Positions 1 to 58,171 of a stretch of DNA of 58,171 nt are shown one piece after another. The stretch comes from Streptomyces sp. NBC_00102. Its GTDB lineage: Bacteria > Actinomycetota > Actinomycetes > Streptomycetales > Streptomycetaceae. The translations under genes were made by a program, and so were the position numbers. The DNA lies in assembly GCF_026343115.1 (NCBI RefSeq), contig NZ_JAPEMC010000008.1, positions 1-58,171 on the forward strand, read 5' to 3'. Every line of letters starts with the position of its first letter. Position 1 is the first letter of the stretch. The notes beneath the pieces are model-generated. The model was not told where the DNA came from. It saw nothing but the letters and a program-made list of their open reading frames with translations, and did no database searches.

Positions 1-1
1 G

Positions 2-706
2 ATCCCTTCCGGCACCACCCTCGGTCTCGTGGGGGAATCCGGCTCCGGGAAGTCCAGCCTGGCCGGCGCGATCGTCGGTCTCGTTCCCGTGCACAGTGGC
101 CGCGTTCTGGTCGACGGCCGCGAGGTCCGCACCCGGACCGTCCACGACCGGCGGCGGCTCGGCCGCCTGGTTCAGATCGTCCGCCAGGACCCGGACACCG
201 CGCTCGACCCGCGGATGACGGCTCGTCAGACCCTCGTCGAGGCCGCGACGGTCTTCCGCCGGCTCGACCGGGCCGCTCGCGCCGAGCGCGTCACCGAGCT
301 GCTCGGCCTGGTCGGGCTGGATCCCGGGCTCGCCGATCGCCTGCCGCGCCAGTTGTCCGGCGGCCAGCGCCAGCGGGTCGCCCTGGCCCGCTCCCTGTCC
401 GTAGAGCCCGGCCTGCTGATCGCCGACGAGGTCACCTCGGCGCTCGACGTCTCGGTGCAGGCCTCCGTCCTCAACACGGTGCGGGAGCTCCAGCGCCGGC
501 TCGGGCTCTCCATGCTCTTCATCGGCCACAACCTGCCCGCGGTCTGCCACGTCTCGGACGTCGTGGCGGTCATGCGGCACGGCCGGATCGTCGAGATCGC
601 CCCCACCGGGACGATCCTGCGTGCACCGAGCCACCCCTACACCCGCACGCTGCTCGCCTCCGTGCCGTCCCTGCGCGCCTCCCTCCCGGGGCAGAGGTCG
701 TCCTGA
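2..706 (+). CDS. Oligopeptide/nickel-type ABC transporter ATPase (5' end outside window)
   Basis: ATP-binding subunit of a peptide-type ABC importer; couples ATP hydrolysis to uptake at the inner face of the membrane. The reading frame is open from base 2, so the true start lies upstream; the GTG at 29 is only the Val before Walker A (GESGSGKSS). Seen in order: Walker A, Q-loop (VRQDP), signature LSGGQRQRVALARS, Walker B (LLIADEVTSALD), H-loop (FIGHN) and the C-terminal HPYTRTLLASVP stretch typical of OppD/DppF-like ATPases. Walker B has Asp-Glu-Val where Asp-Glu-Pro is usual, a tolerated change. It is probably the last gene of an operon entering from the left, because a MITE-like element and a long non-coding stretch follow. 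Confidence 0.93.
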   Translation: MPSGTTLGLVGESGSGKSSLAGAIVGLVPVHSGRVLVDGREVRTRTVHDRRRLGRLVQIVRQDPDTALDPRMTARQTLVEAATVFRRLDRAARAERVTELLGLVGLDPGLADRLPRQLSGGQRQRVALARSLSVEPGLLIADEVTSALDVSVQASVLNTVRELQRRLGLSMLFIGHNLPAVCHVSDVVAVMRHGRIVEIAPTGTILRAPSHPYTRTLLASVPSLRASLPGQRSS

Positions 707-766
707 ATCCGGTGTTCGTGTCCGTACGGTCGTCAATCCCTGGCGGATGCCCGGTGCCGATACCTG

Positions 767-928
767 AGGGCTGTCCCGCAATCCCTGGTGGGTGCGCGAC
801 GACAGCTACGGCACCTCGCCGCGTTGCCGGAACGTCCACATACATCCAGTATGCGGACGCTCCTCCGCCTTGCGATGCACCGCATCCGACGCCGCGCACT
901 GATCCACCACGGATTACGGGACAGCCCT
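767..928. mobile_element. MITE-like element with 25-bp terminal inverted repeats
   Basis: A 162-bp non-coding element. The left end (767-791, starting AGGGCTGTCCCG) and the right end (904-928) are inverted repeats matching at 23 of 25 positions. Inside is a second hairpin: GTCCACATAC at 834-843 pairs with GTATGCGGAC at 849-858 with one mismatch around a 5-nt loop. No ORF fits the element. I believe similar GGGCTGTCCCG-ended repeats are common between Streptomyces genes, but that is from memory. I see no convincing target-site duplication. A partial copy of the inner end (AATCCCTGG) lies at 735-743. It was probably mobilised in trans by an IS transposase. Confidence 0.72.
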
Positions 929-1213
929 TACGCCGACGCCGGCAAACAGGACGCGGCTCGGTCGACGGCGGGTTACCCGCCCATTCTCTCGCGGACCACG
1001 CGAAGAACTCTCAGCAATGAACCGTCAAGAGATTACTCAATTCATCACACTATCGAATTAAAGCGTGATTTTAAGACCTGCTTCCCGTGAGATGATGCGG
1101 CGGCTGCGATTACGACGCCCCCCGACAACGGGTCAATTGCCTACCCATGGAGAGATGCGGAATATGGGAATTCTTCGAGGAGTACCGACGTCCCCCGGGC
1201 GGAGCGCCGTGAC
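929..1213. other. Non-coding leader with AT-rich block before the ketosynthase gene
   Basis: No credible gene. Bases about 1005-1100 are strikingly AT-rich for this genome (runs such as ATTACTCAATTCATC and GAATTAAAGCGTGATTTTAAG), unlike every coding stretch nearby. The block ends about 110 bases before the ketosynthase start and probably holds its promoter. No sigma-factor consensus could be assigned with confidence. Confidence 0.5.
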
Positions 1214-2248
1214 ATGACCGTCGCCCTGGAGCAGCCCCTGGTCCACCAGACCGGCGCGGGCCTGTCCGTACCGTTCGCCATCACCGGGACGGGGATCCAC
1301 CTGCCGCCGACGGTCGTCACCAATCAGGAACTCGTCCGCTCCCTGGACACCAGCGACGAGTGGATCACCAGCCGCACCGGTATCCGCGAACGCCGTCGTC
1401 TGGCACCGCACCTGGCCACCTCCGACATGTGTGTCGCCGCCGCCCGTCCGGCGCTGGAAGCCGCCGGAGTCGAGCCCGGCCGGCTGGACGCGGTCATCGT
1501 CGCCACCTACACCTGGGACCAGCCGCTCCTGTCGACCGCGCTCATCGTGAAGGACGCCCTCGGCGCCCACCGCGCCCTCTCCCTGGACGTCACGACAGCC
1601 GCCTGCGCCTCCGGCGTCCAGGCCATGCTGATCGCCGCCCACCTCCTGCAGAATCCCTCCATCACCACCATCCTGCTGCTCGCGGCCGACTGTGCCTCCA
1701 GGGTCACCGATCCCACCGACCGCACCACCGGTGTCTTCTTCGGCGACGCCGCGGCGGCCGTCGTCCTCACCCGCACCGACAGCCGCGGTTCGGGTCTCCT
1801 CTCCTACAGCCTGGGCTCCCAGCTCTCCTACGACGTCCAGATCCCGGCGGGCGGCTCCCGGATGCCCGCCAGCACCGCCACCGTCACCGCCGGAGACCAC
1901 TATCTGGCCATGGACGGCCGCGCCGTGTGGAACGCGGCGACCACACGTTTGCCCGAGAGCATCATCAGCGCCGTCGAACACGCCGGCGTCCCGATCGACC
2001 AGGTGCGGCACTTCTTCCTGCACCAGGCCAACCTGAACATCCTCAACGAGACCACGGCGGCCCTGGGGGTACCGCGCGAGCGCGCCCCGGTCACCATCGA
2101 CCGGCTGGGCAACACCGGGTCGGCCGGGGTGTTCACCGCACTCCACACGGCCGTCGCCGAAGGTTCCCTGCTCCCGGGAGACACCTACGTGCTGTCCGGT
2201 ATCGGTGCGGGCTTCCAGTGGGGATCCCTCTGTCTCCGGCACGCCTGA
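1214..2248 (+). CDS. Beta-ketoacyl-ACP synthase III (FabH/KAS III-like)
   Basis: Condenses an acyl-CoA starter with malonyl-ACP, or acts as an acyltransferase of that fold; cytoplasmic. The 344-residue length is near the FabH norm. The catalytic triad is complete: Cys131 in TTAACASGVQ, His270 in LHQANLNIL, Asn300 in LGNTGSAG. The N-terminal GTGIHLPPTVVTN and DEWITSRTGIRERR motifs are classical KAS III. The ATG has GGAG about 10 bases upstream. It stands alone rather than in a fabD-fabH-acpP-fabF cluster, so a starter-unit or tailoring role in secondary metabolism is more likely than housekeeping; the substrate cannot be told from sequence. An AT-rich leader precedes it and a glutamine-synthetase-family gene follows on the same strand after about 160 bases. 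Confidence 0.9.
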   Translation: MTVALEQPLVHQTGAGLSVPFAITGTGIHLPPTVVTNQELVRSLDTSDEWITSRTGIRERRRLAPHLATSDMCVAAARPALEAAGVEPGRLDAVIVATYTWDQPLLSTALIVKDALGAHRALSLDVTTAACASGVQAMLIAAHLLQNPSITTILLLAADCASRVTDPTDRTTGVFFGDAAAAVVLTRTDSRGSGLLSYSLGSQLSYDVQIPAGGSRMPASTATVTAGDHYLAMDGRAVWNAATTRLPESIISAVEHAGVPIDQVRHFFLHQANLNILNETTAALGVPRERAPVTIDRLGNTGSAGVFTALHTAVAEGSLLPGDTYVLSGIGAGFQWGSLCLRHA

Positions 2249-2406
2249 CCGATCCGACTCCACAACACCCACGAGGCTGACGGGGGTTGGCGCAACCCTG
2301 TCAGCACCGGGCAGCGAGTCACGTCGCGGCTCCGGTCATTCACGGACGAGTGAACTCAACGGCGCCCGCTGGCGATTCCGCTGCCGCGAACGCCAGCATG
2401 GACGGC

Positions 2407-3747
2407 ATGACCACCACGTACTCACCGGCTGAGCGGGCCGCTCAGGCCCGTGCGGCCGAAGTCCAGCTCGCCGCCGACGGAATCGACGGGGTGGTGTTCG
2501 GATGGGTCGACAACGCCGGGCTCACCCGCGTGAAGTCCGTCCCGCTCGCCCAACTCCGGCACGCCGCCGAGCACGGCGTCGGCGCCGTCCCCTGTTTCGA
2601 CGTCTCCCTGGTGGACGACTCCTTCACCACCGCGGCTTCGAGTACCGGCCCGACGGGCGACCTGCGGCTCGTCCCCGACCTGGACCGGCTCACCCCGCTC
2701 GCCGCCCAGCCCGGCTGGGCCTGGGCTCCGGCAGACCGTTACACCCAGGACGGTACTCCGCACCCCGGCTGCCAGCGGGGCTTCGCCCGCCGGGCCACCG
2801 AGGCCGTCGAGCGGCGCGGGCTGTCGGTGCGGGCCGGGATCGAGATCGAGTGGGTGGTGGCCGACGCCGCCGGAGCCCCCGCGACGTCCGCGCCCGGGTA
2901 CGGCATGACCCGCTTCATCGAGCACTCCGACTACCTGCGCGAGGTTCTTCGCGCTCTCACCGCGCAAGACTTGACGGTACTTCAGCTCCATCCCGAGTAC
3001 GCCGCCGGGCAGTTCGAGGTCTCGGTCGCGGCCGAGGGCCCCGTCGAGGCGGCCGACACCGCGATGCTGGTACGCCACACCGTCCGGGCCGTCTCCGCCC
3101 GTCACGGGCTGCGGGTCTCGTACGCTCCCGTCTTCACCGAGGGTGCGATCGGCAACGGCGGCCACCTCCATCTCAGTCTCTGGCGACAGGGCCGGAACCT
3201 CGGACACGCCGGCCCCGGCCGTCACGGCCTGCACCCCGAGGCCGAGCACTTCTTCGCGGGGGCACTCGCCGAGCTGCCGGCCCTGCTCGCCCTCGGCGCA
3301 CCCGGTGCCGCCTCGTATCTGCGGCTGGTCCCCTCCCACTTCGCCGGTGCCTACCGCTGCTGGGGCCTGGAGAACCGCGAGGCGGCCCTGCGTCTGATCA
3401 CCGGCACGGCCGCAGGGCAGGCAAACGCCGAGTTCAAGTGCTTCGACGCCGCCGCGAATCCGTACCTCGCCGTCGGTGGGGTGCTGGCGGCCGGACTCGC
3501 CGGGCTCGACGCCGGTATGCCGCTGCCTCCCGAGACCCGGAGCGACCCCGCGGCTCTCCGCGATGCCGAGCGCCTTCCGGCGAGTCTGCCGGAGGCCACC
3601 GACGCGTTCGAGAAGTCCGGCCTCCTCCGGCAGGCACTCGGCTCCGAGCTGTTCGAGGCCGTGCTGGCCGTCCGGCGGGCGGAGGCGGAATTGTTCGCGG
3701 GACGCACGGACGCGGACGTCGTCGAAGCCGTTCGCTGGCGGTACTGA
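2407..3747 (+). CDS. Glutamine synthetase family ligase (GlnA-like, possible gamma-glutamyl-amine synthetase)
   Basis: ATP-dependent amide-bond ligase of the type-I GS fold: activates a glutamate-type carboxylate and couples it to ammonia or an amine. From the ATG at 2407 it has 446 residues, normal for the family; the frame is open upstream to 2287, but a start there would add about 40 residues of non-family sequence. Visible motifs: the N-terminal beta-grasp (VVFGWVDNAGLTRVKSVP), the metal-site Glu pair (GIEIEWVV), NGGHLHLSL, and the C-terminal block RCWGLENREAALRLITG with AEFKCFDAAANPYLA. It lacks a clear GlnA adenylylation loop. Streptomyces encodes several GS-like enzymes acting on polyamines or ethanolamine (GlnA3, GlnA4). 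The convergent decarboxylase and acetyltransferase suggest an amine substrate, but this is inference. Confidence 0.85.
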   Translation: MTTTYSPAERAAQARAAEVQLAADGIDGVVFGWVDNAGLTRVKSVPLAQLRHAAEHGVGAVPCFDVSLVDDSFTTAASSTGPTGDLRLVPDLDRLTPLAAQPGWAWAPADRYTQDGTPHPGCQRGFARRATEAVERRGLSVRAGIEIEWVVADAAGAPATSAPGYGMTRFIEHSDYLREVLRALTAQDLTVLQLHPEYAAGQFEVSVAAEGPVEAADTAMLVRHTVRAVSARHGLRVSYAPVFTEGAIGNGGHLHLSLWRQGRNLGHAGPGRHGLHPEAEHFFAGALAELPALLALGAPGAASYLRLVPSHFAGAYRCWGLENREAALRLITGTAAGQANAEFKCFDAAANPYLAVGGVLAAGLAGLDAGMPLPPETRSDPAALRDAERLPASLPEATDAFEKSGLLRQALGSELFEAVLAVRRAEAELFAGRTDADVVEAVRWRY

Positions 3748-3759
3748 CAGGGCGTCCAT

Positions 3760-3792
3760 GCCGCCGTCCCCGGAGCGGGCGGGGACGGCGGC
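3760..3792. terminator. Bidirectional terminator hairpin between convergent genes
   Basis: GCCGCCGTCCCC at 3760-3771 is perfectly complementary to GGGGACGGCGGC at 3781-3792 (12-bp stem, 9-nt loop). It lies between the stop of the GS-like gene (3747) and the stop of the GNAT gene (3808). There is no T-tract, as is usual in Streptomyces. Confidence 0.8.
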
Positions 3793-3807
3793 CTTCCGGC
3801 GACCGCG

Positions 3808-4389
3808 TCAGCCCGCTTCCGCCGCGGAGGACGGTGCTTGAGCCGGAGCGGCAGTCGCGGTTTCCAGCGGCTTCGTCATGTAGACCGCCCCGGCGCCGTA
3901 GCTCGCGGGCAGTACGGTCCCGGGCCGGGCGCGGCAGCCCAGTCTGGTCCACATCTCGCGCGAACCCTGCACGGCCACCAGGGAGAGTGTCCGGTAGTGG
4001 CCCACGCGCCCGGTCTCCTCCAGATGCCGCACCATCCGGCGGGCCAGGCCCCGGCCGCGCGCCCGTTCGGCGATCACCACGTCGTGGAGGTGCAGGTTGC
4101 TCACCCGGCCTCTTCCCCGCCCGCTCTCCCGCACGTTCTCCTGATCCGCGCACACCTCCGCCCGGCTCAGGTCGGGGCATCGGTCGAGCGGGTACGGCAG
4201 GGCGAGCAGGTAGCCGCCGAAGCCGCCCTCGTACTCCAGGACGAAGCAGGTCGACGGAGAGGAGCGGTGCCGGGAACGCAGCGCTTCCCGCCCCTCGGTC
4301 AGGCCGCTCTCCCTGTAGGCGCGTTCCTCCAGGACGACCAGCGCGTCCCAGTCGTCCTCCTGAAGCAGCCTGATCCGGGTGCCGGTCAT
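3808..4389 (-). CDS. GNAT family N-acetyltransferase
   Basis: Predicted acetyl-CoA-dependent N-acyltransferase, 193 residues. The ATG at 4389 overlaps the TGA of the upstream decarboxylase gene (ATGA), so the two are translationally coupled; the longer open frame upstream reads antisense-like sequence and was rejected. GNAT features: N-terminal IRLLQEDDWDALVVLEERAY, beta4 LHLHDVVIAERARGRGLARRMVRHLEE (the RGRGLA acetyl-CoA loop) and beta5 LSLVAVQGSREMWTRLGC. Coupling to an amino-acid decarboxylase suggests it acetylates the resulting amine, as polyamine acetyltransferases do, but it resembles no specific subfamily closely enough to name the substrate. A strong shared hairpin follows the stop. 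Confidence 0.85.
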   Translation of the reverse strand: MTGTRIRLLQEDDWDALVVLEERAYRESGLTEGREALRSRHRSSPSTCFVLEYEGGFGGYLLALPYPLDRCPDLSRAEVCADQENVRESGRGRGRVSNLHLHDVVIAERARGRGLARRMVRHLEETGRVGHYRTLSLVAVQGSREMWTRLGCRARPGTVLPASYGAGAVYMTKPLETATAAPAQAPSSAAEAG

Positions 4390-5684
4390 CCGCTCTCCCC
4401 GTCCTGGACCGAGCCGGCGACGCAGGTGTACGGCAGCGGTGCGAAGCCGTTGAACCCCTGGGTGGCGTAGGCGACGGCGTACGCGCCGCAGGAGTGGACC
4501 CAGACCGGGTCGCCGGAGGCGATGGCGCGCGGGACCCGTACTAAGCCGCCCTCCTGGGCGTACGCGTCGTCGCTGTCGCAGGTCGGACCGGCCACCACGG
4601 CGTCGACGAACTGCCCGTGGGGATCGGTCGGGAACTCCAGCCGGTACCGCAACTGGTCCATTTCGTAGAGGCCGTTGAACTTGCCGCAACTGAGGTAGAG
4701 CCAGTTTTCACGCGTACCGTCGGCCCGTCGGCGGGAGGTGAGCCGGGCGACGTGGGCGCGGATCGCACCGTGATCGGCGACCAGGTGGCGGCCGGGCTCC
4801 AGCAGGAAGGCCAGCGGGGCGGTGTTGACGGCGCGCAGACGTTCCATACCGTCGCGCATCACCGCGAACATCTTGTCCAGGGGCGGCTCCAGTGGCCGGC
4901 CGCACCGGTCGAGGACGCCGAGGGCGGGCAGCCCTCCGCCGAGGTTGATCCGGTCCAGGACGATGCCGTGCCGGTTGAGCGTCTCCAGCGTGCCGGCCAG
5001 TGTCTCGGTCGCCTCGCTCCAGGCTTCCGCCGTCATCTGCTGGGAGCCGACGTGCACGGAAAGGCCGGAGGGCACCAGTCCGGCGTCACGGGCGGCGACG
5101 AGCACCGCCAGGGCGTCCTCGGGCGAACAGCCGAACTTGTGGCTCAGGCCCCACAGCGCGCCGTCGCCGGTGGTCGCGATACGGCAGAACACCGCTGATC
5201 CCGGGGCGTGTCGGGCGATCGCGGCGACGTCCTCCCGGCTGTCGGTCGCGAAGTCGCGCACGCCCAGCCGGTAGGCATCGGCGATGTTGCGGTCGGACTT
5301 GACGGTGTTGCCGTAGTGGATCAGTTCGGGGGCGACCCCGGTGCGCAGGGCCTGGGCGATCTCCTGCGGGCCGGCCGCGTCGAACCCCGAACCGAGCCGG
5401 GCGAGATGGTCGAGCACCTCGTCCACCGGGCATGCCTTCATGGCGAACCGGACGGCGATGCCGGGAAGTTCGGCGCACAGGGCGGCGTACTGACGGCCGA
5501 TACCCTCCAGGTCGTAGATGATCGTGTCCTCGGTCGCGGCGGCGAGCGCGGCGCGCAGGGCGGAGTCCTCGCTCCGGCCGACGGGGAGCGGGGCCTGCGT
5601 CCGCACGGCGAGCGCTGCCGTCGGAGCGCGTTGGCCGGTTCCGCGACGGTCGGCCGGCCGACGCTGTTCGGCGATCTGACACAT
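4386..5684 (-). CDS. Fold-III PLP-dependent amino acid decarboxylase (ornithine/lysine/diaminopimelate type)
   Basis: Decarboxylates a basic amino acid to an amine with pyridoxal phosphate. From the ATG at 5684 it has 432 residues; the frame is open to 5759 but the extra N-terminus is low-complexity. PLP Schiff-base Lys83 lies in VRFAMKA; the glycine-rich phosphate loop is INLGGGLPA; EPGRHLVA is the conserved EPGR; GPTCDSDDAYAQ carries the catalytic Cys-Asp of ODC/DAPDC. HVGSQQ matches the family HVGSQ. It is the first gene of a two-gene unit with the GNAT gene. A rare leucine TTA codon (minus strand, bases 4544-4542, codon 381) predicts dependence on the bldA tRNA and so late expression. Substrate (ornithine, lysine or another) is not resolvable by eye. 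Confidence 0.88.
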   Translation of the reverse strand: MCQIAEQRRPADRRGTGQRAPTAALAVRTQAPLPVGRSEDSALRAALAAATEDTIIYDLEGIGRQYAALCAELPGIAVRFAMKACPVDEVLDHLARLGSGFDAAGPQEIAQALRTGVAPELIHYGNTVKSDRNIADAYRLGVRDFATDSREDVAAIARHAPGSAVFCRIATTGDGALWGLSHKFGCSPEDALAVLVAARDAGLVPSGLSVHVGSQQMTAEAWSEATETLAGTLETLNRHGIVLDRINLGGGLPALGVLDRCGRPLEPPLDKMFAVMRDGMERLRAVNTAPLAFLLEPGRHLVADHGAIRAHVARLTSRRRADGTRENWLYLSCGKFNGLYEMDQLRYRLEFPTDPHGQFVDAVVAGPTCDSDDAYAQEGGLVRVPRAIASGDPVWVHSCGAYAVAYATQGFNGFAPLPYTCVAGSVQDGESG

Positions 5685-5979
5685 GTCGGTGGCCTGAGGC
5701 CTCACGCATGAACTCCCTGTCCGACTGGATGGTCGGCGCCGTGAACGTCCGGCACCCATGAGGGGAACGAGGGAGTCCGGAGGTGGTTATGACGCGCGAA
5801 CGGTTTTCCTTCCCACCGGACTCCTCGCGCGCGTGGCGGCTCGGCCCTGCTCGCCCGGCCTCCTGCCGATCCCGGCCACGGGTCACGGGTCACGGGCCAC
5901 GACACGGCGGCCGGTCCCATCGGTGCCGGCTGGTCCGGGCAGGTCTCGCCGGTCTCGCCCCATGGGGAAGACTGGCTCC

Positions 5980-7245
5980 ATGAGAGACATCGTTTTCGCG
6001 CGCGGGAGCGCCTGGATACCGAAGGTGATCCGCGAGAACGGCGGGCTGAAGCTGATGCTCGGTGCCGGGGCCGACGCCAACCATGAGCCCCGCACGTTCA
6101 CGTTCGCGATCGGGGAAGCCCATCTCACGGTGATCCGGGAGGACCTGGCCAGGCACCTGCTGCTCTGGAGCGCGGTGATTCCGCTGTGCGACGCCACCGG
6201 AACCCGGGGCCGGCTGGACGAGGACGCCGCCGTCGCGCTCCTGGACCCGGTCCTCCTCGCCCCGCCCGCGGACGTCGACGCTCTCTTCCGGCGCATCCGG
6301 TGGGACGAGGGCCGGCTCATCGCCCATGGAGCCGACATCGACTCGCTCCAGCGCGGCCAGGTCCACGCGGCGATGCGTTCGGCGACCGAGTCGGCCGACG
6401 GAAAACGCGTTCAGGAACACCACGCGGACCGCCGTCGCGCCGAGCGCGGAACAGTACTCGGCCCACTCGACACCGCGGTCCTGAGGTACACGGGCCAGTA
6501 CCTGCACGGCTCGACCATTCCGAAGCGGACACCCGGCGCCGTCGAACCCGCCCTGCTGCCCCAGGTCATGCGAGTGATCGCCACCGCCGAGCAGGCGTGC
6601 GCCGGGATGCGGATCGGTCTCGATCCGCGACGGGGAAAGCGCGCCACGGACAAGCGTGACTGGGACCGGATGGCGAAGGCTGTCGATGCGGCGGTGCGCC
6701 GTGCGCACCCACGGCTCGTCGACGAGGCGGTGCGTACCGTGAGCTTCCTGATGTGCTCGGAGGCCGCGCACCGCTCCAGGAACACACCCGTGGAAGACGA
6801 CGAGGACGCTGCCGACTTCGGCGGAAGCGGAAGGAAGACGGCCCTTCTGTTCACCGACGACAAGGGCGTCGGGAAGAAGTGGCGTTCGGATCGTTCCCGC
6901 ACGGCCACCGCGGAGTTCTGGGATTTCGTCGGCGACCGCTCCGCCGCGGACAACGAGGTGTTCACCATCGAGGACGAGGAGATGGGCGAGGGGATACAGC
7001 TCCACTTCTACGCGGACTCCCTCGCCCGGATCACGACGGTACGGGAGGGGTCGGCCGGGTCGGAGCCGGAGTACCGGGTCGAGTACGCCCTGGTCGACGG
7101 GATGGCCGGGTACCGCACCCTGGTGGCCGCGTTCGCCCGCGGCGGCTGCACCGCACTCGGCCGGCACGGCCCCTGGATGTCCGACGTCGCCGAGTTCGAG
7201 CGCGCGCGCCGCCGGCGGCGCGACGCAGGGCCGACCGCGAGGTAG
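5980..7245 (+). CDS. Uncharacterised protein, 421 aa (possibly DUF6357)
   Basis: I do not recognise a characterised function. The start at 5980 is chosen because GGGGAAG lies 9 bases upstream; an ATG at 5962 is an alternative. The protein opens with MRDIVFARGSAWIPKVIREN, which I associate, without certainty, with a Streptomyces-restricted family (DUF6357). It is soluble, with no signal peptide or membrane helix. It is charged and Arg-rich in the middle (the stretch around RRGKRATDKRDWDRMAK) and has an acidic segment (VEDDEDAADFG) followed by a beta-rich C-terminal part. It stands alone: divergent from the decarboxylase unit across about 295 bases containing CACGGGT heptamer repeats near 5877-5901, and convergent with the MarR gene. 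Confidence 0.72.
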   Translation: MRDIVFARGSAWIPKVIRENGGLKLMLGAGADANHEPRTFTFAIGEAHLTVIREDLARHLLLWSAVIPLCDATGTRGRLDEDAAVALLDPVLLAPPADVDALFRRIRWDEGRLIAHGADIDSLQRGQVHAAMRSATESADGKRVQEHHADRRRAERGTVLGPLDTAVLRYTGQYLHGSTIPKRTPGAVEPALLPQVMRVIATAEQACAGMRIGLDPRRGKRATDKRDWDRMAKAVDAAVRRAHPRLVDEAVRTVSFLMCSEAAHRSRNTPVEDDEDAADFGGSGRKTALLFTDDKGVGKKWRSDRSRTATAEFWDFVGDRSAADNEVFTIEDEEMGEGIQLHFYADSLARITTVREGSAGSEPEYRVEYALVDGMAGYRTLVAAFARGGCTALGRHGPWMSDVAEFERARRRRRDAGPTAR

Positions 7246-7257
7246 GGAGCCTGGGGC

Positions 7258-7291
7258 GCCCGGCCGCGCTCCGGTTGTCCGGCGGCCGGGC
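7258..7291. terminator. Probable hairpin terminator between convergent genes
   Basis: GCCCGGCCG (7258-7266) pairs perfectly with CGGCCGGGC (7283-7291) over a 16-nt loop, just after the stop at 7245 and before the MarR stop at 7371. Confidence 0.5.
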
Positions 7292-7370
7292 CGCGCCTCG
7301 GGCCGATTCCGGCAGACCCCGAACACGCGCAGCCGACAAGGCCGTTCGGGGGCCCGGGCGACGAGGCCCG

Positions 7371-7892
7371 TCAGCCGTCCGTGCGGTCGTCCGCATCGAG
7401 GACCCGCCGCAGCAGCCGGGTGAGCGTCGTGCGCTCGTCCGCGTCCAGGCAGGCCATGAAGGCGTCCTGGGACGCCTCCGCGACCGCGCTCAGCCGGCGC
7501 TGCTCCGCGGCTCCCTCGTCCGTGAGTTCGACCACCTGGCGCCGCCGGTCGGCCGGGTCCCGGGTGCGCCGCACCAGGCCCCGCTCCTCGACGGTGTCGA
7601 GGTATCCGCCCAGGTGGCTGCGCTGGAATCCGAGCCGGTCCGCCATGACGTGCTGGGGCAGCGGGCCGAAGTCGGCGAGCGCCGTGAGCGTGGCGAAGTG
7701 CGGCAGCCGGAGCCCCGACCGGCCCACCGCCTCGACCAGGGACTCGTGCCCGATGCGGGCCACATGACTGGCGAGGTACGAGGGCAGGGCCAGCAGGCTG
7801 GGCGGGCGGAGCGCCCCCTCTGGCAGGTCCCCCTGCGGGCGGGCGCCCTCCGGGAGGGTTCCGGCAGGTCCGCACCGCTCGGGTTCGCTCAT
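7371..7892 (-). CDS. MarR family transcriptional regulator
   Basis: Winged-helix DNA-binding repressor of 173 residues that probably controls the divergent MFS gene. The start at 7892 (MSEPERCG) is preferred because the longer open frame upstream runs antisense through the transporter gene. HTH core: FGPLPQHVMADRLGFQRSHLGGYLDTVEERGLVRR, followed by the wing RDPADRRRQVVELTDEG, which contains the conserved MarR DxRxR...LT signature. The N-terminal 30 residues are Pro/Gly-rich (repeated PEGA/PQGD). The divergent arrangement with a 130-bp spacer containing a GGAATGATTCC palindrome is the standard layout for a drug- or phenolic-responsive MarR/efflux pair; the ligand is unknown. Confidence 0.9.
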   Translation of the reverse strand: MSEPERCGPAGTLPEGARPQGDLPEGALRPPSLLALPSYLASHVARIGHESLVEAVGRSGLRLPHFATLTALADFGPLPQHVMADRLGFQRSHLGGYLDTVEERGLVRRTRDPADRRRQVVELTDEGAAEQRRLSAVAEASQDAFMACLDADERTTLTRLLRRVLDADDRTDG

Positions 7893-7934
7893 ACCGGCAT
7901 CGTACGCGAAAACAGTGCCTGGACGTAAGAGAGA

Positions 7935-7957
7935 CATGATGGAATGATTCCGTTGTG
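7935..7957. promoter_or_regulatory. Candidate MarR operator
   Basis: A perfect 5-bp-arm palindrome, GGAAT-G-ATTCC (7941-7951), with further partial dyad symmetry out to 7935 and 7957, sits between the divergent MarR and MFS genes in a locally AT-rich stretch. Position and symmetry fit a MarR dimer; binding is inferred. Confidence 0.5.
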
Positions 7958-8022
7958 AAATTAACTCGTCGCTCCCGCCCCGTTCCTCGTACGGCGGCGC
8001 CCTCACACCGGAGGACCGCTCG

Positions 8023-9492
8023 ATGACCGATGTACCCACCGACCCCGCCGAGGCCCGAGCGCCATTACCGGCCACACGTTCCACTGCCGCCCCCTTCGCC
8101 GCCCTGCTGCTGGCGGTGCTGTCCTTCTCGCTGATGCAGACGATGGTCGTACCGGCGCTGCCCGACCTCCGGGAGGAATTCGGCGCCTCGACGACCGGCG
8201 TCTCCTGGGTGCTCAGCTCCTTCCTCCTGTCCGCCTCCGTCGCCACCGCGCTGCTGGGCCGGGTCGGCGACATGTTCGGCAAGAAGCGGGTGCTGATCGC
8301 GAGCCTCAGCGTCTTCGCTCTCGGTACCCTGCTCGCCGCCCTGTCCGACTCCCTCGGCCTGCTGATCGCGGCCCGCGCCGTCCAGGGCGTCGGCTCGGCC
8401 GCCTTCCCGCTGGCCTTCGGCATCGTGCGCGACCAGTTCCCGCGCGAACGGGTCCCGGTGGCCATCGGCCTGATCTCCTCCACCTTCGGCATCGGTTTCG
8501 GGGTGGGCCTGGTGATCCCGGGGCCGATCGTGGACGCGCTGGACTGGCACTGGATCTTCTGGCTCGGCCTGATCGTGATCCTGCTGGGCATCGCCGCCGT
8601 GGCCGCCTTCATCCAGGAGTCCTCGGTCCGCTCCCCCGGCCGCATCGACTGGCCCGGCGTCTTCCTGCTCAGCGCGGGCATCGTGGCGCTGCTGCTCGCC
8701 ATCAGCCAGGGCAAGTCGTGGGGCTGGGCCTCGGTAGGGGTCATCGGCCTGTTCGTCGCCGCGCTCGTCCTGCTGGCGGTGTTCCGGTACGTGGAGACCA
8801 AGGTGCGCGAGCCGCTCATCGACATCGAGCTGCTGCGCCGCCCCGCGGTCCTGACCAGTCACATCACCGCACTCATCATCGGTTTCGGCATGTACGGGGC
8901 CTTCACCCTCGTCCCGCTGCTCGCGCAGACCCCCTCCCGGGCCGGGTACGGCTTCGACGCCTCGGTCACCGAGTCGGGGCTGTTCATGGTGCCGATGGCG
9001 GTGACCATGCTGTTCGCGAGTCCGCTCGCCGGACGGCTCGGCGCGGCCTTCGGCTGGAAGCTTCCGCTGGTGCTGGCCTGCCTGATCGGCTTGGCCGGGT
9101 TCGTCGTCTACGCGGCGGCGCACGACAGCGAGTGGGCCATGTACGCGGGTTCCGCCGTCCTCGGTGTCGGTGTCGGGTTCGCCTTCGCGGCCCTCGCCAA
9201 CCTCGTGGTCAGCGCCGTCGACCGCAGCCAGACGGGCCAGGCGACCGGCATCAACACCATCATGCGGACCGTCGGAGGCTCGCTGGGCGCGCAGATCGCG
9301 GCGTCGCTGGTCGCGGCGGAGACGATCCCGGGCACGCCGATCCCCGTCGAGTCCGGCTACACCACGGCGTTCGTGATGTCCGCGATCGCCCTCGGCGTAG
9401 CCACCCTGGCCGCCCTGGCGGGTCCGGGTTCCCTGCGCCGCAAGGCCGTGGCACCCGCCCCCGCCCCGAGCAGCGGCCCCAGCGCCGCCTGA
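8023..9492 (+). CDS. MFS transporter (DHA2-type drug/metabolite exporter) with TTA codon
   Basis: Proton-driven efflux pump of the inner membrane, 489 residues with about 14 hydrophobic segments (first at about 25-45). Motif A is present after TM2 (GRVGDMFGKKRV) and the TM5 exporter motif C region is LISSTFGIGFGVGLVIPGPIVD. GGAGG lies 10 bases before the ATG. A leucine TTA at 8065-8067 is codon 15, the classic early position for bldA control, so translation is predicted to await late growth. Divergent MarR gene upstream; a flavin monooxygenase-like fusion gene begins 21 bases downstream and is probably co-transcribed. Substrate unknown. Confidence 0.92.
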   Translation: MTDVPTDPAEARAPLPATRSTAAPFAALLLAVLSFSLMQTMVVPALPDLREEFGASTTGVSWVLSSFLLSASVATALLGRVGDMFGKKRVLIASLSVFALGTLLAALSDSLGLLIAARAVQGVGSAAFPLAFGIVRDQFPRERVPVAIGLISSTFGIGFGVGLVIPGPIVDALDWHWIFWLGLIVILLGIAAVAAFIQESSVRSPGRIDWPGVFLLSAGIVALLLAISQGKSWGWASVGVIGLFVAALVLLAVFRYVETKVREPLIDIELLRRPAVLTSHITALIIGFGMYGAFTLVPLLAQTPSRAGYGFDASVTESGLFMVPMAVTMLFASPLAGRLGAAFGWKLPLVLACLIGLAGFVVYAAAHDSEWAMYAGSAVLGVGVGFAFAALANLVVSAVDRSQTGQATGINTIMRTVGGSLGAQIAASLVAAETIPGTPIPVESGYTTAFVMSAIALGVATLAALAGPGSLRRKAVAPAPAPSSGPSAA

Positions 9493-9513
9493 CGATCCCA
9501 GGAGCCCACAGGC

Positions 9514-11058
9514 ATGCCCGACTACGGACACGACCTCCTCTTCGGCACCGTACTGGTGCCTTCGGCCGGGGACGGCAACTCGGCCGTCGCCCTGGCCCGC
9601 ACGGCCGACCTGGCCGGACTGGATCTGGTGAGCGTCCCGGACCACCCCTATCAGCCGGGCATGCTCGACGCCTGGGCGGTGCTCGCGGTCATCGCCGCGT
9701 CCACCTCCCGGGTGCGGGTCTTCCCCAACGTGGCGAACCTGCCGCTGCGTCCGCCCGCCGTGCTGGCCCGCACGGCGGCGAGCCTCGACCTGCTGACCGG
9801 CGGACGCGTCGAACTGGGCCTCGGCGCGGGGGCCTACTGGGATTCCATCGCCGCCGACGGCGGACCGCGCCGGACCCCCGGCGAGGCGGTCCGGGCGACC
9901 CGGGAGGCCATCGAGGTCATCCGGGCGCTCTGGACCCCGGGACGACAGGTCCGCCTGGACGGCAAGCACTACGGGCTCCACGGGGCCACCTCCGGCCCCG
10001 CTCCGGCGCACCCCGTCTCCCTCTGGATCGGGGCGGTCGGTCCCCGGATGCTGGACCTGGTCGGGACGGCGGGCGACGGCTGGCTGCCCAGCGTGCCGCA
10101 CGTGCCCCCGGCCCGCCTCGGGGCCGGCCACCGGATCGTCGACGAGGCCGCCGAACGGGCGGGCCGCGCACCGGCGGACGTACGGCGGCTGTACAACCTC
10201 TCGCCGGGTCCGGGCGGGTTTCCCGAGGGGCCTCCCGCCGCCTGGCCGGAGCAACTGGCCGCACTGGCCCTGGAACACGGCACCAGCGCGTTCCTGCTCC
10301 CGGCCCACCACCCGGATCTGCTGCGGATGTTCGGCGAGGATGTGGTTCCGGCCACCCGGGAGCTGGTGGAGCGGGCTCGCGAAGGCGGTCCGGGGCCGGG
10401 TCCGCGGCCCGCCGCCCCACCCGTACCCCCGGCCGGCCGCCGGACGGAGCCCTCCGGCGACGGGGACCGGCTCGCGGTGCGGGCCACGCCGCCGCCCGCC
10501 GAGCGGTTCTCCACCGAGCGGCCGTGGGACGAGTCGACCCGTCCCTCCGCACCGCCCGCCGGCCCGGGGCGGCGCCGCGACCCGGCGCCCGCGCGCAACC
10601 TCGTGGCCGCGCACGACGGCCTCCGTGCGGACCTGGACCGGCTCCGCGAGGTGGCGCGGGAGGTGCTGGCGGAGACCCTGGAGCCCGGCGCGGCACGCTC
10701 GGAGATCCAGAAACTGAGCCTGCGTCAGAACAACTGGACTCTGGGCGCCTACTGCGCGTCGTACTGCCGGGTGACCACCCTGCACCACACGCGCGAGGAC
10801 GAGGATCTCTTCCCTCACCTGCGCCGCTCCGAACCGGGCCTCGCACCGGTCCTCGACCGGCTCACGGAGGAGCACCACGCCATACAGGGGGTGATCGACC
10901 GCCTCGACCGGGAGCTGGTCGCCTTCGTCGAGGGCGGAGGCCGCCAGGACGGGCTGGCCGCGGCGGTGGACCTGCTCACCGACGTGCTGCTGTCCCATCT
11001 CGCGTACGAGGAAGCGGAGCTGATCGAGCCGATGGTCCGGTTCGGCACCGGCTGGTGA
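9514..11058 (+). CDS. LLM-class (F420/FMN) oxidoreductase fused to a hemerythrin HHE domain
   Basis: A two-domain protein of 514 residues. Residues about 1-290 are a luciferase-like TIM barrel: TADLAGLDLVSVPDHPYQ, TSRVRVFPNVANLPLRPPAVLARTA, GGRVELGLGAGAYWD, VSLWIGAVGPRMLDLVG. After a Pro/Arg/Gly-rich linker (about 290-365), residues about 365-514 form a four-helix hemerythrin domain with metal-ligand candidates in NLVAAHD, TLHHTREDEDLFPHL, TEEHHAI and LSHLAYEEAE. The frame runs through the linker without a stop, so the fusion is real in this sequence. The flavin-type domain would use F420H2 or FMNH2; the HHE di-iron site could sense or bind oxygen or NO. It follows the MFS gene by 21 bases. 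Confidence 0.88.
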   Translation: MPDYGHDLLFGTVLVPSAGDGNSAVALARTADLAGLDLVSVPDHPYQPGMLDAWAVLAVIAASTSRVRVFPNVANLPLRPPAVLARTAASLDLLTGGRVELGLGAGAYWDSIAADGGPRRTPGEAVRATREAIEVIRALWTPGRQVRLDGKHYGLHGATSGPAPAHPVSLWIGAVGPRMLDLVGTAGDGWLPSVPHVPPARLGAGHRIVDEAAERAGRAPADVRRLYNLSPGPGGFPEGPPAAWPEQLAALALEHGTSAFLLPAHHPDLLRMFGEDVVPATRELVERAREGGPGPGPRPAAPPVPPAGRRTEPSGDGDRLAVRATPPPAERFSTERPWDESTRPSAPPAGPGRRRDPAPARNLVAAHDGLRADLDRLREVAREVLAETLEPGAARSEIQKLSLRQNNWTLGAYCASYCRVTTLHHTREDEDLFPHLRRSEPGLAPVLDRLTEEHHAIQGVIDRLDRELVAFVEGGGRQDGLAAAVDLLTDVLLSHLAYEEAELIEPMVRFGTGW

Positions 11059-11429
11059 TCTTGCCGGGGCCGCCCGGACGCGCGGGCCTCGCCGTACTGC
11101 CGAAGGTGATGCCGGCCAGGGCGAGGGCAGCTCGGCCGGGCTCCACGGCGACGACCCGGCCTCGGATCTCGAAAAGAAGGGAGACACCGGCCATCGGTTC
11201 GAGGCGGCCGTCGGAGAGCGGACCGACCGGGGCGCAGTCCTCGGCGACATCGGCGAACCCCCTCGCCGGACCGTTCGGTGGAGGCCCCGTGCGAGGGCGG
11301 CCTCTACGCGGCCGGGCTGGGAAGCGGGCGGATGGTGCGCCTGCCCGCGGGGCGCCTGCCCGTGGGGCGACGCGCACACCAGGCGCCCCACGGGTGATCA
11401 GCTGCCTTCGGCTCAGCCGCATCTGCCCT
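11059..11429. other. Intergenic region with a possible decayed fragment
   Basis: No intact gene. On the minus strand, 11099-11257 encodes a natural-looking peptide stretch (FADVAEDCAPVGPL through ALALAGITFG) lacking a start context and any recognised family; it may be a remnant. A strong hairpin lies at 11359-11394. Confidence 0.4.
11359..11394. terminator. Hairpin terminator
   Basis: CCCGTGGGGCG (11359-11369) pairs perfectly with CGCCCCACGGG (11384-11394), 14-nt loop. It lies 36 bases beyond the stop of the minus-strand GNAT gene and could also serve the plus-strand LLM-hemerythrin gene. Confidence 0.68.
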
Positions 11430-12092
11430 TCATGAAGCGGATCGGCCGGCGGAATCCGCCGAACTGTCGGCGGGCAGCCGGCCGAGCCGCCCCTCCAGCC
11501 GGGTCCGGGTCCGCGGCCAGTCGGCGGCGATCACCGAGAACATCGCCGAGTCGCGCAGCAGCCCATCCTCGCCGGGCGCCCACGACGTGGACCACTGGCG
11601 CAGGACCCCTTCGAACCGGGCCCCCACCGCTTCCAGCGCGGCACGGCAGCGGGTGTTGCGCGCGTCCGTCTTCAGATCGACCCGTGCCACGCCCCACTCC
11701 TCGAAAGCGTGCTGGAACAGCAGGAGTTTGGCCTCGGAGTTGATCCCGGTGCCCTGCGCCGAGGCCGCGAGCCACGTGAAGCCCACTTCGACGGCGCACA
11801 GCCGGTCCTCCCCGGGCCACAGGCGCGGGTCCAGGTACGCGGTGGCCCCGACGGCCCGCCCGGTCGCGACGGACACCTGCGCGTAAGGCGCCACCCCTCC
11901 TGCGGCGGCCCGCGCGAGCTGCTCGTCGATGTACCGGGCGGCGTCTCCCGCCCGGGGGACCCAGGTGAAGCCGTACGAATCCCGGTCCTCCTCGGCGGCC
12001 GCGCCCAGATCAGCGGCGTGCTGCGTGCCCAGCGGTTCGAGCCGTACCCGGGCACCTTCGAGGACCGGCCCATCAAGACGAAGATCTGTCAC
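11430..12092 (-). CDS. RimJ/RimL-type GNAT acetyltransferase
   Basis: Predicted acetyl-CoA N-acetyltransferase of 220 residues. A GTG start at 12092 is chosen: AAAGGA lies 7 bases upstream and the family N-terminus ([20 protein letters not shown]) begins a few residues in. The frame stays open upstream only because the 9-bp tandem repeat has no stop. Motifs: [41 protein letters not shown] (the acetyl-CoA binding block, with QGTGIN in place of the usual Q/R-x-x-G-x-G/A) and [33 protein letters not shown], diagnostic of RimJ/L-like enzymes acting on protein N-termini or small molecules. Single-gene unit with a hairpin terminator downstream. Confidence 0.87.
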
Positions 12093-12125
12093 TCCGATGT
12101 CCTTTCGCGTCGTCCGGAAGGTACT

Positions 12126-12215
12126 GGTACGGCCGGTACTGCCGGTACTGCCGGTACTGCCGGTACTGCCGGTACTGCCGGTACTGCCGGTACTGCCGGT
12201 ACTGCCGGTACTGCC
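12126..12215. repeat. 9-bp tandem repeat (GGTACTGCC)n
   Basis: Nine perfect copies of GGTACTGCC (12135-12215) preceded by one variant copy GGTACGGCC (12126-12134). It ends 34 bases upstream of the minus-strand GNAT start, so it lies in that gene's leader or promoter. The 9-base unit keeps frame if translated. It is a likely slipped-strand variable-number locus. Confidence 0.93.
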
Positions 12216-12378
12216 GGGAGCTCCGTGGCCGTACCACCCAGTTCGGCCGGGAGCGGTGGCGATCGGCGTCACGCGTCCGGGGCCCCCCGGCTGCGGGCAC
12301 CTCCCGATCGCCCGGACGAGGCCGCAGGACACCGGGCTCCGTCCCGCAGGCGTCAGCGGCTCCCGGGCGGTCCGTGTC

Positions 12379-14205
12379 TCAGCCCTGCGCCGTCTCGTGG
12401 ACCGGAACGGACGACACCGTCGCCGGGCCCTCACGCGTCGGGCTCCAGGCCGCCGAGCACAGGGACTCGGCCACCGAGGCCGTGTAGCGGGCGGCGGCCA
12501 GCCAATAGGCGGCGAACCCGTCGGTGTCGGCGGGGAGCAGGCGGCCGAAGAGATCGCGATCGCGCTGGGCCGCCGAGGTGCACAGGCCGGTGAGGAGTGC
12601 GGCGGCCGTGGGAAGACCGGCCCGGCGAAGCCGCCGGTTCTCGGCGGTGACGTCGCCCACCATGCCGAGAGCGGCTCGGCCGGCCGGAACCGTCTGTTCG
12701 ACCCTGCGCTCCAAGAGGTACAGGGGTGATTGCGGGCCGGCGGGCTGCGACGGGGCGAGGTGTGCGGGGGCGGCCGGGTCCGGGAGGTCGGCGCGGCTCA
12801 GCCGATCGAAACCGAGGTCGACCGTGCCGTCGCCGGTGGGGTGCGAGCACGCGAGGAGGGTGAGCCGGGGGTGGAGGGCGGGAACCAGGCGGCCGATGGT
12901 CCTCAGCCGGGTCCCCGGCGCCGCGGCCAGCAGTGTCACGTTGTCGCGGTGGGCCAGCGCCGGGTCGTCGTCGGCGACGGTGAGCCGGACGGAAATGTCT
13001 CCCTCGCACCGTGCGAGCAGGCAGGTTCCGCCCGGCTCCCGTACCGCGCCGAGGAGTTCGACGTCCAGGAAGAGCAAGTCGCTGCCGCCGCCGTCCGGGT
13101 CCGCATAGCGGGAGGTGGACCGCAGGGCGCGGGCGGCCTGTTCGGACGGCGGCGTCTCCCACAGGGCGGCGAGCGGCGGCTCCGTCCACGCGGCGCCCCG
13201 TGCGGTGACGGCCTTGACGCCCTTCCCTGCGCCCAGTCTGCCGTCCGGGGAGACCGTCGCCCCGGAAACGGCCAGACCGGCCCGGCCCAGCTCCCGGTGG
13301 GTGAGTGCGCTGTCCCCCAGGCGCACGGCCCGGTCGGCGACACCGAGGGCACGCCCCACGCCGCCGGGCGCCACATCACCGACCGTGAGGAGGCGGCCGT
13401 CGGCTCCGGCGACCCAGGTACGGACGCCGCCGTGCCCCGAGTCGGTGACCACGGGTTCGGTGAACAGGCCGTACAGACGAAGCGAGCCGTCCGGACGGTA
13501 CGGGCGGCGCACGCGGCCTCTGACGGCGGCCAGTTCCGCCCCGGACGCCGTACGAACACGGTGTGCGGTGCCGAGAAGTTCCGCCAGGGCCGTGACGAGG
13601 TCGGCGGTGCGGTAGGACGGATCCCCGGCGCGGGCCGCGCGCAGCAGCGTGACGACGGACAGGGCGGCGCCCGCGGCACGGGACAGGTGGCGGAGCCGGG
13701 CCGTGTGCGCGGCTCGCAGGAGGACCGCCTGGGTGACGGCCCCGGCCCCGTCGACACCGGCCTCCAGCACGGAGGCTCCCGCCGACCACAGGGCGTCGGC
13801 GGCGGCGCGCTGAGCCGGGCTCGCCGCCTCGGTCGGGGAAGCGTGGTCCGGTTCAGGGTCGCGGGCGGCGTCGGAGACCGGAGGGGTGTGCTGGTCGGAC
13901 GTCTCCCCCACCGGGTCCGCCGTGGGAGCGGCGCAGGCGGCTGCCGCCCGGTGGACGCATGCCGGGGCGAGGAGGCAACCGCAGGTGATGTCGTCCGCCG
14001 TCGCCACCACGCCGCCCGGGGCGTGCAGTCGCAACTCGGTCTCGCCGTCGACCTCGATCGTCACCGTGGCCCCCTCGCGGTGGGCCGGGCGGGAGCCGAG
14101 CTTGGCCACCGCCGCGTCCAGCCGCTTGCGCAGCCGGGGCGAGAGTCCCTCCACGAGTCCGGCCGTGACCTCCGGCGCGACGGGCGGCAACCGGTCGTCG
14201 TTCAT
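12379..14205 (-). CDS. SWIM zinc-finger protein (YehQ-like), last gene of MoxR-vWA operon
   Basis: 608 residues. The ATG at 14205 overlaps the stop of the vWA fusion gene (ATGA). The SWIM finger is CxC-x5-CxH: Cys75, Cys77, Cys83, His85 in [16 protein letters not shown], a zinc site for nucleic-acid or protein contacts. After an acidic Pro-rich linker (about 95-140) the remaining 450 residues are a mixed helical/beta region without a recognised catalytic motif. In E. coli the SWIM protein YehQ is likewise encoded beside the MoxR ATPase YehL and the vWA protein YehP, supporting membership of one system. No membrane helix. Function unknown; a substrate- or nucleic-acid-recognition role is inference. 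Confidence 0.85.
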
Positions 14206-17200
14206 GCGGTCTTCTCCCCTATCCAGCGGGCCAGTTCGAGTGGGCTGAGGGCCGCTACCGGCATGCCGGCTGCCACGAGCTGTCCGGCGACTCCCGTCGA
14301 GTAGCGGGGCCGGCCGGCGTCGTCGAGACTCGCGCACCCGAGGACGTGGCAGCCGGTGTTCACCAGAGCCCGCACCTCGGCCAGCAGCCCGGCGAGCGGA
14401 GCGCCCTCCTCGAAGTCGCTGATGACGACGACGAGGGTGCGGGTGGGCACCTCGATCAGTCCGCGGGCGTGCCGCAGCCCGGCGGCGATGTGCGTCCCCC
14501 CGCCCACGCTCACTTCCAGCAGGAGGGAAAGAGGGTCGTGCACATGGCCGGTGAGGTCGACGACCTCCGTGGAGAACGCCAGGAAGTGGGTGCTCAGGGC
14601 CGGTACCCCGGCGAGCACGGACGCGGTCAGCGCGGACCAGATCGTGGAGGCTTCCATGGATCCGGAGACGTCGGTGACGAGAATGAGGCGCCAGTCGGCC
14701 GACCGGCGGGCGCGACCGCGGAAGACGGGCTTCTCGGGGATCACCTGGACCGTGCCGTCGTCCGCGCGTCGGGCGGTGGCCAGATTGGCGCGCAACGTGC
14801 GCGGCAGGTCGAGTCGGCCGCCCGGGCGTCGGGTGGGCCGGGCCGTGGCCGTACCGGTCAGCGCGGGCCGCAGCCGGGTGGCGAGTTGCCGGGTCAGTTC
14901 GTCGACCAGGTGGCGCACCAGCGGGCGGAGCGCCGCCAGGCGGGCTTCGGGCAGGCCGCCTGCGTACCGCAGGATCGTCCGGAGCAGTTCCACGGAAGGG
15001 GTCACGGCCGTCGGGTCGAGTGCGGCGAGGACGTCCTGCCGCCCGGTCACGGCCGCTGCGGCGAGGACCTCCTCGCGGACGCCGGGGCCGAACAGCGCGG
15101 CCAGTTCCTCGGACCATTCGCGTACGCCGGGGAACGACGGTTCGCGGCCGCCGCGCGCTCCGGAGCCGTGGCCGGGGGCGGGCAGGCCGCCGCGCGAACC
15201 CTCGCCGTGTCCCGCGCCGTAGAGTTCGTCCAGCGCGGTCGCCAGTCGGGCCGCGCCGGACGGCAGACGGTCGGTGCTCCGGCCGAGCACGAGCCGCCAG
15301 CGGTCGGCGGGTGCGAGGGTCCGGGCGGGAACCTCTTCATCGGCCGGGCCCGCCGGGGCGGTGACTGCCCCGGTCCCGGAGGGGTCGGGGAGTTCGGTGG
15401 GGTGCGTCGCGCAGGGCCGGCCGGACGGCTGTGGGAGCCGGTCGTCGCGGGCGGGTGGTGCGACGGGGAGGCCGAGCCCGGTCAGGAGCTCGCGGGCCGC
15501 GAGGTCGGCGGCCGTCCGGCGGGCCTGCTCGGCGGGATCGTCAGCGTCGAGGGTGTCCACCCGTTCGCCCAGCCGCTCCTCGACGGTGTCCAACAGCCGG
15601 TCCCGGGCGGCCGGGCTCAGGGTGTCGAAGCCGCCGCGCAGGGCGGGCAGCCTGTCCAGGAACGCGGTGTCGTCCAACTCGACGACCCGGTCCAGCAACG
15701 GGTCCAGGGCGCCGGGCGAAACGGTCAGGAGCGGGCCCGCGACCGTCAGGAGACCGGTGAGCCGGGCGGTCAGTGTGCTCCGGGAGGTGCCGTCCACGGC
15801 CGCGTCCACCCAGGAGGCGACGCGCTCCCCGAAGCCCTCGGCCTCTTCGTGGCCGGTGAGCACCCTGACCGCTCCGGCGGCAGCGGCGATCAGCGGGGCG
15901 CCGTCGACGGCCAGCCTGGCGAGGGCGTCGGTGAGCCGGATGCCGCCCAGCCGGTCGGCCCGCTGAGCCAGTTCGAGCAGGGCACGGGCGTCCGCGGGCT
16001 CCCCGGAGCCGGTCAGCCCGTCGACCTGGCGCACCGCGGCGGAGGTCAGAGGTTCCACCGCATGCGCGGCGCGGGCCGCCCTTCCGTCGTCGGCCTTTCG
16101 CAGGGCCGCAGGGCCGTCCGGTCCGCCCGGGTCCGCAGGGCCGTCCGGGACGTCCGGTCCGCCCGGGTCCGCGGAGCCGTCCGCAAGGCCCTCGGGACCG
16201 TCGGGTGCGGTCAGGCCCGGCAGATGGCCCGCGTCGATGCGGTCCAGCAGGTCGAGCCCGGCGAGGAGTTCGGGAAGGGTGCCGCTCGCGGGGAGTACGG
16301 CCGACAGCTCGGTCAGCCGTTCGTCGGCCAGGGCGGGCAGCCCGCAGGCGGCGGCGTCCGCGAGGCCGCGGACGACCTGGGCGGCCGTCGGGCCGCCCTC
16401 CGCGCGCTCGGCCGCGTGGCGCTGCCGCAGGACACCCTCGGCCGCCTGGGCCGGGGTGACGCCGCGGGCCCCGGCCGCGGTGAGCATCGCGGCCGTCGCC
16501 GGGGTCCACCGCACCTGCCAACGCGTCGTCAGTCCCTCACCGCCCGCCGCGCCGGTCACCCCCTGCTCCCGCGCGTAGGGGATGCCGCACACCGTCAGCC
16601 TGCGCAGCAGCAGGTCGCGGCGGCGGTCCAGGGTGGAGCGCGCCGGGTCGAGCCGGAGGTCACGCGGTGCCTTCTCGTGCGTGTCCTGCGGCCCGGGAAG
16701 CGCGAGCGCCGCGGTCTCCGCCTCGACGGCGGGGCTCAGTCCGCTGCGCGGAGCGGCGGGTGCGGGCCGTCCTGTGCGGACTCCGACGAGTACGCGTTCG
16801 AGGGCCTGCGCCACCGCGCGGCCCGTGCCGTACGTCTCGCCGCGTCCCAGCACCGTCTGCGCGGCTTCGAGGAGTTCACCGCGGCCCGGCGCGGGCAGAT
16901 CGCGCAGCAGGGCCAGGTCGGCCGCGACCCGGACGATCTCCCGGCCGTCCGCGGGGCCGTAGGGGTGGCCTTGTTCGCGCAGTGCGGCGCAGATCCGTAC
17001 CGCGGTACGGATCAGGGCCTCGTGCACCGCCGCCGGGTCCCCGGCGGCCTCCAGGACGGTGTGCTGCCACTCCGGGTCCCGGATGCCGGCCGGATAGCCG
17101 GACCGTGAGTCGAGCAGCGGGTACGTGTAGGGGATCAGGGAGACCGTGCACGCGGCCGTCCCGGCGGCGCCCCCGGCGTGACCGGCCGCGCCCGGCTCCG

Positions 17201-18146
17201 GCGCGGCGGCCGGGCCTTCCGGCTCCACGGAGGCCGGGTCGGGCGCTTCAGGCTCCGCGGCGGCCCCGACGGCCGACGGCAGCAGCACCGGGGTGTGGAA
17301 GGCCCCCACCACCACGGCGGGCCGCCGTCCACTCGCCAGGGCCTCGGCGACGTGTCCGCGCATGCAGGCCTCGCGCATCAGGTCCGTGCCGCGCACCCCG
17401 CCGCCGGCCTCGGCCTCGTGGCGCAGCGCCCAGCCGGTGAGCAGGGCCGCACGGCGGAGCGCCTCGGGTGTCGAACCCGGCGCGTGGGCCTCCACCAGCC
17501 GGTCCCACAGGTCGTCGCCGTCCCGGCCGGTGAGCCGGGACCGGAGCGCGGCGGAGAGCCCGTACCCCTCCCCCGGTGCGGTGGCGGAAGCGGCGCCGGG
17601 AGCAGGGGCGGGGTCTACGTCGCCGCCCTCCGCCCACGCCCGGTCGGCCAGCGGGAGATCGCAGGCCACGGCGGGGACGCCGTTTCTCGCCGCCCAGCGC
17701 AGAGCGACCAGTTCGGGCGAGAAGTCCGCGAACGGGTAGAAGGCCGGGACCCGTTCACCTGGCAGGCCCCCGCCGGTGCTGCCGCCGGGGCTGTCGGCGG
17801 GCACGGCGGCCAGCGCCACCGGGGCCTCGGTCTCCTCGTGGGCGAGCCAGCTCAGCCAGGGCTGGAACTCGGCGGGCAGTTCGACGAGAAGGACGTCGGG
17901 TGCCGCCGCGTCGAGCAGCGCCGGCAGGGCGGCCGCCAGCGAGGGCGCGTGGTGGCGCACCCCGATCAGGAACGGCGCCCCGGGACCGGCCGCCGCGAGG
18001 GCCTCGGCCGCGGCTTCCGCGGTGCGAGGTCCTTCCGCCGGGCCCGCCGCCGGGGAACCGGTCGGCCGACCGCCGGTGCGCGACGCCTCGACGGTGCCAC
18101 CCGCTCCGGTCCTCGTCCCCGGCCCGGGGACCTTCGACTCGTTCAT
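14202..18146 (-). CDS. DUF5682-vWA fusion protein (YehM-YehP-like)
   Basis: 1314 residues; starts 3 bases after the MoxR stop and ends in an ATGA overlap with the SWIM gene. Residues about 50-900 are the DUF5682/YehM-like part (FLIGVRHHAPSLAAALPALLDAAAPDVLLVELPAEF, FYPFADFSPELVALRWA, VVVGAFHTPVLL), a family with a histidine-rich ligand-like N-terminal motif. Residues about 1000-1314 are the YehP-like von Willebrand A domain: the MIDAS DVSGS begins at Asp1159, then FLAFSTEVVDLTGH, GGGTHIAAGL (MIDAS Thr) and VVVISDFEEGAP. In E. coli these are two proteins (YehM and YehP); here one uninterrupted frame joins them through an Ala/Gly/Pro linker. It probably partners the MoxR ATPase, as vWA proteins do. 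Confidence 0.88.
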   Translation of the reverse strand: MNESKVPGPGTRTGAGGTVEASRTGGRPTGSPAAGPAEGPRTAEAAAEALAAAGPGAPFLIGVRHHAPSLAAALPALLDAAAPDVLLVELPAEFQPWLSWLAHEETEAPVALAAVPADSPGGSTGGGLPGERVPAFYPFADFSPELVALRWAARNGVPAVACDLPLADRAWAEGGDVDPAPAPGAASATAPGEGYGLSAALRSRLTGRDGDDLWDRLVEAHAPGSTPEALRRAALLTGWALRHEAEAGGGVRGTDLMREACMRGHVAEALASGRRPAVVVGAFHTPVLLPSAVGAAAEPEAPDPASVEPEGPAAAPEPGAAGHAGGAAGTAACTVSLIPYTYPLLDSRSGYPAGIRDPEWQHTVLEAAGDPAAVHEALIRTAVRICAALREQGHPYGPADGREIVRVAADLALLRDLPAPGRGELLEAAQTVLGRGETYGTGRAVAQALERVLVGVRTGRPAPAAPRSGLSPAVEAETAALALPGPQDTHEKAPRDLRLDPARSTLDRRRDLLLRRLTVCGIPYAREQGVTGAAGGEGLTTRWQVRWTPATAAMLTAAGARGVTPAQAAEGVLRQRHAAERAEGGPTAAQVVRGLADAAACGLPALADERLTELSAVLPASGTLPELLAGLDLLDRIDAGHLPGLTAPDGPEGLADGSADPGGPDVPDGPADPGGPDGPAALRKADDGRAARAAHAVEPLTSAAVRQVDGLTGSGEPADARALLELAQRADRLGGIRLTDALARLAVDGAPLIAAAAGAVRVLTGHEEAEGFGERVASWVDAAVDGTSRSTLTARLTGLLTVAGPLLTVSPGALDPLLDRVVELDDTAFLDRLPALRGGFDTLSPAARDRLLDTVEERLGERVDTLDADDPAEQARRTAADLAARELLTGLGLPVAPPARDDRLPQPSGRPCATHPTELPDPSGTGAVTAPAGPADEEVPARTLAPADRWRLVLGRSTDRLPSGAARLATALDELYGAGHGEGSRGGLPAPGHGSGARGGREPSFPGVREWSEELAALFGPGVREEVLAAAAVTGRQDVLAALDPTAVTPSVELLRTILRYAGGLPEARLAALRPLVRHLVDELTRQLATRLRPALTGTATARPTRRPGGRLDLPRTLRANLATARRADDGTVQVIPEKPVFRGRARRSADWRLILVTDVSGSMEASTIWSALTASVLAGVPALSTHFLAFSTEVVDLTGHVHDPLSLLLEVSVGGGTHIAAGLRHARGLIEVPTRTLVVVISDFEEGAPLAGLLAEVRALVNTGCHVLGCASLDDAGRPRYSTGVAGQLVAAGMPVAALSPLELARWIGEKTA

Positions 18147-18149
18147 CCG

Positions 18150-19373
18150 TCAGTTCTCCAGCACCTGGCGCAGGTCCCACAGGGCACGCCAGGTGGCCGA
18201 ACCCTGCTCCGCGCGCCTGCGCACCGGCCCGTCCCAGTACCCCAGCAGCCGTGCCGCGTCGGCGGGGTCGTCCTTGCGGACGACCCCGAGCAGGTGACCG
18301 GGCAGCAGGGAGAGGACGTCCCGGTCGCCGGGGAAATAGGCCGCGGCCAGGCCCAGCGAGCCCGCGACGGAGACCGCCTCCGCCGTGCTCATCACCGTGG
18401 AGGGACGCTCGACCTCCCAGCCCTCCACGGAGCGGCCGTCGCGCAGGTCCCGGAAGGCGGTGACGAGGGCTTCGAGGACCGCGTCGTCCACCTGGTAGGC
18501 GGCGCCCACACGTTCGACGGCGGTACGCGACTGGCGCCGCACGAGAGCCGTCTCGGCGTCGACGTCCCCGATGGGCCCCACCGTCTCGAAGTTGAAGCGC
18601 CGCTTCAGCGCCGCGGACATCTCCGACACGCCCTTGTCCCGGAGGTTGGCGGTGGCGATGAGGGTGAAGCCGGGGGCCGCGTGCAGCTGGGCGCCCTCGC
18701 CGCCGGCCAGTTCGGGCACGGCGATCCGCCGCTCGGAGAGCAGGGACACGAGGGCGTCCTGGACCTCCGGCAGGCAGCGGGTGACCTCTTCGACGCGGGC
18801 GACCGCGCCGCGGGTCATGGCGGCGAGGACCGGGGACGGCACCAGGGCCTTCTCGGTGGGTCCCTGGGCGAGCAGCAGCGCGTAGTTCCAGCCGTACTTG
18901 AGCTGGTCCTCGGTGGTGCCCGCGGTGCCCTGCACGGTGAGCGCGCTGGTGCCGCAGACGGCGGCCGACAGCAGCTCGGAGAGCATCGACTTGGCGGTGC
19001 CGGGTTCGCCCACGAGGAGGAGCCCGCGTTCCCCGGCGAGGGTGACCACACAGCGTTCGACCAGGGCGCGCTCGCCGACGAACTTCTGCTCGATCACCAG
19101 TCGGCGCGGCACCCCCTCCGCGGGCCGGGCGTTCTTCGGCAGACCCAGTGCGTCGCCCGAGCTGCCCATCACGAAGGTGACGACGGCACGGGGGGTGAGC
19201 AGCCAGCCGGGCGGGCGGGGCCCGGAGTCGTGGGCGGCGAGGAAGGCCAGTTCGGTGGCGTACCGGTCCTCGGGCGGCGTGATCTGCCGCGGCGCGCGGC
19301 CGGCCGCCGTCGCCTGGTGCGGGACGCCTTCCGTCGTGGTGCTGTCCGGGGTGGTCGTGGTGTCGTTCGTCAT
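18150..19373 (-). CDS. MoxR-type AAA+ ATPase (YehL-like)
   Basis: Chaperone-like AAA+ ATPase, 407 residues. The ATG at 19373 overlaps the stop of the preceding 1734-aa gene. After a disordered N-terminus come Walker A GEPGTAKS (122-129), the segment GTAGTTEDQLKYGWNYALL typical of MoxR/RavA substrate loops, Walker B region GAVARVEEVTRCLPEVQDALVSLLSERR, sensor-1 GFTLIATANLRDKG and the arginine finger region SAALKRRFNFETV. Walker B reads RVEE where RIDE/FLDE is typical; the second Glu is kept. MoxR ATPases act with vWA proteins carrying a MIDAS site to remodel or insert metal into targets. The fused vWA gene follows after 3 bases. Confidence 0.92.
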   Translation of the reverse strand: MTNDTTTTPDSTTTEGVPHQATAAGRAPRQITPPEDRYATELAFLAAHDSGPRPPGWLLTPRAVVTFVMGSSGDALGLPKNARPAEGVPRRLVIEQKFVGERALVERCVVTLAGERGLLLVGEPGTAKSMLSELLSAAVCGTSALTVQGTAGTTEDQLKYGWNYALLLAQGPTEKALVPSPVLAAMTRGAVARVEEVTRCLPEVQDALVSLLSERRIAVPELAGGEGAQLHAAPGFTLIATANLRDKGVSEMSAALKRRFNFETVGPIGDVDAETALVRRQSRTAVERVGAAYQVDDAVLEALVTAFRDLRDGRSVEGWEVERPSTVMSTAEAVSVAGSLGLAAAYFPGDRDVLSLLPGHLLGVVRKDDPADAARLLGYWDGPVRRRAEQGSATWRALWDLRQVLEN

Positions 19374-22300
19374 CGGCGGCGGCCCTTCCGGGTGGTGCGG
19401 GTGTCCAGTTCTTCGAAGGCGGGGGCGTCCGCGCCGCGGACCCGTGCCCAGGCGGCTGCGAAGAGTTCGGGGACGGCGAGGTGGGGCAGGATCCTGGCGG
19501 GCCCGGTCACGGGGTACAGCGCTTCCTTCCAGGTCTCCAGCGGCAGCCCGGGGGCGCCGCGTTCCAGCCAGCCGCAGGGAAGGAAGAGGGTGCGGCCGGC
19601 CCGGGAGCGCTTCGCCTCCACGACGAGGTCGGTGGCGGCGAGTTCCGTGCGGGCCTTCTTGATCCGTGCGGGCTTCCACCCGGTCCAGCGGACGCAGTTG
19701 CGGTCCGTGGGGTCGGGCAGGGCGAGCAGCATCAGGTAGAGGGCGGCGGCGTCCGTGCTCAGGGCGAGGGCGTCGGCCGCCTCGGCCACCAGGTCCGGCA
19801 CCGCACGCGTCGGGTCCTGGGCCGGACGGTGCGCGGAGCCGTCGGGTGCCCCCGCCTCGGCCAGGCGGTCGCTCTCCTGGCTCAGCAGGGCGCGGAGGGC
19901 AAGGAGATCGCCGGTGCGCTGTCGGCCGACGATGCCCTCGACCAGGCCGAACGCCGGGTCGTCGGGTCCTTCGAGGCCTGCCGGGCGGATCAGCAGCCTC
20001 TCGCTGTCGCCGTAACCGGGGGCGAGGAGCAGTGCCGATCCGGCCCGGACCAGTCCGTCTGCCCCGGCGCCGCCGGACTCGGGGAGCCCGTGCGCGTGAC
20101 GGATCGCGGTGCCGAGGGAGAACCCCGACTCCGTCCAGTCCAGCCCCAGGTCCAGCACCAGGCCGGGGTCGGCGAGCCGGGTGCGCAGGGCAGCGAGCCC
20201 GACGGGCAGGTGCGCCCGCAGGGGGTGTCCGTACGGCAGCGTGTACGCGAGGGTGCGCAGGGCGGTCAGGGCGGTGTGGACGTCACCGCGCGCGTTCACC
20301 AGGTGCAGGGGCGGACGGGCGCTGCCGTCCGGCACGGGGGCGCCGTGGCCGAGCCAGCTCCGGGTGCCCGCGTTGAGGATCAGGTCGACGGAGGCGGTCA
20401 TGGCGCCGGTGAGGTCGAGGTCCAGTTCCTCGGGGACGCGGACGAGGGAGCCCAGGCGCTCGCGCCACACCTCGGCGGCGGCCGGGACGTCGGGGCCGGT
20501 GGACCACAGCTCGGCCGGGTCCTCGGGCAGGAGCGCCCTCAGCACGGCGCGCCGGTCGTCGCGGGGCAGGGCGTCCAGCTTCTCCTGGGCCGCCTCGAAG
20601 GCACGTGTCTTCGAGGCGAGCAGGGCCAACGCCTCGGCGCCGGGCTCCCTTACGGCTGCCGACACCAGCGCGGTGGCCTGGAGCAGGCCGATTCCGGTGG
20701 CCGAGTGGAACTCCTCGGCGGCCTCCGGTCGCCAGGGCGCAGCGCCCTTTTCCCGCACGAGGGCGGTGAGCCGCGTGAGCCGGTCCCGGGCGATGCCCTG
20801 CCGGTGGACGTGCTCACGGTCCAGTGTGAAGCCGGGGACGGGGCCGAAGGCTCCGGTCGGGTCGTGGTCCAGGGCGAGCCAGCGTGCCGCGTCGCCGCGG
20901 GAGTTGCGCCCGTGTTCGGCGAGGACCACGACGGTACGGTCGCCCTTGCGCAGCACCTGGCCGAGGCGGTGCACGGCCTCGGGGCGACCTGACCTCCCGA
21001 GTGTCGTCGTGTCGAGCGGTTCGATGAGTTCCACCTGCCGGACCGTGCCCGCCGGGTCGGCCAGCGGGCCTGCGGCGAGTGCTTCCAGGAGGACGAGGAG
21101 TGCGGTGCGGTGCTCGGGTGCGGTGGCCTCCGAGGCTGTCCGGTAGGCAAGTTCGGGCAGTTCGTCGAGGAGGGACGTCCAGGCGAGGGATTCGCCGGGC
21201 ACCGTGTACTCGTCGCGCCGCCAGCCGTCCACGGACGTGAAGGGGACCTTCGACGGCGTGGGCGGGCCGAACGCAGGCTCACCGCCGAGGACGTGGTTGA
21301 CGGCGAGGATCTGCCGGATGGCCGTCCACCGGGTTCCGGCTCCCCACCAGGTGCCGCGCATCCGCTCGGAGCCCCAGGCGGTGGCCGTCCGCAGGGTCGT
21401 GTCGTCGCCGTGCTCGGGCTCGTGGTCGAAGAACATGCCCTGGGTGCGCGCGGTGTTCCGGGGGGTGGCCGGCCGCTCGGGTGCGGGCGGTTCCAGGTAC
21501 CGGGCGACCGCGACGGCCCGGTCCACCGCGTTCCGCACGAGCGCGGTGACGCCCGCGAGGAGCCGTGGGTCGGACACCTCGGGCAGCACCCTGGCGACGG
21601 CCTCCTCGCTCATCTCCCGCGACGAGGGGCCGGTGTACTTCTCGGCCGCCCGGAATGCCTCCAGGTGCCGGGCGACGGCGGCGGCGACCTCGTCGAACAG
21701 CGTCTGGGTCCGGGAGTCCGTCAGGTTCCGCAGGGCGGCTGAGCCCCGCTCGTCCCTCGGGCGCAGGGCGTGCCAGTAGGCGACGGGGGGCACGTAGGGG
21801 GTGCCCGCCGCGTCGTTGCCGCCGGAGGAATCGGTACCGACGGACCACAGGCCGGCGGTGCCGTCGGTGTCCGCCGGGTGCGCTTCGACGGAGCGGTGGC
21901 GCAGGACCGCGACGGGCCGTGAACCGCCGGGCAGGGCGAGGGCGCCGAGCGGTACCACGGAGGCGCCGTCGGGCAGCGGATGCGGCAGGACGACCGTGTG
22001 GCCGTCGGGGGTACCGGCGGCGGTGCGGCCCCCGTCGGCCGGTTCGGCCGCGCCGGGCTCGGTGACGCTGCGGCGCACCCAGCGGCCGAGGACCACGCCG
22101 TCCGTGCCGAACGGGGTGGTCTCCAGGCCGGGCTGGAGGGGCAGCACCTGGCAGTGCTCGGCGATCAGCCGGGTTCCCTCCCGCGCGCCGGAGCGGAGGA
22201 AGGCGGGGAGGGACGCGCGGCCGTGTGTGCCGTCGGCCGGGTCGTACTCCAGCCACACCCGCTGGGTGCCCTGGTGGCCCTCCCGCCAGTGACCGGTGCC

Positions 22301-24574
22301 GTCGGAGAGGACGGCGCGCCGGGGCGGGAGGACGGTGTCGCCCGCGTGCAAGGCCTTGGCTCCGGTGGCACGGCCGCCGCCGGGCAGCGGCACGCAGACC
22401 ACGTCCGCGAGACCGGAGCCGCTCCAGCGGGGGACCTGTTCGCCGCCTACGGTGAACACTTCGGCGGGGCGGTGCGACCAGTAGCCGAGCTGCTTGCCGT
22501 CCTCCCACCAGATCACCAGCAACTCGCCGTCGACAAAACGGAAGGCAGCCGTCCGCCAGGGGTCGGTGGTGGTCGGCAGCCGCAGGGTGTGGCGCAGCAG
22601 AACACCATCCGGACCGACGACGACGGCCCGTTCGAGCGTGCTCAGGATCAGCGCGGGCCAGGCGCCGGTGACACTGACGTTCTGCGACCTGCCGTTCCGC
22701 CCCCGCGACGCGGTGGCGGCCTCGGCGGCCAGTTCGTCGTAGGTCTCGTCGAGTGCGGGCCAGCCGAGTTCGTCGAAGACCCCCGTACGCAGGGTGGAGA
22801 CGAGCAGCGGTACGACGTCGTGCCGCCCGAGCAGGCCGGCGGCCTCCGGGGCGACGTCCGCGACGACGGCGCGGAACGGCGAGAGCTTGTTGAGGGCCGT
22901 GCGCAGCCCGGGAAGTCCTCGCGCGGCGGTGTACTCCTCGGCACAACTGGTCAGCCACTCGCGCAGAAGGACCGAGAGCACCGGGTGCGAGGCCAGTCCT
23001 GCCAGGCCGGCGTCGCTCAGCCGCTGACCGTGCCCGTGACCGAGGCCGCCGACGTTCCGGCGCAGGAGGTCGCGGAAGCCCGGGTGTGCGGCGACGCCGG
23101 CGAGATCCCGCCGCCCGGGCGCGTCGTCGGCGAGCCACTGATCCAGCGAAAGGCAGTGCGACCGCTCGTCTCCGCGACCCGTTTCCTCGTCGTCCGGCTC
23201 GGCCACGGGGACCCCGGAGGCCAGGCAGAGGTCGAGGAGGTCCAGGTCGGCGGTGCGCCGCCAGCGGCCCTGGAACAGCTCGACGGGGCGATTGTCGGCG
23301 CGCAGCCGGTCCGCCATCCGCAGGACGAGGTCCAGGGTGCGCGTGCTGCGGCCCGACGTGGCCCGGTTGCGCCGTCGGTACACCTCCCAGCGTGCGAGCC
23401 AGTCCGCCGGGGAGACGGACGGGTCCAGTGGGGCGGCGGAGTCGGACGCGGTCCGGTCGGACGCGTCCGGGTGGGCGGTCAGCAGTTCCTCGGCGCCGGA
23501 CTCGGCCAGCAGCGCGAGCCAGCCGGACTCGCCGTCCGTGTCCCGGCCGCTCTCGTCGAAGGTCTCCGGGAAGAACCCGAGCAGCCGGACCCGCACGGAC
23601 ACGTCCGCCCGCGCGAGGGCGATGAGGGCGGAGCCGTAGGTGGCCCAGAACGAGGCGGGGGCCCGGACGACTCCGGGAGAGCCGATCAGGTCGGCCACCA
23701 GCTCGCGTTCGGCACTCTCGCGGTCCAGCCCGGCGGCTTTGACCAGGGTGCGTACGTCCTGCGGCAGCGCGGCGTACGGTGGCATGCCGGCCGCGCAGCG
23801 CTCGACCAGCAACCGGCGGAACTGCGCCCAGGCGTCCGCCGGTTCGAGCCGGGCCACCAGATCGCGCACGTACTGCCGCAGCGCCTTGACGGTCAGCGCG
23901 CCGGCGAGGGCGAACTCGAGGAAGACGGCCCGCTGCCGGTCCTCGTCCACGGTCAGGCCGTGGACCCGTTCGGCTTCGCGGGCCTTGCCGAAGAAGGAGG
24001 CTGCGTAGGTGGCGTTCTCGGCCTGGAGGAAGAGGCGTGCCACCTGCTCGCAGTAGGTGGGGAGGAAGTGCGGCACGGCGCGGCCGAGCCGGGCACCGAG
24101 CTCGTCGAAGCCCTCCTTGGCCGCGCCGGCGCGGGTCTTGGCCTGTCGGCCCAGCCGCTCGATGTCCTTGACCAGGGCGAGGGCGTGGTGCCCGTTGGCC
24201 GGGTCGTTGGCGAGGGCCCACGCCGGAAAGCCCAGCGTCTCGCGGCGGACCTGTCCCACGACGGGGGCCTCCGCGGTACGGGCCAGCCCCAGGAATTCCA
24301 GTGCCAGGTCCTCGGCCTCGCCCAGCGTGCCGGGCACGAGCCGGATCACCGGGCGGTCCTCGAGGGCGGTGTGCGTGTAGGTGCGGGCGGTCAGCGTGTC
24401 GGCGCCGTCCCGGTCGGTGCTGCCGGCCGGGAGGATCGCACCCGCGTCGAGCAGGGCCGCCGCGCGGCGTTCGGCGGCGGGGGCCGAGGCGCCGCCACCC
24501 CGGTTCTGGGCGGGAAGGGGCGGCGTGCCCGCTGCGGCCGTATGCGTTTCGGTGTTCGTCGTCGTGGTGCTCAT
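19370..24574 (-). CDS. Very large uncharacterised protein (1734 aa) of the MoxR-vWA operon, MolR/DUF4132-associated
   Basis: The ATG at 24574 overlaps the stop of the DUF4132-like gene, and its own stop overlaps the MoxR start. The protein is soluble, with no signal peptide or membrane helix. Residues about 120-330 are a helical region (AVPHFLPTYCEQVARLFLQAENATYAASFFGKAREAER reads like an HEAT/ARM-type scaffold); residues about 550-900 are beta-rich (QLGYWSHRPAEVFTVGG and similar), suggesting a propeller; the C-terminal 600 residues are helical and end in a basic RRTTRKGRR-like tail. Orthologues in Streptomyces are often labelled DNA-binding protein without evidence. Size and position parallel E. 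coli MolR/YehI, next to yehLMPQ. Role probably scaffold or substrate recognition; inference. Confidence 0.72.
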   Translation of the reverse strand: MSTTTTNTETHTAAAGTPPLPAQNRGGGASAPAAERRAAALLDAGAILPAGSTDRDGADTLTARTYTHTALEDRPVIRLVPGTLGEAEDLALEFLGLARTAEAPVVGQVRRETLGFPAWALANDPANGHHALALVKDIERLGRQAKTRAGAAKEGFDELGARLGRAVPHFLPTYCEQVARLFLQAENATYAASFFGKAREAERVHGLTVDEDRQRAVFLEFALAGALTVKALRQYVRDLVARLEPADAWAQFRRLLVERCAAGMPPYAALPQDVRTLVKAAGLDRESAERELVADLIGSPGVVRAPASFWATYGSALIALARADVSVRVRLLGFFPETFDESGRDTDGESGWLALLAESGAEELLTAHPDASDRTASDSAAPLDPSVSPADWLARWEVYRRRNRATSGRSTRTLDLVLRMADRLRADNRPVELFQGRWRRTADLDLLDLCLASGVPVAEPDDEETGRGDERSHCLSLDQWLADDAPGRRDLAGVAAHPGFRDLLRRNVGGLGHGHGQRLSDAGLAGLASHPVLSVLLREWLTSCAEEYTAARGLPGLRTALNKLSPFRAVVADVAPEAAGLLGRHDVVPLLVSTLRTGVFDELGWPALDETYDELAAEAATASRGRNGRSQNVSVTGAWPALILSTLERAVVVGPDGVLLRHTLRLPTTTDPWRTAAFRFVDGELLVIWWEDGKQLGYWSHRPAEVFTVGGEQVPRWSGSGLADVVCVPLPGGGRATGAKALHAGDTVLPPRRAVLSDGTGHWREGHQGTQRVWLEYDPADGTHGRASLPAFLRSGAREGTRLIAEHCQVLPLQPGLETTPFGTDGVVLGRWVRRSVTEPGAAEPADGGRTAAGTPDGHTVVLPHPLPDGASVVPLGALALPGGSRPVAVLRHRSVEAHPADTDGTAGLWSVGTDSSGGNDAAGTPYVPPVAYWHALRPRDERGSAALRNLTDSRTQTLFDEVAAAVARHLEAFRAAEKYTGPSSREMSEEAVARVLPEVSDPRLLAGVTALVRNAVDRAVAVARYLEPPAPERPATPRNTARTQGMFFDHEPEHGDDTTLRTATAWGSERMRGTWWGAGTRWTAIRQILAVNHVLGGEPAFGPPTPSKVPFTSVDGWRRDEYTVPGESLAWTSLLDELPELAYRTASEATAPEHRTALLVLLEALAAGPLADPAGTVRQVELIEPLDTTTLGRSGRPEAVHRLGQVLRKGDRTVVVLAEHGRNSRGDAARWLALDHDPTGAFGPVPGFTLDREHVHRQGIARDRLTRLTALVREKGAAPWRPEAAEEFHSATGIGLLQATALVSAAVREPGAEALALLASKTRAFEAAQEKLDALPRDDRRAVLRALLPEDPAELWSTGPDVPAAAEVWRERLGSLVRVPEELDLDLTGAMTASVDLILNAGTRSWLGHGAPVPDGSARPPLHLVNARGDVHTALTALRTLAYTLPYGHPLRAHLPVGLAALRTRLADPGLVLDLGLDWTESGFSLGTAIRHAHGLPESGGAGADGLVRAGSALLLAPGYGDSERLLIRPAGLEGPDDPAFGLVEGIVGRQRTGDLLALRALLSQESDRLAEAGAPDGSAHRPAQDPTRAVPDLVAEAADALALSTDAAALYLMLLALPDPTDRNCVRWTGWKPARIKKARTELAATDLVVEAKRSRAGRTLFLPCGWLERGAPGLPLETWKEALYPVTGPARILPHLAVPELFAAAWARVRGADAPAFEELDTRTTRKGRRR

Positions 24575-25431
24575 GCCGCCCGCTCCTCGTCCTGCACGTC
24601 GCGTCCGGCGTGGAGCGCCGCCGCCATGCGCATGCCTTCGGACCACGCCACGGCGCCGACCTCGGCCGCCGTCAGCGCGCGCCCCGAGGCATCGGTCCAG
24701 CCCAGCGGGCCCGTCTCGGTGTCGTGCGCGTCGTATCCGTCGTGCTCGCCGATCCAGATGCGCGCCTCGACACCGGCGCCGTCTTCGACGACCGGGCAGA
24801 CCGCGTACCCGCCGCGCGACCGGTACCCGAGCTGGGTGACGCGGCCGTGCAGGAAGCGCAGTTCCTTGAACACGCCGCCGGCGTAGGTGTCCACGGAGGT
24901 GGTGTCCGGGGCGAGGCCGGCCGGTCGGTGCCACACCTCGCGGAACAACTGCTCCACGTTCTGGCGCACTTCCAGCTCGACGGCGAACTCCCGCAGCTCG
25001 TCGAGGTCTTCCAGCAGGACGGGGTGGGGCACGCTGACGACGTCCGGGGTGATGCGGACCGTGTCGCCGTCCAGGTCGACGAGGCCGAGACCGCGCTCGG
25101 CGTCGACGTCGCGGAGGAACCCGGCGACCCCGCCGTCCGCGCCGGTGACCACCATGTCCCGCAGGGCCGCCTGCCACGCCGGGTCGGGCCAGACCCGGGC
25201 GAGCACAGCGGTGGGAACGGGCAACGAACGCACCATCCACTGCTCGACGTCGCTCAGGCACCGGCGCTCGTGCCGGTCCAGCCATTCGGTCAGCTGACGG
25301 AGACCGACGACCGCCGGGTCGTCCTTCAGCTTGGCCGGAACGGACTTCAGCCGCCGGCCCTTCTCATTGCGGCAGACCACCTTGCCCGCCTCCAGAGCGA
25401 CTTCGTAGTCGCCCGCCGAAACCCACCCCAT
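24571..25431 (-). CDS. DUF4132 domain protein, first gene of MoxR-vWA operon
   Basis: 286 residues. The ATG at 25431 is preceded by GGGGAGAA at 9 bases, and the stop overlaps the next gene (ATGA). It opens MGWVSAGDYEVALEAGKVVCRNEKGRRLKSVP and contains FAVELEVRQNVEQLFREVWHRP, the Q-x-x-x-Q-x-F-R-E core I associate with DUF4132 (the MolR/WGR-linked family), and a C-terminal YAVCPVVEDGAGVEARIWIGEH segment. E. coli MolR carries DUF4132 in one 1.2-kb-residue-scale chain; here a compact copy is a separate protein in front of the 1734-aa gene. A perfect 11-bp palindrome lies 23 bases upstream of the start codon. Catalytic function unknown. Confidence 0.75.
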   Translation of the reverse strand: MGWVSAGDYEVALEAGKVVCRNEKGRRLKSVPAKLKDDPAVVGLRQLTEWLDRHERRCLSDVEQWMVRSLPVPTAVLARVWPDPAWQAALRDMVVTGADGGVAGFLRDVDAERGLGLVDLDGDTVRITPDVVSVPHPVLLEDLDELREFAVELEVRQNVEQLFREVWHRPAGLAPDTTSVDTYAGGVFKELRFLHGRVTQLGYRSRGGYAVCPVVEDGAGVEARIWIGEHDGYDAHDTETGPLGWTDASGRALTAAEVGAVAWSEGMRMAAALHAGRDVQDEERAA

Positions 25432-25453
25432 GCGCTGTTCTCCCCGTTGTCCG

Positions 25454-25478
25454 GCATGCCGCCGCACCGGCGGCATGC
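25454..25478. promoter_or_regulatory. Perfect 11-bp inverted repeat in the leader of the 13-kb operon
   Basis: GCATGCCGCCG (25454-25464) and CGGCGGCATGC (25468-25478) are exact reverse complements around a CAC loop, just upstream of the RBS of the DUF4132 gene. It could be an operator or attenuator for the operon, or the terminator of the upstream membrane-protein gene (stop at 25679). No T-run follows. Confidence 0.6.
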
Positions 25479-25678
25479 TGAAGAATCCCGTCGACGGCGA
25501 CCCACCGTGACCAGTGGAGGAGACTCTAGGCGGCCCCTGTGACAACGCGTCCGGGCACCGCCCCCTTCGTCCTGCGGCCGCATGCACGAAAGGCCGTCCG
25601 CATGCCTCACCCACCGTCGCGCCGGGGCCCGCCGCAGGTGGTCGCCGTCCCGCGCTTCCGTCGCCGTGTGACGGCGGG

Positions 25679-26647
25679 TCATGCCCCCTTGCGGAGCGTA
25701 CGGGTGATCTCGCGGCCTTCGGCGGCGGTGAGCCGCTCCTCGCAGGGGATGCCCAGGGCCGTCGCCAGGTCCCGGCCGTGCAGGTCGACGGCCGCTTCGA
25801 CGAGCTCGGCGAATTCGTGCACCGCCAGCCGGGCCTGCCGCCAGGCCCCGGTCCAGGTGACGGCCACGATCAGTGCCGCGGGCCACCACCACAGGGCGGG
25901 CAGTACGTACAGCAGCCCCCAGGCGGCACGGCGCGCCGCGCCGGTGAGTGCGGTCCGGGCAGCCTTTATCTCGCCGTGTGCGGTGTCCGGGAGCAGGAGC
26001 CAGAGCCTGGGCCAGGCCGAGGTGAGGTCGATGGCGTAGGACCGGTGGATCCGGGCGTCCGCCGCCAGCAGCCGGTCGCCCATCCAGGTCGGGCGGGCCG
26101 GGCGGGCGAGGGCGATGAGATTGCGGGCCTCACCCAGTTCAGCGGTGGTCGGAGCGGTCGGACGGTCCGCCGGGTCGTCGAGGGTGGGCGGCCCGTCGGA
26201 CGCGTCCGGCGCGTGGGACGCGCGGGTGTCCGCGGAGACGCGCAGGGCCCTCGTGGTCAGTGCCTGCCGGTAGCGTGCGTCGGCGGCGCTCCACCTCCGT
26301 GTGCGACGCCGGGTCAGGGCGCGTGCGGCCGGGCGCAGCGGCCGTGGCCAGTCACCGAGCCACCCGCGCTCGACGCCGCCGCCGAGCGCGCCGGCCAGTC
26401 GGCCGACCCCGGCCGAGGCCGCGAGGATGAGCGCGGCAACCAGGGCCACCGTTCCCGGGGAGTGCGTGGCGGGGGTTTTGGCCATGGTGTCGATGCGCTC
26501 GATCAGCAGGCCGTGTTCGAAGGGGGTACGGTGCCCGAGGACCGAGCCTGCCGCGGACACGGCGAGGTAGAGGAGACCGGGCAGCACGAGCAGAGACAGC
26601 CAGGTGTCGGCGAGCTTGCCGCCGAGCGTGGCCAGGAACGCGGTCAT
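25679..26647 (-). CDS. Membrane protein of the CHAT-protease locus, 322 aa
   Basis: I recognise no named family. Three hydrophobic helices: residues about 18-40 (LSLLVLPGLLYLAVSAAGSVL), about 66-88 (GTVALVAALILAASAGVG) and about 255-285 (WGLLYVLPALWWWPAALIVAV), with a cytoplasmic-looking Arg-rich loop between the second and third that contains a disordered Asp/Pro/Thr segment. The ATG at 26647 follows 3 bases after the stop of the small-protein gene, so the two form an operon divergent from the TPR-CHAT gene. Small membrane proteins beside CHAT/caspase-TPR genes are known in conflict systems and are possible membrane effectors or anchors; that role is inference. Confidence 0.72.
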   Translation of the reverse strand: MTAFLATLGGKLADTWLSLLVLPGLLYLAVSAAGSVLGHRTPFEHGLLIERIDTMAKTPATHSPGTVALVAALILAASAGVGRLAGALGGGVERGWLGDWPRPLRPAARALTRRRTRRWSAADARYRQALTTRALRVSADTRASHAPDASDGPPTLDDPADRPTAPTTAELGEARNLIALARPARPTWMGDRLLAADARIHRSYAIDLTSAWPRLWLLLPDTAHGEIKAARTALTGAARRAAWGLLYVLPALWWWPAALIVAVTWTGAWRQARLAVHEFAELVEAAVDLHGRDLATALGIPCEERLTAAEGREITRTLRKGA

Positions 26648-26650
26648 CGC

Positions 26651-27010
26651 TCACCACCTCACCAGGCGCAGAGGAAGGGCGAACAGCTCGCACCTGCCCA
26701 TGCCGTCGAGCGCCACGCGGTCGCAGCGGTCCGCCGGGCACACGTGCGCCTCCTCCAGGGGATGCCCGGGGCCCAGGTAGGGGAGGCTCGCCCCTCCGGG
26801 GGCACGCAATTGACCGAGGCCGCGGGCGATACCGCACTGGCGGAGCAACTCGTCTACGTCTGCGACAAGTTGTGCCGCATCGCCACCTGCTCGGAATTCG
26901 GTCAGGATCGTCTCCAGCGCGGGCAGCCGACCGCGACGGGCCACGACATCCCGTATGCCCGTGAACTGGCCGCACAATTTTGTGAGTTGGGATGATTCCT
27001 GACCCGTCAC
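26651..27010 (-). CDS. Small Cys-containing protein, probable CATRA-associated small protein
   Basis: 119 residues, GTG start at 27010 with GGGAGGGGAAACAG upstream. N-terminal half is helical (LETILTEFRAGGDAAQLVADVDELLRQCGIARGLG). The C-terminal half holds HVCPADRCDRVALDGMGRCELF, a CxxxxC...C cluster that may bind zinc, ending in a basic LPLRLVRW. I associate this layout with the small proteins encoded beside CHAT/caspase-TPR genes in actinomycetes (CATRA-associated small protein), from memory only. It starts 16 bases from the divergent TPR-CHAT gene and is followed by the membrane protein gene, so the three are likely co-regulated. Confidence 0.65.
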   Translation of the reverse strand: MTGQESSQLTKLCGQFTGIRDVVARRGRLPALETILTEFRAGGDAAQLVADVDELLRQCGIARGLGQLRAPGGASLPYLGPGHPLEEAHVCPADRCDRVALDGMGRCELFALPLRLVRW

Positions 27011-27026
27011 CCTGTTTCCCCTCCCG

Positions 27027-29888
27027 ATGTCCGCGTCGCCTCGTACGGTAACTCCTGTGACCGGCGCGGGGCGTGACGATCTGGTGCGGGCCCTTGGCGC
27101 CCGGGTGCTGCTGTACCGGTCCAGTCTGGATCAGGACGCGATACTCTCGCCTCAGGCATTGGCCGAGGTGCGGATGTTGATGCGTCTCGTGGCCGATCCC
27201 TCGACCGATCCGGAGGCGGTTCGGGCCATAGCGGACCTGCATCTGTGCCGGAGCCTGGTGCTGGGCGCGGAACGCGGCCGTGATGACGCGGTCGTCGCCG
27301 CCGCCCTCGCGCGCTACCTCGGCCCCGGGGGGCCACCGGAGACCGAGGCCGAAACGACGGACCGGCGAATCGCCCTCCTTCATGAGCAGGCCGGCGACCA
27401 AGTCGCGGTAGCCGAACGCCACCGGGATCCCGCGCTGCTGGAGCGGGCCCTCCACGCGGCAAGGGCCGCGGTCGACAGCACCCCCGTGCGGGCGGGTCCG
27501 ATCCGGGCCTCCGCCCTGGCCCTGTGGGGACTGGCCTTGCGGCTCCGGTACGAGCGCGAGGGCGATCCGCGCGACCTCGACGCCGCCATCGGCGCCCTGC
27601 GCGAGGCCGGGACCGCAGCGGGCAGCCGGCACCCCGGCAGGGCAGGCATCCTCAGCGCGCTCGCGGCCTCGCTGCGAGAACGCCACGAGCGTGCGGGAGG
27701 CCTTGAGGACCTCCTGGAAGGGGTACGGACGGCCCGCGCGGCAGTCGAAGCGGGTGGCCCGGACGACCGAGGGGGCAGGCTGCACAATCTCGGCCTCGCC
27801 CTGCGGCTGCGCCACGAACGGACCGGGGACCAGAGGGACCTGGAGGAGGCCATCGCCGTACACCGCGAGGCCGTGGCTCTCACACCTCCAGGTCACCGCG
27901 ACCATTCCCTGCTCCAGCAGGGCCTGGCCAACGCGCTGGACGTCCGATTCGAACTGGCCTCCGCCGCGGAGGACCTCCGGGCGCGCATGGACGCTCTGGA
28001 GGCAGCGGTCGACACGACCGCCGGGGCGGCACTCCGGCCCGGGGGTGAGCTCGCCCCTGACGCCGGCAGCAGGGGCACTGCCGCCGCCGTCACGCGGGCC
28101 GGCGCCCTGGTCAACCTCGCCTCCGCGCTCGCCCGACGGTACGAACTGACCGCGGACGGCGGTGACGCGGACCGCGCCGAGGTCCTGCTCCGGAGGGCGG
28201 TGGCCATCCTCCCGGACCAGCACGCGGCGCACGCCGTGATCCAGTACCAACTCGGGCTGGTGCTGGCGGCCCGTGACCGCCCGGAAGCGACCGCCTGCCT
28301 GCGGGCCGCCGCCCTCCACCCCGCGGCCGCACCCCGGCTACGGCTCCGGGCAGCCCGTGGGTGGGGGCACGCCGCGATGACGGCCGGCCGGCCGGAGGAA
28401 GCGGTCACCGCCTACAGCAGTGCGATAGGCCAACTGCCCGCTCTTGTCCCTCTCCACCTGCACCCCGCCGACGCCGAACAGGCGCTCGCCGAGACCGGGC
28501 TGCTGGCCGGCGACTCGGCGGCCTGCGCGCTGTCCGCCGGCGACCCGGCCCTCGCGCTCGGCCTGCTGGAACTCGGCCGCGGTGTCCTGCTCGGACAGGG
28601 CATGAAGAACGGCGACGAGCTGACGGAGCTACGGGGCCACGCACCGCGGACGGCCGATCGGCTCGCGTGGCTGCGTACGCGGCTCGACGCCGCGGACGAG
28701 GAGACGACATCCGACGAACGCCACGAGCTGGCGGCCGAATGGGACCGGCTCCTCGTCGAGGTCCGGTCCCGGCAGGGCTTCGAGGACTTCATGAGCCCTC
28801 CGCACCCCGACCGGCTGCTGTCCCAGGGCATGGAGGGCCCGGTCGTCGTCGTCAACGTCAGCCGCTACCGCTGCGATGCGATCGCCGTCACCGCCGAGGG
28901 GCTGCGCGTCGTCCCGCTTCCCCGTCTCGCGCTGCCCGAGCTCGTCCACCGGGCGGCGGACCTGCTCACCGTTCTCGACGGACTCCAGGATCCCGCCGCA
29001 GCCGATCCGGAGGCCCAGGCGTCGGCCGAGGACGAGGTCGACGGTCATCTCCGGTGGCTGTGGGACACGGTGACCGGTCCCGTGCTCGAAGGCCTCGGCA
29101 TCACCGGGCCGTCCACGACCCCGCCGCCCCGCGTGTGGTGGATACCCACCGGACCACTTGCCTTCCTCCCCCTGCACGCCGCCGGACACCACCACGAGGG
29201 GACGGGCCGAACGGTGCTCGACCGCACGGTGTCCTCCTACACGCCCTCCCTGCGGGTCCTCGCACGGAGCCGTCGCCGCCCCGACGTCCGCGCGGCCTCC
29301 TTCCTGGTGGTCGCCGTGCCCGAGGCGCCCGCGGCACCACCCCTGCCCGGAGCCGCCGAGGAGGCGGCCGTACTCACCGGGCTGCTGCCCGGGGCCCGGC
29401 TGCTCACCGGCGACGGCGCCACCCGCGACGCCGTCGTCGCCGCTCTGCGTGACCACACCTGGCTGCACTTCTGCGGACACGCCACTGCCGAACCGGGCGC
29501 GGGCTCGGGAAGCCGGCTGCTCGTCCACGACCACCTCGACCACCCGCTCACCGTCGCCGGGATCTCCCGCCTCGACCTGTCCGGCGCCGAACTGGCGTAC
29601 CTGTCCGCGTGCCACACGGCCCGGACGGGGTTCACCGCGGTCGACGAGGCGCTCCACCTCGCGGGTGGGCTCCAGATCGCCGGGTTCCGCCATGTGGTCG
29701 GGACGCTGTGGAGCATCGACGACACGGTGTCCACGCGGATCGCCGAGCGGGTGTACGCGGGCCTGGGCGCGCCGCGACCGGTGGCCGCTCGTGCCTCCCA
29801 CGCCGTCCGCGAGGCGGTACGGGACATGCGCGACCTGTATCCGGTGACACCCTCGCTCTGGGCGGCCCACATTCACGCAGGACCATGA
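27027..29888 (+). CDS. TPR repeat protein with C-terminal CHAT (caspase-like) protease domain
   Basis: 953 residues; ATG at 27027 without an obvious RBS, only 16 bases from the divergent gene's start, so transcription may be leaderless; a GTG at 27057 is an alternative. Residues about 140-560 are TPR-like helices repeated about every 45-50 residues (RALHAARAAVDSTP, RRAVAILPDQHAAHAVIQYQLGLVL and others). Residues about 650-953 form the CHAT domain: WWIPTGPLAFLPLHAAGHH, catalytic His818 in LHFCGHA and Cys862 in AYLSACHTA, then GGLQIAGFRHVVGTLWSIDD. The dyad is intact, so it should be an active cysteine protease. CHAT proteases act as activated effectors or processors in bacterial immunity; the target is unknown. 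Confidence 0.92.
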   Translation: MSASPRTVTPVTGAGRDDLVRALGARVLLYRSSLDQDAILSPQALAEVRMLMRLVADPSTDPEAVRAIADLHLCRSLVLGAERGRDDAVVAAALARYLGPGGPPETEAETTDRRIALLHEQAGDQVAVAERHRDPALLERALHAARAAVDSTPVRAGPIRASALALWGLALRLRYEREGDPRDLDAAIGALREAGTAAGSRHPGRAGILSALAASLRERHERAGGLEDLLEGVRTARAAVEAGGPDDRGGRLHNLGLALRLRHERTGDQRDLEEAIAVHREAVALTPPGHRDHSLLQQGLANALDVRFELASAAEDLRARMDALEAAVDTTAGAALRPGGELAPDAGSRGTAAAVTRAGALVNLASALARRYELTADGGDADRAEVLLRRAVAILPDQHAAHAVIQYQLGLVLAARDRPEATACLRAAALHPAAAPRLRLRAARGWGHAAMTAGRPEEAVTAYSSAIGQLPALVPLHLHPADAEQALAETGLLAGDSAACALSAGDPALALGLLELGRGVLLGQGMKNGDELTELRGHAPRTADRLAWLRTRLDAADEETTSDERHELAAEWDRLLVEVRSRQGFEDFMSPPHPDRLLSQGMEGPVVVVNVSRYRCDAIAVTAEGLRVVPLPRLALPELVHRAADLLTVLDGLQDPAAADPEAQASAEDEVDGHLRWLWDTVTGPVLEGLGITGPSTTPPPRVWWIPTGPLAFLPLHAAGHHHEGTGRTVLDRTVSSYTPSLRVLARSRRRPDVRAASFLVVAVPEAPAAPPLPGAAEEAAVLTGLLPGARLLTGDGATRDAVVAALRDHTWLHFCGHATAEPGAGSGSRLLVHDHLDHPLTVAGISRLDLSGAELAYLSACHTARTGFTAVDEALHLAGGLQIAGFRHVVGTLWSIDDTVSTRIAERVYAGLGAPRPVAARASHAVREAVRDMRDLYPVTPSLWAAHIHAGP

Positions 29889-29972
29889 ACCTTGGTTCCC
29901 CGTAAGGTAGTTGACCCTGGATCGCCCGGTCCGGGGAGGCATCTGACGGCACACCGACGCAGGGGGAGCGAC

Positions 29973-31406
29973 ATGGGCGCGTGGTGGAGGAGACCGGGCA
30001 AGGGCGGCAACGCCAGGGGGCAGAGCTCGCGGGGCGTCCCGGGTCCGAACCGGGACGACCTGATCAAGGCTGCCTACCGGCACGGCACTCCGGTGCCGGA
30101 GGACCTCGCCCGGGAGGCCGCGGAGGCGGGCGGAGTCGAGGCGATGACCGTCCACGGCATCGGCCTCGGCAACCGGGGGCTCCTCGACGAGGCCGAAGTC
30201 TGGCTCCAGCGGGCGCGGGCCGCCGGTGACCCCATGGCATCCATGGCACTGGGCACGATCCGGATGGACCGTGGTGAATTCGACGAGGCGGAGCGGTACT
30301 TCCGGCCGGTCGCCGACACCGGGAACCCCATGGCCCGTCGGGCGTTGGAGGAAGTGAGGGCCCTGCGCACCGCCGAGGCACGCGGAGTTCCGCGTCAGTC
30401 CGCGCCGACGCCCGCTTCCGCACCTCCTCCCCCAAGCGTTCCGGTGACATCGGCGCCTTCGGACACCTCGGGTACTGCCGTCGCCCCGGGAACGTCGGCC
30501 GCCGCGGGGGCTTCGGCGTCCGAACCGCGGTCCGCCGTGGAATGGGCCGGCCAGCTGCTGCTCCGCAACCTGGACGACGACCATCCCCATGTGTACCTGG
30601 CCATGGCCGTTCTTCAGGCCGACGCGGGGCACTGGGACAAGGCGCGGGCCTGCTTCGCGGCCGCTCTGGGTTCCGGCGACCCCGACGTACTCTTCTGGAT
30701 CTCCCAGATGCACATCGCCGAGGACGGGCTCCACGCGGCGGTACCGCACGTCCGGCGGGCGGCCGACGCGGGGCACCCGCTGGCCCAGCACACCATGGGA
30801 GCGCTCCTGGCCGAGGCAGGCGACACGGCGCGGGCGGAGCACTACTACCGGCTCGCCGTCGCCGCCGGACACACCGGTTCGCACGTCAACCTCGGCGTCC
30901 TGCTGCGGCAGCGCGGCGACCTCGCCGGAGCGGAGACCCACTACCGCAAGGCGATCGAAGCGGGAGACGTCGACGGCATGAACAACCTCGGCAACCTGCT
31001 GCGCCGGCGAGGCGACCTGGCCGGGGCGGAGCGATGGTGGCGCCGGGCGGCCGACGGCGGCAACACCGACGGGCTCGTCAGCTACGGCGCCGTCCACGCG
31101 GAGCGGGGCGAGTGGGACCGTGCTGAGGAACTGTGGCGGCAAGCGGCCGAGAAGGGCCACCCGGCGGCCAAGCTCAACCTCGCCTCGGCCCTGCTGCGCA
31201 AGGGGCATGCGGAGGAGGCGGAGCGCTGGGTGCGTTCCGCCGGCATCCCCGCCGTACCACCCTCACCGGCCTCACCGCCGGCGGCGGACGCCCCGGCCGG
31301 TCCCGACCTCGTGGCGGTGGCGAGCTGGCTCAGCGGCGCCGCCGGAGCGGGCGACGCCGACGCCCGGGCGGCCCTGGACCTCATCGGTCACCCCGACGGA
31401 AAGTGA
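29973..31406 (+). CDS. Sel1/TPR-repeat protein
   Basis: 477 residues from the ATG at 29973 (GGGGGAG 8 bases upstream). Two blocks of Sel1-like repeats flank a disordered Ala/Pro/Ser/Thr linker (about 130-185): the first is GNRGLLDEAEVWLQRARAAGD then RGEFDEAERYFRPVADTG; the second block (about 195-440) has repeats such as AGDTARAEHYYRLAVAAGH, RGDLAGAETHYRKAIEAGD, RGDLAGAERWWRRAADGGN and RGEWDRAEELWRQAAEKGH, period about 36. No catalytic domain, signal peptide or membrane helix. It follows the TPR-CHAT gene by 84 bases on the same strand and may act as its adaptor or sensor. The N-terminus (GAWWRRPGKGGNARGQ) is basic. Confidence 0.88.
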   Translation: MGAWWRRPGKGGNARGQSSRGVPGPNRDDLIKAAYRHGTPVPEDLAREAAEAGGVEAMTVHGIGLGNRGLLDEAEVWLQRARAAGDPMASMALGTIRMDRGEFDEAERYFRPVADTGNPMARRALEEVRALRTAEARGVPRQSAPTPASAPPPPSVPVTSAPSDTSGTAVAPGTSAAAGASASEPRSAVEWAGQLLLRNLDDDHPHVYLAMAVLQADAGHWDKARACFAAALGSGDPDVLFWISQMHIAEDGLHAAVPHVRRAADAGHPLAQHTMGALLAEAGDTARAEHYYRLAVAAGHTGSHVNLGVLLRQRGDLAGAETHYRKAIEAGDVDGMNNLGNLLRRRGDLAGAERWWRRAADGGNTDGLVSYGAVHAERGEWDRAEELWRQAAEKGHPAAKLNLASALLRKGHAEEAERWVRSAGIPAVPPSPASPPAADAPAGPDLVAVASWLSGAAGAGDADARAALDLIGHPDGK

Positions 31407-31425
31407 CCCGTCACCGGCCTGCTCG

Positions 31426-31444
31426 CCCGGGTTGCGGTCCCGGG
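31426..31444. terminator. Small GC hairpin after the Sel1 gene
   Basis: CCCGGG at 31426-31431 and again at 31439-31444 can pair across a 7-nt loop, 20 bases after the stop at 31406. Short stem, so low confidence. Confidence 0.35.
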
Positions 31445-31639
31445 TCCGTTCGGGTTCGAAGCAGCGGTCCGTAGCCGCCACGGCGACGACGGCGGCGCTA
31501 CCCGCGAAACGTCTCCAGCAGCCGCCGTAAAAGCCAGACATGACGAGGGCGGTCGCGCCGGATCAGCCGAATCGGTCCTCAAGATTCCGAGGTGTACGCG
31601 CGGTCCAGGGAGTGCAGCGTGGCCTCCACCATGATGCAG

Positions 31640-31925
31640 CCGGCGAACAGCAGTTTCATCTGCTCGAAGAGCTCCTTCTCGACGCCCAGGTGGAGCCAGA
31701 GCTGGTCCATGAACGGCATGGTCTTCCCTGCCCGTTGGTGCTCCGCTATCGCAGCGAGCGCGGGTTTGACGTCGAAGTGGTCGTTCGGGATGGCCGGCAA
31801 GATCGCCCCGGCGCGGTTGTAGGCATTTTGCCCCGCTGCTGATCCGAGGAAGTCCGCGAATGCCGGCGCGGCCTTCATGCGCTTGCCTTTCGCATTCAGG
31901 CCGTAGGCCGCGGAGATGGCGGCCG
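31640..31925 (-). pseudogene. C-terminal remnant of a sugar ABC solute-binding protein
   Basis: The minus strand encodes FADFLGSAAGQNAYNRAG, AILPAIPNDHFDVKPALAAI and TMPFMDQLWLHLGVEKELFEQMKLLFAG, the recognisable C-terminal part of family-1 extracellular sugar-binding proteins (loss of ADFL-S---Q--Y---G-ILPA-order is minimal). The N-terminal two thirds, the signal peptide and any start are missing; upstream the frame runs into a GH3 fragment. Confidence 0.62.
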
Positions 31926-32014
31926 GTATGCGGGTGCGTGCAGGCATCTTCGCCCTGCTGGCAGGGCGAAGATGCCCAGCTCGGGTCCAGGAGAGGCCGC
32001 TTGGAATCTCGGTC

Positions 32015-32200
32015 AGGCAGGTTCCGGGATCGACGTAGCTGGATCCGCCGACTCCGGTCAGGGGGTCGGTGTCGGCGGGGCCGATGACGGCCAGCGACCT
32101 CACCGAGGCGGTCGGCGGAAGGGCAGAGGAACAGTTGGCGAGCAGGACCGTGGAGGAGATCACCGCCTCGTGGACAAGGTCCCGGCGGGCCTGGGCTTGG
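32015..32200 (-). pseudogene. Glycoside hydrolase family 3 fragment
   Basis: Minus-strand translation gives ARRDLVHEAVISSTVLLAN then LPPTASVRSLAVIGPADTD and GVGGSSYVDPG, matching the segment of GH3 beta-glucosidases where the second domain begins (A-x-E-x-x-VLLKN, LPL, S-x-AVIGP-x-A, GGGSS-x-V-x-P). Only about 60 residues remain, fused in frame to the solute-binding remnant; neither catalytic Asp nor acid/base is present. Confidence 0.6.
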
Positions 32201-32203
32201 CTC

Positions 32204-32237
32204 GGCTGGGCTGGGCTGGGCTGGGCTGGGCTGGGCT
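32204..32237. repeat. Pentanucleotide tandem repeat (GGCTG)6
   Basis: Six perfect GGCTG units (32204-32233) followed by GGCT (32234-32237), lying between the GH3 remnant and the 3' end of the ricin-lectin gene, whose stop codon it touches. Likely slippage-prone; it marks the junction between decayed and intact sequence. Confidence 0.9.
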
Positions 32238-34477
32238 CAGCCGACCGTCCACCGCTGGAGGGCGGAACCGGTGTCGGTCTGCTGGGTGAGCAGGGCGCCC
32301 TGGCTCGTGGACGCCGAGGTCAGGACCAGATTGCTCTTGACGGAGGTGACGCTGTAGGTGCCGTCGGAAAGGCGGGTGAACGTCCAGTGCTGGTTGGCAC
32401 CGCTGGTGCAGGTCCACTGGATGATCTTGGCGCCGGCGGCGGTGGAACCGTCGGAGACGTCGGCGCACAGTCCGGATTCGGCGTTGCGCAGTTCGTAGGA
32501 TCCGTCGTTCTGCCGGCTGAGGGTCCAGGTCTGGTTGGCGCCGCCGTTGGCGGTGTAGGTGATGAGCTGGGTGCCGGCGGTGGTGCTGTGGCCGGGGTTG
32601 TCCAGTGCCTGTCCGCCGGTGGTGAGGGTGTGGTCGCCGTTCAGCCCGACGGCGGAGGTGCCGACCGCCGTGACGGTCAGCGTCTGCTCCGCGGCGCCGC
32701 GTCCGCCGCCGACCGTGCTGCCGGCGGTGTCGGTCCAGGCGCGCACGGGGGTGGTCTCGGCGAGCCTGCCGTTGACGCCGGAGAGGCCGACGACCAGGCC
32801 GCTGTAGCGGTTCACCAGTCGGTACGTGCCCGTGGCGGCGCCGTTGACCGAGGAGGTGTTCGGCACGACGAACCACTGCTGGCCGACGGTGGGACCGCCG
32901 CTGCCGGGCGGGGTGACGGTGGGTGCGCTGTCCCAGGCGCGGCCCGTCGCGGCGGTGGTGGGTACGCCGAGGAGCTGTCCGGTGGCGGCGTTGGCGATGC
33001 GGTAGGAACCGTCGCCGGTGCCGGTGAAGGTCCAGGCGTCCAGTCCTGTCCCGGTGGAGGTGGCCGTCGAGGTGGTGGCGGAGGAACTGGAGGAGACCTG
33101 TGCCAGGATTCGGCCTCCGCCGCCCGCGATGCGATAGGTCCTGGCCGGATCGAAGGTCGCGGGGGCCGGGGCGGAAGAGTTGACCGTCAGGTTGACGTAC
33201 TCGCCGGAGGCGCCGCCCGAGCAGCCGAAGGAGCAGTAGGACCGGAAGTCCTTGCCGACTATCGCCGAACCCGTCTTGCTGATGCCGTCGAGGAACCACC
33301 GGTACCAGGAGGCGGTGTGATACCCACCGGTGTCGCCGATCAGGCGCCACTTCTGGGTGGCCAGGTTGTCGGTGGCGTACAGCTGTTGCGGCGCGTTGCC
33401 GGACTGGTCGGCCGCCTGGGGTTCGCCGATGTAGAGACCCAGGTAGGCGTTGTAGGTGATGTCCATGACGAACAGGGGCGAGGTGGGCGGGGTCTTGCCT
33501 GCGGCGACCTGCTGGTCCACGCTGCCGGTGTTGGCCGGGTCGTACTCCTTGGCGGTGGGTGTGTAACCGGTGGTGTCTGTGGCGGTCACCGGGACCGTGT
33601 TGCTCTCCCGGCCGCCGACGCCCGGCTGGGACCAGGAGCCGCCGTACCACTTCTGCCAGGTGCCGGAGGCCATTTTGCCGGACAGCGGGGCGCGGGCCAC
33701 GTGGGAGTAGAACGCCTTCCAACCGCCGTTCTTGTCGATGAGGCGGGAGCCGCAGAAGACGTAGAAGTAGCCCGAGGCGGCGTCTACGTAGAGGCGCTGG
33801 TCACCGTCGCCGTAGGAGTACGTCTGCTGCGGGAAGGCAGTGGCGTCGCCGCGCGCGGTGCTGTACGGGGACGTGAGGGCATGGCCCTTGATGGTCCAGT
33901 GCCGACCCTGGTCGGTGGAGACGGCGTAGTCGATGGCGTCGAAGTGGCTGCTGTCGCCGAAGGGTTGCGGGGTGAATTCGTTGTGCACCAGGCCGTACCA
34001 GTCCCCGCTGTCGGGGTCGACCCATACCCCGGCCAGATCGCAGAAATTGCGCTGCGAGTAGCCGGAGCCGCTGGGCGGGAAGGTAGCCGCGGTACCGGTG
34101 GGGCTGTTGTTGCACAGTGTGGTGGTGTCCGCATTGGTCCCGGAGTCGCTGATCGCGGCGGAGCGGGTGGCGGTGTCGAGGTCTGCGCCGGTGTAGAAGG
34201 TCCACGTCCGGCTGTCGCTCGGACCGTACAGCGAGTGGGCCTGCTGGTAGTAGAACGTCCCGTCCTTGTCGATGTACGGGTAAGCGGGGGTGTCGTCCGG
34301 GTGGGTCCAGCCGCCCTTGGCGCCGACCGTCACCGTGTAGGTGGGGTCGGCGGCGGAGGCGGCCGGGACGTTCACGTTCAGCACGGTGCCGACCACGGCG
34401 AGCGCCGCCGCGGCGAGTGCTCCGACGGCCCTGGTGCGACGTGCGGTATGTCCGGGACTCCTGCGAGGGGTCGCCAC
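32237..34477 (-). CDS. Secreted ricin-type beta-trefoil lectin protein with unassigned N-terminal domain
   Basis: 746 residues; GTG start at 34477 with AAGGAG 7 bases upstream. Signal peptide: basic start (ATPRRSPGHTARRTR), hydrophobic core GALAAAALAVVGTVLNVNV, cleavage near ASA-AD (about residue 42). Residues about 45-440 are beta-rich with DxDxx-type and aromatic repeats (GTFYYQQAHSLYGPSDSRTW, WVDPDSGDWYGLVHNEF, GYFYVFCGSRLIDKNGG), suggesting a beta-propeller glycosidase-like fold; I cannot name a GH family or catalytic pair. Two beta-trefoil lectin units follow (about 445-600 and 605-746) with repeated Q-x-W elements (NQTWTL, NQHWTF, LQRWTV). It lies inside a locus of decayed sugar-use genes and may be under the adjacent LacI regulator. 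Confidence 0.85.
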   Translation of the reverse strand: MATPRRSPGHTARRTRAVGALAAAALAVVGTVLNVNVPAASAADPTYTVTVGAKGGWTHPDDTPAYPYIDKDGTFYYQQAHSLYGPSDSRTWTFYTGADLDTATRSAAISDSGTNADTTTLCNNSPTGTAATFPPSGSGYSQRNFCDLAGVWVDPDSGDWYGLVHNEFTPQPFGDSSHFDAIDYAVSTDQGRHWTIKGHALTSPYSTARGDATAFPQQTYSYGDGDQRLYVDAASGYFYVFCGSRLIDKNGGWKAFYSHVARAPLSGKMASGTWQKWYGGSWSQPGVGGRESNTVPVTATDTTGYTPTAKEYDPANTGSVDQQVAAGKTPPTSPLFVMDITYNAYLGLYIGEPQAADQSGNAPQQLYATDNLATQKWRLIGDTGGYHTASWYRWFLDGISKTGSAIVGKDFRSYCSFGCSGGASGEYVNLTVNSSAPAPATFDPARTYRIAGGGGRILAQVSSSSSATTSTATSTGTGLDAWTFTGTGDGSYRIANAATGQLLGVPTTAATGRAWDSAPTVTPPGSGGPTVGQQWFVVPNTSSVNGAATGTYRLVNRYSGLVVGLSGVNGRLAETTPVRAWTDTAGSTVGGGRGAAEQTLTVTAVGTSAVGLNGDHTLTTGGQALDNPGHSTTAGTQLITYTANGGANQTWTLSRQNDGSYELRNAESGLCADVSDGSTAAGAKIIQWTCTSGANQHWTFTRLSDGTYSVTSVKSNLVLTSASTSQGALLTQQTDTGSALQRWTVG

Positions 34478-34497
34478 GGTGTGCTCCTTCGGTGTCG

Positions 34498-34548
34498 GGG
34501 TGTGACGGTGTGCGGGAAATTGGGAGGTCGTCCGGGTGTGACGGTGTG
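34498..34548. repeat. Direct repeat in the leader of the lectin gene
   Basis: GGGTGTGACGGTGTG occurs at 34498-34512 and 34534-34548, same orientation, spacing 36 bases, just upstream of the minus-strand lectin start. It could be a repeated activator/repressor site or a duplication scar. Confidence 0.55.
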
Positions 34549-34631
34549 TGGGGATTCGGAGGTTGTCGGGTTCTGCGGGCCTGTCGAAGGTCTCGATGCA
34601 GACCTGCGGTTCACCAGGGTCCGGCCGGTCG

Positions 34632-35050
34632 CACAGAGCGAGCTGCTCTGAGAACTTGTCGGTGAGGGCTCCGCGTTCGGCGATGGGAGCGTCGGAGTCG
34701 TAGCTGGTGACGGCGGGCTGGAGCCGGTTGCCGTCATGGTTCGCCCCCGCCCGCAGGCCGACGTTGGTGCCGCCGTGGGCCATGCAGAAGCTCACCGGGC
34801 CGTGCGCCTCCGGAATGCGGCCCACGTCGTCGGCGGCGCAGGCGGCCGGGCGCACGTGGTGCGGCTCACCCCAGTGGTCGAACCAGGCGATCCGGAACTC
34901 CGCGCAGAAGAAGGGCTCTTCGGGCCGGCGGGAGCGCAGGAGCAGAGCAGCGGCCCACTGTTCGGGGCGGACACGGAAGTAGCAGGGCGAGCCGGAGAGC
35001 ATGCGGTGCGGGCGGCCGGCGCGCAGCAGCATGCCCCCGGTGTGGGTGAT
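34632..35050 (-). pseudogene. GH35 beta-galactosidase remnant with internal deletion
   Basis: The minus strand keeps the family N-terminus (LLRAGRPHRMLSGS then YFRVRPEQWA) joined abruptly to the later block FFCAEFRIAWFDHWGEPHHV, SFCMAHGGTNVGLRAGANHD and LQPAVTSYDSDAPIAERGAL. In GH35 enzymes these are separated by roughly 200 residues including the acid/base motif, which is missing. The nucleophile region E-F-x-x-W-F-D-H-W survives but the enzyme is clearly dead: no start context, truncated C-terminus. Confidence 0.78.
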
Positions 35051-35311
35051 CGTGGCCGCGGGGCGCTGGGCGCGGGCGATGCCGGGGACTGTCCGCCCGG
35101 TCACGTGACGGCTCCGGCAGTCATACCCGCACGGCCGGAGACGCTGGAGGACGAAGAAGGCGCTCGGCAGAGGTACGTCGGAACTCCTCAGGGCTCCTCC
35201 AAAGTGCTGCGGCGGACCCGGAGTACGACGCTCCGGCGGGACCGCGCGAGGTGAGACGCCCTGGTCCGCTGGGAGCCGGTGCGTCTCGATGGCCGGAACT
35301 ATGGCAGAGAA

Positions 35312-35325
35312 TGTTAACGATGCCA
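35312..35325. promoter_or_regulatory. LacI/CebR-type operator
   Basis: TGTTAACGATGCCA fits the actinomycete LacI-family operator pattern TGnnAnCGnTnnCA exactly, with the central CG. It lies about 100 bases upstream of the LacI gene start, implying autoregulation and probably once control of the divergent GH35 gene. Confidence 0.6.
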
Positions 35326-35426
35326 ACAGGCCATCACCCGCTTTACACAAGGGACTTCGTGTTTTGCGGTGCAGACATTCTGGGATCGATATCATTGCTT
35401 CGCCGGTCGGCGAGGGAAGGAAATCC

Positions 35427-36458
35427 ATGGCGAAGCCGCACGGCAGAAGTGCCGATCGCCCACCGGGCATGGTGGACGTGGCGCGTGTCGCCGGGGTGTC
35501 CGCGCAGACGGTGTCACGGGCTCTCTCAGGACACCCCAACGTGCAGCCGCACACGCGGGAGCGGGTGCTGGCCGCTGTGGAGAAACTCGGCTACCGGCGC
35601 AACAACGCGGCCCGCATGCTCTCCTCGGGGCGCAGCCGCACCCTCGGCGTGGTGACCCTGCAGACCACGTTCTACTCGCGGGCGGCGCTCACCGCCGGCA
35701 TCGAGAACGCCGCGCGGGCCGCCGGGTACGAGGTCAGCACGGCGGACACCTCCTCCCTGGACACCTCCAGCATCGAGGTCGCCCTCTCGCGGCTGGCCGA
35801 CCAGGACGTCGAAGGCGTCATCCTCGCCGTGCCGCTGATCCACACCAGTGCGCGCATCGAGCGGTTCATCCGGACCACTCCGACGATCGCGGTCGACGGG
35901 CCCAGTACCGACACCGCCGACGTCGTCGCGATCGACCAAACGCTCGCGGCGCGCAAGGCCACCGAGCACCTGCTGAACCTCGGGCACAAGACCGTCTGGC
36001 ACATCGCCGGGCCTGAACACTGGCTGGAGGCCGCCCGCAGGCGGGACGGTTGGCGCGCCACACTCGAAGAGGCCGGCCGACCGGTACCGCCGCAGCTGGA
36101 GGGGGACTGGTCACCGGCCTCCGGTTACCGCAACGGGCTTCTGCTCGGCCGGGTCCCGGAAGCGAGCGCGGTCTTCGTCGCCAGCGACGAGATGGCCTTC
36201 GGCGTGATCCGGGCGCTGACCGAGCTCGGGCGGCGCGTACCGGAGGACGTCTCCCTGGTCAGTGTCGACGACATCGACCTGGCCGCGTACTGCACCCCTC
36301 CGCTGACCACGGTCGCCCAGCCGTTCGCCCAGACCGGCGAACTCGCCGTGGCCCACCTGCTGCGGCACATCACCGACCCGGCGGGCACGCTCGCCCCCGC
36401 ATCGGTCGAACCAGAACTCGTCGTCCGCGCCAGCACGGCCCCGTACGCCGGGACGTGA
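35427..36458 (+). CDS. LacI family transcriptional regulator
   Basis: Sugar-responsive repressor of 343 residues. The ATG at 35427 has GGAAGGA 8 bases upstream; the frame open to 35289 adds only non-family sequence. HTH: MVDVARVAGVSAQTVSRALSGHPNVQPHTRERVLAAVEKLGYRRNNAARML, with the LacI hinge. Effector domain: TLGVVTLQTTFYSRAALTAGIENAARAAGYEV, GVILAVPLIHT, FVASDEMAFGVIRALTELGRRVPEDVSLVSVDDIDLAAYCTPPLTTVAQP. Family members with this context control beta-galactoside or related oligosaccharide use; the structural genes beside it are mostly decayed, so its remaining target may be the lectin gene or genes elsewhere. A consensus operator lies at 35312-35325. Confidence 0.92.
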   Translation: MAKPHGRSADRPPGMVDVARVAGVSAQTVSRALSGHPNVQPHTRERVLAAVEKLGYRRNNAARMLSSGRSRTLGVVTLQTTFYSRAALTAGIENAARAAGYEVSTADTSSLDTSSIEVALSRLADQDVEGVILAVPLIHTSARIERFIRTTPTIAVDGPSTDTADVVAIDQTLAARKATEHLLNLGHKTVWHIAGPEHWLEAARRRDGWRATLEEAGRPVPPQLEGDWSPASGYRNGLLLGRVPEASAVFVASDEMAFGVIRALTELGRRVPEDVSLVSVDDIDLAAYCTPPLTTVAQPFAQTGELAVAHLLRHITDPAGTLAPASVEPELVVRASTAPYAGT

Positions 36459-36947
36459 CACCGCCAGTACCGGCAGGTGCCGCTCCCTGCCTCGCCCCCG
36501 GGTCCGGGGTGGGGCCGACGTGGGGGAGACCAAGCCGGCAGAGAGGAGGCAACGGCTACGGTTCCCCGTCCGCCACCTGGGGTGTTCGAGGGACCGGCAC
36601 GAGATCCGGGGGCACGCCGACCCGGGAAACGGGCCGCCCGACGCGATCCCTGTAACGGGAGACACATGGGTGGCGGCCTCGGGTCCGACGAGGTGTTCCT
36701 CGCCGATTCCGGAGTTCGGGGTCGCCAGGAGGCGAGCGGGCGCGGCGCAACGGCGAGCCGGCGCAGCGAAACGGCGAGCCGGCGGAGGCGGGATCCGGCC
36801 GTCGAGCCGGTCGGCGCCGGAAATGCCGACGCGGGCGTGGATGTCGAGGATGACACCGATGGTCGGCAAGCGACCTCCTCGCACCGGTGCGGCGCGCACC
36901 CGGCCCGCGCAGGACGACCGGGCACTTTTATGCGCGGTCGTCGCCAC
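36459..36947. other. Intergenic region with a 21-bp-period repeat
   Basis: No supported gene. AACGGCGAGCCGGCG occurs at 36749-36763 and 36770-36784 (period 21). On the minus strand a TTG at 36869 has a GAGGAGG box 7 bases upstream and opens LPTIGVILDIHARVGISG, but the frame then runs into repeat and antisense of the LacI gene, so it was not called. Confidence 0.45.
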
Positions 36948-37499
36948 TCACCGCTCCAGTTCCTGCCATTCCGGAGCAAGGACGGCCCAGAGCTGTTTGT
37001 CGTGGCGCACCCCCTCGTACGGCCACGCCTCGCGGCGTACACCCTCCAGGGACATGCCGAGCCGCTTGGCCACCGCCGAGCTGCGGTCGTTGTCGGCCCG
37101 GCAGTGCCACTCGGCCCGGTGCAGCCCCCGGGTCGTGAACGCCCAGTCCAGCAGGGTGCCGCACGCCTGGGTGATCAGCCCGTGGCCCTCGGCGGAAGGC
37201 TCCAGCCAGCATCCGATCTCGCACGAGCCGAAAGAGGCGTCGAAATCCGTGAACATCACGCCGCCGACCAGGACTTCACTTCGCCAGATGCCGTACAGGC
37301 GGGCCCCGTCGTCGGCCTTGCGCCGGGCATACCGCTGAAGCGTTGCCCGCGCCCCGTCCACGTCGCCGGTGAGGAACGCGGGCCCGACCCACGGCCGGAT
37401 GTGCTCGCGGGCCCGGTCCAGATGGGCGGCGAACTCCTCCGCGTGCCAGACCTCCAGCTCCCCGAGGCGAACGCCGTCGCGCAGCAGCAGCGTGAACAT
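36948..37499 (-). CDS. RimL-type GNAT acetyltransferase
   Basis: 183 residues. The ATG at 37499 is preferred because GGAGGT lies 5 bases upstream; an ATG at 37511 is in frame. N-terminus MFTLLLRDGVRLGELEVWHAEEFAAHL, middle GVMFTDFDASFGSCEIGCWLEPSAEGHGLITQAC (the acetyl-CoA loop EGHGLI) and GLHRAEWHCRADNDRSSAVAKRLGMSLEGVRREAWPYEGVRHDKQLWAVLAPEW define a RimJ/RimL-type enzyme; such proteins acetylate ribosomal protein N-termini or detoxify small amines. Divergent from a TetR regulator with only 49 bases between the starts and a palindrome in between, so the TetR protein probably controls it. Confidence 0.88.
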   Translation of the reverse strand: MFTLLLRDGVRLGELEVWHAEEFAAHLDRAREHIRPWVGPAFLTGDVDGARATLQRYARRKADDGARLYGIWRSEVLVGGVMFTDFDASFGSCEIGCWLEPSAEGHGLITQACGTLLDWAFTTRGLHRAEWHCRADNDRSSAVAKRLGMSLEGVRREAWPYEGVRHDKQLWAVLAPEWQELER

Positions 37500-37511
37500 G
37501 AGCACCTCCAT

Positions 37512-37530
37512 TTACGTAACAAGCGTTATG
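37512..37530. promoter_or_regulatory. Palindromic candidate operator between GNAT and TetR genes
   Basis: TTACGTAA (37512-37519) is a perfect 8-bp palindrome and overlaps the dyad CGTAACAAGCGTTATG (37515-37530; arms TAAC/GTTA). It lies between the divergent starts at 37499 and 37549, covering the likely promoter of both, as expected for an autoregulating TetR protein. Confidence 0.55.
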
Positions 37531-37548
37531 GCAATGTACCGTGTCGAC

Positions 37549-38151
37549 ATGCCACGCACCAAGGGAGATCACGAGGCCCGTCGACGCGACGTCTCCGCGG
37601 CAGTCTGGAAGGTCATGGCCACGCGCGGCTTCGCCGGCCTGACCCTGCGCGCCGTCGCCACCGAACTCGGCGCCACCACCGGCCTGCTCACGCACTACTT
37701 CCCGACCAAGCAGGCTTTGGTCGAGTACGCCCTGGAGCTGCTCGAACAGCGCACCACCTCCCGCCCCCGCCGTGAGGCGGGTGAGGGTCTGGCCGCTTTC
37801 AGGGCCGCACTCCTCGACATCCTGCCGCTGACCCCGGCGTCCACCGAGAGCAACCGGATCTGGGTCTCGTCCTGGGATGCCGCGCTTTCCGACTCCGACC
37901 TGAGCACCGCGTACGCCCGCAAGTACGCCCGGAGCCGGGACAGGTTGAGGGAGCAGGTGGCCGCGGCCCAAGAGCTCGGCGAGCTGCCCCGCGACGACCC
38001 CGCCCGCATCGCCGCCGCAGCCCAGTCCTTCGTACTCGGCCTGGTGGTCCAGGCGCTGTTCGCTCCGGCGGCGTTCCCGCCGGAGCGTCAGATCGCCCTC
38101 GTGGACGGCCACCTGGCCGATCTGACGGCGCGCACCAACTCCACGCGATGA
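37549..38151 (+). CDS. TetR/AcrR family regulator (divergent from GNAT gene)
   Basis: 200 residues from the ATG at 37549 (MPRTKGDHEARRRD); in-frame ATGs at 37528 and 37534 are possible and none has a clear RBS, so the message may be leaderless. N-terminal HTH: VSAAVWKVMATRGFAGLTLRAVATELGATTGLLTHYFPTKQALVEYAL, typical TetR helix 2-3 including the HYFPTKQAL signature. The C-terminal ligand domain is all-helical and variable (LRAALLDILPLTPASTESNRIWVSSWDAAL resembles the TetR_C_6/BetI-like type). A GC hairpin follows the stop. It probably represses itself and the adjacent acetyltransferase gene through the 37512-37530 palindrome; the inducer is unknown. Confidence 0.9.
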   Translation: MPRTKGDHEARRRDVSAAVWKVMATRGFAGLTLRAVATELGATTGLLTHYFPTKQALVEYALELLEQRTTSRPRREAGEGLAAFRAALLDILPLTPASTESNRIWVSSWDAALSDSDLSTAYARKYARSRDRLREQVAAAQELGELPRDDPARIAAAAQSFVLGLVVQALFAPAAFPPERQIALVDGHLADLTARTNSTR

Positions 38152-38168
38152 AGCGGCGATGCCGCGAA

Positions 38169-38184
38169 CCGGGCACCTGCCCGG
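38169..38184. terminator. Short GC hairpin after the TetR gene
   Basis: CCGGG (38169-38173) and CCCGG (38180-38184), extendable to 7 bp with CA/TG, form a compact hairpin 18 bases after the TetR stop. Confidence 0.45.
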
Positions 38185-38269
38185 CATGAAGGCGTACGGC
38201 CCTTGCCGGGAGAGGAGTCACTAACGGTCGGGACACGACAGTGATACGCGGCGGAAACCAGCCGTCCCT

Positions 38270-38293
38270 AATTTCTATCACTCGACAGAAATT
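38270..38293. promoter_or_regulatory. TetR-type operator upstream of the permease gene
   Basis: Dyad with arms AATTTCTATC and GACAGAAATT around ACTC: 10-bp arms with one mismatch. A near-identical copy lies in front of the DUF1989 gene (40762-40783), next to the TetR gene, so this is very likely the TetR binding site. It lies 34 bases before the permease ATG. Confidence 0.78.
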
Positions 38294-38326
38294 CGCAGGA
38301 CTTGCCTCCGCGACAGGGGACCCGCC

Positions 38327-39907
38327 ATGACCGTGACCACCGATCCCGCTCCCCCGCCCGGTGCGACGGCCGCGGACCCACCGGACGGCTCTCTCGCCTC
38401 GTTCGGCTACCCCCAGGAACTGCGGCGCCGCATGGGGAGGTACGCGTCCTTCGCCGCCGGGTTCTCCTTCATCTCCGTACTGACCACGGTCTTCCAGTTC
38501 TTCCCGCTCGGCTACTCCTTCGGCGGTCCGCTCTTCTTCTGGACCTGGCCCGCCGTCCTGATCGGCCAGTTCCTCGTCGCCGCCTGCTTCGCCGAACTCG
38601 CCGCCCGGATGCCCATTTCGGGAGCCGTCTACCAGTGGGCCAGCAGGCTCGGCACCCCGTCCTTCGGCTGGTACGCGGGCTGGATCATGGTGGTCGGGCG
38701 GGTCGTGGTCGTGGCGGCCGCCGCTCTCGCACTGCAAGTGGTCCTGCCCGCCGTCTGGCCCGGCTTCCAGATGGTCGGGGGCGATCCGTCACCCACGACG
38801 ACCAGTGGCGCCACTAACGCCGCCCTCCTCGGGCTCGTCCTGCTCGTGTTCACCACCCTCCTCAACGTCACCGACAACCGGGCGCTCTCCGCCGTCAACT
38901 CGGTCGGCGTCACCGCCGAGATCGCCGGCATCGCCCTGATCGTCACCCTCCTCGCCACTCACGCGGAACGCGGTCCGGCGGTCACTCTGCACACCGGAGG
39001 CGAAGGCGGCCTGATCACGGCGCTGCTCGTCGGCTCGTTCACCGCCGCGTACGTCCTCATCGGGTTCGAGAGCGCGAGCGAGATGAGCGAGGAGACCGTC
39101 AACCCGCGGCGCACCGCGCCCCGTACGACGCTCACCGCCCTCACCACCTCCGGAGTCTGTGGCGGGCTCCTGCTGCTGGGCGGGCTGCTCGCCGCACCTT
39201 CCCTCACCGACGGACGCCTCGCGACCGGGGGCCTGGGATACGTGCTCACCAGCACGCTCGGCGACGGCTTCGGCAGGGTGCTGCTCGGCGACGTGGCCGT
39301 GGCCATCTGTGCGGCGACCCTGGCCATCCAGACGTCGGCGACCCGCATGCTCTATTCCATGGCCCGCGACGGCGTCCTCCCGTACTCGGCACGGCTGGCG
39401 CGGGTGCCGCGCAGGACCGGGATGCCCGGGACGGCCGCGACGGTGGTCGGTGTCGGAGCAGGGGTGTTGCTGCTGCTCAACCTCGCGTCGCCGCAGGCGT
39501 TTCTGGCCATCGGCACGAGCTGTATCGCGATGGTGTACCTGGCGTACGCGATGGTCACCGGGCCGATGCTGTTCAGGCGGCTGAGGGGCGAGTGGCCGCC
39601 CGCGGACGACGGCCGGAGCGACGAGCTCGGCCGGCCCCTGTTCTCCCTCGGCCGCTGGGGACTTCCCGTCAACGCCGTCGCGTTCGGTTACGGGCTCCTC
39701 ATGACGGTCAACCTCGCCTGGCCGCGCGCCGCGGTGTACGACCCCGCCGGCGGCCACTGGTACTTCCGGTGGTTCACCGTCCTGGTTCTCGGCGCGACGG
39801 TCGCGGCCGGCGCTGCTTACCGTAGCCGCCGTCGGGCCCGGACGGAACGAGGGGCACCGAGGGGGAGGGAGACCGGGGCGAGGGGTGTTCGAGCCTTTCG
39901 GTCCTGA
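38327..39907 (+). CDS. APC superfamily permease, guanidine-locus type
   Basis: Secondary amino-acid/polyamine/organocation transporter of the inner membrane; 526 residues with about 12 hydrophobic helices between residues 45 and 510. The family start FGYPQELRRRMGRYASFAAGFSFISVLTTVFQFF and the amphipathic TM3 region AELAARMPISGAVYQWASRLG are typical of the APC branch that includes bacterial GABA/choline permeases; GFESASEMSEETVNPRRTAPRTTLTAL is the conserved loop after TM6. GGGGA precedes the ATG at 6 bases. A shared TetR operator in front ties it to the deiminase-carboxylase operon 900 bases away, so guanidine (or urea) uptake is the likely job, inferred from context. Confidence 0.88.
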   Translation: MTVTTDPAPPPGATAADPPDGSLASFGYPQELRRRMGRYASFAAGFSFISVLTTVFQFFPLGYSFGGPLFFWTWPAVLIGQFLVAACFAELAARMPISGAVYQWASRLGTPSFGWYAGWIMVVGRVVVVAAAALALQVVLPAVWPGFQMVGGDPSPTTTSGATNAALLGLVLLVFTTLLNVTDNRALSAVNSVGVTAEIAGIALIVTLLATHAERGPAVTLHTGGEGGLITALLVGSFTAAYVLIGFESASEMSEETVNPRRTAPRTTLTALTTSGVCGGLLLLGGLLAAPSLTDGRLATGGLGYVLTSTLGDGFGRVLLGDVAVAICAATLAIQTSATRMLYSMARDGVLPYSARLARVPRRTGMPGTAATVVGVGAGVLLLLNLASPQAFLAIGTSCIAMVYLAYAMVTGPMLFRRLRGEWPPADDGRSDELGRPLFSLGRWGLPVNAVAFGYGLLMTVNLAWPRAAVYDPAGGHWYFRWFTVLVLGATVAAGAAYRSRRRARTERGAPRGRETGARGVRAFRS

Positions 39908-39957
39908 GGGGTCGGGCGGTCGAACGACGAGGCAGAGGCGGAGGCCCGCCCGAACCG

Positions 39958-40650
39958 TCAGTCCCGCGCCGCGAGGAGCCGTTGCCCCTCGCGGCGCAGC
40001 CGTGCCAGGGAACGCTGCGGTACGCCGGCCACCCGCAGTGCGGCGTCCGCCGTCGCCACCGCCAGGGCCAGCGGGTCGCGGTCGGGGTCGGATTCAGCGC
40101 GCCGGATGAGGATCACGCTTTCGGTGAGGCCGAAGACGAGGTCCGTGTGCAGGGCCAGGGCGTCCGGGCCCAGGGACGCACCGGCGTCGGTAGCGGCCAG
40201 CAATTCGTCGTAGCAGGACTTGAGTTCGGCCCGGACCCGGTGGAAGTCGGCGAAGCGGCCCGTCTGCGCCTCCGGCAGCAGGTACAGCGCACCGAGGTTG
40301 TGGGGGCCGCCGCACAGCAGCGCCGCGTCGGAGTGGCACAGGGCCCACAACCGCGCCTCGGGGGCAGCCTCCGTGCGGGACACGAGGCCGCGCGCCACTT
40401 CGAGGGAGGGACGGACGGTCCCTTCGAGCAGCTCCGCGAGGATCGCTTCCTTGCCGTCGAAGTAGTGGTAGAGGGATGCCTGGCGCAGGCCGGCCCGTTC
40501 GGCGATCGTCCGGGTGGATGTCGCGGTGTAGCCGCGAGTGGTGAACAGGTCGGCTGCCGCGGCGAGGACCTCGTCGCGCGGCTCGAGACCGCTGGAAGGA
40601 CGCTCCTGGATCCTCGGGCGGCCGACTCTTCTGCTGGTGGGCGTGCTCAC
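39958..40650 (-). CDS. TetR family regulator of the guanidine/urea-carboxylase locus
   Basis: 230 residues; GTG start at 40650 with GAGGA 7 bases upstream (a longer frame to 40737 has no family sequence). HTH: RDEVLAAAADLFTTRGYTATSTRTIAERAGLRQASLYHYFDGKEAILAELLEGTV, a textbook TetR N-terminus. The C-terminal domain contains a GGPHNLGALYLLPEAQTGRFADFHRVRAELKSCYDELL stretch seen in regulators next to urea-carboxylase-associated genes. It is divergent from the DUF1989 operon, and two matching palindromes (38270-38293 and 40762-40783) are its probable operators, giving one regulon for uptake and breakdown. Convergent with the permease gene. Confidence 0.92.
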   Translation of the reverse strand: MSTPTSRRVGRPRIQERPSSGLEPRDEVLAAAADLFTTRGYTATSTRTIAERAGLRQASLYHYFDGKEAILAELLEGTVRPSLEVARGLVSRTEAAPEARLWALCHSDAALLCGGPHNLGALYLLPEAQTGRFADFHRVRAELKSCYDELLAATDAGASLGPDALALHTDLVFGLTESVILIRRAESDPDRDPLALAVATADAALRVAGVPQRSLARLRREGQRLLAARD

Positions 40651-40761
40651 GCCACGATCCTCGCACAGAGCCGGTGGCCGGCTCGGGGCCGATCCCCCCG
40701 GTGAGTTCGCGGAAACCGACCGGAAACTCACCCGCAACGGCCGCGAAGCGCCCGATGCCTA

Positions 40762-40783
40762 ATTTCTATCAAGCGACAGAAAT
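40762..40783. promoter_or_regulatory. TetR-type operator upstream of the DUF1989/carboxylase operon
   Basis: Arms ATTTCTATC and GACAGAAAT around AAGC; the core is shared with 38270-38293 except in the spacer. It lies between the divergent TetR (40650) and DUF1989 (40808) starts and just upstream of the GGAGG RBS, so bound repressor would block the operon promoter. Confidence 0.8.
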
Positions 40784-40807
40784 CAGCCCCGGACCGGAGG
40801 TCGACCC

Positions 40808-41650
40808 ATGACGACACCGTCAGCGACAGCATCGGCGCACGGTGCGCGTGACCACGCCCGTGCCCAGGCAGGCAGGGAGACCGACGCCATGCCGGTCCTC
40901 CCCGCGAGCAGTTGGCCCGAGCCGCCCCGGGGCGTGGCCTCCGAGGACGTCGTATGGGCCGAGACCGTGGCGGGCGGCAACTACACCCACAAGGTCCTCG
41001 CCCGGGGCACCGAACTGCGACTGACCGACATGACCGGCGACGCCTGCGCGCACCTCCTCCTCCACAGCGCCGACCGCCCCTGGGAACGGCTGAACACGGC
41101 CGACACGGTCAAGGTGCTCTGGAACGCGTACCTGGGCGAGGGCCGGCTGCTCCTCTCCGACCAGGGCCGGGTGCTCGCCTCCGTCGTCGAGGACACGTCC
41201 GGCCGTCACGACGCGGTGACCGGGACCTCCACCCTCGCGCGGAACACCGCGCGCTACGGGGACGGCACCTGCCAGTCCGCATCCCCGGCGGGCCGCGAGC
41301 TGTTCAAACTCGCCGCCCTCAAGAACGGCCTGACCCCCCGCGACCTTCCCCCTTCCGTCTCCTTCTTCCAGGGCGTCCGGATCGCGGAGGACGGCGCGAC
41401 CGAGTTCACCGGCTCGGCCGGTCCCGCCACGCGCGTCACCCTCCGGGCCGAGCAGGACGTCGTCGTCCTCCTCGCCAACGTCCCCCACCCGCTGGACCCG
41501 CGTCCTGAGTACACCTGCGGAAATCTCGGGGTTCTCGCGTACCGGTCCCGTGCCACGGCACCCGACGACCCGTTGTGGAACGCCACTCCCGAAGGCCGCC
41601 GCGCGTACCTGAACACCGCCGACCACCTCACCGCCCGGAGGACCGCATGA
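40808..41650 (+). CDS. DUF1989 protein, urea-carboxylase-associated protein 1 (carboxyguanidine deiminase subunit)
   Basis: 280 residues; GGAGG 8 bases before the ATG. Family motifs: VVWAETVAGGNYTHKVLARGTELRLTDMTGDACAHLLLHSA, VASVVEDTSGRHDAVTGTST and VTLRAEQDVVVLLANVPHPLDPRPEYTCG; the conserved His/Cys residues are metal-site candidates. Proteins of this pair, long called UAAP1/UAAP2, were shown in 2020 to be the two subunits of carboxyguanidine deiminase (CgdAB), which turns carboxyguanidine into N-carboxyurea (allophanate) and ammonia. First gene of a four-gene operon (deiminase 1 and 2, carboxylase, allophanate hydrolase) with ATGA/GTGA overlaps throughout. Which subunit is CgdA or CgdB I leave open. 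Confidence 0.9.
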   Translation: MTTPSATASAHGARDHARAQAGRETDAMPVLPASSWPEPPRGVASEDVVWAETVAGGNYTHKVLARGTELRLTDMTGDACAHLLLHSADRPWERLNTADTVKVLWNAYLGEGRLLLSDQGRVLASVVEDTSGRHDAVTGTSTLARNTARYGDGTCQSASPAGRELFKLAALKNGLTPRDLPPSVSFFQGVRIAEDGATEFTGSAGPATRVTLRAEQDVVVLLANVPHPLDPRPEYTCGNLGVLAYRSRATAPDDPLWNATPEGRRAYLNTADHLTARRTA

Positions 41651-42300
41651 CCACCGTCGCTCCCGCCGCCCGCGTCGTCCGCGACGACACCGTGCCCGCC
41701 CGCGCCGCATGGTCGGCGATCGTCCGCGAGGGCCAATGGCTGACCGTCACCGATCTGCACGGCAACCAGGCCGCGGACTTCCTCGTCTACGACGCCCACG
41801 ACACCTCCGTCCGATACAGCGTCCCCGACACCGTCCAGGCGCAGGGCAACGTCTTCCTGACCACAGGCTCCGTGCTGATGTCCAACGAACACACCCCGCT
41901 GATGACGGTCGTCGAGGACACCTGCGGACGGCACGACACTCTCGGCGGCGCCTGCTCCAAGGAGTCCAACACCCTCCGCTACGGCCACCACACCTGGTCC
42001 CAGCACGCCTGCGTGGAGAACTTCCTCGCCGAGGGCGTCCGGCACGGACTCGGCAAGCCGGACCTCGTCTCCAACATCAACTGGTTCATGAACGTGCCGG
42101 TCGAGGAGGACGGCACGCTCGGCATCGTCGACGGCCTCTCGGCGCCGGGTCTGAAGGTCGTACTCCGCGCCGAGACCGACGTCCTCGCCCTGCTGTCCAA
42201 CTGCCCGCAGATCAACAACCCCTGCAACGGGTTCGATCCCACACCCCTGCGCCTGACGATCACCGAGCCCGCCCGGAACGACGAGGACCGCACCCGATGA
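41647..42300 (+). CDS. DUF1989 protein, urea-carboxylase-associated protein 2 (carboxyguanidine deiminase partner subunit)
   Basis: 217 residues; ATG at 41647 overlaps the stop of the first subunit, and its own stop overlaps the carboxylase start. Motifs: WSAIVREGQWLTVTDLHGNQAADFLVYDAHDTSVRYSVPDT, MTVVEDTCGRHDTLGGACSKESNTLRYG, SNINWFMNVPVEEDGTLGIVDGLSAPG and NCPQINNPCNGFDPTPLRL. The CGRHD and CSKESN cysteine/histidine motifs are the conserved core in this family. With the preceding gene it should form the heteromeric carboxyguanidine deiminase. Position between subunit 1 and the carboxylase is the standard arrangement in guanidine-degrading bacteria. Confidence 0.9.
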   Translation: MTTVAPAARVVRDDTVPARAAWSAIVREGQWLTVTDLHGNQAADFLVYDAHDTSVRYSVPDTVQAQGNVFLTTGSVLMSNEHTPLMTVVEDTCGRHDTLGGACSKESNTLRYGHHTWSQHACVENFLAEGVRHGLGKPDLVSNINWFMNVPVEEDGTLGIVDGLSAPGLKVVLRAETDVLALLSNCPQINNPCNGFDPTPLRLTITEPARNDEDRTR

Positions 42301-45300
42301 CGTTCGACACCCTGCTGGTGGCCAACCGCGGCGAAATCGCCGCCCGCATCATCCGCACCGCCCGCGAGCTCGGCCTGCGTACCGTCGCTGTCTACTCCGA
42401 CCCCGACCGCGGCGCCGCCCACGTACGCCTGGCAGACGACGCGGTGCGGCTGGGCCCCGCCCCCGCCAAGGAGTCGTACCTGGACGTCGACCTGGTCCTC
42501 AAGGCCGCGAAGGACACCGGCGCCGGTGCCGTCCACCCCGGCTACGGGTTCCTGTCCGAGGACGAGGGGTTCGCACGCCGCTGCGCCGACGCGGGCATCG
42601 CCTTCGTCGGTCCCACGCCCGAACAACTCAAGCTGTTCGGCGCCAAGCACACCGCCCGCGCCGCCGCACGGGCGGCGGGCGTGCCCCTCGCTCCCGGCAC
42701 CGGTCTCCTCCCGGACGTCACGGCGGCCCTCGCGGCGGCCGAGGAGATCGGATACCCGGTGATGCTCAAGGCCACCGGCGGCGGTGGCGGCATCGGCATG
42801 CAGGCCTGTCACGGCACGGCGGACCTCGCGGACGCGTGGGAGCGCGTGCAGCGCGTGGCCGCGGCCTCCTTCTCCTCGGCCGGGGTCTTTCTGGAGCGGC
42901 TGGTCGAACGGGCGCGTCACGTCGAGGTACAGGTCTTCGGCGACGGTCTCGGCAAGGTCGTCACCTTCGGCGACCGCGACTGCTCCCTCCAGCGTCGCAA
43001 CCAGAAGGTGGTGGAGGAGGCACCGGCTCCCCGGCTTCCCGACCACGTACGCCGAGACCTCGCCCGTTCCGCCAGGGACCTGTGCGCGTCCGTGGACTAC
43101 CGGTCCGCCGGAACCGTCGAATTCGTGTACGACGCCGTCCGCGAGGAGGCCTACTTCCTGGAGGTCAACACCCGGCTCCAGGTCGAGCACCCGGTCACCG
43201 AGGCGATCTACGGCGTCGACCTCGTCGAGTGGATGCTGCGCCTCGCGCAGGGGGAAACCGCCGTCGTCACCGAGCCCCCCACCCCCGCCGGACACGCCAT
43301 CGAGGCCCGTCTCTACGCCGAGGACCCGTCCCGCGACCATCGCCCGAGCGCCGGCCTGCTGACCCGCGTCGCCTTCCCCGAGGGTGTCCGCGTCGATGCC
43401 TGGGTCGAAACGGGCACGGAGGTCACCACCGCGTACGACCCGATGCTCGCCAAGATCATCGCGCACGGCGTCGACCGCGCCGAGGCGCTCGACCGGCTCG
43501 ACACCGCGCTCGAAGCGACCCGCGTCGACGGCATCGAGACCAACCTCGGCCTGGTCCGCGCGGCGCTCCGGCACGCCGACGTGCGCGGAGCCACACACTC
43601 CACGGCCTCGCTCCCTGACGTCACCGACCCGACCCCGCGCATCGAGGTCGTCACGCCGGGCACACTGACGACCGTGCAGGACTGGCCGGGACGCACCGGA
43701 TACTGGCACGTCGGTATCCCGCCGGGCGGGCCGATGGACGACCTGTCCTTCCGGCTCGGCAACACCGCACTCGGCAACGACGAGGGTGCACCGGGGCTCG
43801 AATGCACCCTCCAGGGCCCCTCGCTGAGGTTCACCCACCCGACGACGCTCTGTGTCACCGGTGCCCCGGCCCGGGTGACGGTCGACGGCACCCCGGTGCC
43901 GCAGTGGGAGCCCGTCACCGTGGGGGCGGGGCAGGTGCTCGCCGTCGGAGCCCCCGCCGATCAGGGCCTCCGCACATACGTGCTGTTCGCCGGGGGCCTG
44001 GACGTCCCCGAGTTCCTGGGCAGTGCGGCCACCTTCACCCTCGGCAGGTTCGGCGGACACGGCGGACGTGCCCTGCGCGCGGGTGACGTCCTGCACGGGG
44101 GCGAGGCCCGTCCGGAGACCTTCTCCGTCCCACTCGACGCGCGCCCGGTCTTCAGCGGACAGTGGCGGGTCGGCGCGGTCGAAGGGCCGCACGCCGCACC
44201 CGAATTCTTCACCGAGGACGACATCCGCGACTTCTACACCGCGGACTGGAAAGTGCACTTCAACTCCGCCCGCACCGGAGTCCGCCTGATCGGCCCCAAG
44301 CCGCGCTGGGCCCGGACGGACGGCGGCGAAGCGGGACTGCATCCGTCGAACATCCACGACACGCCCTACTCCGTCGGCGCCGTCGACTACACGGGGGACA
44401 TGCCCGTCCTCCTCGGCCCGGACGGTCCGTCTCTCGGCGGTTTCGTCTGTCCGGCCACCGTCGTCAGCGGTCAGCGCTGGAAGCTGGGCCAGCTCCGCCC
44501 CGGCGACACGGTCCGGTTCGTGCCGGTGACGGCGGAGGCTGCCACGCGCCTGCGGAAGGCACCCGCGGCCGAACCCCGCGCCGACCGGGACGCCGTCGTC
44601 GACGGCGGCATCCTCGCCCGTCTGGAGGAGACGACGGTCCGTCCGTCGGTCACCTACCGACGCAGCGGTGACGACAACCTCCTGGTCGAGTACGGGCACA
44701 TGCAGCTGGACCTGGCCCTCCGCATGCGGGTACACGCGCTGGCGGAGGCGCTGGCCGCACGCGCCCTCCCCGGCGTCGTCGACCTCACGCCGGGCATCCG
44801 CTCGCTCCAGATCCAGACCGACCCCGACGTGCTGCCGCAGCGGGAACTCCTCAGCACCGTGATGCGCGTGGAGGAGGACCTGCCCGCCACCGACGAGCTG
44901 GTGGTCCCCAGCCGGACGGTGCACCTGCCGCTCTCCTGGGACGACCCGGCGACCCGCGAGGCCATCGACCGCTACGTCGCGGGCGTACGCGACGACGCCC
45001 CGTGGTGCCCGTCGAACATCGAGTTCATACGCCGCGTCAACGGCCTGGACACACCGGCCGACGTGTACCGCACGGTCTTCGACGCCGAGTACCTCGTCCT
45101 CGGGCTCGGCGACGTCTACCTCGGTGCGCCCGTCGCCACGCCGCTGGACCCGCGGCACCGGCTGATCACCACCAAGTACAACCCGGCCCGGACCTGGACG
45201 GCGGAGAACTCGGTCGGCATCGGAGGCGCCTATCTGTGCGTGTACGGCATGGAGGGCCCCGGCGGCTACCAGTTCGTCGGCCGCACCACCCAGGTCTGGT

Positions 45301-45884
45301 CGGGCTGGCAACAGCGCGGCGGATTCGAACCGGACAAACCATGGTTGATGCGCTTCTTCGACCGCGTCAAGTGGTATCCGGTGAGCGCCGACGAACTCCT
45401 CGAACTCCGCGCCGACATCATCTCCGGCCGTTTCGTGCCGAAGACGGAGGACGGCACCTTCTCGCTCGCCGCGTACCAGAGGTTCCTGGCCGACAACGCC
45501 GAGTCGATCGCCGCCTTCCGCAACCGGCAGAACACGGCGTTCGGTGCCGAGCGCGATGCCTGGGAGGCGGCCGGCGAGTTCGCCCGTGCCGAGGCCGCCA
45601 CCGAGAACGCCCCGGTGACCACCGACATCGAGGTACCCACGGGCGGCCACCTGGTCGAGGCCGAATTCCCCGCCTGCGTATGGCAGGTGAACGTCGAGGT
45701 CGGCGACCGGGTCTCGGCGGGCCAGCAGTTGATCGCCCTGGAGGCGATGAAGATGGAGGCCCCCGTGAAGGCCCCGGCCGACGGAATCGTCGCGGAGGTC
45801 CTGATCAGGACCGGCAGCCAGGTGGAGGCGGGCAGCGCGCTCCTCGTCCTCGCTCCCGTCGAGACCGCGGAGGTGTACGCGTGA
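42297..45884 (+). CDS. Biotin-dependent urea/guanidine carboxylase
   Basis: 1195 residues, single chain. Residues about 1-450 are the biotin carboxylase (VANRGEIAARIIRTARELG, ATP-grasp GGGGGIGMQACHG, EVNTRLQVEHPVTE); about 455-1080 the carboxyltransferase made of two allophanate-hydrolase-like (AHS) halves (TLTTVQDWPGRTGYWHVGIPPGGPMDD; HPSNIHDTPYSVGAVDYTGDMPV; then GHMQLDLALRMRVHALAEAL, GIGGAYLCVYGMEGPGGYQFVGRT); and the C-terminus is a biotinyl domain, biotin Lys1152 in EAMKMEAP. Annotated homologues are split between true urea carboxylases and guanidine carboxylases; the co-encoded DUF1989 pair argues for guanidine. Substrate choice depends on active-site residues of the second carboxyltransferase half that I cannot verify by eye. 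Confidence 0.93.
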   Translation: MTFDTLLVANRGEIAARIIRTARELGLRTVAVYSDPDRGAAHVRLADDAVRLGPAPAKESYLDVDLVLKAAKDTGAGAVHPGYGFLSEDEGFARRCADAGIAFVGPTPEQLKLFGAKHTARAAARAAGVPLAPGTGLLPDVTAALAAAEEIGYPVMLKATGGGGGIGMQACHGTADLADAWERVQRVAAASFSSAGVFLERLVERARHVEVQVFGDGLGKVVTFGDRDCSLQRRNQKVVEEAPAPRLPDHVRRDLARSARDLCASVDYRSAGTVEFVYDAVREEAYFLEVNTRLQVEHPVTEAIYGVDLVEWMLRLAQGETAVVTEPPTPAGHAIEARLYAEDPSRDHRPSAGLLTRVAFPEGVRVDAWVETGTEVTTAYDPMLAKIIAHGVDRAEALDRLDTALEATRVDGIETNLGLVRAALRHADVRGATHSTASLPDVTDPTPRIEVVTPGTLTTVQDWPGRTGYWHVGIPPGGPMDDLSFRLGNTALGNDEGAPGLECTLQGPSLRFTHPTTLCVTGAPARVTVDGTPVPQWEPVTVGAGQVLAVGAPADQGLRTYVLFAGGLDVPEFLGSAATFTLGRFGGHGGRALRAGDVLHGGEARPETFSVPLDARPVFSGQWRVGAVEGPHAAPEFFTEDDIRDFYTADWKVHFNSARTGVRLIGPKPRWARTDGGEAGLHPSNIHDTPYSVGAVDYTGDMPVLLGPDGPSLGGFVCPATVVSGQRWKLGQLRPGDTVRFVPVTAEAATRLRKAPAAEPRADRDAVVDGGILARLEETTVRPSVTYRRSGDDNLLVEYGHMQLDLALRMRVHALAEALAARALPGVVDLTPGIRSLQIQTDPDVLPQRELLSTVMRVEEDLPATDELVVPSRTVHLPLSWDDPATREAIDRYVAGVRDDAPWCPSNIEFIRRVNGLDTPADVYRTVFDAEYLVLGLGDVYLGAPVATPLDPRHRLITTKYNPARTWTAENSVGIGGAYLCVYGMEGPGGYQFVGRTTQVWSGWQQRGGFEPDKPWLMRFFDRVKWYPVSADELLELRADIISGRFVPKTEDGTFSLAAYQRFLADNAESIAAFRNRQNTAFGAERDAWEAAGEFARAEAATENAPVTTDIEVPTGGHLVEAEFPACVWQVNVEVGDRVSAGQQLIALEAMKMEAPVKAPADGIVAEVLIRTGSQVEAGSALLVLAPVETAEVYA

Positions 45885-47626
45885 CCAGCACCGTGGAGAG
45901 AGTACGCGCCGCGTACACCAGGATCGAGGAGGTGGACCGGCCCGAGGTGTGGATCGGTCTCCGGCCCCGCGAGGATGTGGATGCGGAGGCGGCCCGGGTC
46001 GACGAGCGGGTCGCCGCCGGTGAACGGCTGCCGCTCGCCGGAACGGTGTTCGCGGTCAAGGGGAACATCGACGTGGCCGGGCTGCCGACGACCGCCGGCT
46101 GCCCCTCGTACGCGTACGAGCCGAAGGCCGACGCCCCCGTGGTGGCGCGACTGCGGGCGGCGGGCGCCGTATGCCTCGGCACCACGAACCTCGACCAGTT
46201 CGCGACCGGCCTGGTCGGCACGCGCAGCCCGTACGGGCCGGTCCGTAACGCCGTGGACCCGAGTTACGTCTCGGGCGGTTCCTCGTCCGGATCGGCGGTG
46301 GCGGTAGCCCTCGGCATCGTGGACTTCGCGCTCGGCACGGACACGGCGGGCTCGGGCCGGGTTCCGGCCGCGTTCAACGGCATCGTCGGCCTCAAGCCGA
46401 CGCGTGGCCTGGTCCCGGCGTCGGGCGTCGTTCCCGCCTGCGCCTCGCTCGACTGTGTGACCGTCTTCGCCCGGACTCTTCCGGAGGCCGAGCGGACACT
46501 GTCCTTCATGGCGGCACCGCAGGCCCGCGAGCTCCCCGCCCTGGAGCAGCGACGCCCCGGCCCGTGGCGGATCGCGGTCCCGCGTCCCGGGCAGCTCGGC
46601 GAGCTGGACCAAGGCTGGGCCGAGGCGTTCGCGTCAGCCGCGACCCGGATGGCGGACGCGGGCGCCGAACTCCTGGAGATCGACCTGACGCCGTTCACCG
46701 AAGCGGCCGCCATGCTGTACGAGGGAGCGTTCGTCGCCGAGCGCTACGGAGCCGTCGGCGGCTTCGTCGACGCCCACTGGGGTGCGCCGGACCTCGATCC
46801 GACCGTGGCCGGGATCATTTCGCGCGCCGGAGAGATCCCGGCCCACCGGCTCTGCACCGATCTCGACAGCCTGTCCGTCCTCCGCCACAGTGCGCTTGCC
46901 TCGCTCGGCGACGCGGACGCGCTTCTCCTGCCGACGACACCCGGGCACCCGACCCTCTCGGAGGTCGCGGCCGACCCCGTGGGCGCGAACGCCCGGCTCG
47001 GCCGGTTCACCAACTCGACCAACCTCTTCGACCTCGCGGCGGTCGCCGTTCCGGCCGGCGAGGTGAACGGGCTCCCGTTCGGTGTGATGCTGATCGGCCC
47101 CGCGTTCACCGACGAGCGGCTGGTCCGCGTCGCCGGCCTGCTCGCCGCCCCTCCTCCGCACCTCGCGGTGGTCGGCGCGCACCTGTCCGGACAGCCTCTG
47201 AACGGAGAGCTGCTGGCCCTCGGCGCCCGGTTCGTACGCACCACCACCACGGCACCCGACTACCGGCTGTACGCCCTCGACACGTCGCCGCCCAAGCCCG
47301 GTCTGGTCCGTGCCGACGGAGGAGGTGCCGCCATCGAGGCCGAGGTGTGGCGGCTCCCGGCCGAAGGGCTCGGCACGCTCCTCGCGGCGCTCCCCCGCCC
47401 CATGGCCCTCGGTACGGTGGAGCTTGCGGACGGCACCTGCGTGACGGGGTTCCTCTGTGAGCCCGAAGCACTCCACGGCGCCCGCGACATCACCGCACAC
47501 GGCGGCTGGCGCGCGGCCCTCCCGACGCTCTCGGTCCCGCGGCACACCGAGGACACGACGTCGGCGTGCGGGCGGTCGGCACCGGTGCCCACCACGACCG
47601 CCTCGGCGCCCCCGACGTCACCCTGA
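45881..47626 (+). CDS. atzF: Allophanate hydrolase
   Basis: Hydrolyses allophanate to ammonia and carbon dioxide, the last step of the pathway; 581 residues, GTG start overlapping the carboxylase stop (GTGA). The amidase-signature domain (about 50-440) has the Ser-Ser-Lys triad: Lys60 in VFAVKGNID, cis-Ser134 in SGGSSSGSA and nucleophile Ser158 in GTDTAGSGRVPA. The C-terminal domain (LFALGARF-like LALGARFVRTTTTAPDYRLYAL through ITAHGGWRAAL) is the small domain typical of AtzF. A Ser/Thr/Pro tail of about 35 residues follows and lacks family character. It ends the operon; the sequence beyond is gene debris. Confidence 0.93.
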   Translation: MTSTVERVRAAYTRIEEVDRPEVWIGLRPREDVDAEAARVDERVAAGERLPLAGTVFAVKGNIDVAGLPTTAGCPSYAYEPKADAPVVARLRAAGAVCLGTTNLDQFATGLVGTRSPYGPVRNAVDPSYVSGGSSSGSAVAVALGIVDFALGTDTAGSGRVPAAFNGIVGLKPTRGLVPASGVVPACASLDCVTVFARTLPEAERTLSFMAAPQARELPALEQRRPGPWRIAVPRPGQLGELDQGWAEAFASAATRMADAGAELLEIDLTPFTEAAAMLYEGAFVAERYGAVGGFVDAHWGAPDLDPTVAGIISRAGEIPAHRLCTDLDSLSVLRHSALASLGDADALLLPTTPGHPTLSEVAADPVGANARLGRFTNSTNLFDLAAVAVPAGEVNGLPFGVMLIGPAFTDERLVRVAGLLAAPPPHLAVVGAHLSGQPLNGELLALGARFVRTTTTAPDYRLYALDTSPPKPGLVRADGGGAAIEAEVWRLPAEGLGTLLAALPRPMALGTVELADGTCVTGFLCEPEALHGARDITAHGGWRAALPTLSVPRHTEDTTSACGRSAPVPTTTASAPPTSP

Positions 47627-48193
47627 GCATCGGGGCCGTCGGCCCGCGCCGGCACGGCGGACCGCCACGACCGGAGTGCTCCGACGCGAGGCCCCCGCCG
47701 GCAGGGTGTGTCCCGCCGGCAACAGACACCTGGGCGCCGCTTCGCGACGGCAAGGCAGCCGTCGTCCCGCGTTCGGCGGTTCCGGACGACCCCATGGTCC
47801 GGAGCCGCCGCGTGACGAGCCCCGGATCGTGGACGCTGCGCACAACTGTGTCGCGTTCCGACATCGATACTCCTTGCAACGGGAGAGCCCAAGTGGTTCG
47901 GGGGCCTGCTCCCACGGTCACCGCGGGGAGACCGGTGCACCACAGAAGCCCCGCATTCGGGCCGGAGGCCCGTTCCGTCACGCTTGCGGACGGCAGCGGT
48001 GGGTCAGTGGACGCCCGCGTGGCGGCGGGACGGCGGGACGGCGGGATGAGGCCCCGCCGGTCCGCGGTCGGCCCACCGGACCGGTGAGGGTCACCCTGCC
48101 GTGGAAGGGTTGATGGTCCATGTCAGGAGTACACCGAGCGATGAGCTTGTTGGTACAGGTGTTCCCAGTGGGCGAGGAGAGGAGGCCGGAAAG
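47627..48193. other. Gene-poor stretch with debris between the catabolic operon and the phosphatase gene
   Basis: No intact gene. It contains the remnant listed at 47700-47864 and GC-rich repeats such as CCGCCGGCA (about 47696 and again near 47720). Several overlapping open frames here are unrelated to any family I know. Confidence 0.5.
47700..47864 (-). pseudogene. Remnant of a conserved Streptomyces gene (intact RBS and N-terminus only)
   Basis: From the ATG at 47864, with AAGGAG 7 bases upstream, the minus strand reads MSERDTVVRSVHDPGLVTRR, matching from memory the start of a conserved actinomycete membrane-associated family (MSERDTVVRSLHDLGLAAWFGG...). After about 18 residues the match ends and the composition becomes random, consistent with frameshift and decay. 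Confidence 0.42.
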
Positions 48194-49525
48194 GTGGTTG
48201 GCATCGACTTCCCTGGCGGGCTGCGGGCGGACGGCCTGCCGGCCGCGTTGTCGGATCCGTCTCGTCTGGCCGCGGTGGAGGACACCGCTCTGCTGGACAC
48301 CGGGCCCGAGGCGGTCTTCGAGGACCTTGCCTCGCTCGCCGCGAGAATCACCGGGGCGGGGCGGGCGTTCGTGACCCTGGTCGACGCGGACCGCTCCTTC
48401 TGGAAGGCATGCGTCGGCGTCGACGCCCACGCGATGTCCGACCGGCAGAACCCGGTGAAGGAGAGCTTCTGCTACTTCCTGGTCGGGCTGGAGGGGCAGC
48501 CTTTCATCGTCGATGACGCCGCCACCGACCCGCGCACCGCCGACCACCCCTCGGTGGGCCCGATGAACATCGGCGCTTGGGCCGGCTACCCCCTGCTCGA
48601 TCCCGACGGACGCGTGCTGGGCAGCTTCTGCGTCATCGACGACTCTCCCCGCACCTGGTCTCCGGCCGACCTGGCCGCCCTGGCGACCCTGGCCCGCTCG
48701 GTGGCGGCGGAGATCCACCTGCGCCAGAGCTTGACCGCGGCGAAGGCCGCCCACCAGCGCTCCGCCGATCTCGCCCGTAGCCTGCAGGCCGGGCTTCTCC
48801 CTCCGCGGCTGCGCACGATCCCCGGCGCGGAGGCGGCCGCCTCCTACCTGCCGGCCTCCAACCGCCACCGCACCGACATCGAGGTCGGCGGCGACTTCTA
48901 CGACCTCTTCCACACCCAGGGTCCGAATTACGCCGCCGTTCTCGGTGACGTGTGCGGCAAGGGCATCAAGGCCGCCCAGGTCAGCTCGATGGCCCGTTAC
49001 ACGATCCGCGCCGACGCCGACGAGGCCGGCTCCCCGGCCGACCGGCTCGCCCGCCTCAACATCGCTCTGCTCGCCCAGGACGCCCCCCGCTTCCTGACCG
49101 CCGTCTACGCGGCCTTCCAGCCCTCCGCGAAGGGCCTGTCCGGCACCATCGCCCTGGCCGGGCATCCCCCGGCACTGATCCGGCGCGCCGACGGCCGTGT
49201 CGAGCGAGTCGGGGTCCCAGGGACCCTGCTGGGGATCATGGAAGCCCTGAGTCTGACCGACGTGCCCTTCCACCTCCACCCCGCCGACCTGCTCCTGCTC
49301 TTCACGGACGGCGCCACCGAAGCCCGCCCCCGCCCCGGGACCTCCCCCGACGACGCCCGGACCATCTTTTCCGAGGACGACCTGGCCGAGGCCCTGGCCG
49401 CCAGCCACACCATGGACGCCGTCACCACCATCACCCACCTCACCGGCATCCTCGACGCCCACCACAGTGGTTGGGCAAGCGACGACACCGCCCTGCTCGC
49501 CCTGCGCGCCACCCCGTCGGCCTGA
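48194..49525 (+). CDS. GAF domain PP2C (SpoIIE/RsbU-type) serine phosphatase
   Basis: 443 residues. GTG start at 48194 with GGAGG 8 bases before; upstream in-frame starts at 48101 and 48113 lack a better site. GAF domain about 20-175 (DPSRLAAVEDTALLDTGPEAVFEDLASLAARI, FVTLVDADRSFWKACVG, GAWAGYPLLDPDGRVLGSFCVID). After a coiled linker (LRQSLTAAKAAHQRSADLARSLQAGLLPPRLRTIPG) the SpoIIE domain has DIEVGGDFYDLF, AVLGDVCGKGIKAAQVSSMARYTIRA, IALAGHPPALI and LLLFTDGATEARP, with the metal-binding Asp residues present. It should dephosphorylate an anti-sigma-factor antagonist in response to a GAF ligand. A decayed RsbW-like ATPase lies just downstream. Confidence 0.92.
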   Translation: MVGIDFPGGLRADGLPAALSDPSRLAAVEDTALLDTGPEAVFEDLASLAARITGAGRAFVTLVDADRSFWKACVGVDAHAMSDRQNPVKESFCYFLVGLEGQPFIVDDAATDPRTADHPSVGPMNIGAWAGYPLLDPDGRVLGSFCVIDDSPRTWSPADLAALATLARSVAAEIHLRQSLTAAKAAHQRSADLARSLQAGLLPPRLRTIPGAEAAASYLPASNRHRTDIEVGGDFYDLFHTQGPNYAAVLGDVCGKGIKAAQVSSMARYTIRADADEAGSPADRLARLNIALLAQDAPRFLTAVYAAFQPSAKGLSGTIALAGHPPALIRRADGRVERVGVPGTLLGIMEALSLTDVPFHLHPADLLLLFTDGATEARPRPGTSPDDARTIFSEDDLAEALAASHTMDAVTTITHLTGILDAHHSGWASDDTALLALRATPSA

Positions 49526-49562
49526 CCGCGCCACGACGGCCCGGGCACCTGGAGGCCCGGTC

Positions 49563-49643
49563 CGTGGACGACTCGCGCAGGCCGATGGAGTCGTGGGTAC
49601 ACACGTAGGTGGCGGGCAGCTTCATCAGCGCGGCCGGCCGCAT
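49563..49643 (-). pseudogene. Transketolase fragment
   Basis: The minus strand encodes MRPAALMKLPATYVCTHDSI followed by GLRES, clearly the transketolase segment R-x-AALM-x-LP-x-x-YV-x-THDSIGLGED. Only about 26 residues survive; the frame is lost at GLRESSTD where GLGEDGPTHQ is expected. Confidence 0.7.
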
Positions 49644-49731
49644 GCAGCGGTGTCGCACGGGGCGGCGGAGCCGGCGGTCGACGCGACGCCGCGGCGGACA
49701 GTGCCGGCCTGGGCGGAGCCAAGTTCGGCGG

Positions 49732-49972
49732 GTGTTCCTGGTCGTGCCCGAGCCCGTCACCAACACCCTGCGCCATGGCGGCGACACCCGCGCGCGCCGG
49801 CTGACCGCCCGCCACGACACCGTGCACGACCAGAGCCCGAAGGTTCCCCGCGTGCGCACGCCCGACCTGCGCGGCGGCATCGGCGGCTTCGGCCGGCCGC
49901 TGGTCGACCGCCTCGCGAACGCCACGCTCGTCACCCGCAGCCCCAGCGGCGGGAGAACTGCCGTCGCCACCT
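49732..49972 (+). pseudogene. Decayed RsbW-like ATP-binding (anti-sigma/HATPase) gene
   Basis: Plus-strand VFLVVPEPVTNTLRHGGDT (N-box, normally LVVSELVTNALRHG) continues to VPRVRTPDLRGGIGGFGRPL and VDRLANATLVTRSPSGGRTAVA, matching the G-box and C-terminus of Streptomyces histidine-kinase-like ATPases. The family Glu of the N-box is kept shifted and the N-terminus is missing, so it is judged non-functional. Confidence 0.65.
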
Positions 49973-50286
49973 CCCCGGTAGGCGCCGCAGGCCGCGTTCG
50001 CCCGCACGCGGTCATGTACGGCCGGGCGCACCGGATCGACCGAACCGGAACAGGCTGCCCGTGTCGGTCCGGGGCAGGGTCCGGACCGAGGCCCGGAGCC
50101 GCTTGCCGACCACCCTCACCATGCCACCGAGCCCCCTCGCACTCCTCTCGTCCCACGGGTAGGGGCGACCGTTGTGCCCTGGGTCACGTTCGCGCGTGGC
50201 GGGGTGTGCCCCTGCTGTGCGGGTCGGGCATTCTCTCCCGGCGGCCGTACGAAGGGGTACGGCCCCGGTGACCGGCTGGAGGAGAG

Positions 50287-50430
50287 ATGTCGCGACACGC
50301 GGGCAGGGAGCAGGGGCGGGGAACGGACCGGGGGCGGGGCGTGATCGAGGGGGCGTTCGCACTCCTTGAGGCGTTGCGCAGGTGCGGCGGGGAGGCAGGG
50401 CTCACCGAGATCGCCGCGGCCTGTGCCAGT
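50287..50430 (+). pseudogene. Truncated IclR-type regulator
   Basis: The ATG at 50287 has GGAGGAG immediately upstream. The translation GVIEGAFALLEALRRCGGEA continues GLTEIAAACA, the first helices of an IclR winged helix, then the frame degenerates before the recognition helix. The rest of the gene is replaced by the leader of the next one. Confidence 0.5.
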
Positions 50431-50521
50431 GGAACGCGCGTAGAACGGCGGGCAGCGGTCCGGCAGTCTGTTCTTCGAGCCGGTCGGGGGACCGGCGAAA
50501 ACCGAGACTACGGGGGACAAC

Positions 50522-50989
50522 ATGACCGTCCGACGACTGACCGCCTTCGCCCTCGCGGGCGCGCTGGGCCTCACCTCGCTGGTGGGCGCCGCGGGCGCCG
50601 CACAGGCCGATCCGGTCGACTACGTGCAGATCCAGCTCGTCGACCTGTACTGCGGCGATGAGAGCGAGGGCGACCACGACGAGGCCTACCTCAACATCGC
50701 GGCGAACGGCGGCAAGGCCGTGAGGCTCTGGCCCGCCAACGCGTCGTACCAGACCATGGGCACCGGCTACCGCCGCGCCCTGGACGGGAGCAACGGCAAC
50801 GCACTGCTGATCCTCGGCAAGACCGAGTCCCGCACGCTCTCGCTGTGGGACTACGACAGCACCAGCGGCGACGACCGGCTCGGCTCGGTGACCGTCACGG
50901 GCGACGAGTTCGGCGCGGAGACGCAGTACCGGGTGCTGGAGGGCTCCGGTGGCGTCTACACCATCGCCTACCGGGTCGTCGACATCTGA
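50522..50989 (+). CDS. Small secreted protein, 155 aa, unknown function
   Basis: I do not recognise the family. ATG at 50522 with GGGGGA 5 bases upstream. Sec signal peptide of about 30 residues: MTVRRLTAFALAGALGLTSL, then VGAAGAAQA with cleavage near AQA-DP. The mature part (about 125 residues) is acidic and beta-rich, with DYVQIQLVDLYCGDESEGDHDEAYLNI, a single cysteine, SRTLSLWDYDSTSGDDRLGSVTV (a DxDxxxGDD segment that resembles a calcium-binding C2-like loop) and a C-terminal YTIAYRVVDI strand. This layout is similar to small secreted beta-sandwich proteins of actinomycetes; function unknown. Single-gene unit closed by a strong 15-bp hairpin. Confidence 0.82.
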   Translation: MTVRRLTAFALAGALGLTSLVGAAGAAQADPVDYVQIQLVDLYCGDESEGDHDEAYLNIAANGGKAVRLWPANASYQTMGTGYRRALDGSNGNALLILGKTESRTLSLWDYDSTSGDDRLGSVTVTGDEFGAETQYRVLEGSGGVYTIAYRVVDI

Positions 50990-51360
50990 TCCGCCCCTCC
51001 TGCCGCGGTCCGACCGGTCCGGCCGGACCGCGGCAGGAGCACGGACGCAGGCCTGCCGGCGGTGGACCACACCGTCGGCAGAAGCCGGGCGAGCAGCGGA
51101 AAGCCCAACGGACGTCTCTCCCCGAGCGTGGTCCGCCGCCGCTCCGTCGCCTTCGGGCAGCTGCCCCTCTTGCCCAGGGCACGCGGTTGTGACTGGACCT
51201 GCTCGGTGCCGGGGCCCGGCCGCCAAGTTCCCTGAACCCGGTGGTCGAGGGGAGGGCCGAGGAATCGCGCTCGGTCGCGATGGCGGGTGAGGCGGCTTCC
51301 CGGGGTACGCATGCCGAGCGACGCAGGGTGTACCGGCACGCCGTGAGGGAGAGTCAGCTG
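50990..51360. other. Intergenic region, terminator hairpin only
   Basis: Apart from the hairpin at 50997-51039, I see no gene, repeat or clear promoter; the open frames across it are of random character. Confidence 0.5.
50997..51039. terminator. Strong 15-bp perfect hairpin
   Basis: CTCCTGCCGCGGTCC (50997-51011) and GGACCGCGGCAGGAG (51025-51039) are exact reverse complements across a 13-nt loop, 8 bases after the stop of the secreted-protein gene. Confidence 0.85.
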
Positions 51361-52254
51361 ATGGAGTTCGACGAAGACGCTGCCCTGGACACCTCCGAGG
51401 TCCAGGACAACCGGGGCGGAGCTTTGAGCGGGATCCCCGGTGGCGGGAAGACCGTGGGCGGTGGGGTGGTCGGTCTGCTGGTGCTGATCGCGTCGGTGGT
51501 GTTGGGGGTGGACCCCGGTCTGCTCAGCTCGGACCCCGCCACCGAAGCCGGCGGATCCGGTGGTACCGGTGCCGCCGATCTGGCAGCGGACTGCCGGACG
51601 GGTGCCGACGCCAACACGAAGGAAGACTGCCGGATCGTGGCCGTGGTCGACAGCCTCCAGGCATTCTGGAAGCAGACCGAGTCGGCGGCCGGGAAGTCCT
51701 ACACGCAGGCCCCGACCTGGCTGTTCACCAACAGTGTGAGCACCGGCTGCGGCAACGCGACGTCCGAGGTGGGCCCCTTCTACTGCTCCGCCGACGACAA
51801 GGTCTACCTCGACCTGGGCTTCTTCGACGAACTCACCGGCAGGTTCGGCGCCAAGGGTGGCCCCTTCGCCGAGGCGTACGTCGTCGCGCACGAGTACGGG
51901 CACCACATACAGGACCTCAACGGCACCATCTCCCGCGGCAGCGGCCAGGGCCGGGACAGCGGCTCGGTGAAGCTGGAACTCCAGGCGGACTGCCTCGCCG
52001 GAGTCTGGGCCCACCACGCGACCACGACTCCCGACCCGAAGAGCGGCAAGCCCCTGATCACCGAACTCACGGAGTCGGACATCGGTCAAGGAATGGACGC
52101 GGCCGCCGCCGTGGGCGACGACCGTCTCCAGGAGAAGTACCAGGGCAGCGTCACGCCGGACACCTGGACGCACGGCTCTGCGGCGCAACGTCAGAAGTGG
52201 TTCACCACCGGCTACCGGTCCGGGAAAGTCGACACCTGCAACACGTTCGCCTGA
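51361..52254 (+). CDS. Neutral zinc metallopeptidase (PF04228 / YpfJ type), membrane-anchored
   Basis: 297 residues; the ATG at 51361 follows GGGAGAG by 7 bases, and a longer frame to 51241 lacks support. After a short polar start (MEFDEDAALDTSEVQDNRGG, matching the family's DTS-V-D-RG opening) comes one membrane helix, GGGVVGLLVLIASVVLGV (about 34-51), then an extracytoplasmic catalytic domain: TGCGNATSEVGPFYCSADDKVYLDLGFF, the zinc motif HEYGHH at residues 177-182, and LELQADCLAGVWAHHA with the third ligand region. Cysteine pairs suggest disulfides. The substrate is unknown. Convergent with the kinase gene downstream. Confidence 0.92.
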   Translation: MEFDEDAALDTSEVQDNRGGALSGIPGGGKTVGGGVVGLLVLIASVVLGVDPGLLSSDPATEAGGSGGTGAADLAADCRTGADANTKEDCRIVAVVDSLQAFWKQTESAAGKSYTQAPTWLFTNSVSTGCGNATSEVGPFYCSADDKVYLDLGFFDELTGRFGAKGGPFAEAYVVAHEYGHHIQDLNGTISRGSGQGRDSGSVKLELQADCLAGVWAHHATTTPDPKSGKPLITELTESDIGQGMDAAAAVGDDRLQEKYQGSVTPDTWTHGSAAQRQKWFTTGYRSGKVDTCNTFA

Positions 52255-52440
52255 ATCGAGGCCAGGGCGCGTGCGACGCCGCATCTTCGAGGCGGAGCCC
52301 GAATCGGCCACGTGCATCATGAGGATCGCCGGGATCGACCTCTCCGACCGGCGGACGGGCTGGGGCGTCGATGCGGTCCCGCCCACCATGGGCGCCGGTC
52401 GCGGCTGACGCCGCGAGCGCCGTCCCGGTGCGGCTCCTCA

Positions 52441-52480
52441 CCGGGTGCGGTCCCTCGCTACGAGCGGGGGCCGCACCCGG
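52441..52480. terminator. Hairpin overlapping the 3' end of the kinase gene
   Basis: CCGGGTGCGG (52441-52450) pairs with CCGCACCCGG (52471-52480) and the inside can pair further (CGCT/AGCG). It spans the kinase stop at 52458 and lies between two convergent genes. Confidence 0.6.
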
Positions 52481-53888
52481 GCGGAGTGCAGGCGGAGTTG
52501 CCCCGGCCGGGCTTCCGCGTCGCATCCGTCCTCGCAGCTTCCTTCTCCGCCTTCTTGGCCTGGCCCGGCGGCAGATGCGGGGCGTCGGACGCCGCTCCCC
52601 GCCCCGCCGTGGCCACGGGACCGGTCGAACTGGCCGGTTGCGGCCGCGCAGTCCCGGAAGCGTCCGGCTGTGCGCCGGGAGCCGCGCCCGGACGCGGAGA
52701 GGAGGACGCCGGGGACGTTCCCCGCGCTCCGACCGCAGTGGCGGCGGTGCCCGGCTTGCCCGCGGCGGGGTCACCGTCGTCCCGCTTGCCCCCGGGGGTG
52801 CGGGACGCGGTGGAGGCGCCGCGGCCCTCGCCGGGCGGGGTCGGGGCGTCGGTGACGGCGAAGGCGGTCATCGTGACGGCGGCCAGCGCGACGGACGCTC
52901 CGGCGAACAGAAGCCGTCCCCGCGCGGGCAGCGCCCGGCGCGCGGGCCGCGCCTCGGCCGGCGCCGGGCTCCGGTGCGTGTGCCCCGCCGTGCGCGGCGC
53001 GCTCTGCCCGGCCGCGACGGGGCTCGTGGCGTTCGCCGTCGGTACGAGAGCCGTGCGGTCCTCGTCGGCCAGCGCGGTCAGGACGCGGGCACACCCACCG
53101 GCCGTGGGCCGGTCCTGCTCGTCCAGGCTGGTCATGTCCCGTATCAGCGAGGCCAGTCGGTCGGGCAGGCCGGGGGGCAGCGCGGGTGCCCGGTGCAGCC
53201 GCGCGATCGCGGCCTCCACGGGGATACCGTCGTACTCCAGCCTGCCGGTGAGGCACTCGAGGAGTACGAGGCCGAGCGCGTACACGTCGGCGGCCCGGCC
53301 GACGGGGCGGCCGAGGACCTGCTCCGGGGCGAGGTAGGCGGCGGTGCCGACGAGGGTGCCGGCGGTGGTGCGGGAGGGGTCGTCCAGCATCCGCGAGATG
53401 CCGAAGTCGATGAGGTGCGGGCGGCGGGCAGCGTCCAGGACGATGTTGGACGGCTTGACGTCGCGGTGGACGATGCCCGTCTCGTGCGCGTGGTCCAGCG
53501 CCTGGGCGACGCCCGCGCCGAGAGCGGCGGTCGCGGCGGGGAGCAGCGGCCCTTCGGCGATCCGCTTGAGCAGGTTGTCGCCCTCGACCAGCCGCATGAC
53601 CAGGAAAGGGCGTCCGTCGTGCTGTCCGGTGTCGTAGGCGGTGACGAGGCCGGGGTGGTCCAGTCGGGCCAGTATGACGGCCTCGTTGAGCAGGCTCACC
53701 TCGAAGTCGACGCCCGCGTCCTGCCGGAAGACCTTGACCGCCACCGGCCGGCGCAGCCGCAGGTCGAACCCGCGGTGCACGTGCGCCGCGCCGCCCGAGC
53801 CGAGGAGCCCGTCCAAGCGGTACCGGCCGCCCACGATCTCGGCGGTGCCCAGGGACGCGGCGTGCTGCGCGAAGTCCTGAAGCCTCAT
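52458..53888 (-). CDS. Membrane-anchored Ser/Thr protein kinase
   Basis: 476 residues from the ATG at 53888 (GGGAGAGG close upstream). Kinase domain about 20-280: glycine loop LLGSGGAAHVHRG, Lys52 in RPVAVKVF, catalytic HRDVKPSN (Asp143), DFG at 161-163, APE in YLAPEQVLGR. One membrane helix, about residues 345-367 (RLLFAGASVALAAVTMTAFAVT). The extracellular part is a Pro/Ala/Thr/Ser-rich disordered tail with no PASTA or other sensor domain, ending SACTPPGCGPRS with a Cys pair. PknB-like kinases without sensors often depend on partner proteins. It stands alone, convergent with the metallopeptidase gene. Confidence 0.92.
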   Translation of the reverse strand: MRLQDFAQHAASLGTAEIVGGRYRLDGLLGSGGAAHVHRGFDLRLRRPVAVKVFRQDAGVDFEVSLLNEAVILARLDHPGLVTAYDTGQHDGRPFLVMRLVEGDNLLKRIAEGPLLPAATAALGAGVAQALDHAHETGIVHRDVKPSNIVLDAARRPHLIDFGISRMLDDPSRTTAGTLVGTAAYLAPEQVLGRPVGRAADVYALGLVLLECLTGRLEYDGIPVEAAIARLHRAPALPPGLPDRLASLIRDMTSLDEQDRPTAGGCARVLTALADEDRTALVPTANATSPVAAGQSAPRTAGHTHRSPAPAEARPARRALPARGRLLFAGASVALAAVTMTAFAVTDAPTPPGEGRGASTASRTPGGKRDDGDPAAGKPGTAATAVGARGTSPASSSPRPGAAPGAQPDASGTARPQPASSTGPVATAGRGAASDAPHLPPGQAKKAEKEAARTDATRKPGRGNSACTPPGCGPRS

Positions 53889-54352
53889 TCCCTCTCCCAC
53901 TGTCGAGGGCGGGTGCCCTGACCGAGCCGTTCCCGGCGCGCTTCGGGACGCGGGTACCCCGGTGTGGCGGGAGTACCCCCGCGCTGATGATCCGGCAGTC
54001 CTGATCCGCTCGGTCGTACGTGCGGCGACCGTATGCGTGCGGCGACCCGTGCTGATCACTCTCGGCGGCGGCCACCGGCCACGGGTGGGACGTACTGAAG
54101 CACCTCCTGCCCGGGGCGGCCGCCCCGGGTGCGCAATCCCACAGGATCATCGCGTCCAACGACCACGGTCCTCGCGACTCCCACAGATCGCGGGTGTCGC
54201 GAGGACCGTCAGAACCCAAGGATCGGGGAACGAAGCCCGTGCGGTGCGCCGCAGGGCGGAGGAGGGAGTCGACGCGGAGCGTCGGCGACCGACGGCGAAG
54301 CCGCGAGGTGCGGCACAGAGCCCCGCGACCCCAGCATGCTTCAAACGGGGCC
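53889..54352. other. Intergenic region between kinase and MerR genes
   Basis: No gene supported. It holds the long inverted repeat at 54165-54209 and GC-rich short repeats (GTCGGCGACCGACGGCGAAG near 54283). Kinase promoter is expected close to 53889-53990. Confidence 0.5.
54165..54209. terminator. 14-bp perfect inverted repeat downstream of the MerR gene
   Basis: ACGGTCCTCGCGAC (54165-54178) and GTCGCGAGGACCGT (54196-54209) are exact reverse complements across 17 nt; the inside adds a CCC/GGG pair. It lies 144 bases past the MerR stop, upstream of the kinase gene; a terminator or a regulatory dyad. Confidence 0.65.
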
Positions 54353-55111
54353 TCAGATGCTGCGGACCGCGTTCGCAAGAATCGCGTCCCGTACGAACAG
54401 CGCCAGGCCAGGCCTGACCGCGTCGTAATAGGACGTGAAGCGCTTGTCCGCGACGTACATCTCGCCCAGACACGTGTGCATCTCGTGCGAGCAGGTGTAG
54501 CAGTTGCGGTCGATCCAATTCCGGTGCTCCTCCGCCAGTTCCATAGCCTGCTCGGAGTCAGCCGCCGCGTCCTCGCCGAGCAGCGCGGCAAACCGTTGGC
54601 GGAGGTCGTCCGTGTCGTCGCGCAGCCGCTTCCAATCCTTCTTGGTGTGCGAGGCCGTCATGCGGGCGGACTCCCTGTAGGCGCTCGTGTGGGCCCAGCG
54701 TCGCTCGACCTCCGGCATGTACCGCTCGGGGTCATGGTCCCCGAAGACCTCAAATCGCTCCTCGGGCGTGAGGTTGATGCCCATCTTGTTCGCCTCCATG
54801 GCGTGTTCGACGGCCGTGGCCATTTGTTGGAGCCGGGCGATCCGGCCGGTCAGCAGGACATGCTGGCGACGCAGGTGCTCCCGCGAATCCGATTCCGGAT
54901 CGTCCAACAGGACCGCGACCTCTCTGAGGGGAAAGCCGAGCTCCCGGTAGAACAGGATCCGTTGCAGCCGGTCGAGATCGGCTTCGCTGTACCGTCGGTG
55001 GCCGGCGCTGCTGCGGCCTCCCGGGCTGAGCAGCCGGAGCTCTTCGTAGTGGTGCAGAGTTCGCACCGTGACCCCAGCGAATCCGGCGACCTCTCCCACG
55101 GAGTAGCCCAC
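54353..55111 (-). CDS. MerR family regulator with TipAS-like antibiotic-recognition domain
   Basis: 252 residues from the GTG at 55111, essentially TipAL length. N-terminal MerR HTH: YSVGEVAGFAGVTVRTLHHYEELRLLSPGGRSSAGHRRYSEADLDRLQRIL, then the dimerisation coiled coil (about 75-110). Residues about 115-252 form the TipAS all-helical domain: EERFEVFGDHDPERYMPEVERRWAHTSAYRESARMTASHTKKDWKRL, and ELAEEHRNWIDRNCYTCSHEMHTCLGEMYVADKRFTSYYDAVRPGLALFVRDAILANAV. TipAS binds thiopeptides such as thiostrepton and captures them through a cysteine; several cysteines (NCYTC, HTC) are present here, but I cannot align the reactive one by eye. It is probably an autoregulated activator of resistance genes. Next to the left end of the ISL3 element. 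Confidence 0.92.
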   Translation of the reverse strand: MGYSVGEVAGFAGVTVRTLHHYEELRLLSPGGRSSAGHRRYSEADLDRLQRILFYRELGFPLREVAVLLDDPESDSREHLRRQHVLLTGRIARLQQMATAVEHAMEANKMGINLTPEERFEVFGDHDPERYMPEVERRWAHTSAYRESARMTASHTKKDWKRLRDDTDDLRQRFAALLGEDAAADSEQAMELAEEHRNWIDRNCYTCSHEMHTCLGEMYVADKRFTSYYDAVRPGLALFVRDAILANAVRSI

Positions 55112-55189
55112 GCTCCCGCCCTCTCTTCTGCACACGCCCCCACTGTGAGGCCTCACGCCGCGTGAGGTTCAAGTGGTGGCCACGTCCGT

Positions 55190-55236
55190 GATCACTGGCC
55201 TTGTTGATGAGAATGGGTTCTGGCTCAACTTCTGTG
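55190..55236 (+). repeat. Left terminal inverted repeat of the ISL3 element
   Basis: 47 bp; differs from the reverse complement of the right end only at its 11th (C/T) and 17th (G/C) bases. Confidence 0.85.
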
Positions 55237-55308
55237 GACCTGCTGCGGAGCGTTACCGGTGACGGCCCCGGTGGCGTGCACCGGTGAGCGATCGTGCAGG
55301 CTGGACGC

Positions 55309-55878
55309 ATGGCCAGTCGCGTTGAGAAGTACCTCGCCCATCTTGATCGACTTTCCGGAACAAGGGAGCCCGGCTTCTTCCCTGTCGAGTCGACCAAGCA
55401 GGGGCTGCGGGGCGTTACGGAGATCGTTTACGACAACCTGCCGGACGGGCTTCTCACGGCGCTCACCTACGGCTTGTCGCTGGCGGAGCATCCCGATTGG
55501 CAGCACGGCTCGCCGGAACTCTGCCTCAGCGTGAACTCGACCAACGTGATCTGGGCCCACGCCGTGGGCTTCCTCGCCGAGCAGCTCCGTGGAACCTGCC
55601 CATTCAGTTACGGCGGCACGATCAACTTCGGTGAGCGCATCGTGCCCGAGTCAGAGATGACGGCATTCTGCGTGTTCGCGCCGCTGGTCCTCGACAGAGA
55701 GGACTACCTGGGCATCGACGTCGGCATTCCGGGACACGAGGGCCACGACGTGATCAACATCCAAGGGATGTACCCCATCCACGAGGTCGAGCGGCAGTTC
55801 ATCAACGAGTACGGGCTTGAAGCCTTCTGGAAGAGCGACTGGGAGCCCACCAACGTGCTCCGGCGCCCCGCGATCTAA
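55309..55878 (+). CDS. SUFU (suppressor of fused)-domain protein, IS passenger gene
   Basis: 189 residues, ATG at 55309 with a weak upstream purine run. SUFU-domain features: VEKYLAHLDRLSGTREPGFFPVEST, LLTALTYGLSLAEHPDW, ELCLSVNSTNVIWAHAVGFLAEQLRG, GGTINFGERIVPESEMTAFCVFAPLVLDREDYLGID and the C-terminal NIQGMYPIHEVERQFINEYGLEAFW (the PI-x-x-x-E core). In bacteria SUFU-domain proteins are known immunity proteins of polymorphic toxin systems. No toxin gene is nearby and the gene lies wholly inside the inverted repeats of the ISL3 element, so it travels with the transposase. Its GC is somewhat lower than neighbours. Role as an orphan immunity protein is inference. Confidence 0.85.
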   Translation: MASRVEKYLAHLDRLSGTREPGFFPVESTKQGLRGVTEIVYDNLPDGLLTALTYGLSLAEHPDWQHGSPELCLSVNSTNVIWAHAVGFLAEQLRGTCPFSYGGTINFGERIVPESEMTAFCVFAPLVLDREDYLGIDVGIPGHEGHDVINIQGMYPIHEVERQFINEYGLEAFWKSDWEPTNVLRRPAI

Positions 55879-55905
55879 TCTGGGGAGGCCAGCTGGTGGA
55901 CAGCA

Positions 55906-57516
55906 TCAGGCGAGCAGGACTCGCTTGCGTAGGAGCGAGAAGCTGGCTCGGCCGAACATCTGGCGCTTGAGCATCTTGATCCGGTTGACATGCCCTTCGA
56001 CCGCGCCCGAACTCCAGGGCAGAGTGAGTCCGGCGGTGACGGCGTCGAGATCGCGGTCGATGCCAGCGGCGAGGGTGTGGAGGCTGGGCAGGTCGTCCTG
56101 CCGGACGGCGTCGAGCCAGGCTGGCAGGTGTTCACCTTGGCGCTGCGTGAGCATGATCGCGAAGGAGCGGACATGCCGGGTGAGGGCGTCGAGCTCGGGA
56201 CAGTGCGTGCGGAGAGTCTTGAGCTGGATCTGTTCGGGCTCGGTGAGGGTCTCCGGTCGGCTGAGGATCCACCCGGAGACGGTCCGCGGTGAGGGCGGCC
56301 GGGCGACTACCGGTCGTGGGGAGGTGCGCTTCTTGTGCAGGTAGGCGCGGACGCGCTGGTAGCTGCCCTTGTAGCCGAGCGGCACGATCTCTTCCCACAG
56401 CTTCCAGGCGTTGGTGCAGCCCTCGTTCCACCGGTCGTCCAGGTAGGGCTTGTGATCATCGAGGACCGAGGGCCGGTTCTGCCACTGGCCGGTGAACAGC
56501 TCCTCCGGAGCCTTGGCCTCAGCGAGCTGCTTGACGGTCAGCCAGGTCATGCCGAGCTGCCGCTGGACCGAGCGACGGCTGTGCCCGGCTTCCAGCAGTG
56601 CGTGGACGTCGGCGTGCCGGGCCCTGGTGCGGTCGGCGAAACGATGGCCGGTCGGCCATGGCGAGCCAGAGGGATCTTTCTCCGGCGCAGGCTCCGGATC
56701 GGGATCGGGGGCGGCCGTGCCAAGGGCGCGGAGGCAGCGGCGGTGCTGAGCGACGGCCCGTTCGGCAGCCTCGCTCACGTTGTGCCAGAGGTGCCAGCGG
56801 TCCGCGACCTGGACCGCCTGCGGAGCGCCGACGGTGGCACCTTCGGCGAAGAACGGCGCCCGATCACGGCAGATCACCTCAACGCTCGGCCGCGTGGCGA
56901 GCCAGGCCGCCAGGCTGGACGCCTCCCGGTCGGGCAGCAGGTCGATGGGGCGGCGGGTCTCGATGTCGATGAGGACTGTGCCGTAGTGGCGGCCCTTCCG
57001 GGTCGCGTACTCGTCAACGCCGATAACCCGTGGTGCGGCCACCTCGGGCTCGGGAAGCGCGTCCACCAGACGAAGCACCGTGCTGCGGCTGACGGAAACG
57101 CCGAGAACGCCGGCGATACGGGCCCCGGCCCGGCCCGCGAGCGCCAAGCCGACCGACGCCAGGGTCGAGCGCAACCGTTCGGTCCGCTGACTGTGCCGGC
57201 GCGTCAGGCCCGGTATCTGCTCGACGAAGGTACGGCGTGCGCAGTCCGAGTTTCCACAGGTGAACCGTCGGACCTTCAATTGAAGGACAACCCGTCGGCC
57301 TCCGCTGGGAACATCAGCAGGAAACCGCAGGTAGGAACCGTGAAACCGGTTCGACCAGGTGCCACAGATTGGGCACACGGCGCCTTCGGCGGTGCATTGC
57401 GCGTCAACGCGCACGATCGCGATGTTCACGTCTACCGACAGCACCGCGACGCCCGCGATCGACGGGAACAACAACTCCTTCAGCAGGAGCAGGACCTCTT
57501 CCACGGCCCTGAACAT
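55906..57516 (-). CDS. ISL3 family transposase
   Basis: 536 residues, ATG at 57516 (a GTG at 57507 is also possible). An N-terminal zinc ribbon (CPICGTWSNRFHG ... FTCGNSDCARRTF) is followed by an HTH (SVGLALAGRAGARIAGVLGVSVSRSTVLRLV), then the DDE core: VIGVDEYATRKGRHYGTVLIDIETRRPIDLLPDREASSL, CRDRAPFFAEGA, VADRWHLWHNVSEAAERAV and the C-terminal LPWSSGAVEGHVNRIKMLKRQMFGRASFSLLRKRV with the catalytic Glu. All of this is intact and the frame is uninterrupted, so the enzyme should be active. It transposes the surrounding element by DDE chemistry. Confidence 0.93.
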   Translation of the reverse strand: MFRAVEEVLLLLKELLFPSIAGVAVLSVDVNIAIVRVDAQCTAEGAVCPICGTWSNRFHGSYLRFPADVPSGGRRVVLQLKVRRFTCGNSDCARRTFVEQIPGLTRRHSQRTERLRSTLASVGLALAGRAGARIAGVLGVSVSRSTVLRLVDALPEPEVAAPRVIGVDEYATRKGRHYGTVLIDIETRRPIDLLPDREASSLAAWLATRPSVEVICRDRAPFFAEGATVGAPQAVQVADRWHLWHNVSEAAERAVAQHRRCLRALGTAAPDPDPEPAPEKDPSGSPWPTGHRFADRTRARHADVHALLEAGHSRRSVQRQLGMTWLTVKQLAEAKAPEELFTGQWQNRPSVLDDHKPYLDDRWNEGCTNAWKLWEEIVPLGYKGSYQRVRAYLHKKRTSPRPVVARPPSPRTVSGWILSRPETLTEPEQIQLKTLRTHCPELDALTRHVRSFAIMLTQRQGEHLPAWLDAVRQDDLPSLHTLAAGIDRDLDAVTAGLTLPWSSGAVEGHVNRIKMLKRQMFGRASFSLLRKRVLLA

Positions 57517-57604
57517 TCAGCCCGACTGCGTTACCCAGGGATCATTTTCAGGCAACTTCACCCCCAGCTCGAAGAGGCCCAGCAGTCACGGAGAGTGGCC
57601 GCGT

Positions 57605-57651
57605 CACAGAAGTTGAGCCAGAACCCATTCTCATGAACAAAGCCAGTGATC
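57605..57651 (-). repeat. Right terminal inverted repeat of the ISL3 element
   Basis: 47 bp; reverse complement of 55190-55236 with two mismatches. It lies 89 bases upstream of the transposase start. Confidence 0.85.
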
Positions 57652-58171
57652 GCCTCGGCTGCCGACCGTGCACGTTCTCGGTGAGAAGTGCGGCGAAGCC
57701 CTTCCAGCGGATGATGTGCACGTGGCGGACCCCCAGGTTCCGAGAACGTCGGGGGCACAGCCTCGGGCGGCTGCCCTCCGGAAGGCGCAGCGCACGGCCG
57801 GGGAAGCCGACGTCCCGGTCCCCGATGCCGAGGAGGACCCGTTCGTGCCGGTGCCGGGCGACGGCGTGGCTCCCCCGTACAGCTCCCGCATATCGGGGCA
57901 TACACCACTCTCGGCGGACCCGTGTGTCGCTCGCCCGGCCTCGTCAGCCACCCGGTCCATCCCGTGAACCGGTGCCAGCCGGGCGTGACGGCAGGATCTG
58001 CAAGGCTTTCCAGGTCCGACCCCAGGCCGACTCCGGGGCGCAAGATCCCTACCGCGCCGCGGACGCGACGCCCTCTCCCGCCGATGCGTTCCCGTGCCGC
58101 CGGTCGACACGTTTCCGCCATCCCGCTTCAACGGCGGCCGCTACCCCCGGTACGTCTCCAGCAGCCGCCGT
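57652..58171. other. Right flank of the IS, no supported gene
   Basis: Overlapping minus-strand frames (for example 57548-57901, including NLGVRHVHIIRWKGFAALL) look semi-natural but match no family I know and have no RBS. The last 33 bases repeat sequence from 31496-31528. A plus-strand reading of the window end gives RFNGGRYPRYVSSSRR, possibly the end of a gene continuing outside. Confidence 0.4.

Follow-up and report, generated by a model that had tools for sequence, protein, structure and literature searches.

Comparison of gene neighbourhoods shows that a gene for a TPR-CHAT protease is kept beside a coupled pair of genes, encoding a small cysteine-containing protein (SMALL) and a membrane protein (MEM), in many actinobacteria. 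We describe this unit from the window, by which we mean the whole stretch of DNA analysed, an entire contig of 58,171 bases from a genome of 8.6 Mb, with Streptomyces as the source of its closest named protein hits (Table 1). An earlier note on this DNA had reported a divergent pair of small-protein and membrane-protein genes beside a TPR-CHAT gene, and the open reading frames do exist, at 25679-26647(-), 26651-27010(-), 27027-29888(+) and 29892-31406(+). A codon-usage gene finder written for this analysis shifted two starts, to a GTG at 27057 for CHAT and an ATG at 29973 for the TPR protein; read from GTG 27057 the CHAT protein has 943 aa, the same length as P0001. SMALL lies directly upstream of MEM, both on the minus strand, with a gap of three bases between the SMALL stop and the MEM start, and the GTG starts of the divergent SMALL and CHAT genes are 46 bases apart.

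Table 1 Features of the three-gene unit and its accessory gene in the window.
Feature	Position	Strand	Remarks
TPR-CHAT protein, 943 aa	27057..29888	+	gene finder, Pfam CHAT, dyad
CHAT domain of TPR-CHAT protein	29049-29882	+	
His codon of CHAT dyad	29478-29480	+	H818 counted from 27027, H808 from 27057
Cys codon of CHAT dyad	29610-29612	+	C862 counted from 27027, C852 from 27057
SMALL, 119 aa: three N-terminal helices, low-confidence linker, C-terminal Cys knuckle CPx3C-x10-C	26651..27010	-	
Cys knuckle of SMALL (C91, C96, C107)	26690..26740	-	candidate metal site, perhaps with C13, from conservation
Low-confidence linker of SMALL, residues 69-84, starting at near-invariant R69	26759..26806	-	candidate cleavage segment
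MEM, 322 aa membrane protein, three hydrophobic segments and basic middle region	25679..26647	-	
TPR (Sel1-like) protein, accessory, window's clade of modules	29973..31406	+	

Linkage of SMALL, MEM and CHAT

MEM loci were gathered by MEM similarity alone, disregarding CHAT. MEM was matched in 32 of 150 relatives (own genome counted), from which 40 stretches were fetched, and a scan of named genomes found 38 further loci, in Streptomyces, Nocardia, Actinomadura, Nonomuraea, Kribbella, Sphaerisporangium, Micromonospora, Dactylosporangium, Catenulispora, Actinocrispum and one Streptosporangiaceae MAG. Among the resulting 79 loci, including the window, SMALL was found in 60, CHAT within 7 kb in 62 and both in 51. 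Dereplication, which kept MEM matches of > 150 aa and < 95% identity, left 70 loci: SMALL adjoins MEM in 57 of these, CHAT lies within 7 kb in 56 and both are present in 48 (in the named subset of 34 loci: CHAT 29, SMALL 33, both 29), the SMALL count being lowered because the SMALL alignment and survey profile used 22 of the 29 small genes and omitted seven divergent ones. In a divergent MEM branch of seven loci, a different small protein with a full or partial Cys knuckle occupies the SMALL position. The spacing of SMALL and MEM, in 29 loci, ranges from an overlap of 54 bases to 11 bases apart.

Upstream of MEM, CHAT was found on the opposite strand in 39/70 loci and on the same strand in 9/70; downstream of MEM, it was found on the same strand in 6/70 and on the opposite strand in 2/70. 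These four arrangements make retained synteny alone an unlikely cause of the linkage. With so few CHAT genes in the genus (79 matches, summed over the table, for the 37 genomes G000-G036), we estimate that a random site would fall within 7 kb of such a gene in much less than 1% of cases. An adjoining MEM is absent from most of the genus's CHAT genes (at least 10 of the 79 lie beside one, among the matches listed), and CHAT is a wider family than the module. The window's own genome holds two MEM and two CHAT genes, which are paired with each other.

We also compared the divergence of the two larger proteins. MEM and CHAT identities were correlated (r = 0.86, n = 43, being the three-gene loci out of 48 with a CHAT match of > 220 aa), a value reached by 0 of 1000 permutations. 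This correlation by itself could stem from the relatedness of the genomes, so CHATs were swapped only within the same genome; the true pairing then ranked 1 of 288, with a correlation of 0.8755 against 0.8745 for the next best and a median of 0.69 (n = 52 loci; five genomes with two or three copies). Judged by these identities, MEM and CHAT co-diverge, even between copies inside one genome.

CHAT was absent from 14 of the 70 loci and a SMALL match from 13. In five of the loci without CHAT (L115, L049, L058, L052 and L061) a contig end lies ≤ 2.4 kb from MEM; in L115 that end is on the side less often occupied by CHAT. Transposase-like genes, identified by eye, adjoin MEM in L042. The MEM of L096 is a fragment, and seven further loci are unexplained (L057, L068, L072, L077, L104, L109 and L121).

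Co-occurrence in other genomes, on which the earlier note had let its four-gene proposal depend, was found for SMALL, MEM and CHAT, but the gene that it had described as a downstream Sel1 repeat gene is limited to the window's clade. That gene is present, but its product scores as a TPR protein (TPR_2 77.2 bits against a cut-off of 27) and falls below the cut-off for Sel1 (19.4 against 30.7). It adjoins the module in the window, L040, L087, L089, L090 and L091, the CHATs of which form one starred group in the tree described below (SH-aLRT 99); in L088 it lies within a merged reading, and L093 has a weak, short match. On this distribution the TPR/Sel1 gene is an accessory of the window's clade, bar that one weak short match.

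Properties of the three proteins

SMALL and MEM each form a conserved family, and neither matched a Pfam entry in the profile searches. The description of MEM as a three-helix membrane protein held up: hydrophobic segments were found at residues 19-37, 67-85 and 245-263, 29 of 34 family members have three such segments and 5 have two, and the predicted structure is all-helical (pLDDT 92.4), with its lowest internal confidence at residues 151-160 (mean 69). The middle region, between the second and third segments, is basic (22 K + R vs 15 D + E over 134 residues), and conserved residues include W212, P213, W254, W255 and P256. The MEM alignment used 35 of 36 MEM genes (L074 omitted) and the named-locus alignment 33 of 35 named MEM genes plus the window (L096 and L102 omitted). 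Structural comparison of MEM gave no outstanding match and no recognised pore fold. “Vegetative cell wall protein gp1” is a recurring database name for MEM and looks like an automatic label.

SMALL is most conserved around its cysteines. One set of 31 sequences shows no change at C91, P92, C96 or C107 and hardly any at C13. A second set, of 34, has invariant R69, C91 and P92, with C13, C96 and C107 each kept in ≥ 90%, and in a wider set of 60 sequences (< 90% identity) C107 is kept in all 60, C96 in 58, C91 in 57, C13 in 52 and R69 in 58. The predicted structure (pLDDT 76) has three helices, with short strands flanking the Cys region, and a segment at residues 69-84, opened by R69, which is modelled at pLDDT < 50.

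The window's CHAT protein matches PF12770 with E = 6.6e-49 and 167 bits against a cut-off of 24, and both residues of the His/Cys dyad (H818 and C862 in 27027 numbering), which had been noted as intact, are present. All of the 30 neighbourhood CHAT proteins keep the Cys and nearly all keep the His; among 27 CHAT domains (the window and 26 of the 29 called CHAT genes from named loci) both are invariant. The CHAT domain was found in 30/30 neighbourhood proteins and TPR families in some of them. The claimed TPR array is upheld by a profile match to solved TPR structures and by TPR_10 in 9/30 relatives, but in the window protein this part stays under the Pfam cut-offs.

Proposed mechanism and alternatives

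We tentatively read the locus as a three-gene, CHAT-centred system parallel to CATRA, in which a protease would gate a membrane effector; we infer the mechanism, and hold this reading as possible, somewhat short of probable. At rest, SMALL and MEM would be bound to each other on the inner side of the membrane. On sensing a signal, the TPR array would activate the CHAT dyad, and CHAT would then cleave a partner encoded beside it, the candidate sites being the SMALL linker (residues 69-84) and the MEM loop at about residues 151-160. Cleavage might free or rearrange MEM, by which the membrane would be disturbed and the cell stopped or killed, and the TPR/Sel1 protein of the window's clade could be a further subunit for docking or sensing. 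According to the accessible part of PMC9729208, the known substrates of CHAT proteases are commonly encoded close to the enzyme. The conserved linkage, the co-divergence of MEM and CHAT and the likeness to the CATRA layout speak for this reading; the loci without CHAT, the breadth of the CHAT family, the want of a clear excess of defence families nearby, the non-acidic S1 position described below and the lack of a recognised pore fold in MEM speak against it.

Somewhat doubtful in our view is the reverse arrangement, with MEM and SMALL as the sensor and CHAT as the output, where MEM would detect envelope or membrane-potential stress, SMALL would relay it and CHAT would cleave targets elsewhere. 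The lengths of uncut called CHAT genes (824-1787 aa) would suit variable targets, and the large basic middle region of MEM, with its conserved residues, is also consistent with a sensor. However, Csx29, a characterised CHAT protease, cleaves a locally encoded partner, Csx30 (PMC10028731 and PMC9729208, in the parts accessible), and in CATRA it is a non-protease partner that can carry the effector domain.

It seems unlikely that the module is no conflict system at all but regulates development or cell-envelope homeostasis in actinobacteria that sporulate. Such a role would agree with the surroundings, as no clear excess of defence families was found near the module (PADLOC: 39 families for 110 neighbours vs 34 for 91 controls, covering 110 of 111 selected neighbours, with one L121 reading omitted, and 91 of 93 controls, with two DUF4132 genes omitted), the neighbours are varied metabolic genes and MEM had no match among 50,697 phage records. 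On the other hand, MEM is present in only some of the relatives, with up to five matches per genome, 11 large plasmid records from Streptomyces and Embleya carry partial matches that cover 37-54% of the query, and there are loci without CHAT or with a broken MEM; this pattern is unlike that of a core developmental gene.

We give similarly low weight to a reading in which SMALL-MEM-CHAT is a distinct ternary suicide or defence system built on CATRA's TPR-CHAT family, with the whole adaptor-effector pair swapped, and in which the protease cuts the SMALL linker at R-[GSTA] and unleashes MEM. The helical domain would thereby come free of the Cys knuckle, and the MEM effector would be opened or unleashed. 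The evidence on R69 bears equally on the SMALL linker as a candidate site in the three-gene reading above. In 52 of 58 SMALL sequences with R69 the next residue is G, S, T or A, compared with 117 of 336 cases in which one of these follows an Arg in the N-terminal part of SMALL. The motif G[LVI]x(1-8)R[GSTA] was found in 42/60 linkers against a maximum of 25 in 2000 shuffles, and at stricter dereplication in 30/45 (shuffle maximum 19) and 20/31 (14). Bare R[GSTA] was in modest excess (55/60 linkers; shuffle mean 43, maximum 53), equalled the shuffle maximum at 60% dereplication (41/45) and was under the maximum of 30 at 45% dereplication (27/31). The linker motif at R69 would suit a processing site. 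However, the Asp of the separase S1 pocket, eight residues past a conserved Trp, has an acidic counterpart in 0 of the 27 CHATs (V 13, L 4, A 3, T 2, I 2, G 2 and C 1), the register being taken from separase and Csx29 alignments and a statement on K670/D2151 in the accessible part of PMC9729208. This argues against cleavage past R69 by that pocket, and the 27 CHATs lack the mark of separase-type Arg specificity. If the suicide or defence reading were true, actinobacterial CHAT proteases would be general executioner modules with exchangeable cassettes.

That the module is a true CATRA system, with a CATRA protein diverged past recognition, is very improbable, although the layout is alike and the CHAT proteases interleave with those of CATRA loci. 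No CATRA Pfam match was found among 35 MEM sequences and no CATASP match among 31 SMALL sequences, both at E up to 1, and profile-profile comparison gave probabilities of 0.1% for MEM against CATRA and 0.3% for SMALL against CATASP-type proteins. PF20270 (CATRA-C) was not matched in the window's own genome, its positive control being a match in 8/150 relatives, and none of six fetched CATRA stretches contains a MEM or SMALL match.

A chance neighbourhood, or membership of the MoxR-vWA-DUF4132 cluster that the module abuts in the window, is refuted for SMALL-MEM-CHAT by a pairing kept in dozens of loci and by copies of the cluster's flank that are free of the module in 9/9 relatives fetched. 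This cluster (12379-25431) comprises genes for MoxR (407 aa), a DUF5682 + vWA-CoxE protein (1314 aa), a 608-aa protein, a 1734-aa protein and a DUF4132 protein. In all nine of the relatives fetched, which were selected for a close copy of its DUF4132 end, the part resembling the window stops at 25556-25629, just short of MEM, and these stretches contain no MEM, SMALL or CHAT match, so the cluster is separate and MoxR and vWA are not constant partners of the module.

The locus provides a defined unit of three genes and two protein families that Pfam does not match. The residues Cys852, R69 and C91/C96/C107 make the predicted role of TPR-CHAT proteins in multicellular bacteria directly testable.

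Comparison with CATRA and other known systems

None of the databases searched has a name for the SMALL-MEM-CHAT unit, and we recognised no description of it in a literature search of sources other than the main CATRA paper. In multicellular bacteria, the EACC1/EACC2 and MoxR-vWA ternary systems also pair a peptidase of caspase type with a component linked to the membrane (accessible parts of PMC7159879 and PMC8195603). They differ in that MEM, SMALL and the CHAT protein have no Pfam match to such components. The gasdermin pore fold is mixed alpha/beta, whereas MEM is modelled with confidence as all-helical with membrane segments, which speaks against a gasdermin fold. The likeness to bacterial gasdermin loci, which occur with CHAT or caspase-like proteases (PMC9729208, in the part accessible), is that of a protease adjoining a putative membrane-acting protein. 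The type III-E CRISPR Craspase (Csx29 TPR-CHAT and Csx30) shares the TPR-CHAT architecture, the His/Cys dyad and nearby partner genes. However, the module CHAT scores 30.2 bits on the NCBIfam Csx29 model against a cut-off of 300, and we know of no CRISPR counterpart of SMALL and MEM.

The closest layout is that of the CATRA ternary system (CATASP PF20271, CATRA-N/C PF20269/PF20270 and CHAT), which likewise has a small protein, a larger partner and CHAT in one locus. CATRA is named once, as a caspase-dependent ternary conflict system, in the accessible part of PMC8195603. The small protein, CATRA protein and CHAT stand side by side in 4/6 fetched CATRA stretches (L146, L147, L149 and L150); L148 has no called small gene and its CHAT gene runs off the contig, and in L151 no CATRA gene was called by the gene finder. 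Both CATRA-locus small proteins scanned match CATASP. The small proteins of the CATRA loci have no Cys knuckle, in contrast to SMALL. Five CATRA proteins were scanned, of which one carries a CAP12-type TIR, one a GT4-conflict domain and three no further Pfam domain; those without an annotated end domain have hydrophobic C-terminal segments by eye. When effector domains of the partners were compared (TIR, GT4, membrane), the MEM family showed membrane segments only.

A quick maximum-likelihood tree was built from 57 CHATs of the module and 7 that lie in CATRA stretches; in this tree the label “CATRA” means only that the CHAT sits in a CATRA stretch. The two kinds interleave: the seven CATRA-stretch CHATs are ungrouped, with 7 label changes of which at least 3 are forced by starred branches, but the number of cassette exchanges is unsure owing to this stretch-based label and to three rows flagged as long (two CATRA, one with a branch of 8.1). 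A single clade of CATRA-stretch CHATs was rejected (AU P = 0.006, on a quick tree with long branches). The simplest reading of these relationships is that one TPR-CHAT protease family serves at least two unrelated partner cassettes, which suggests that CATRA is one of two or more such cassettes. The label “CATRA-like” in the earlier note is apt as an analogy of layout and for the shared CHAT protease family, but not as membership, there being no CATRA-N, CATRA-C or CATASP match. No sequence relationship links MEM and SMALL to CATRA and CATASP, and the unit looks like a known predicted conflict system in which other partner proteins are used.

Position of the module

The module of three genes, for a small Cys-containing protein (SMALL), a membrane protein (MEM) and a TPR-CHAT protease, occupies what sequence comparison indicates is a variable junction in the window, because similarity to all nine relatives which have the DUF4132 end in common ceases at 25556-25629. 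Right of the module are a 194-aa reading (predicted open reading frame), which gave no match in a Pfam search and by eye resembles the C-terminal piece of a sugar-binding protein, and a partial GH35 domain that shares its reading frame with a ricin-type lectin protein. Both readings may be decayed genes.

Features of the window and of other loci
Feature	Location	Remark
MoxR AAA ATPase, DUF5682/CoxE-type vWA, DUF4132 and two further proteins	window 12379-25431, minus strand	one cluster
194-aa reading; partial GH35 domain/ricin-type lectin reading	window 31579-35554, minus strand	right of module
ISL3-family transposase	window 55906-57516, minus strand	close to contig end
Second SMALL-MEM-CHAT module	G000:C1:5768274-5773658 (L039)	same genome as window
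Reading at CHAT's place	L104:6276-9197, minus strand	without CHAT domain
Reading at CHAT's place	L121:6510-7193, minus strand	without CHAT domain
614-749 aa reading between SMALL-MEM and CHAT	L099, L107, L116, about 6705-8960, minus strand	three Actinomadura loci

Variation among modules

The second module is 44% identical to that of the window in MEM and 50% in the CHAT domain. The readings at CHAT's place in L104 and L121 look TPR-like by eye, and neither matched the TPR part of the window protein. Seven loci (L069, L071-L075 and L078) form a divergent MEM branch in which small proteins precede MEM; these are similar at the Cys-containing end and differ in the N-terminal half, as if the N-terminal domains of the small partner were exchangeable.

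The cluster left of the module

Several relatives carry close copies of the DUF4132 end of the MoxR-vWA-DUF4132 cluster, which is similar to the yeh genes of E. coli.
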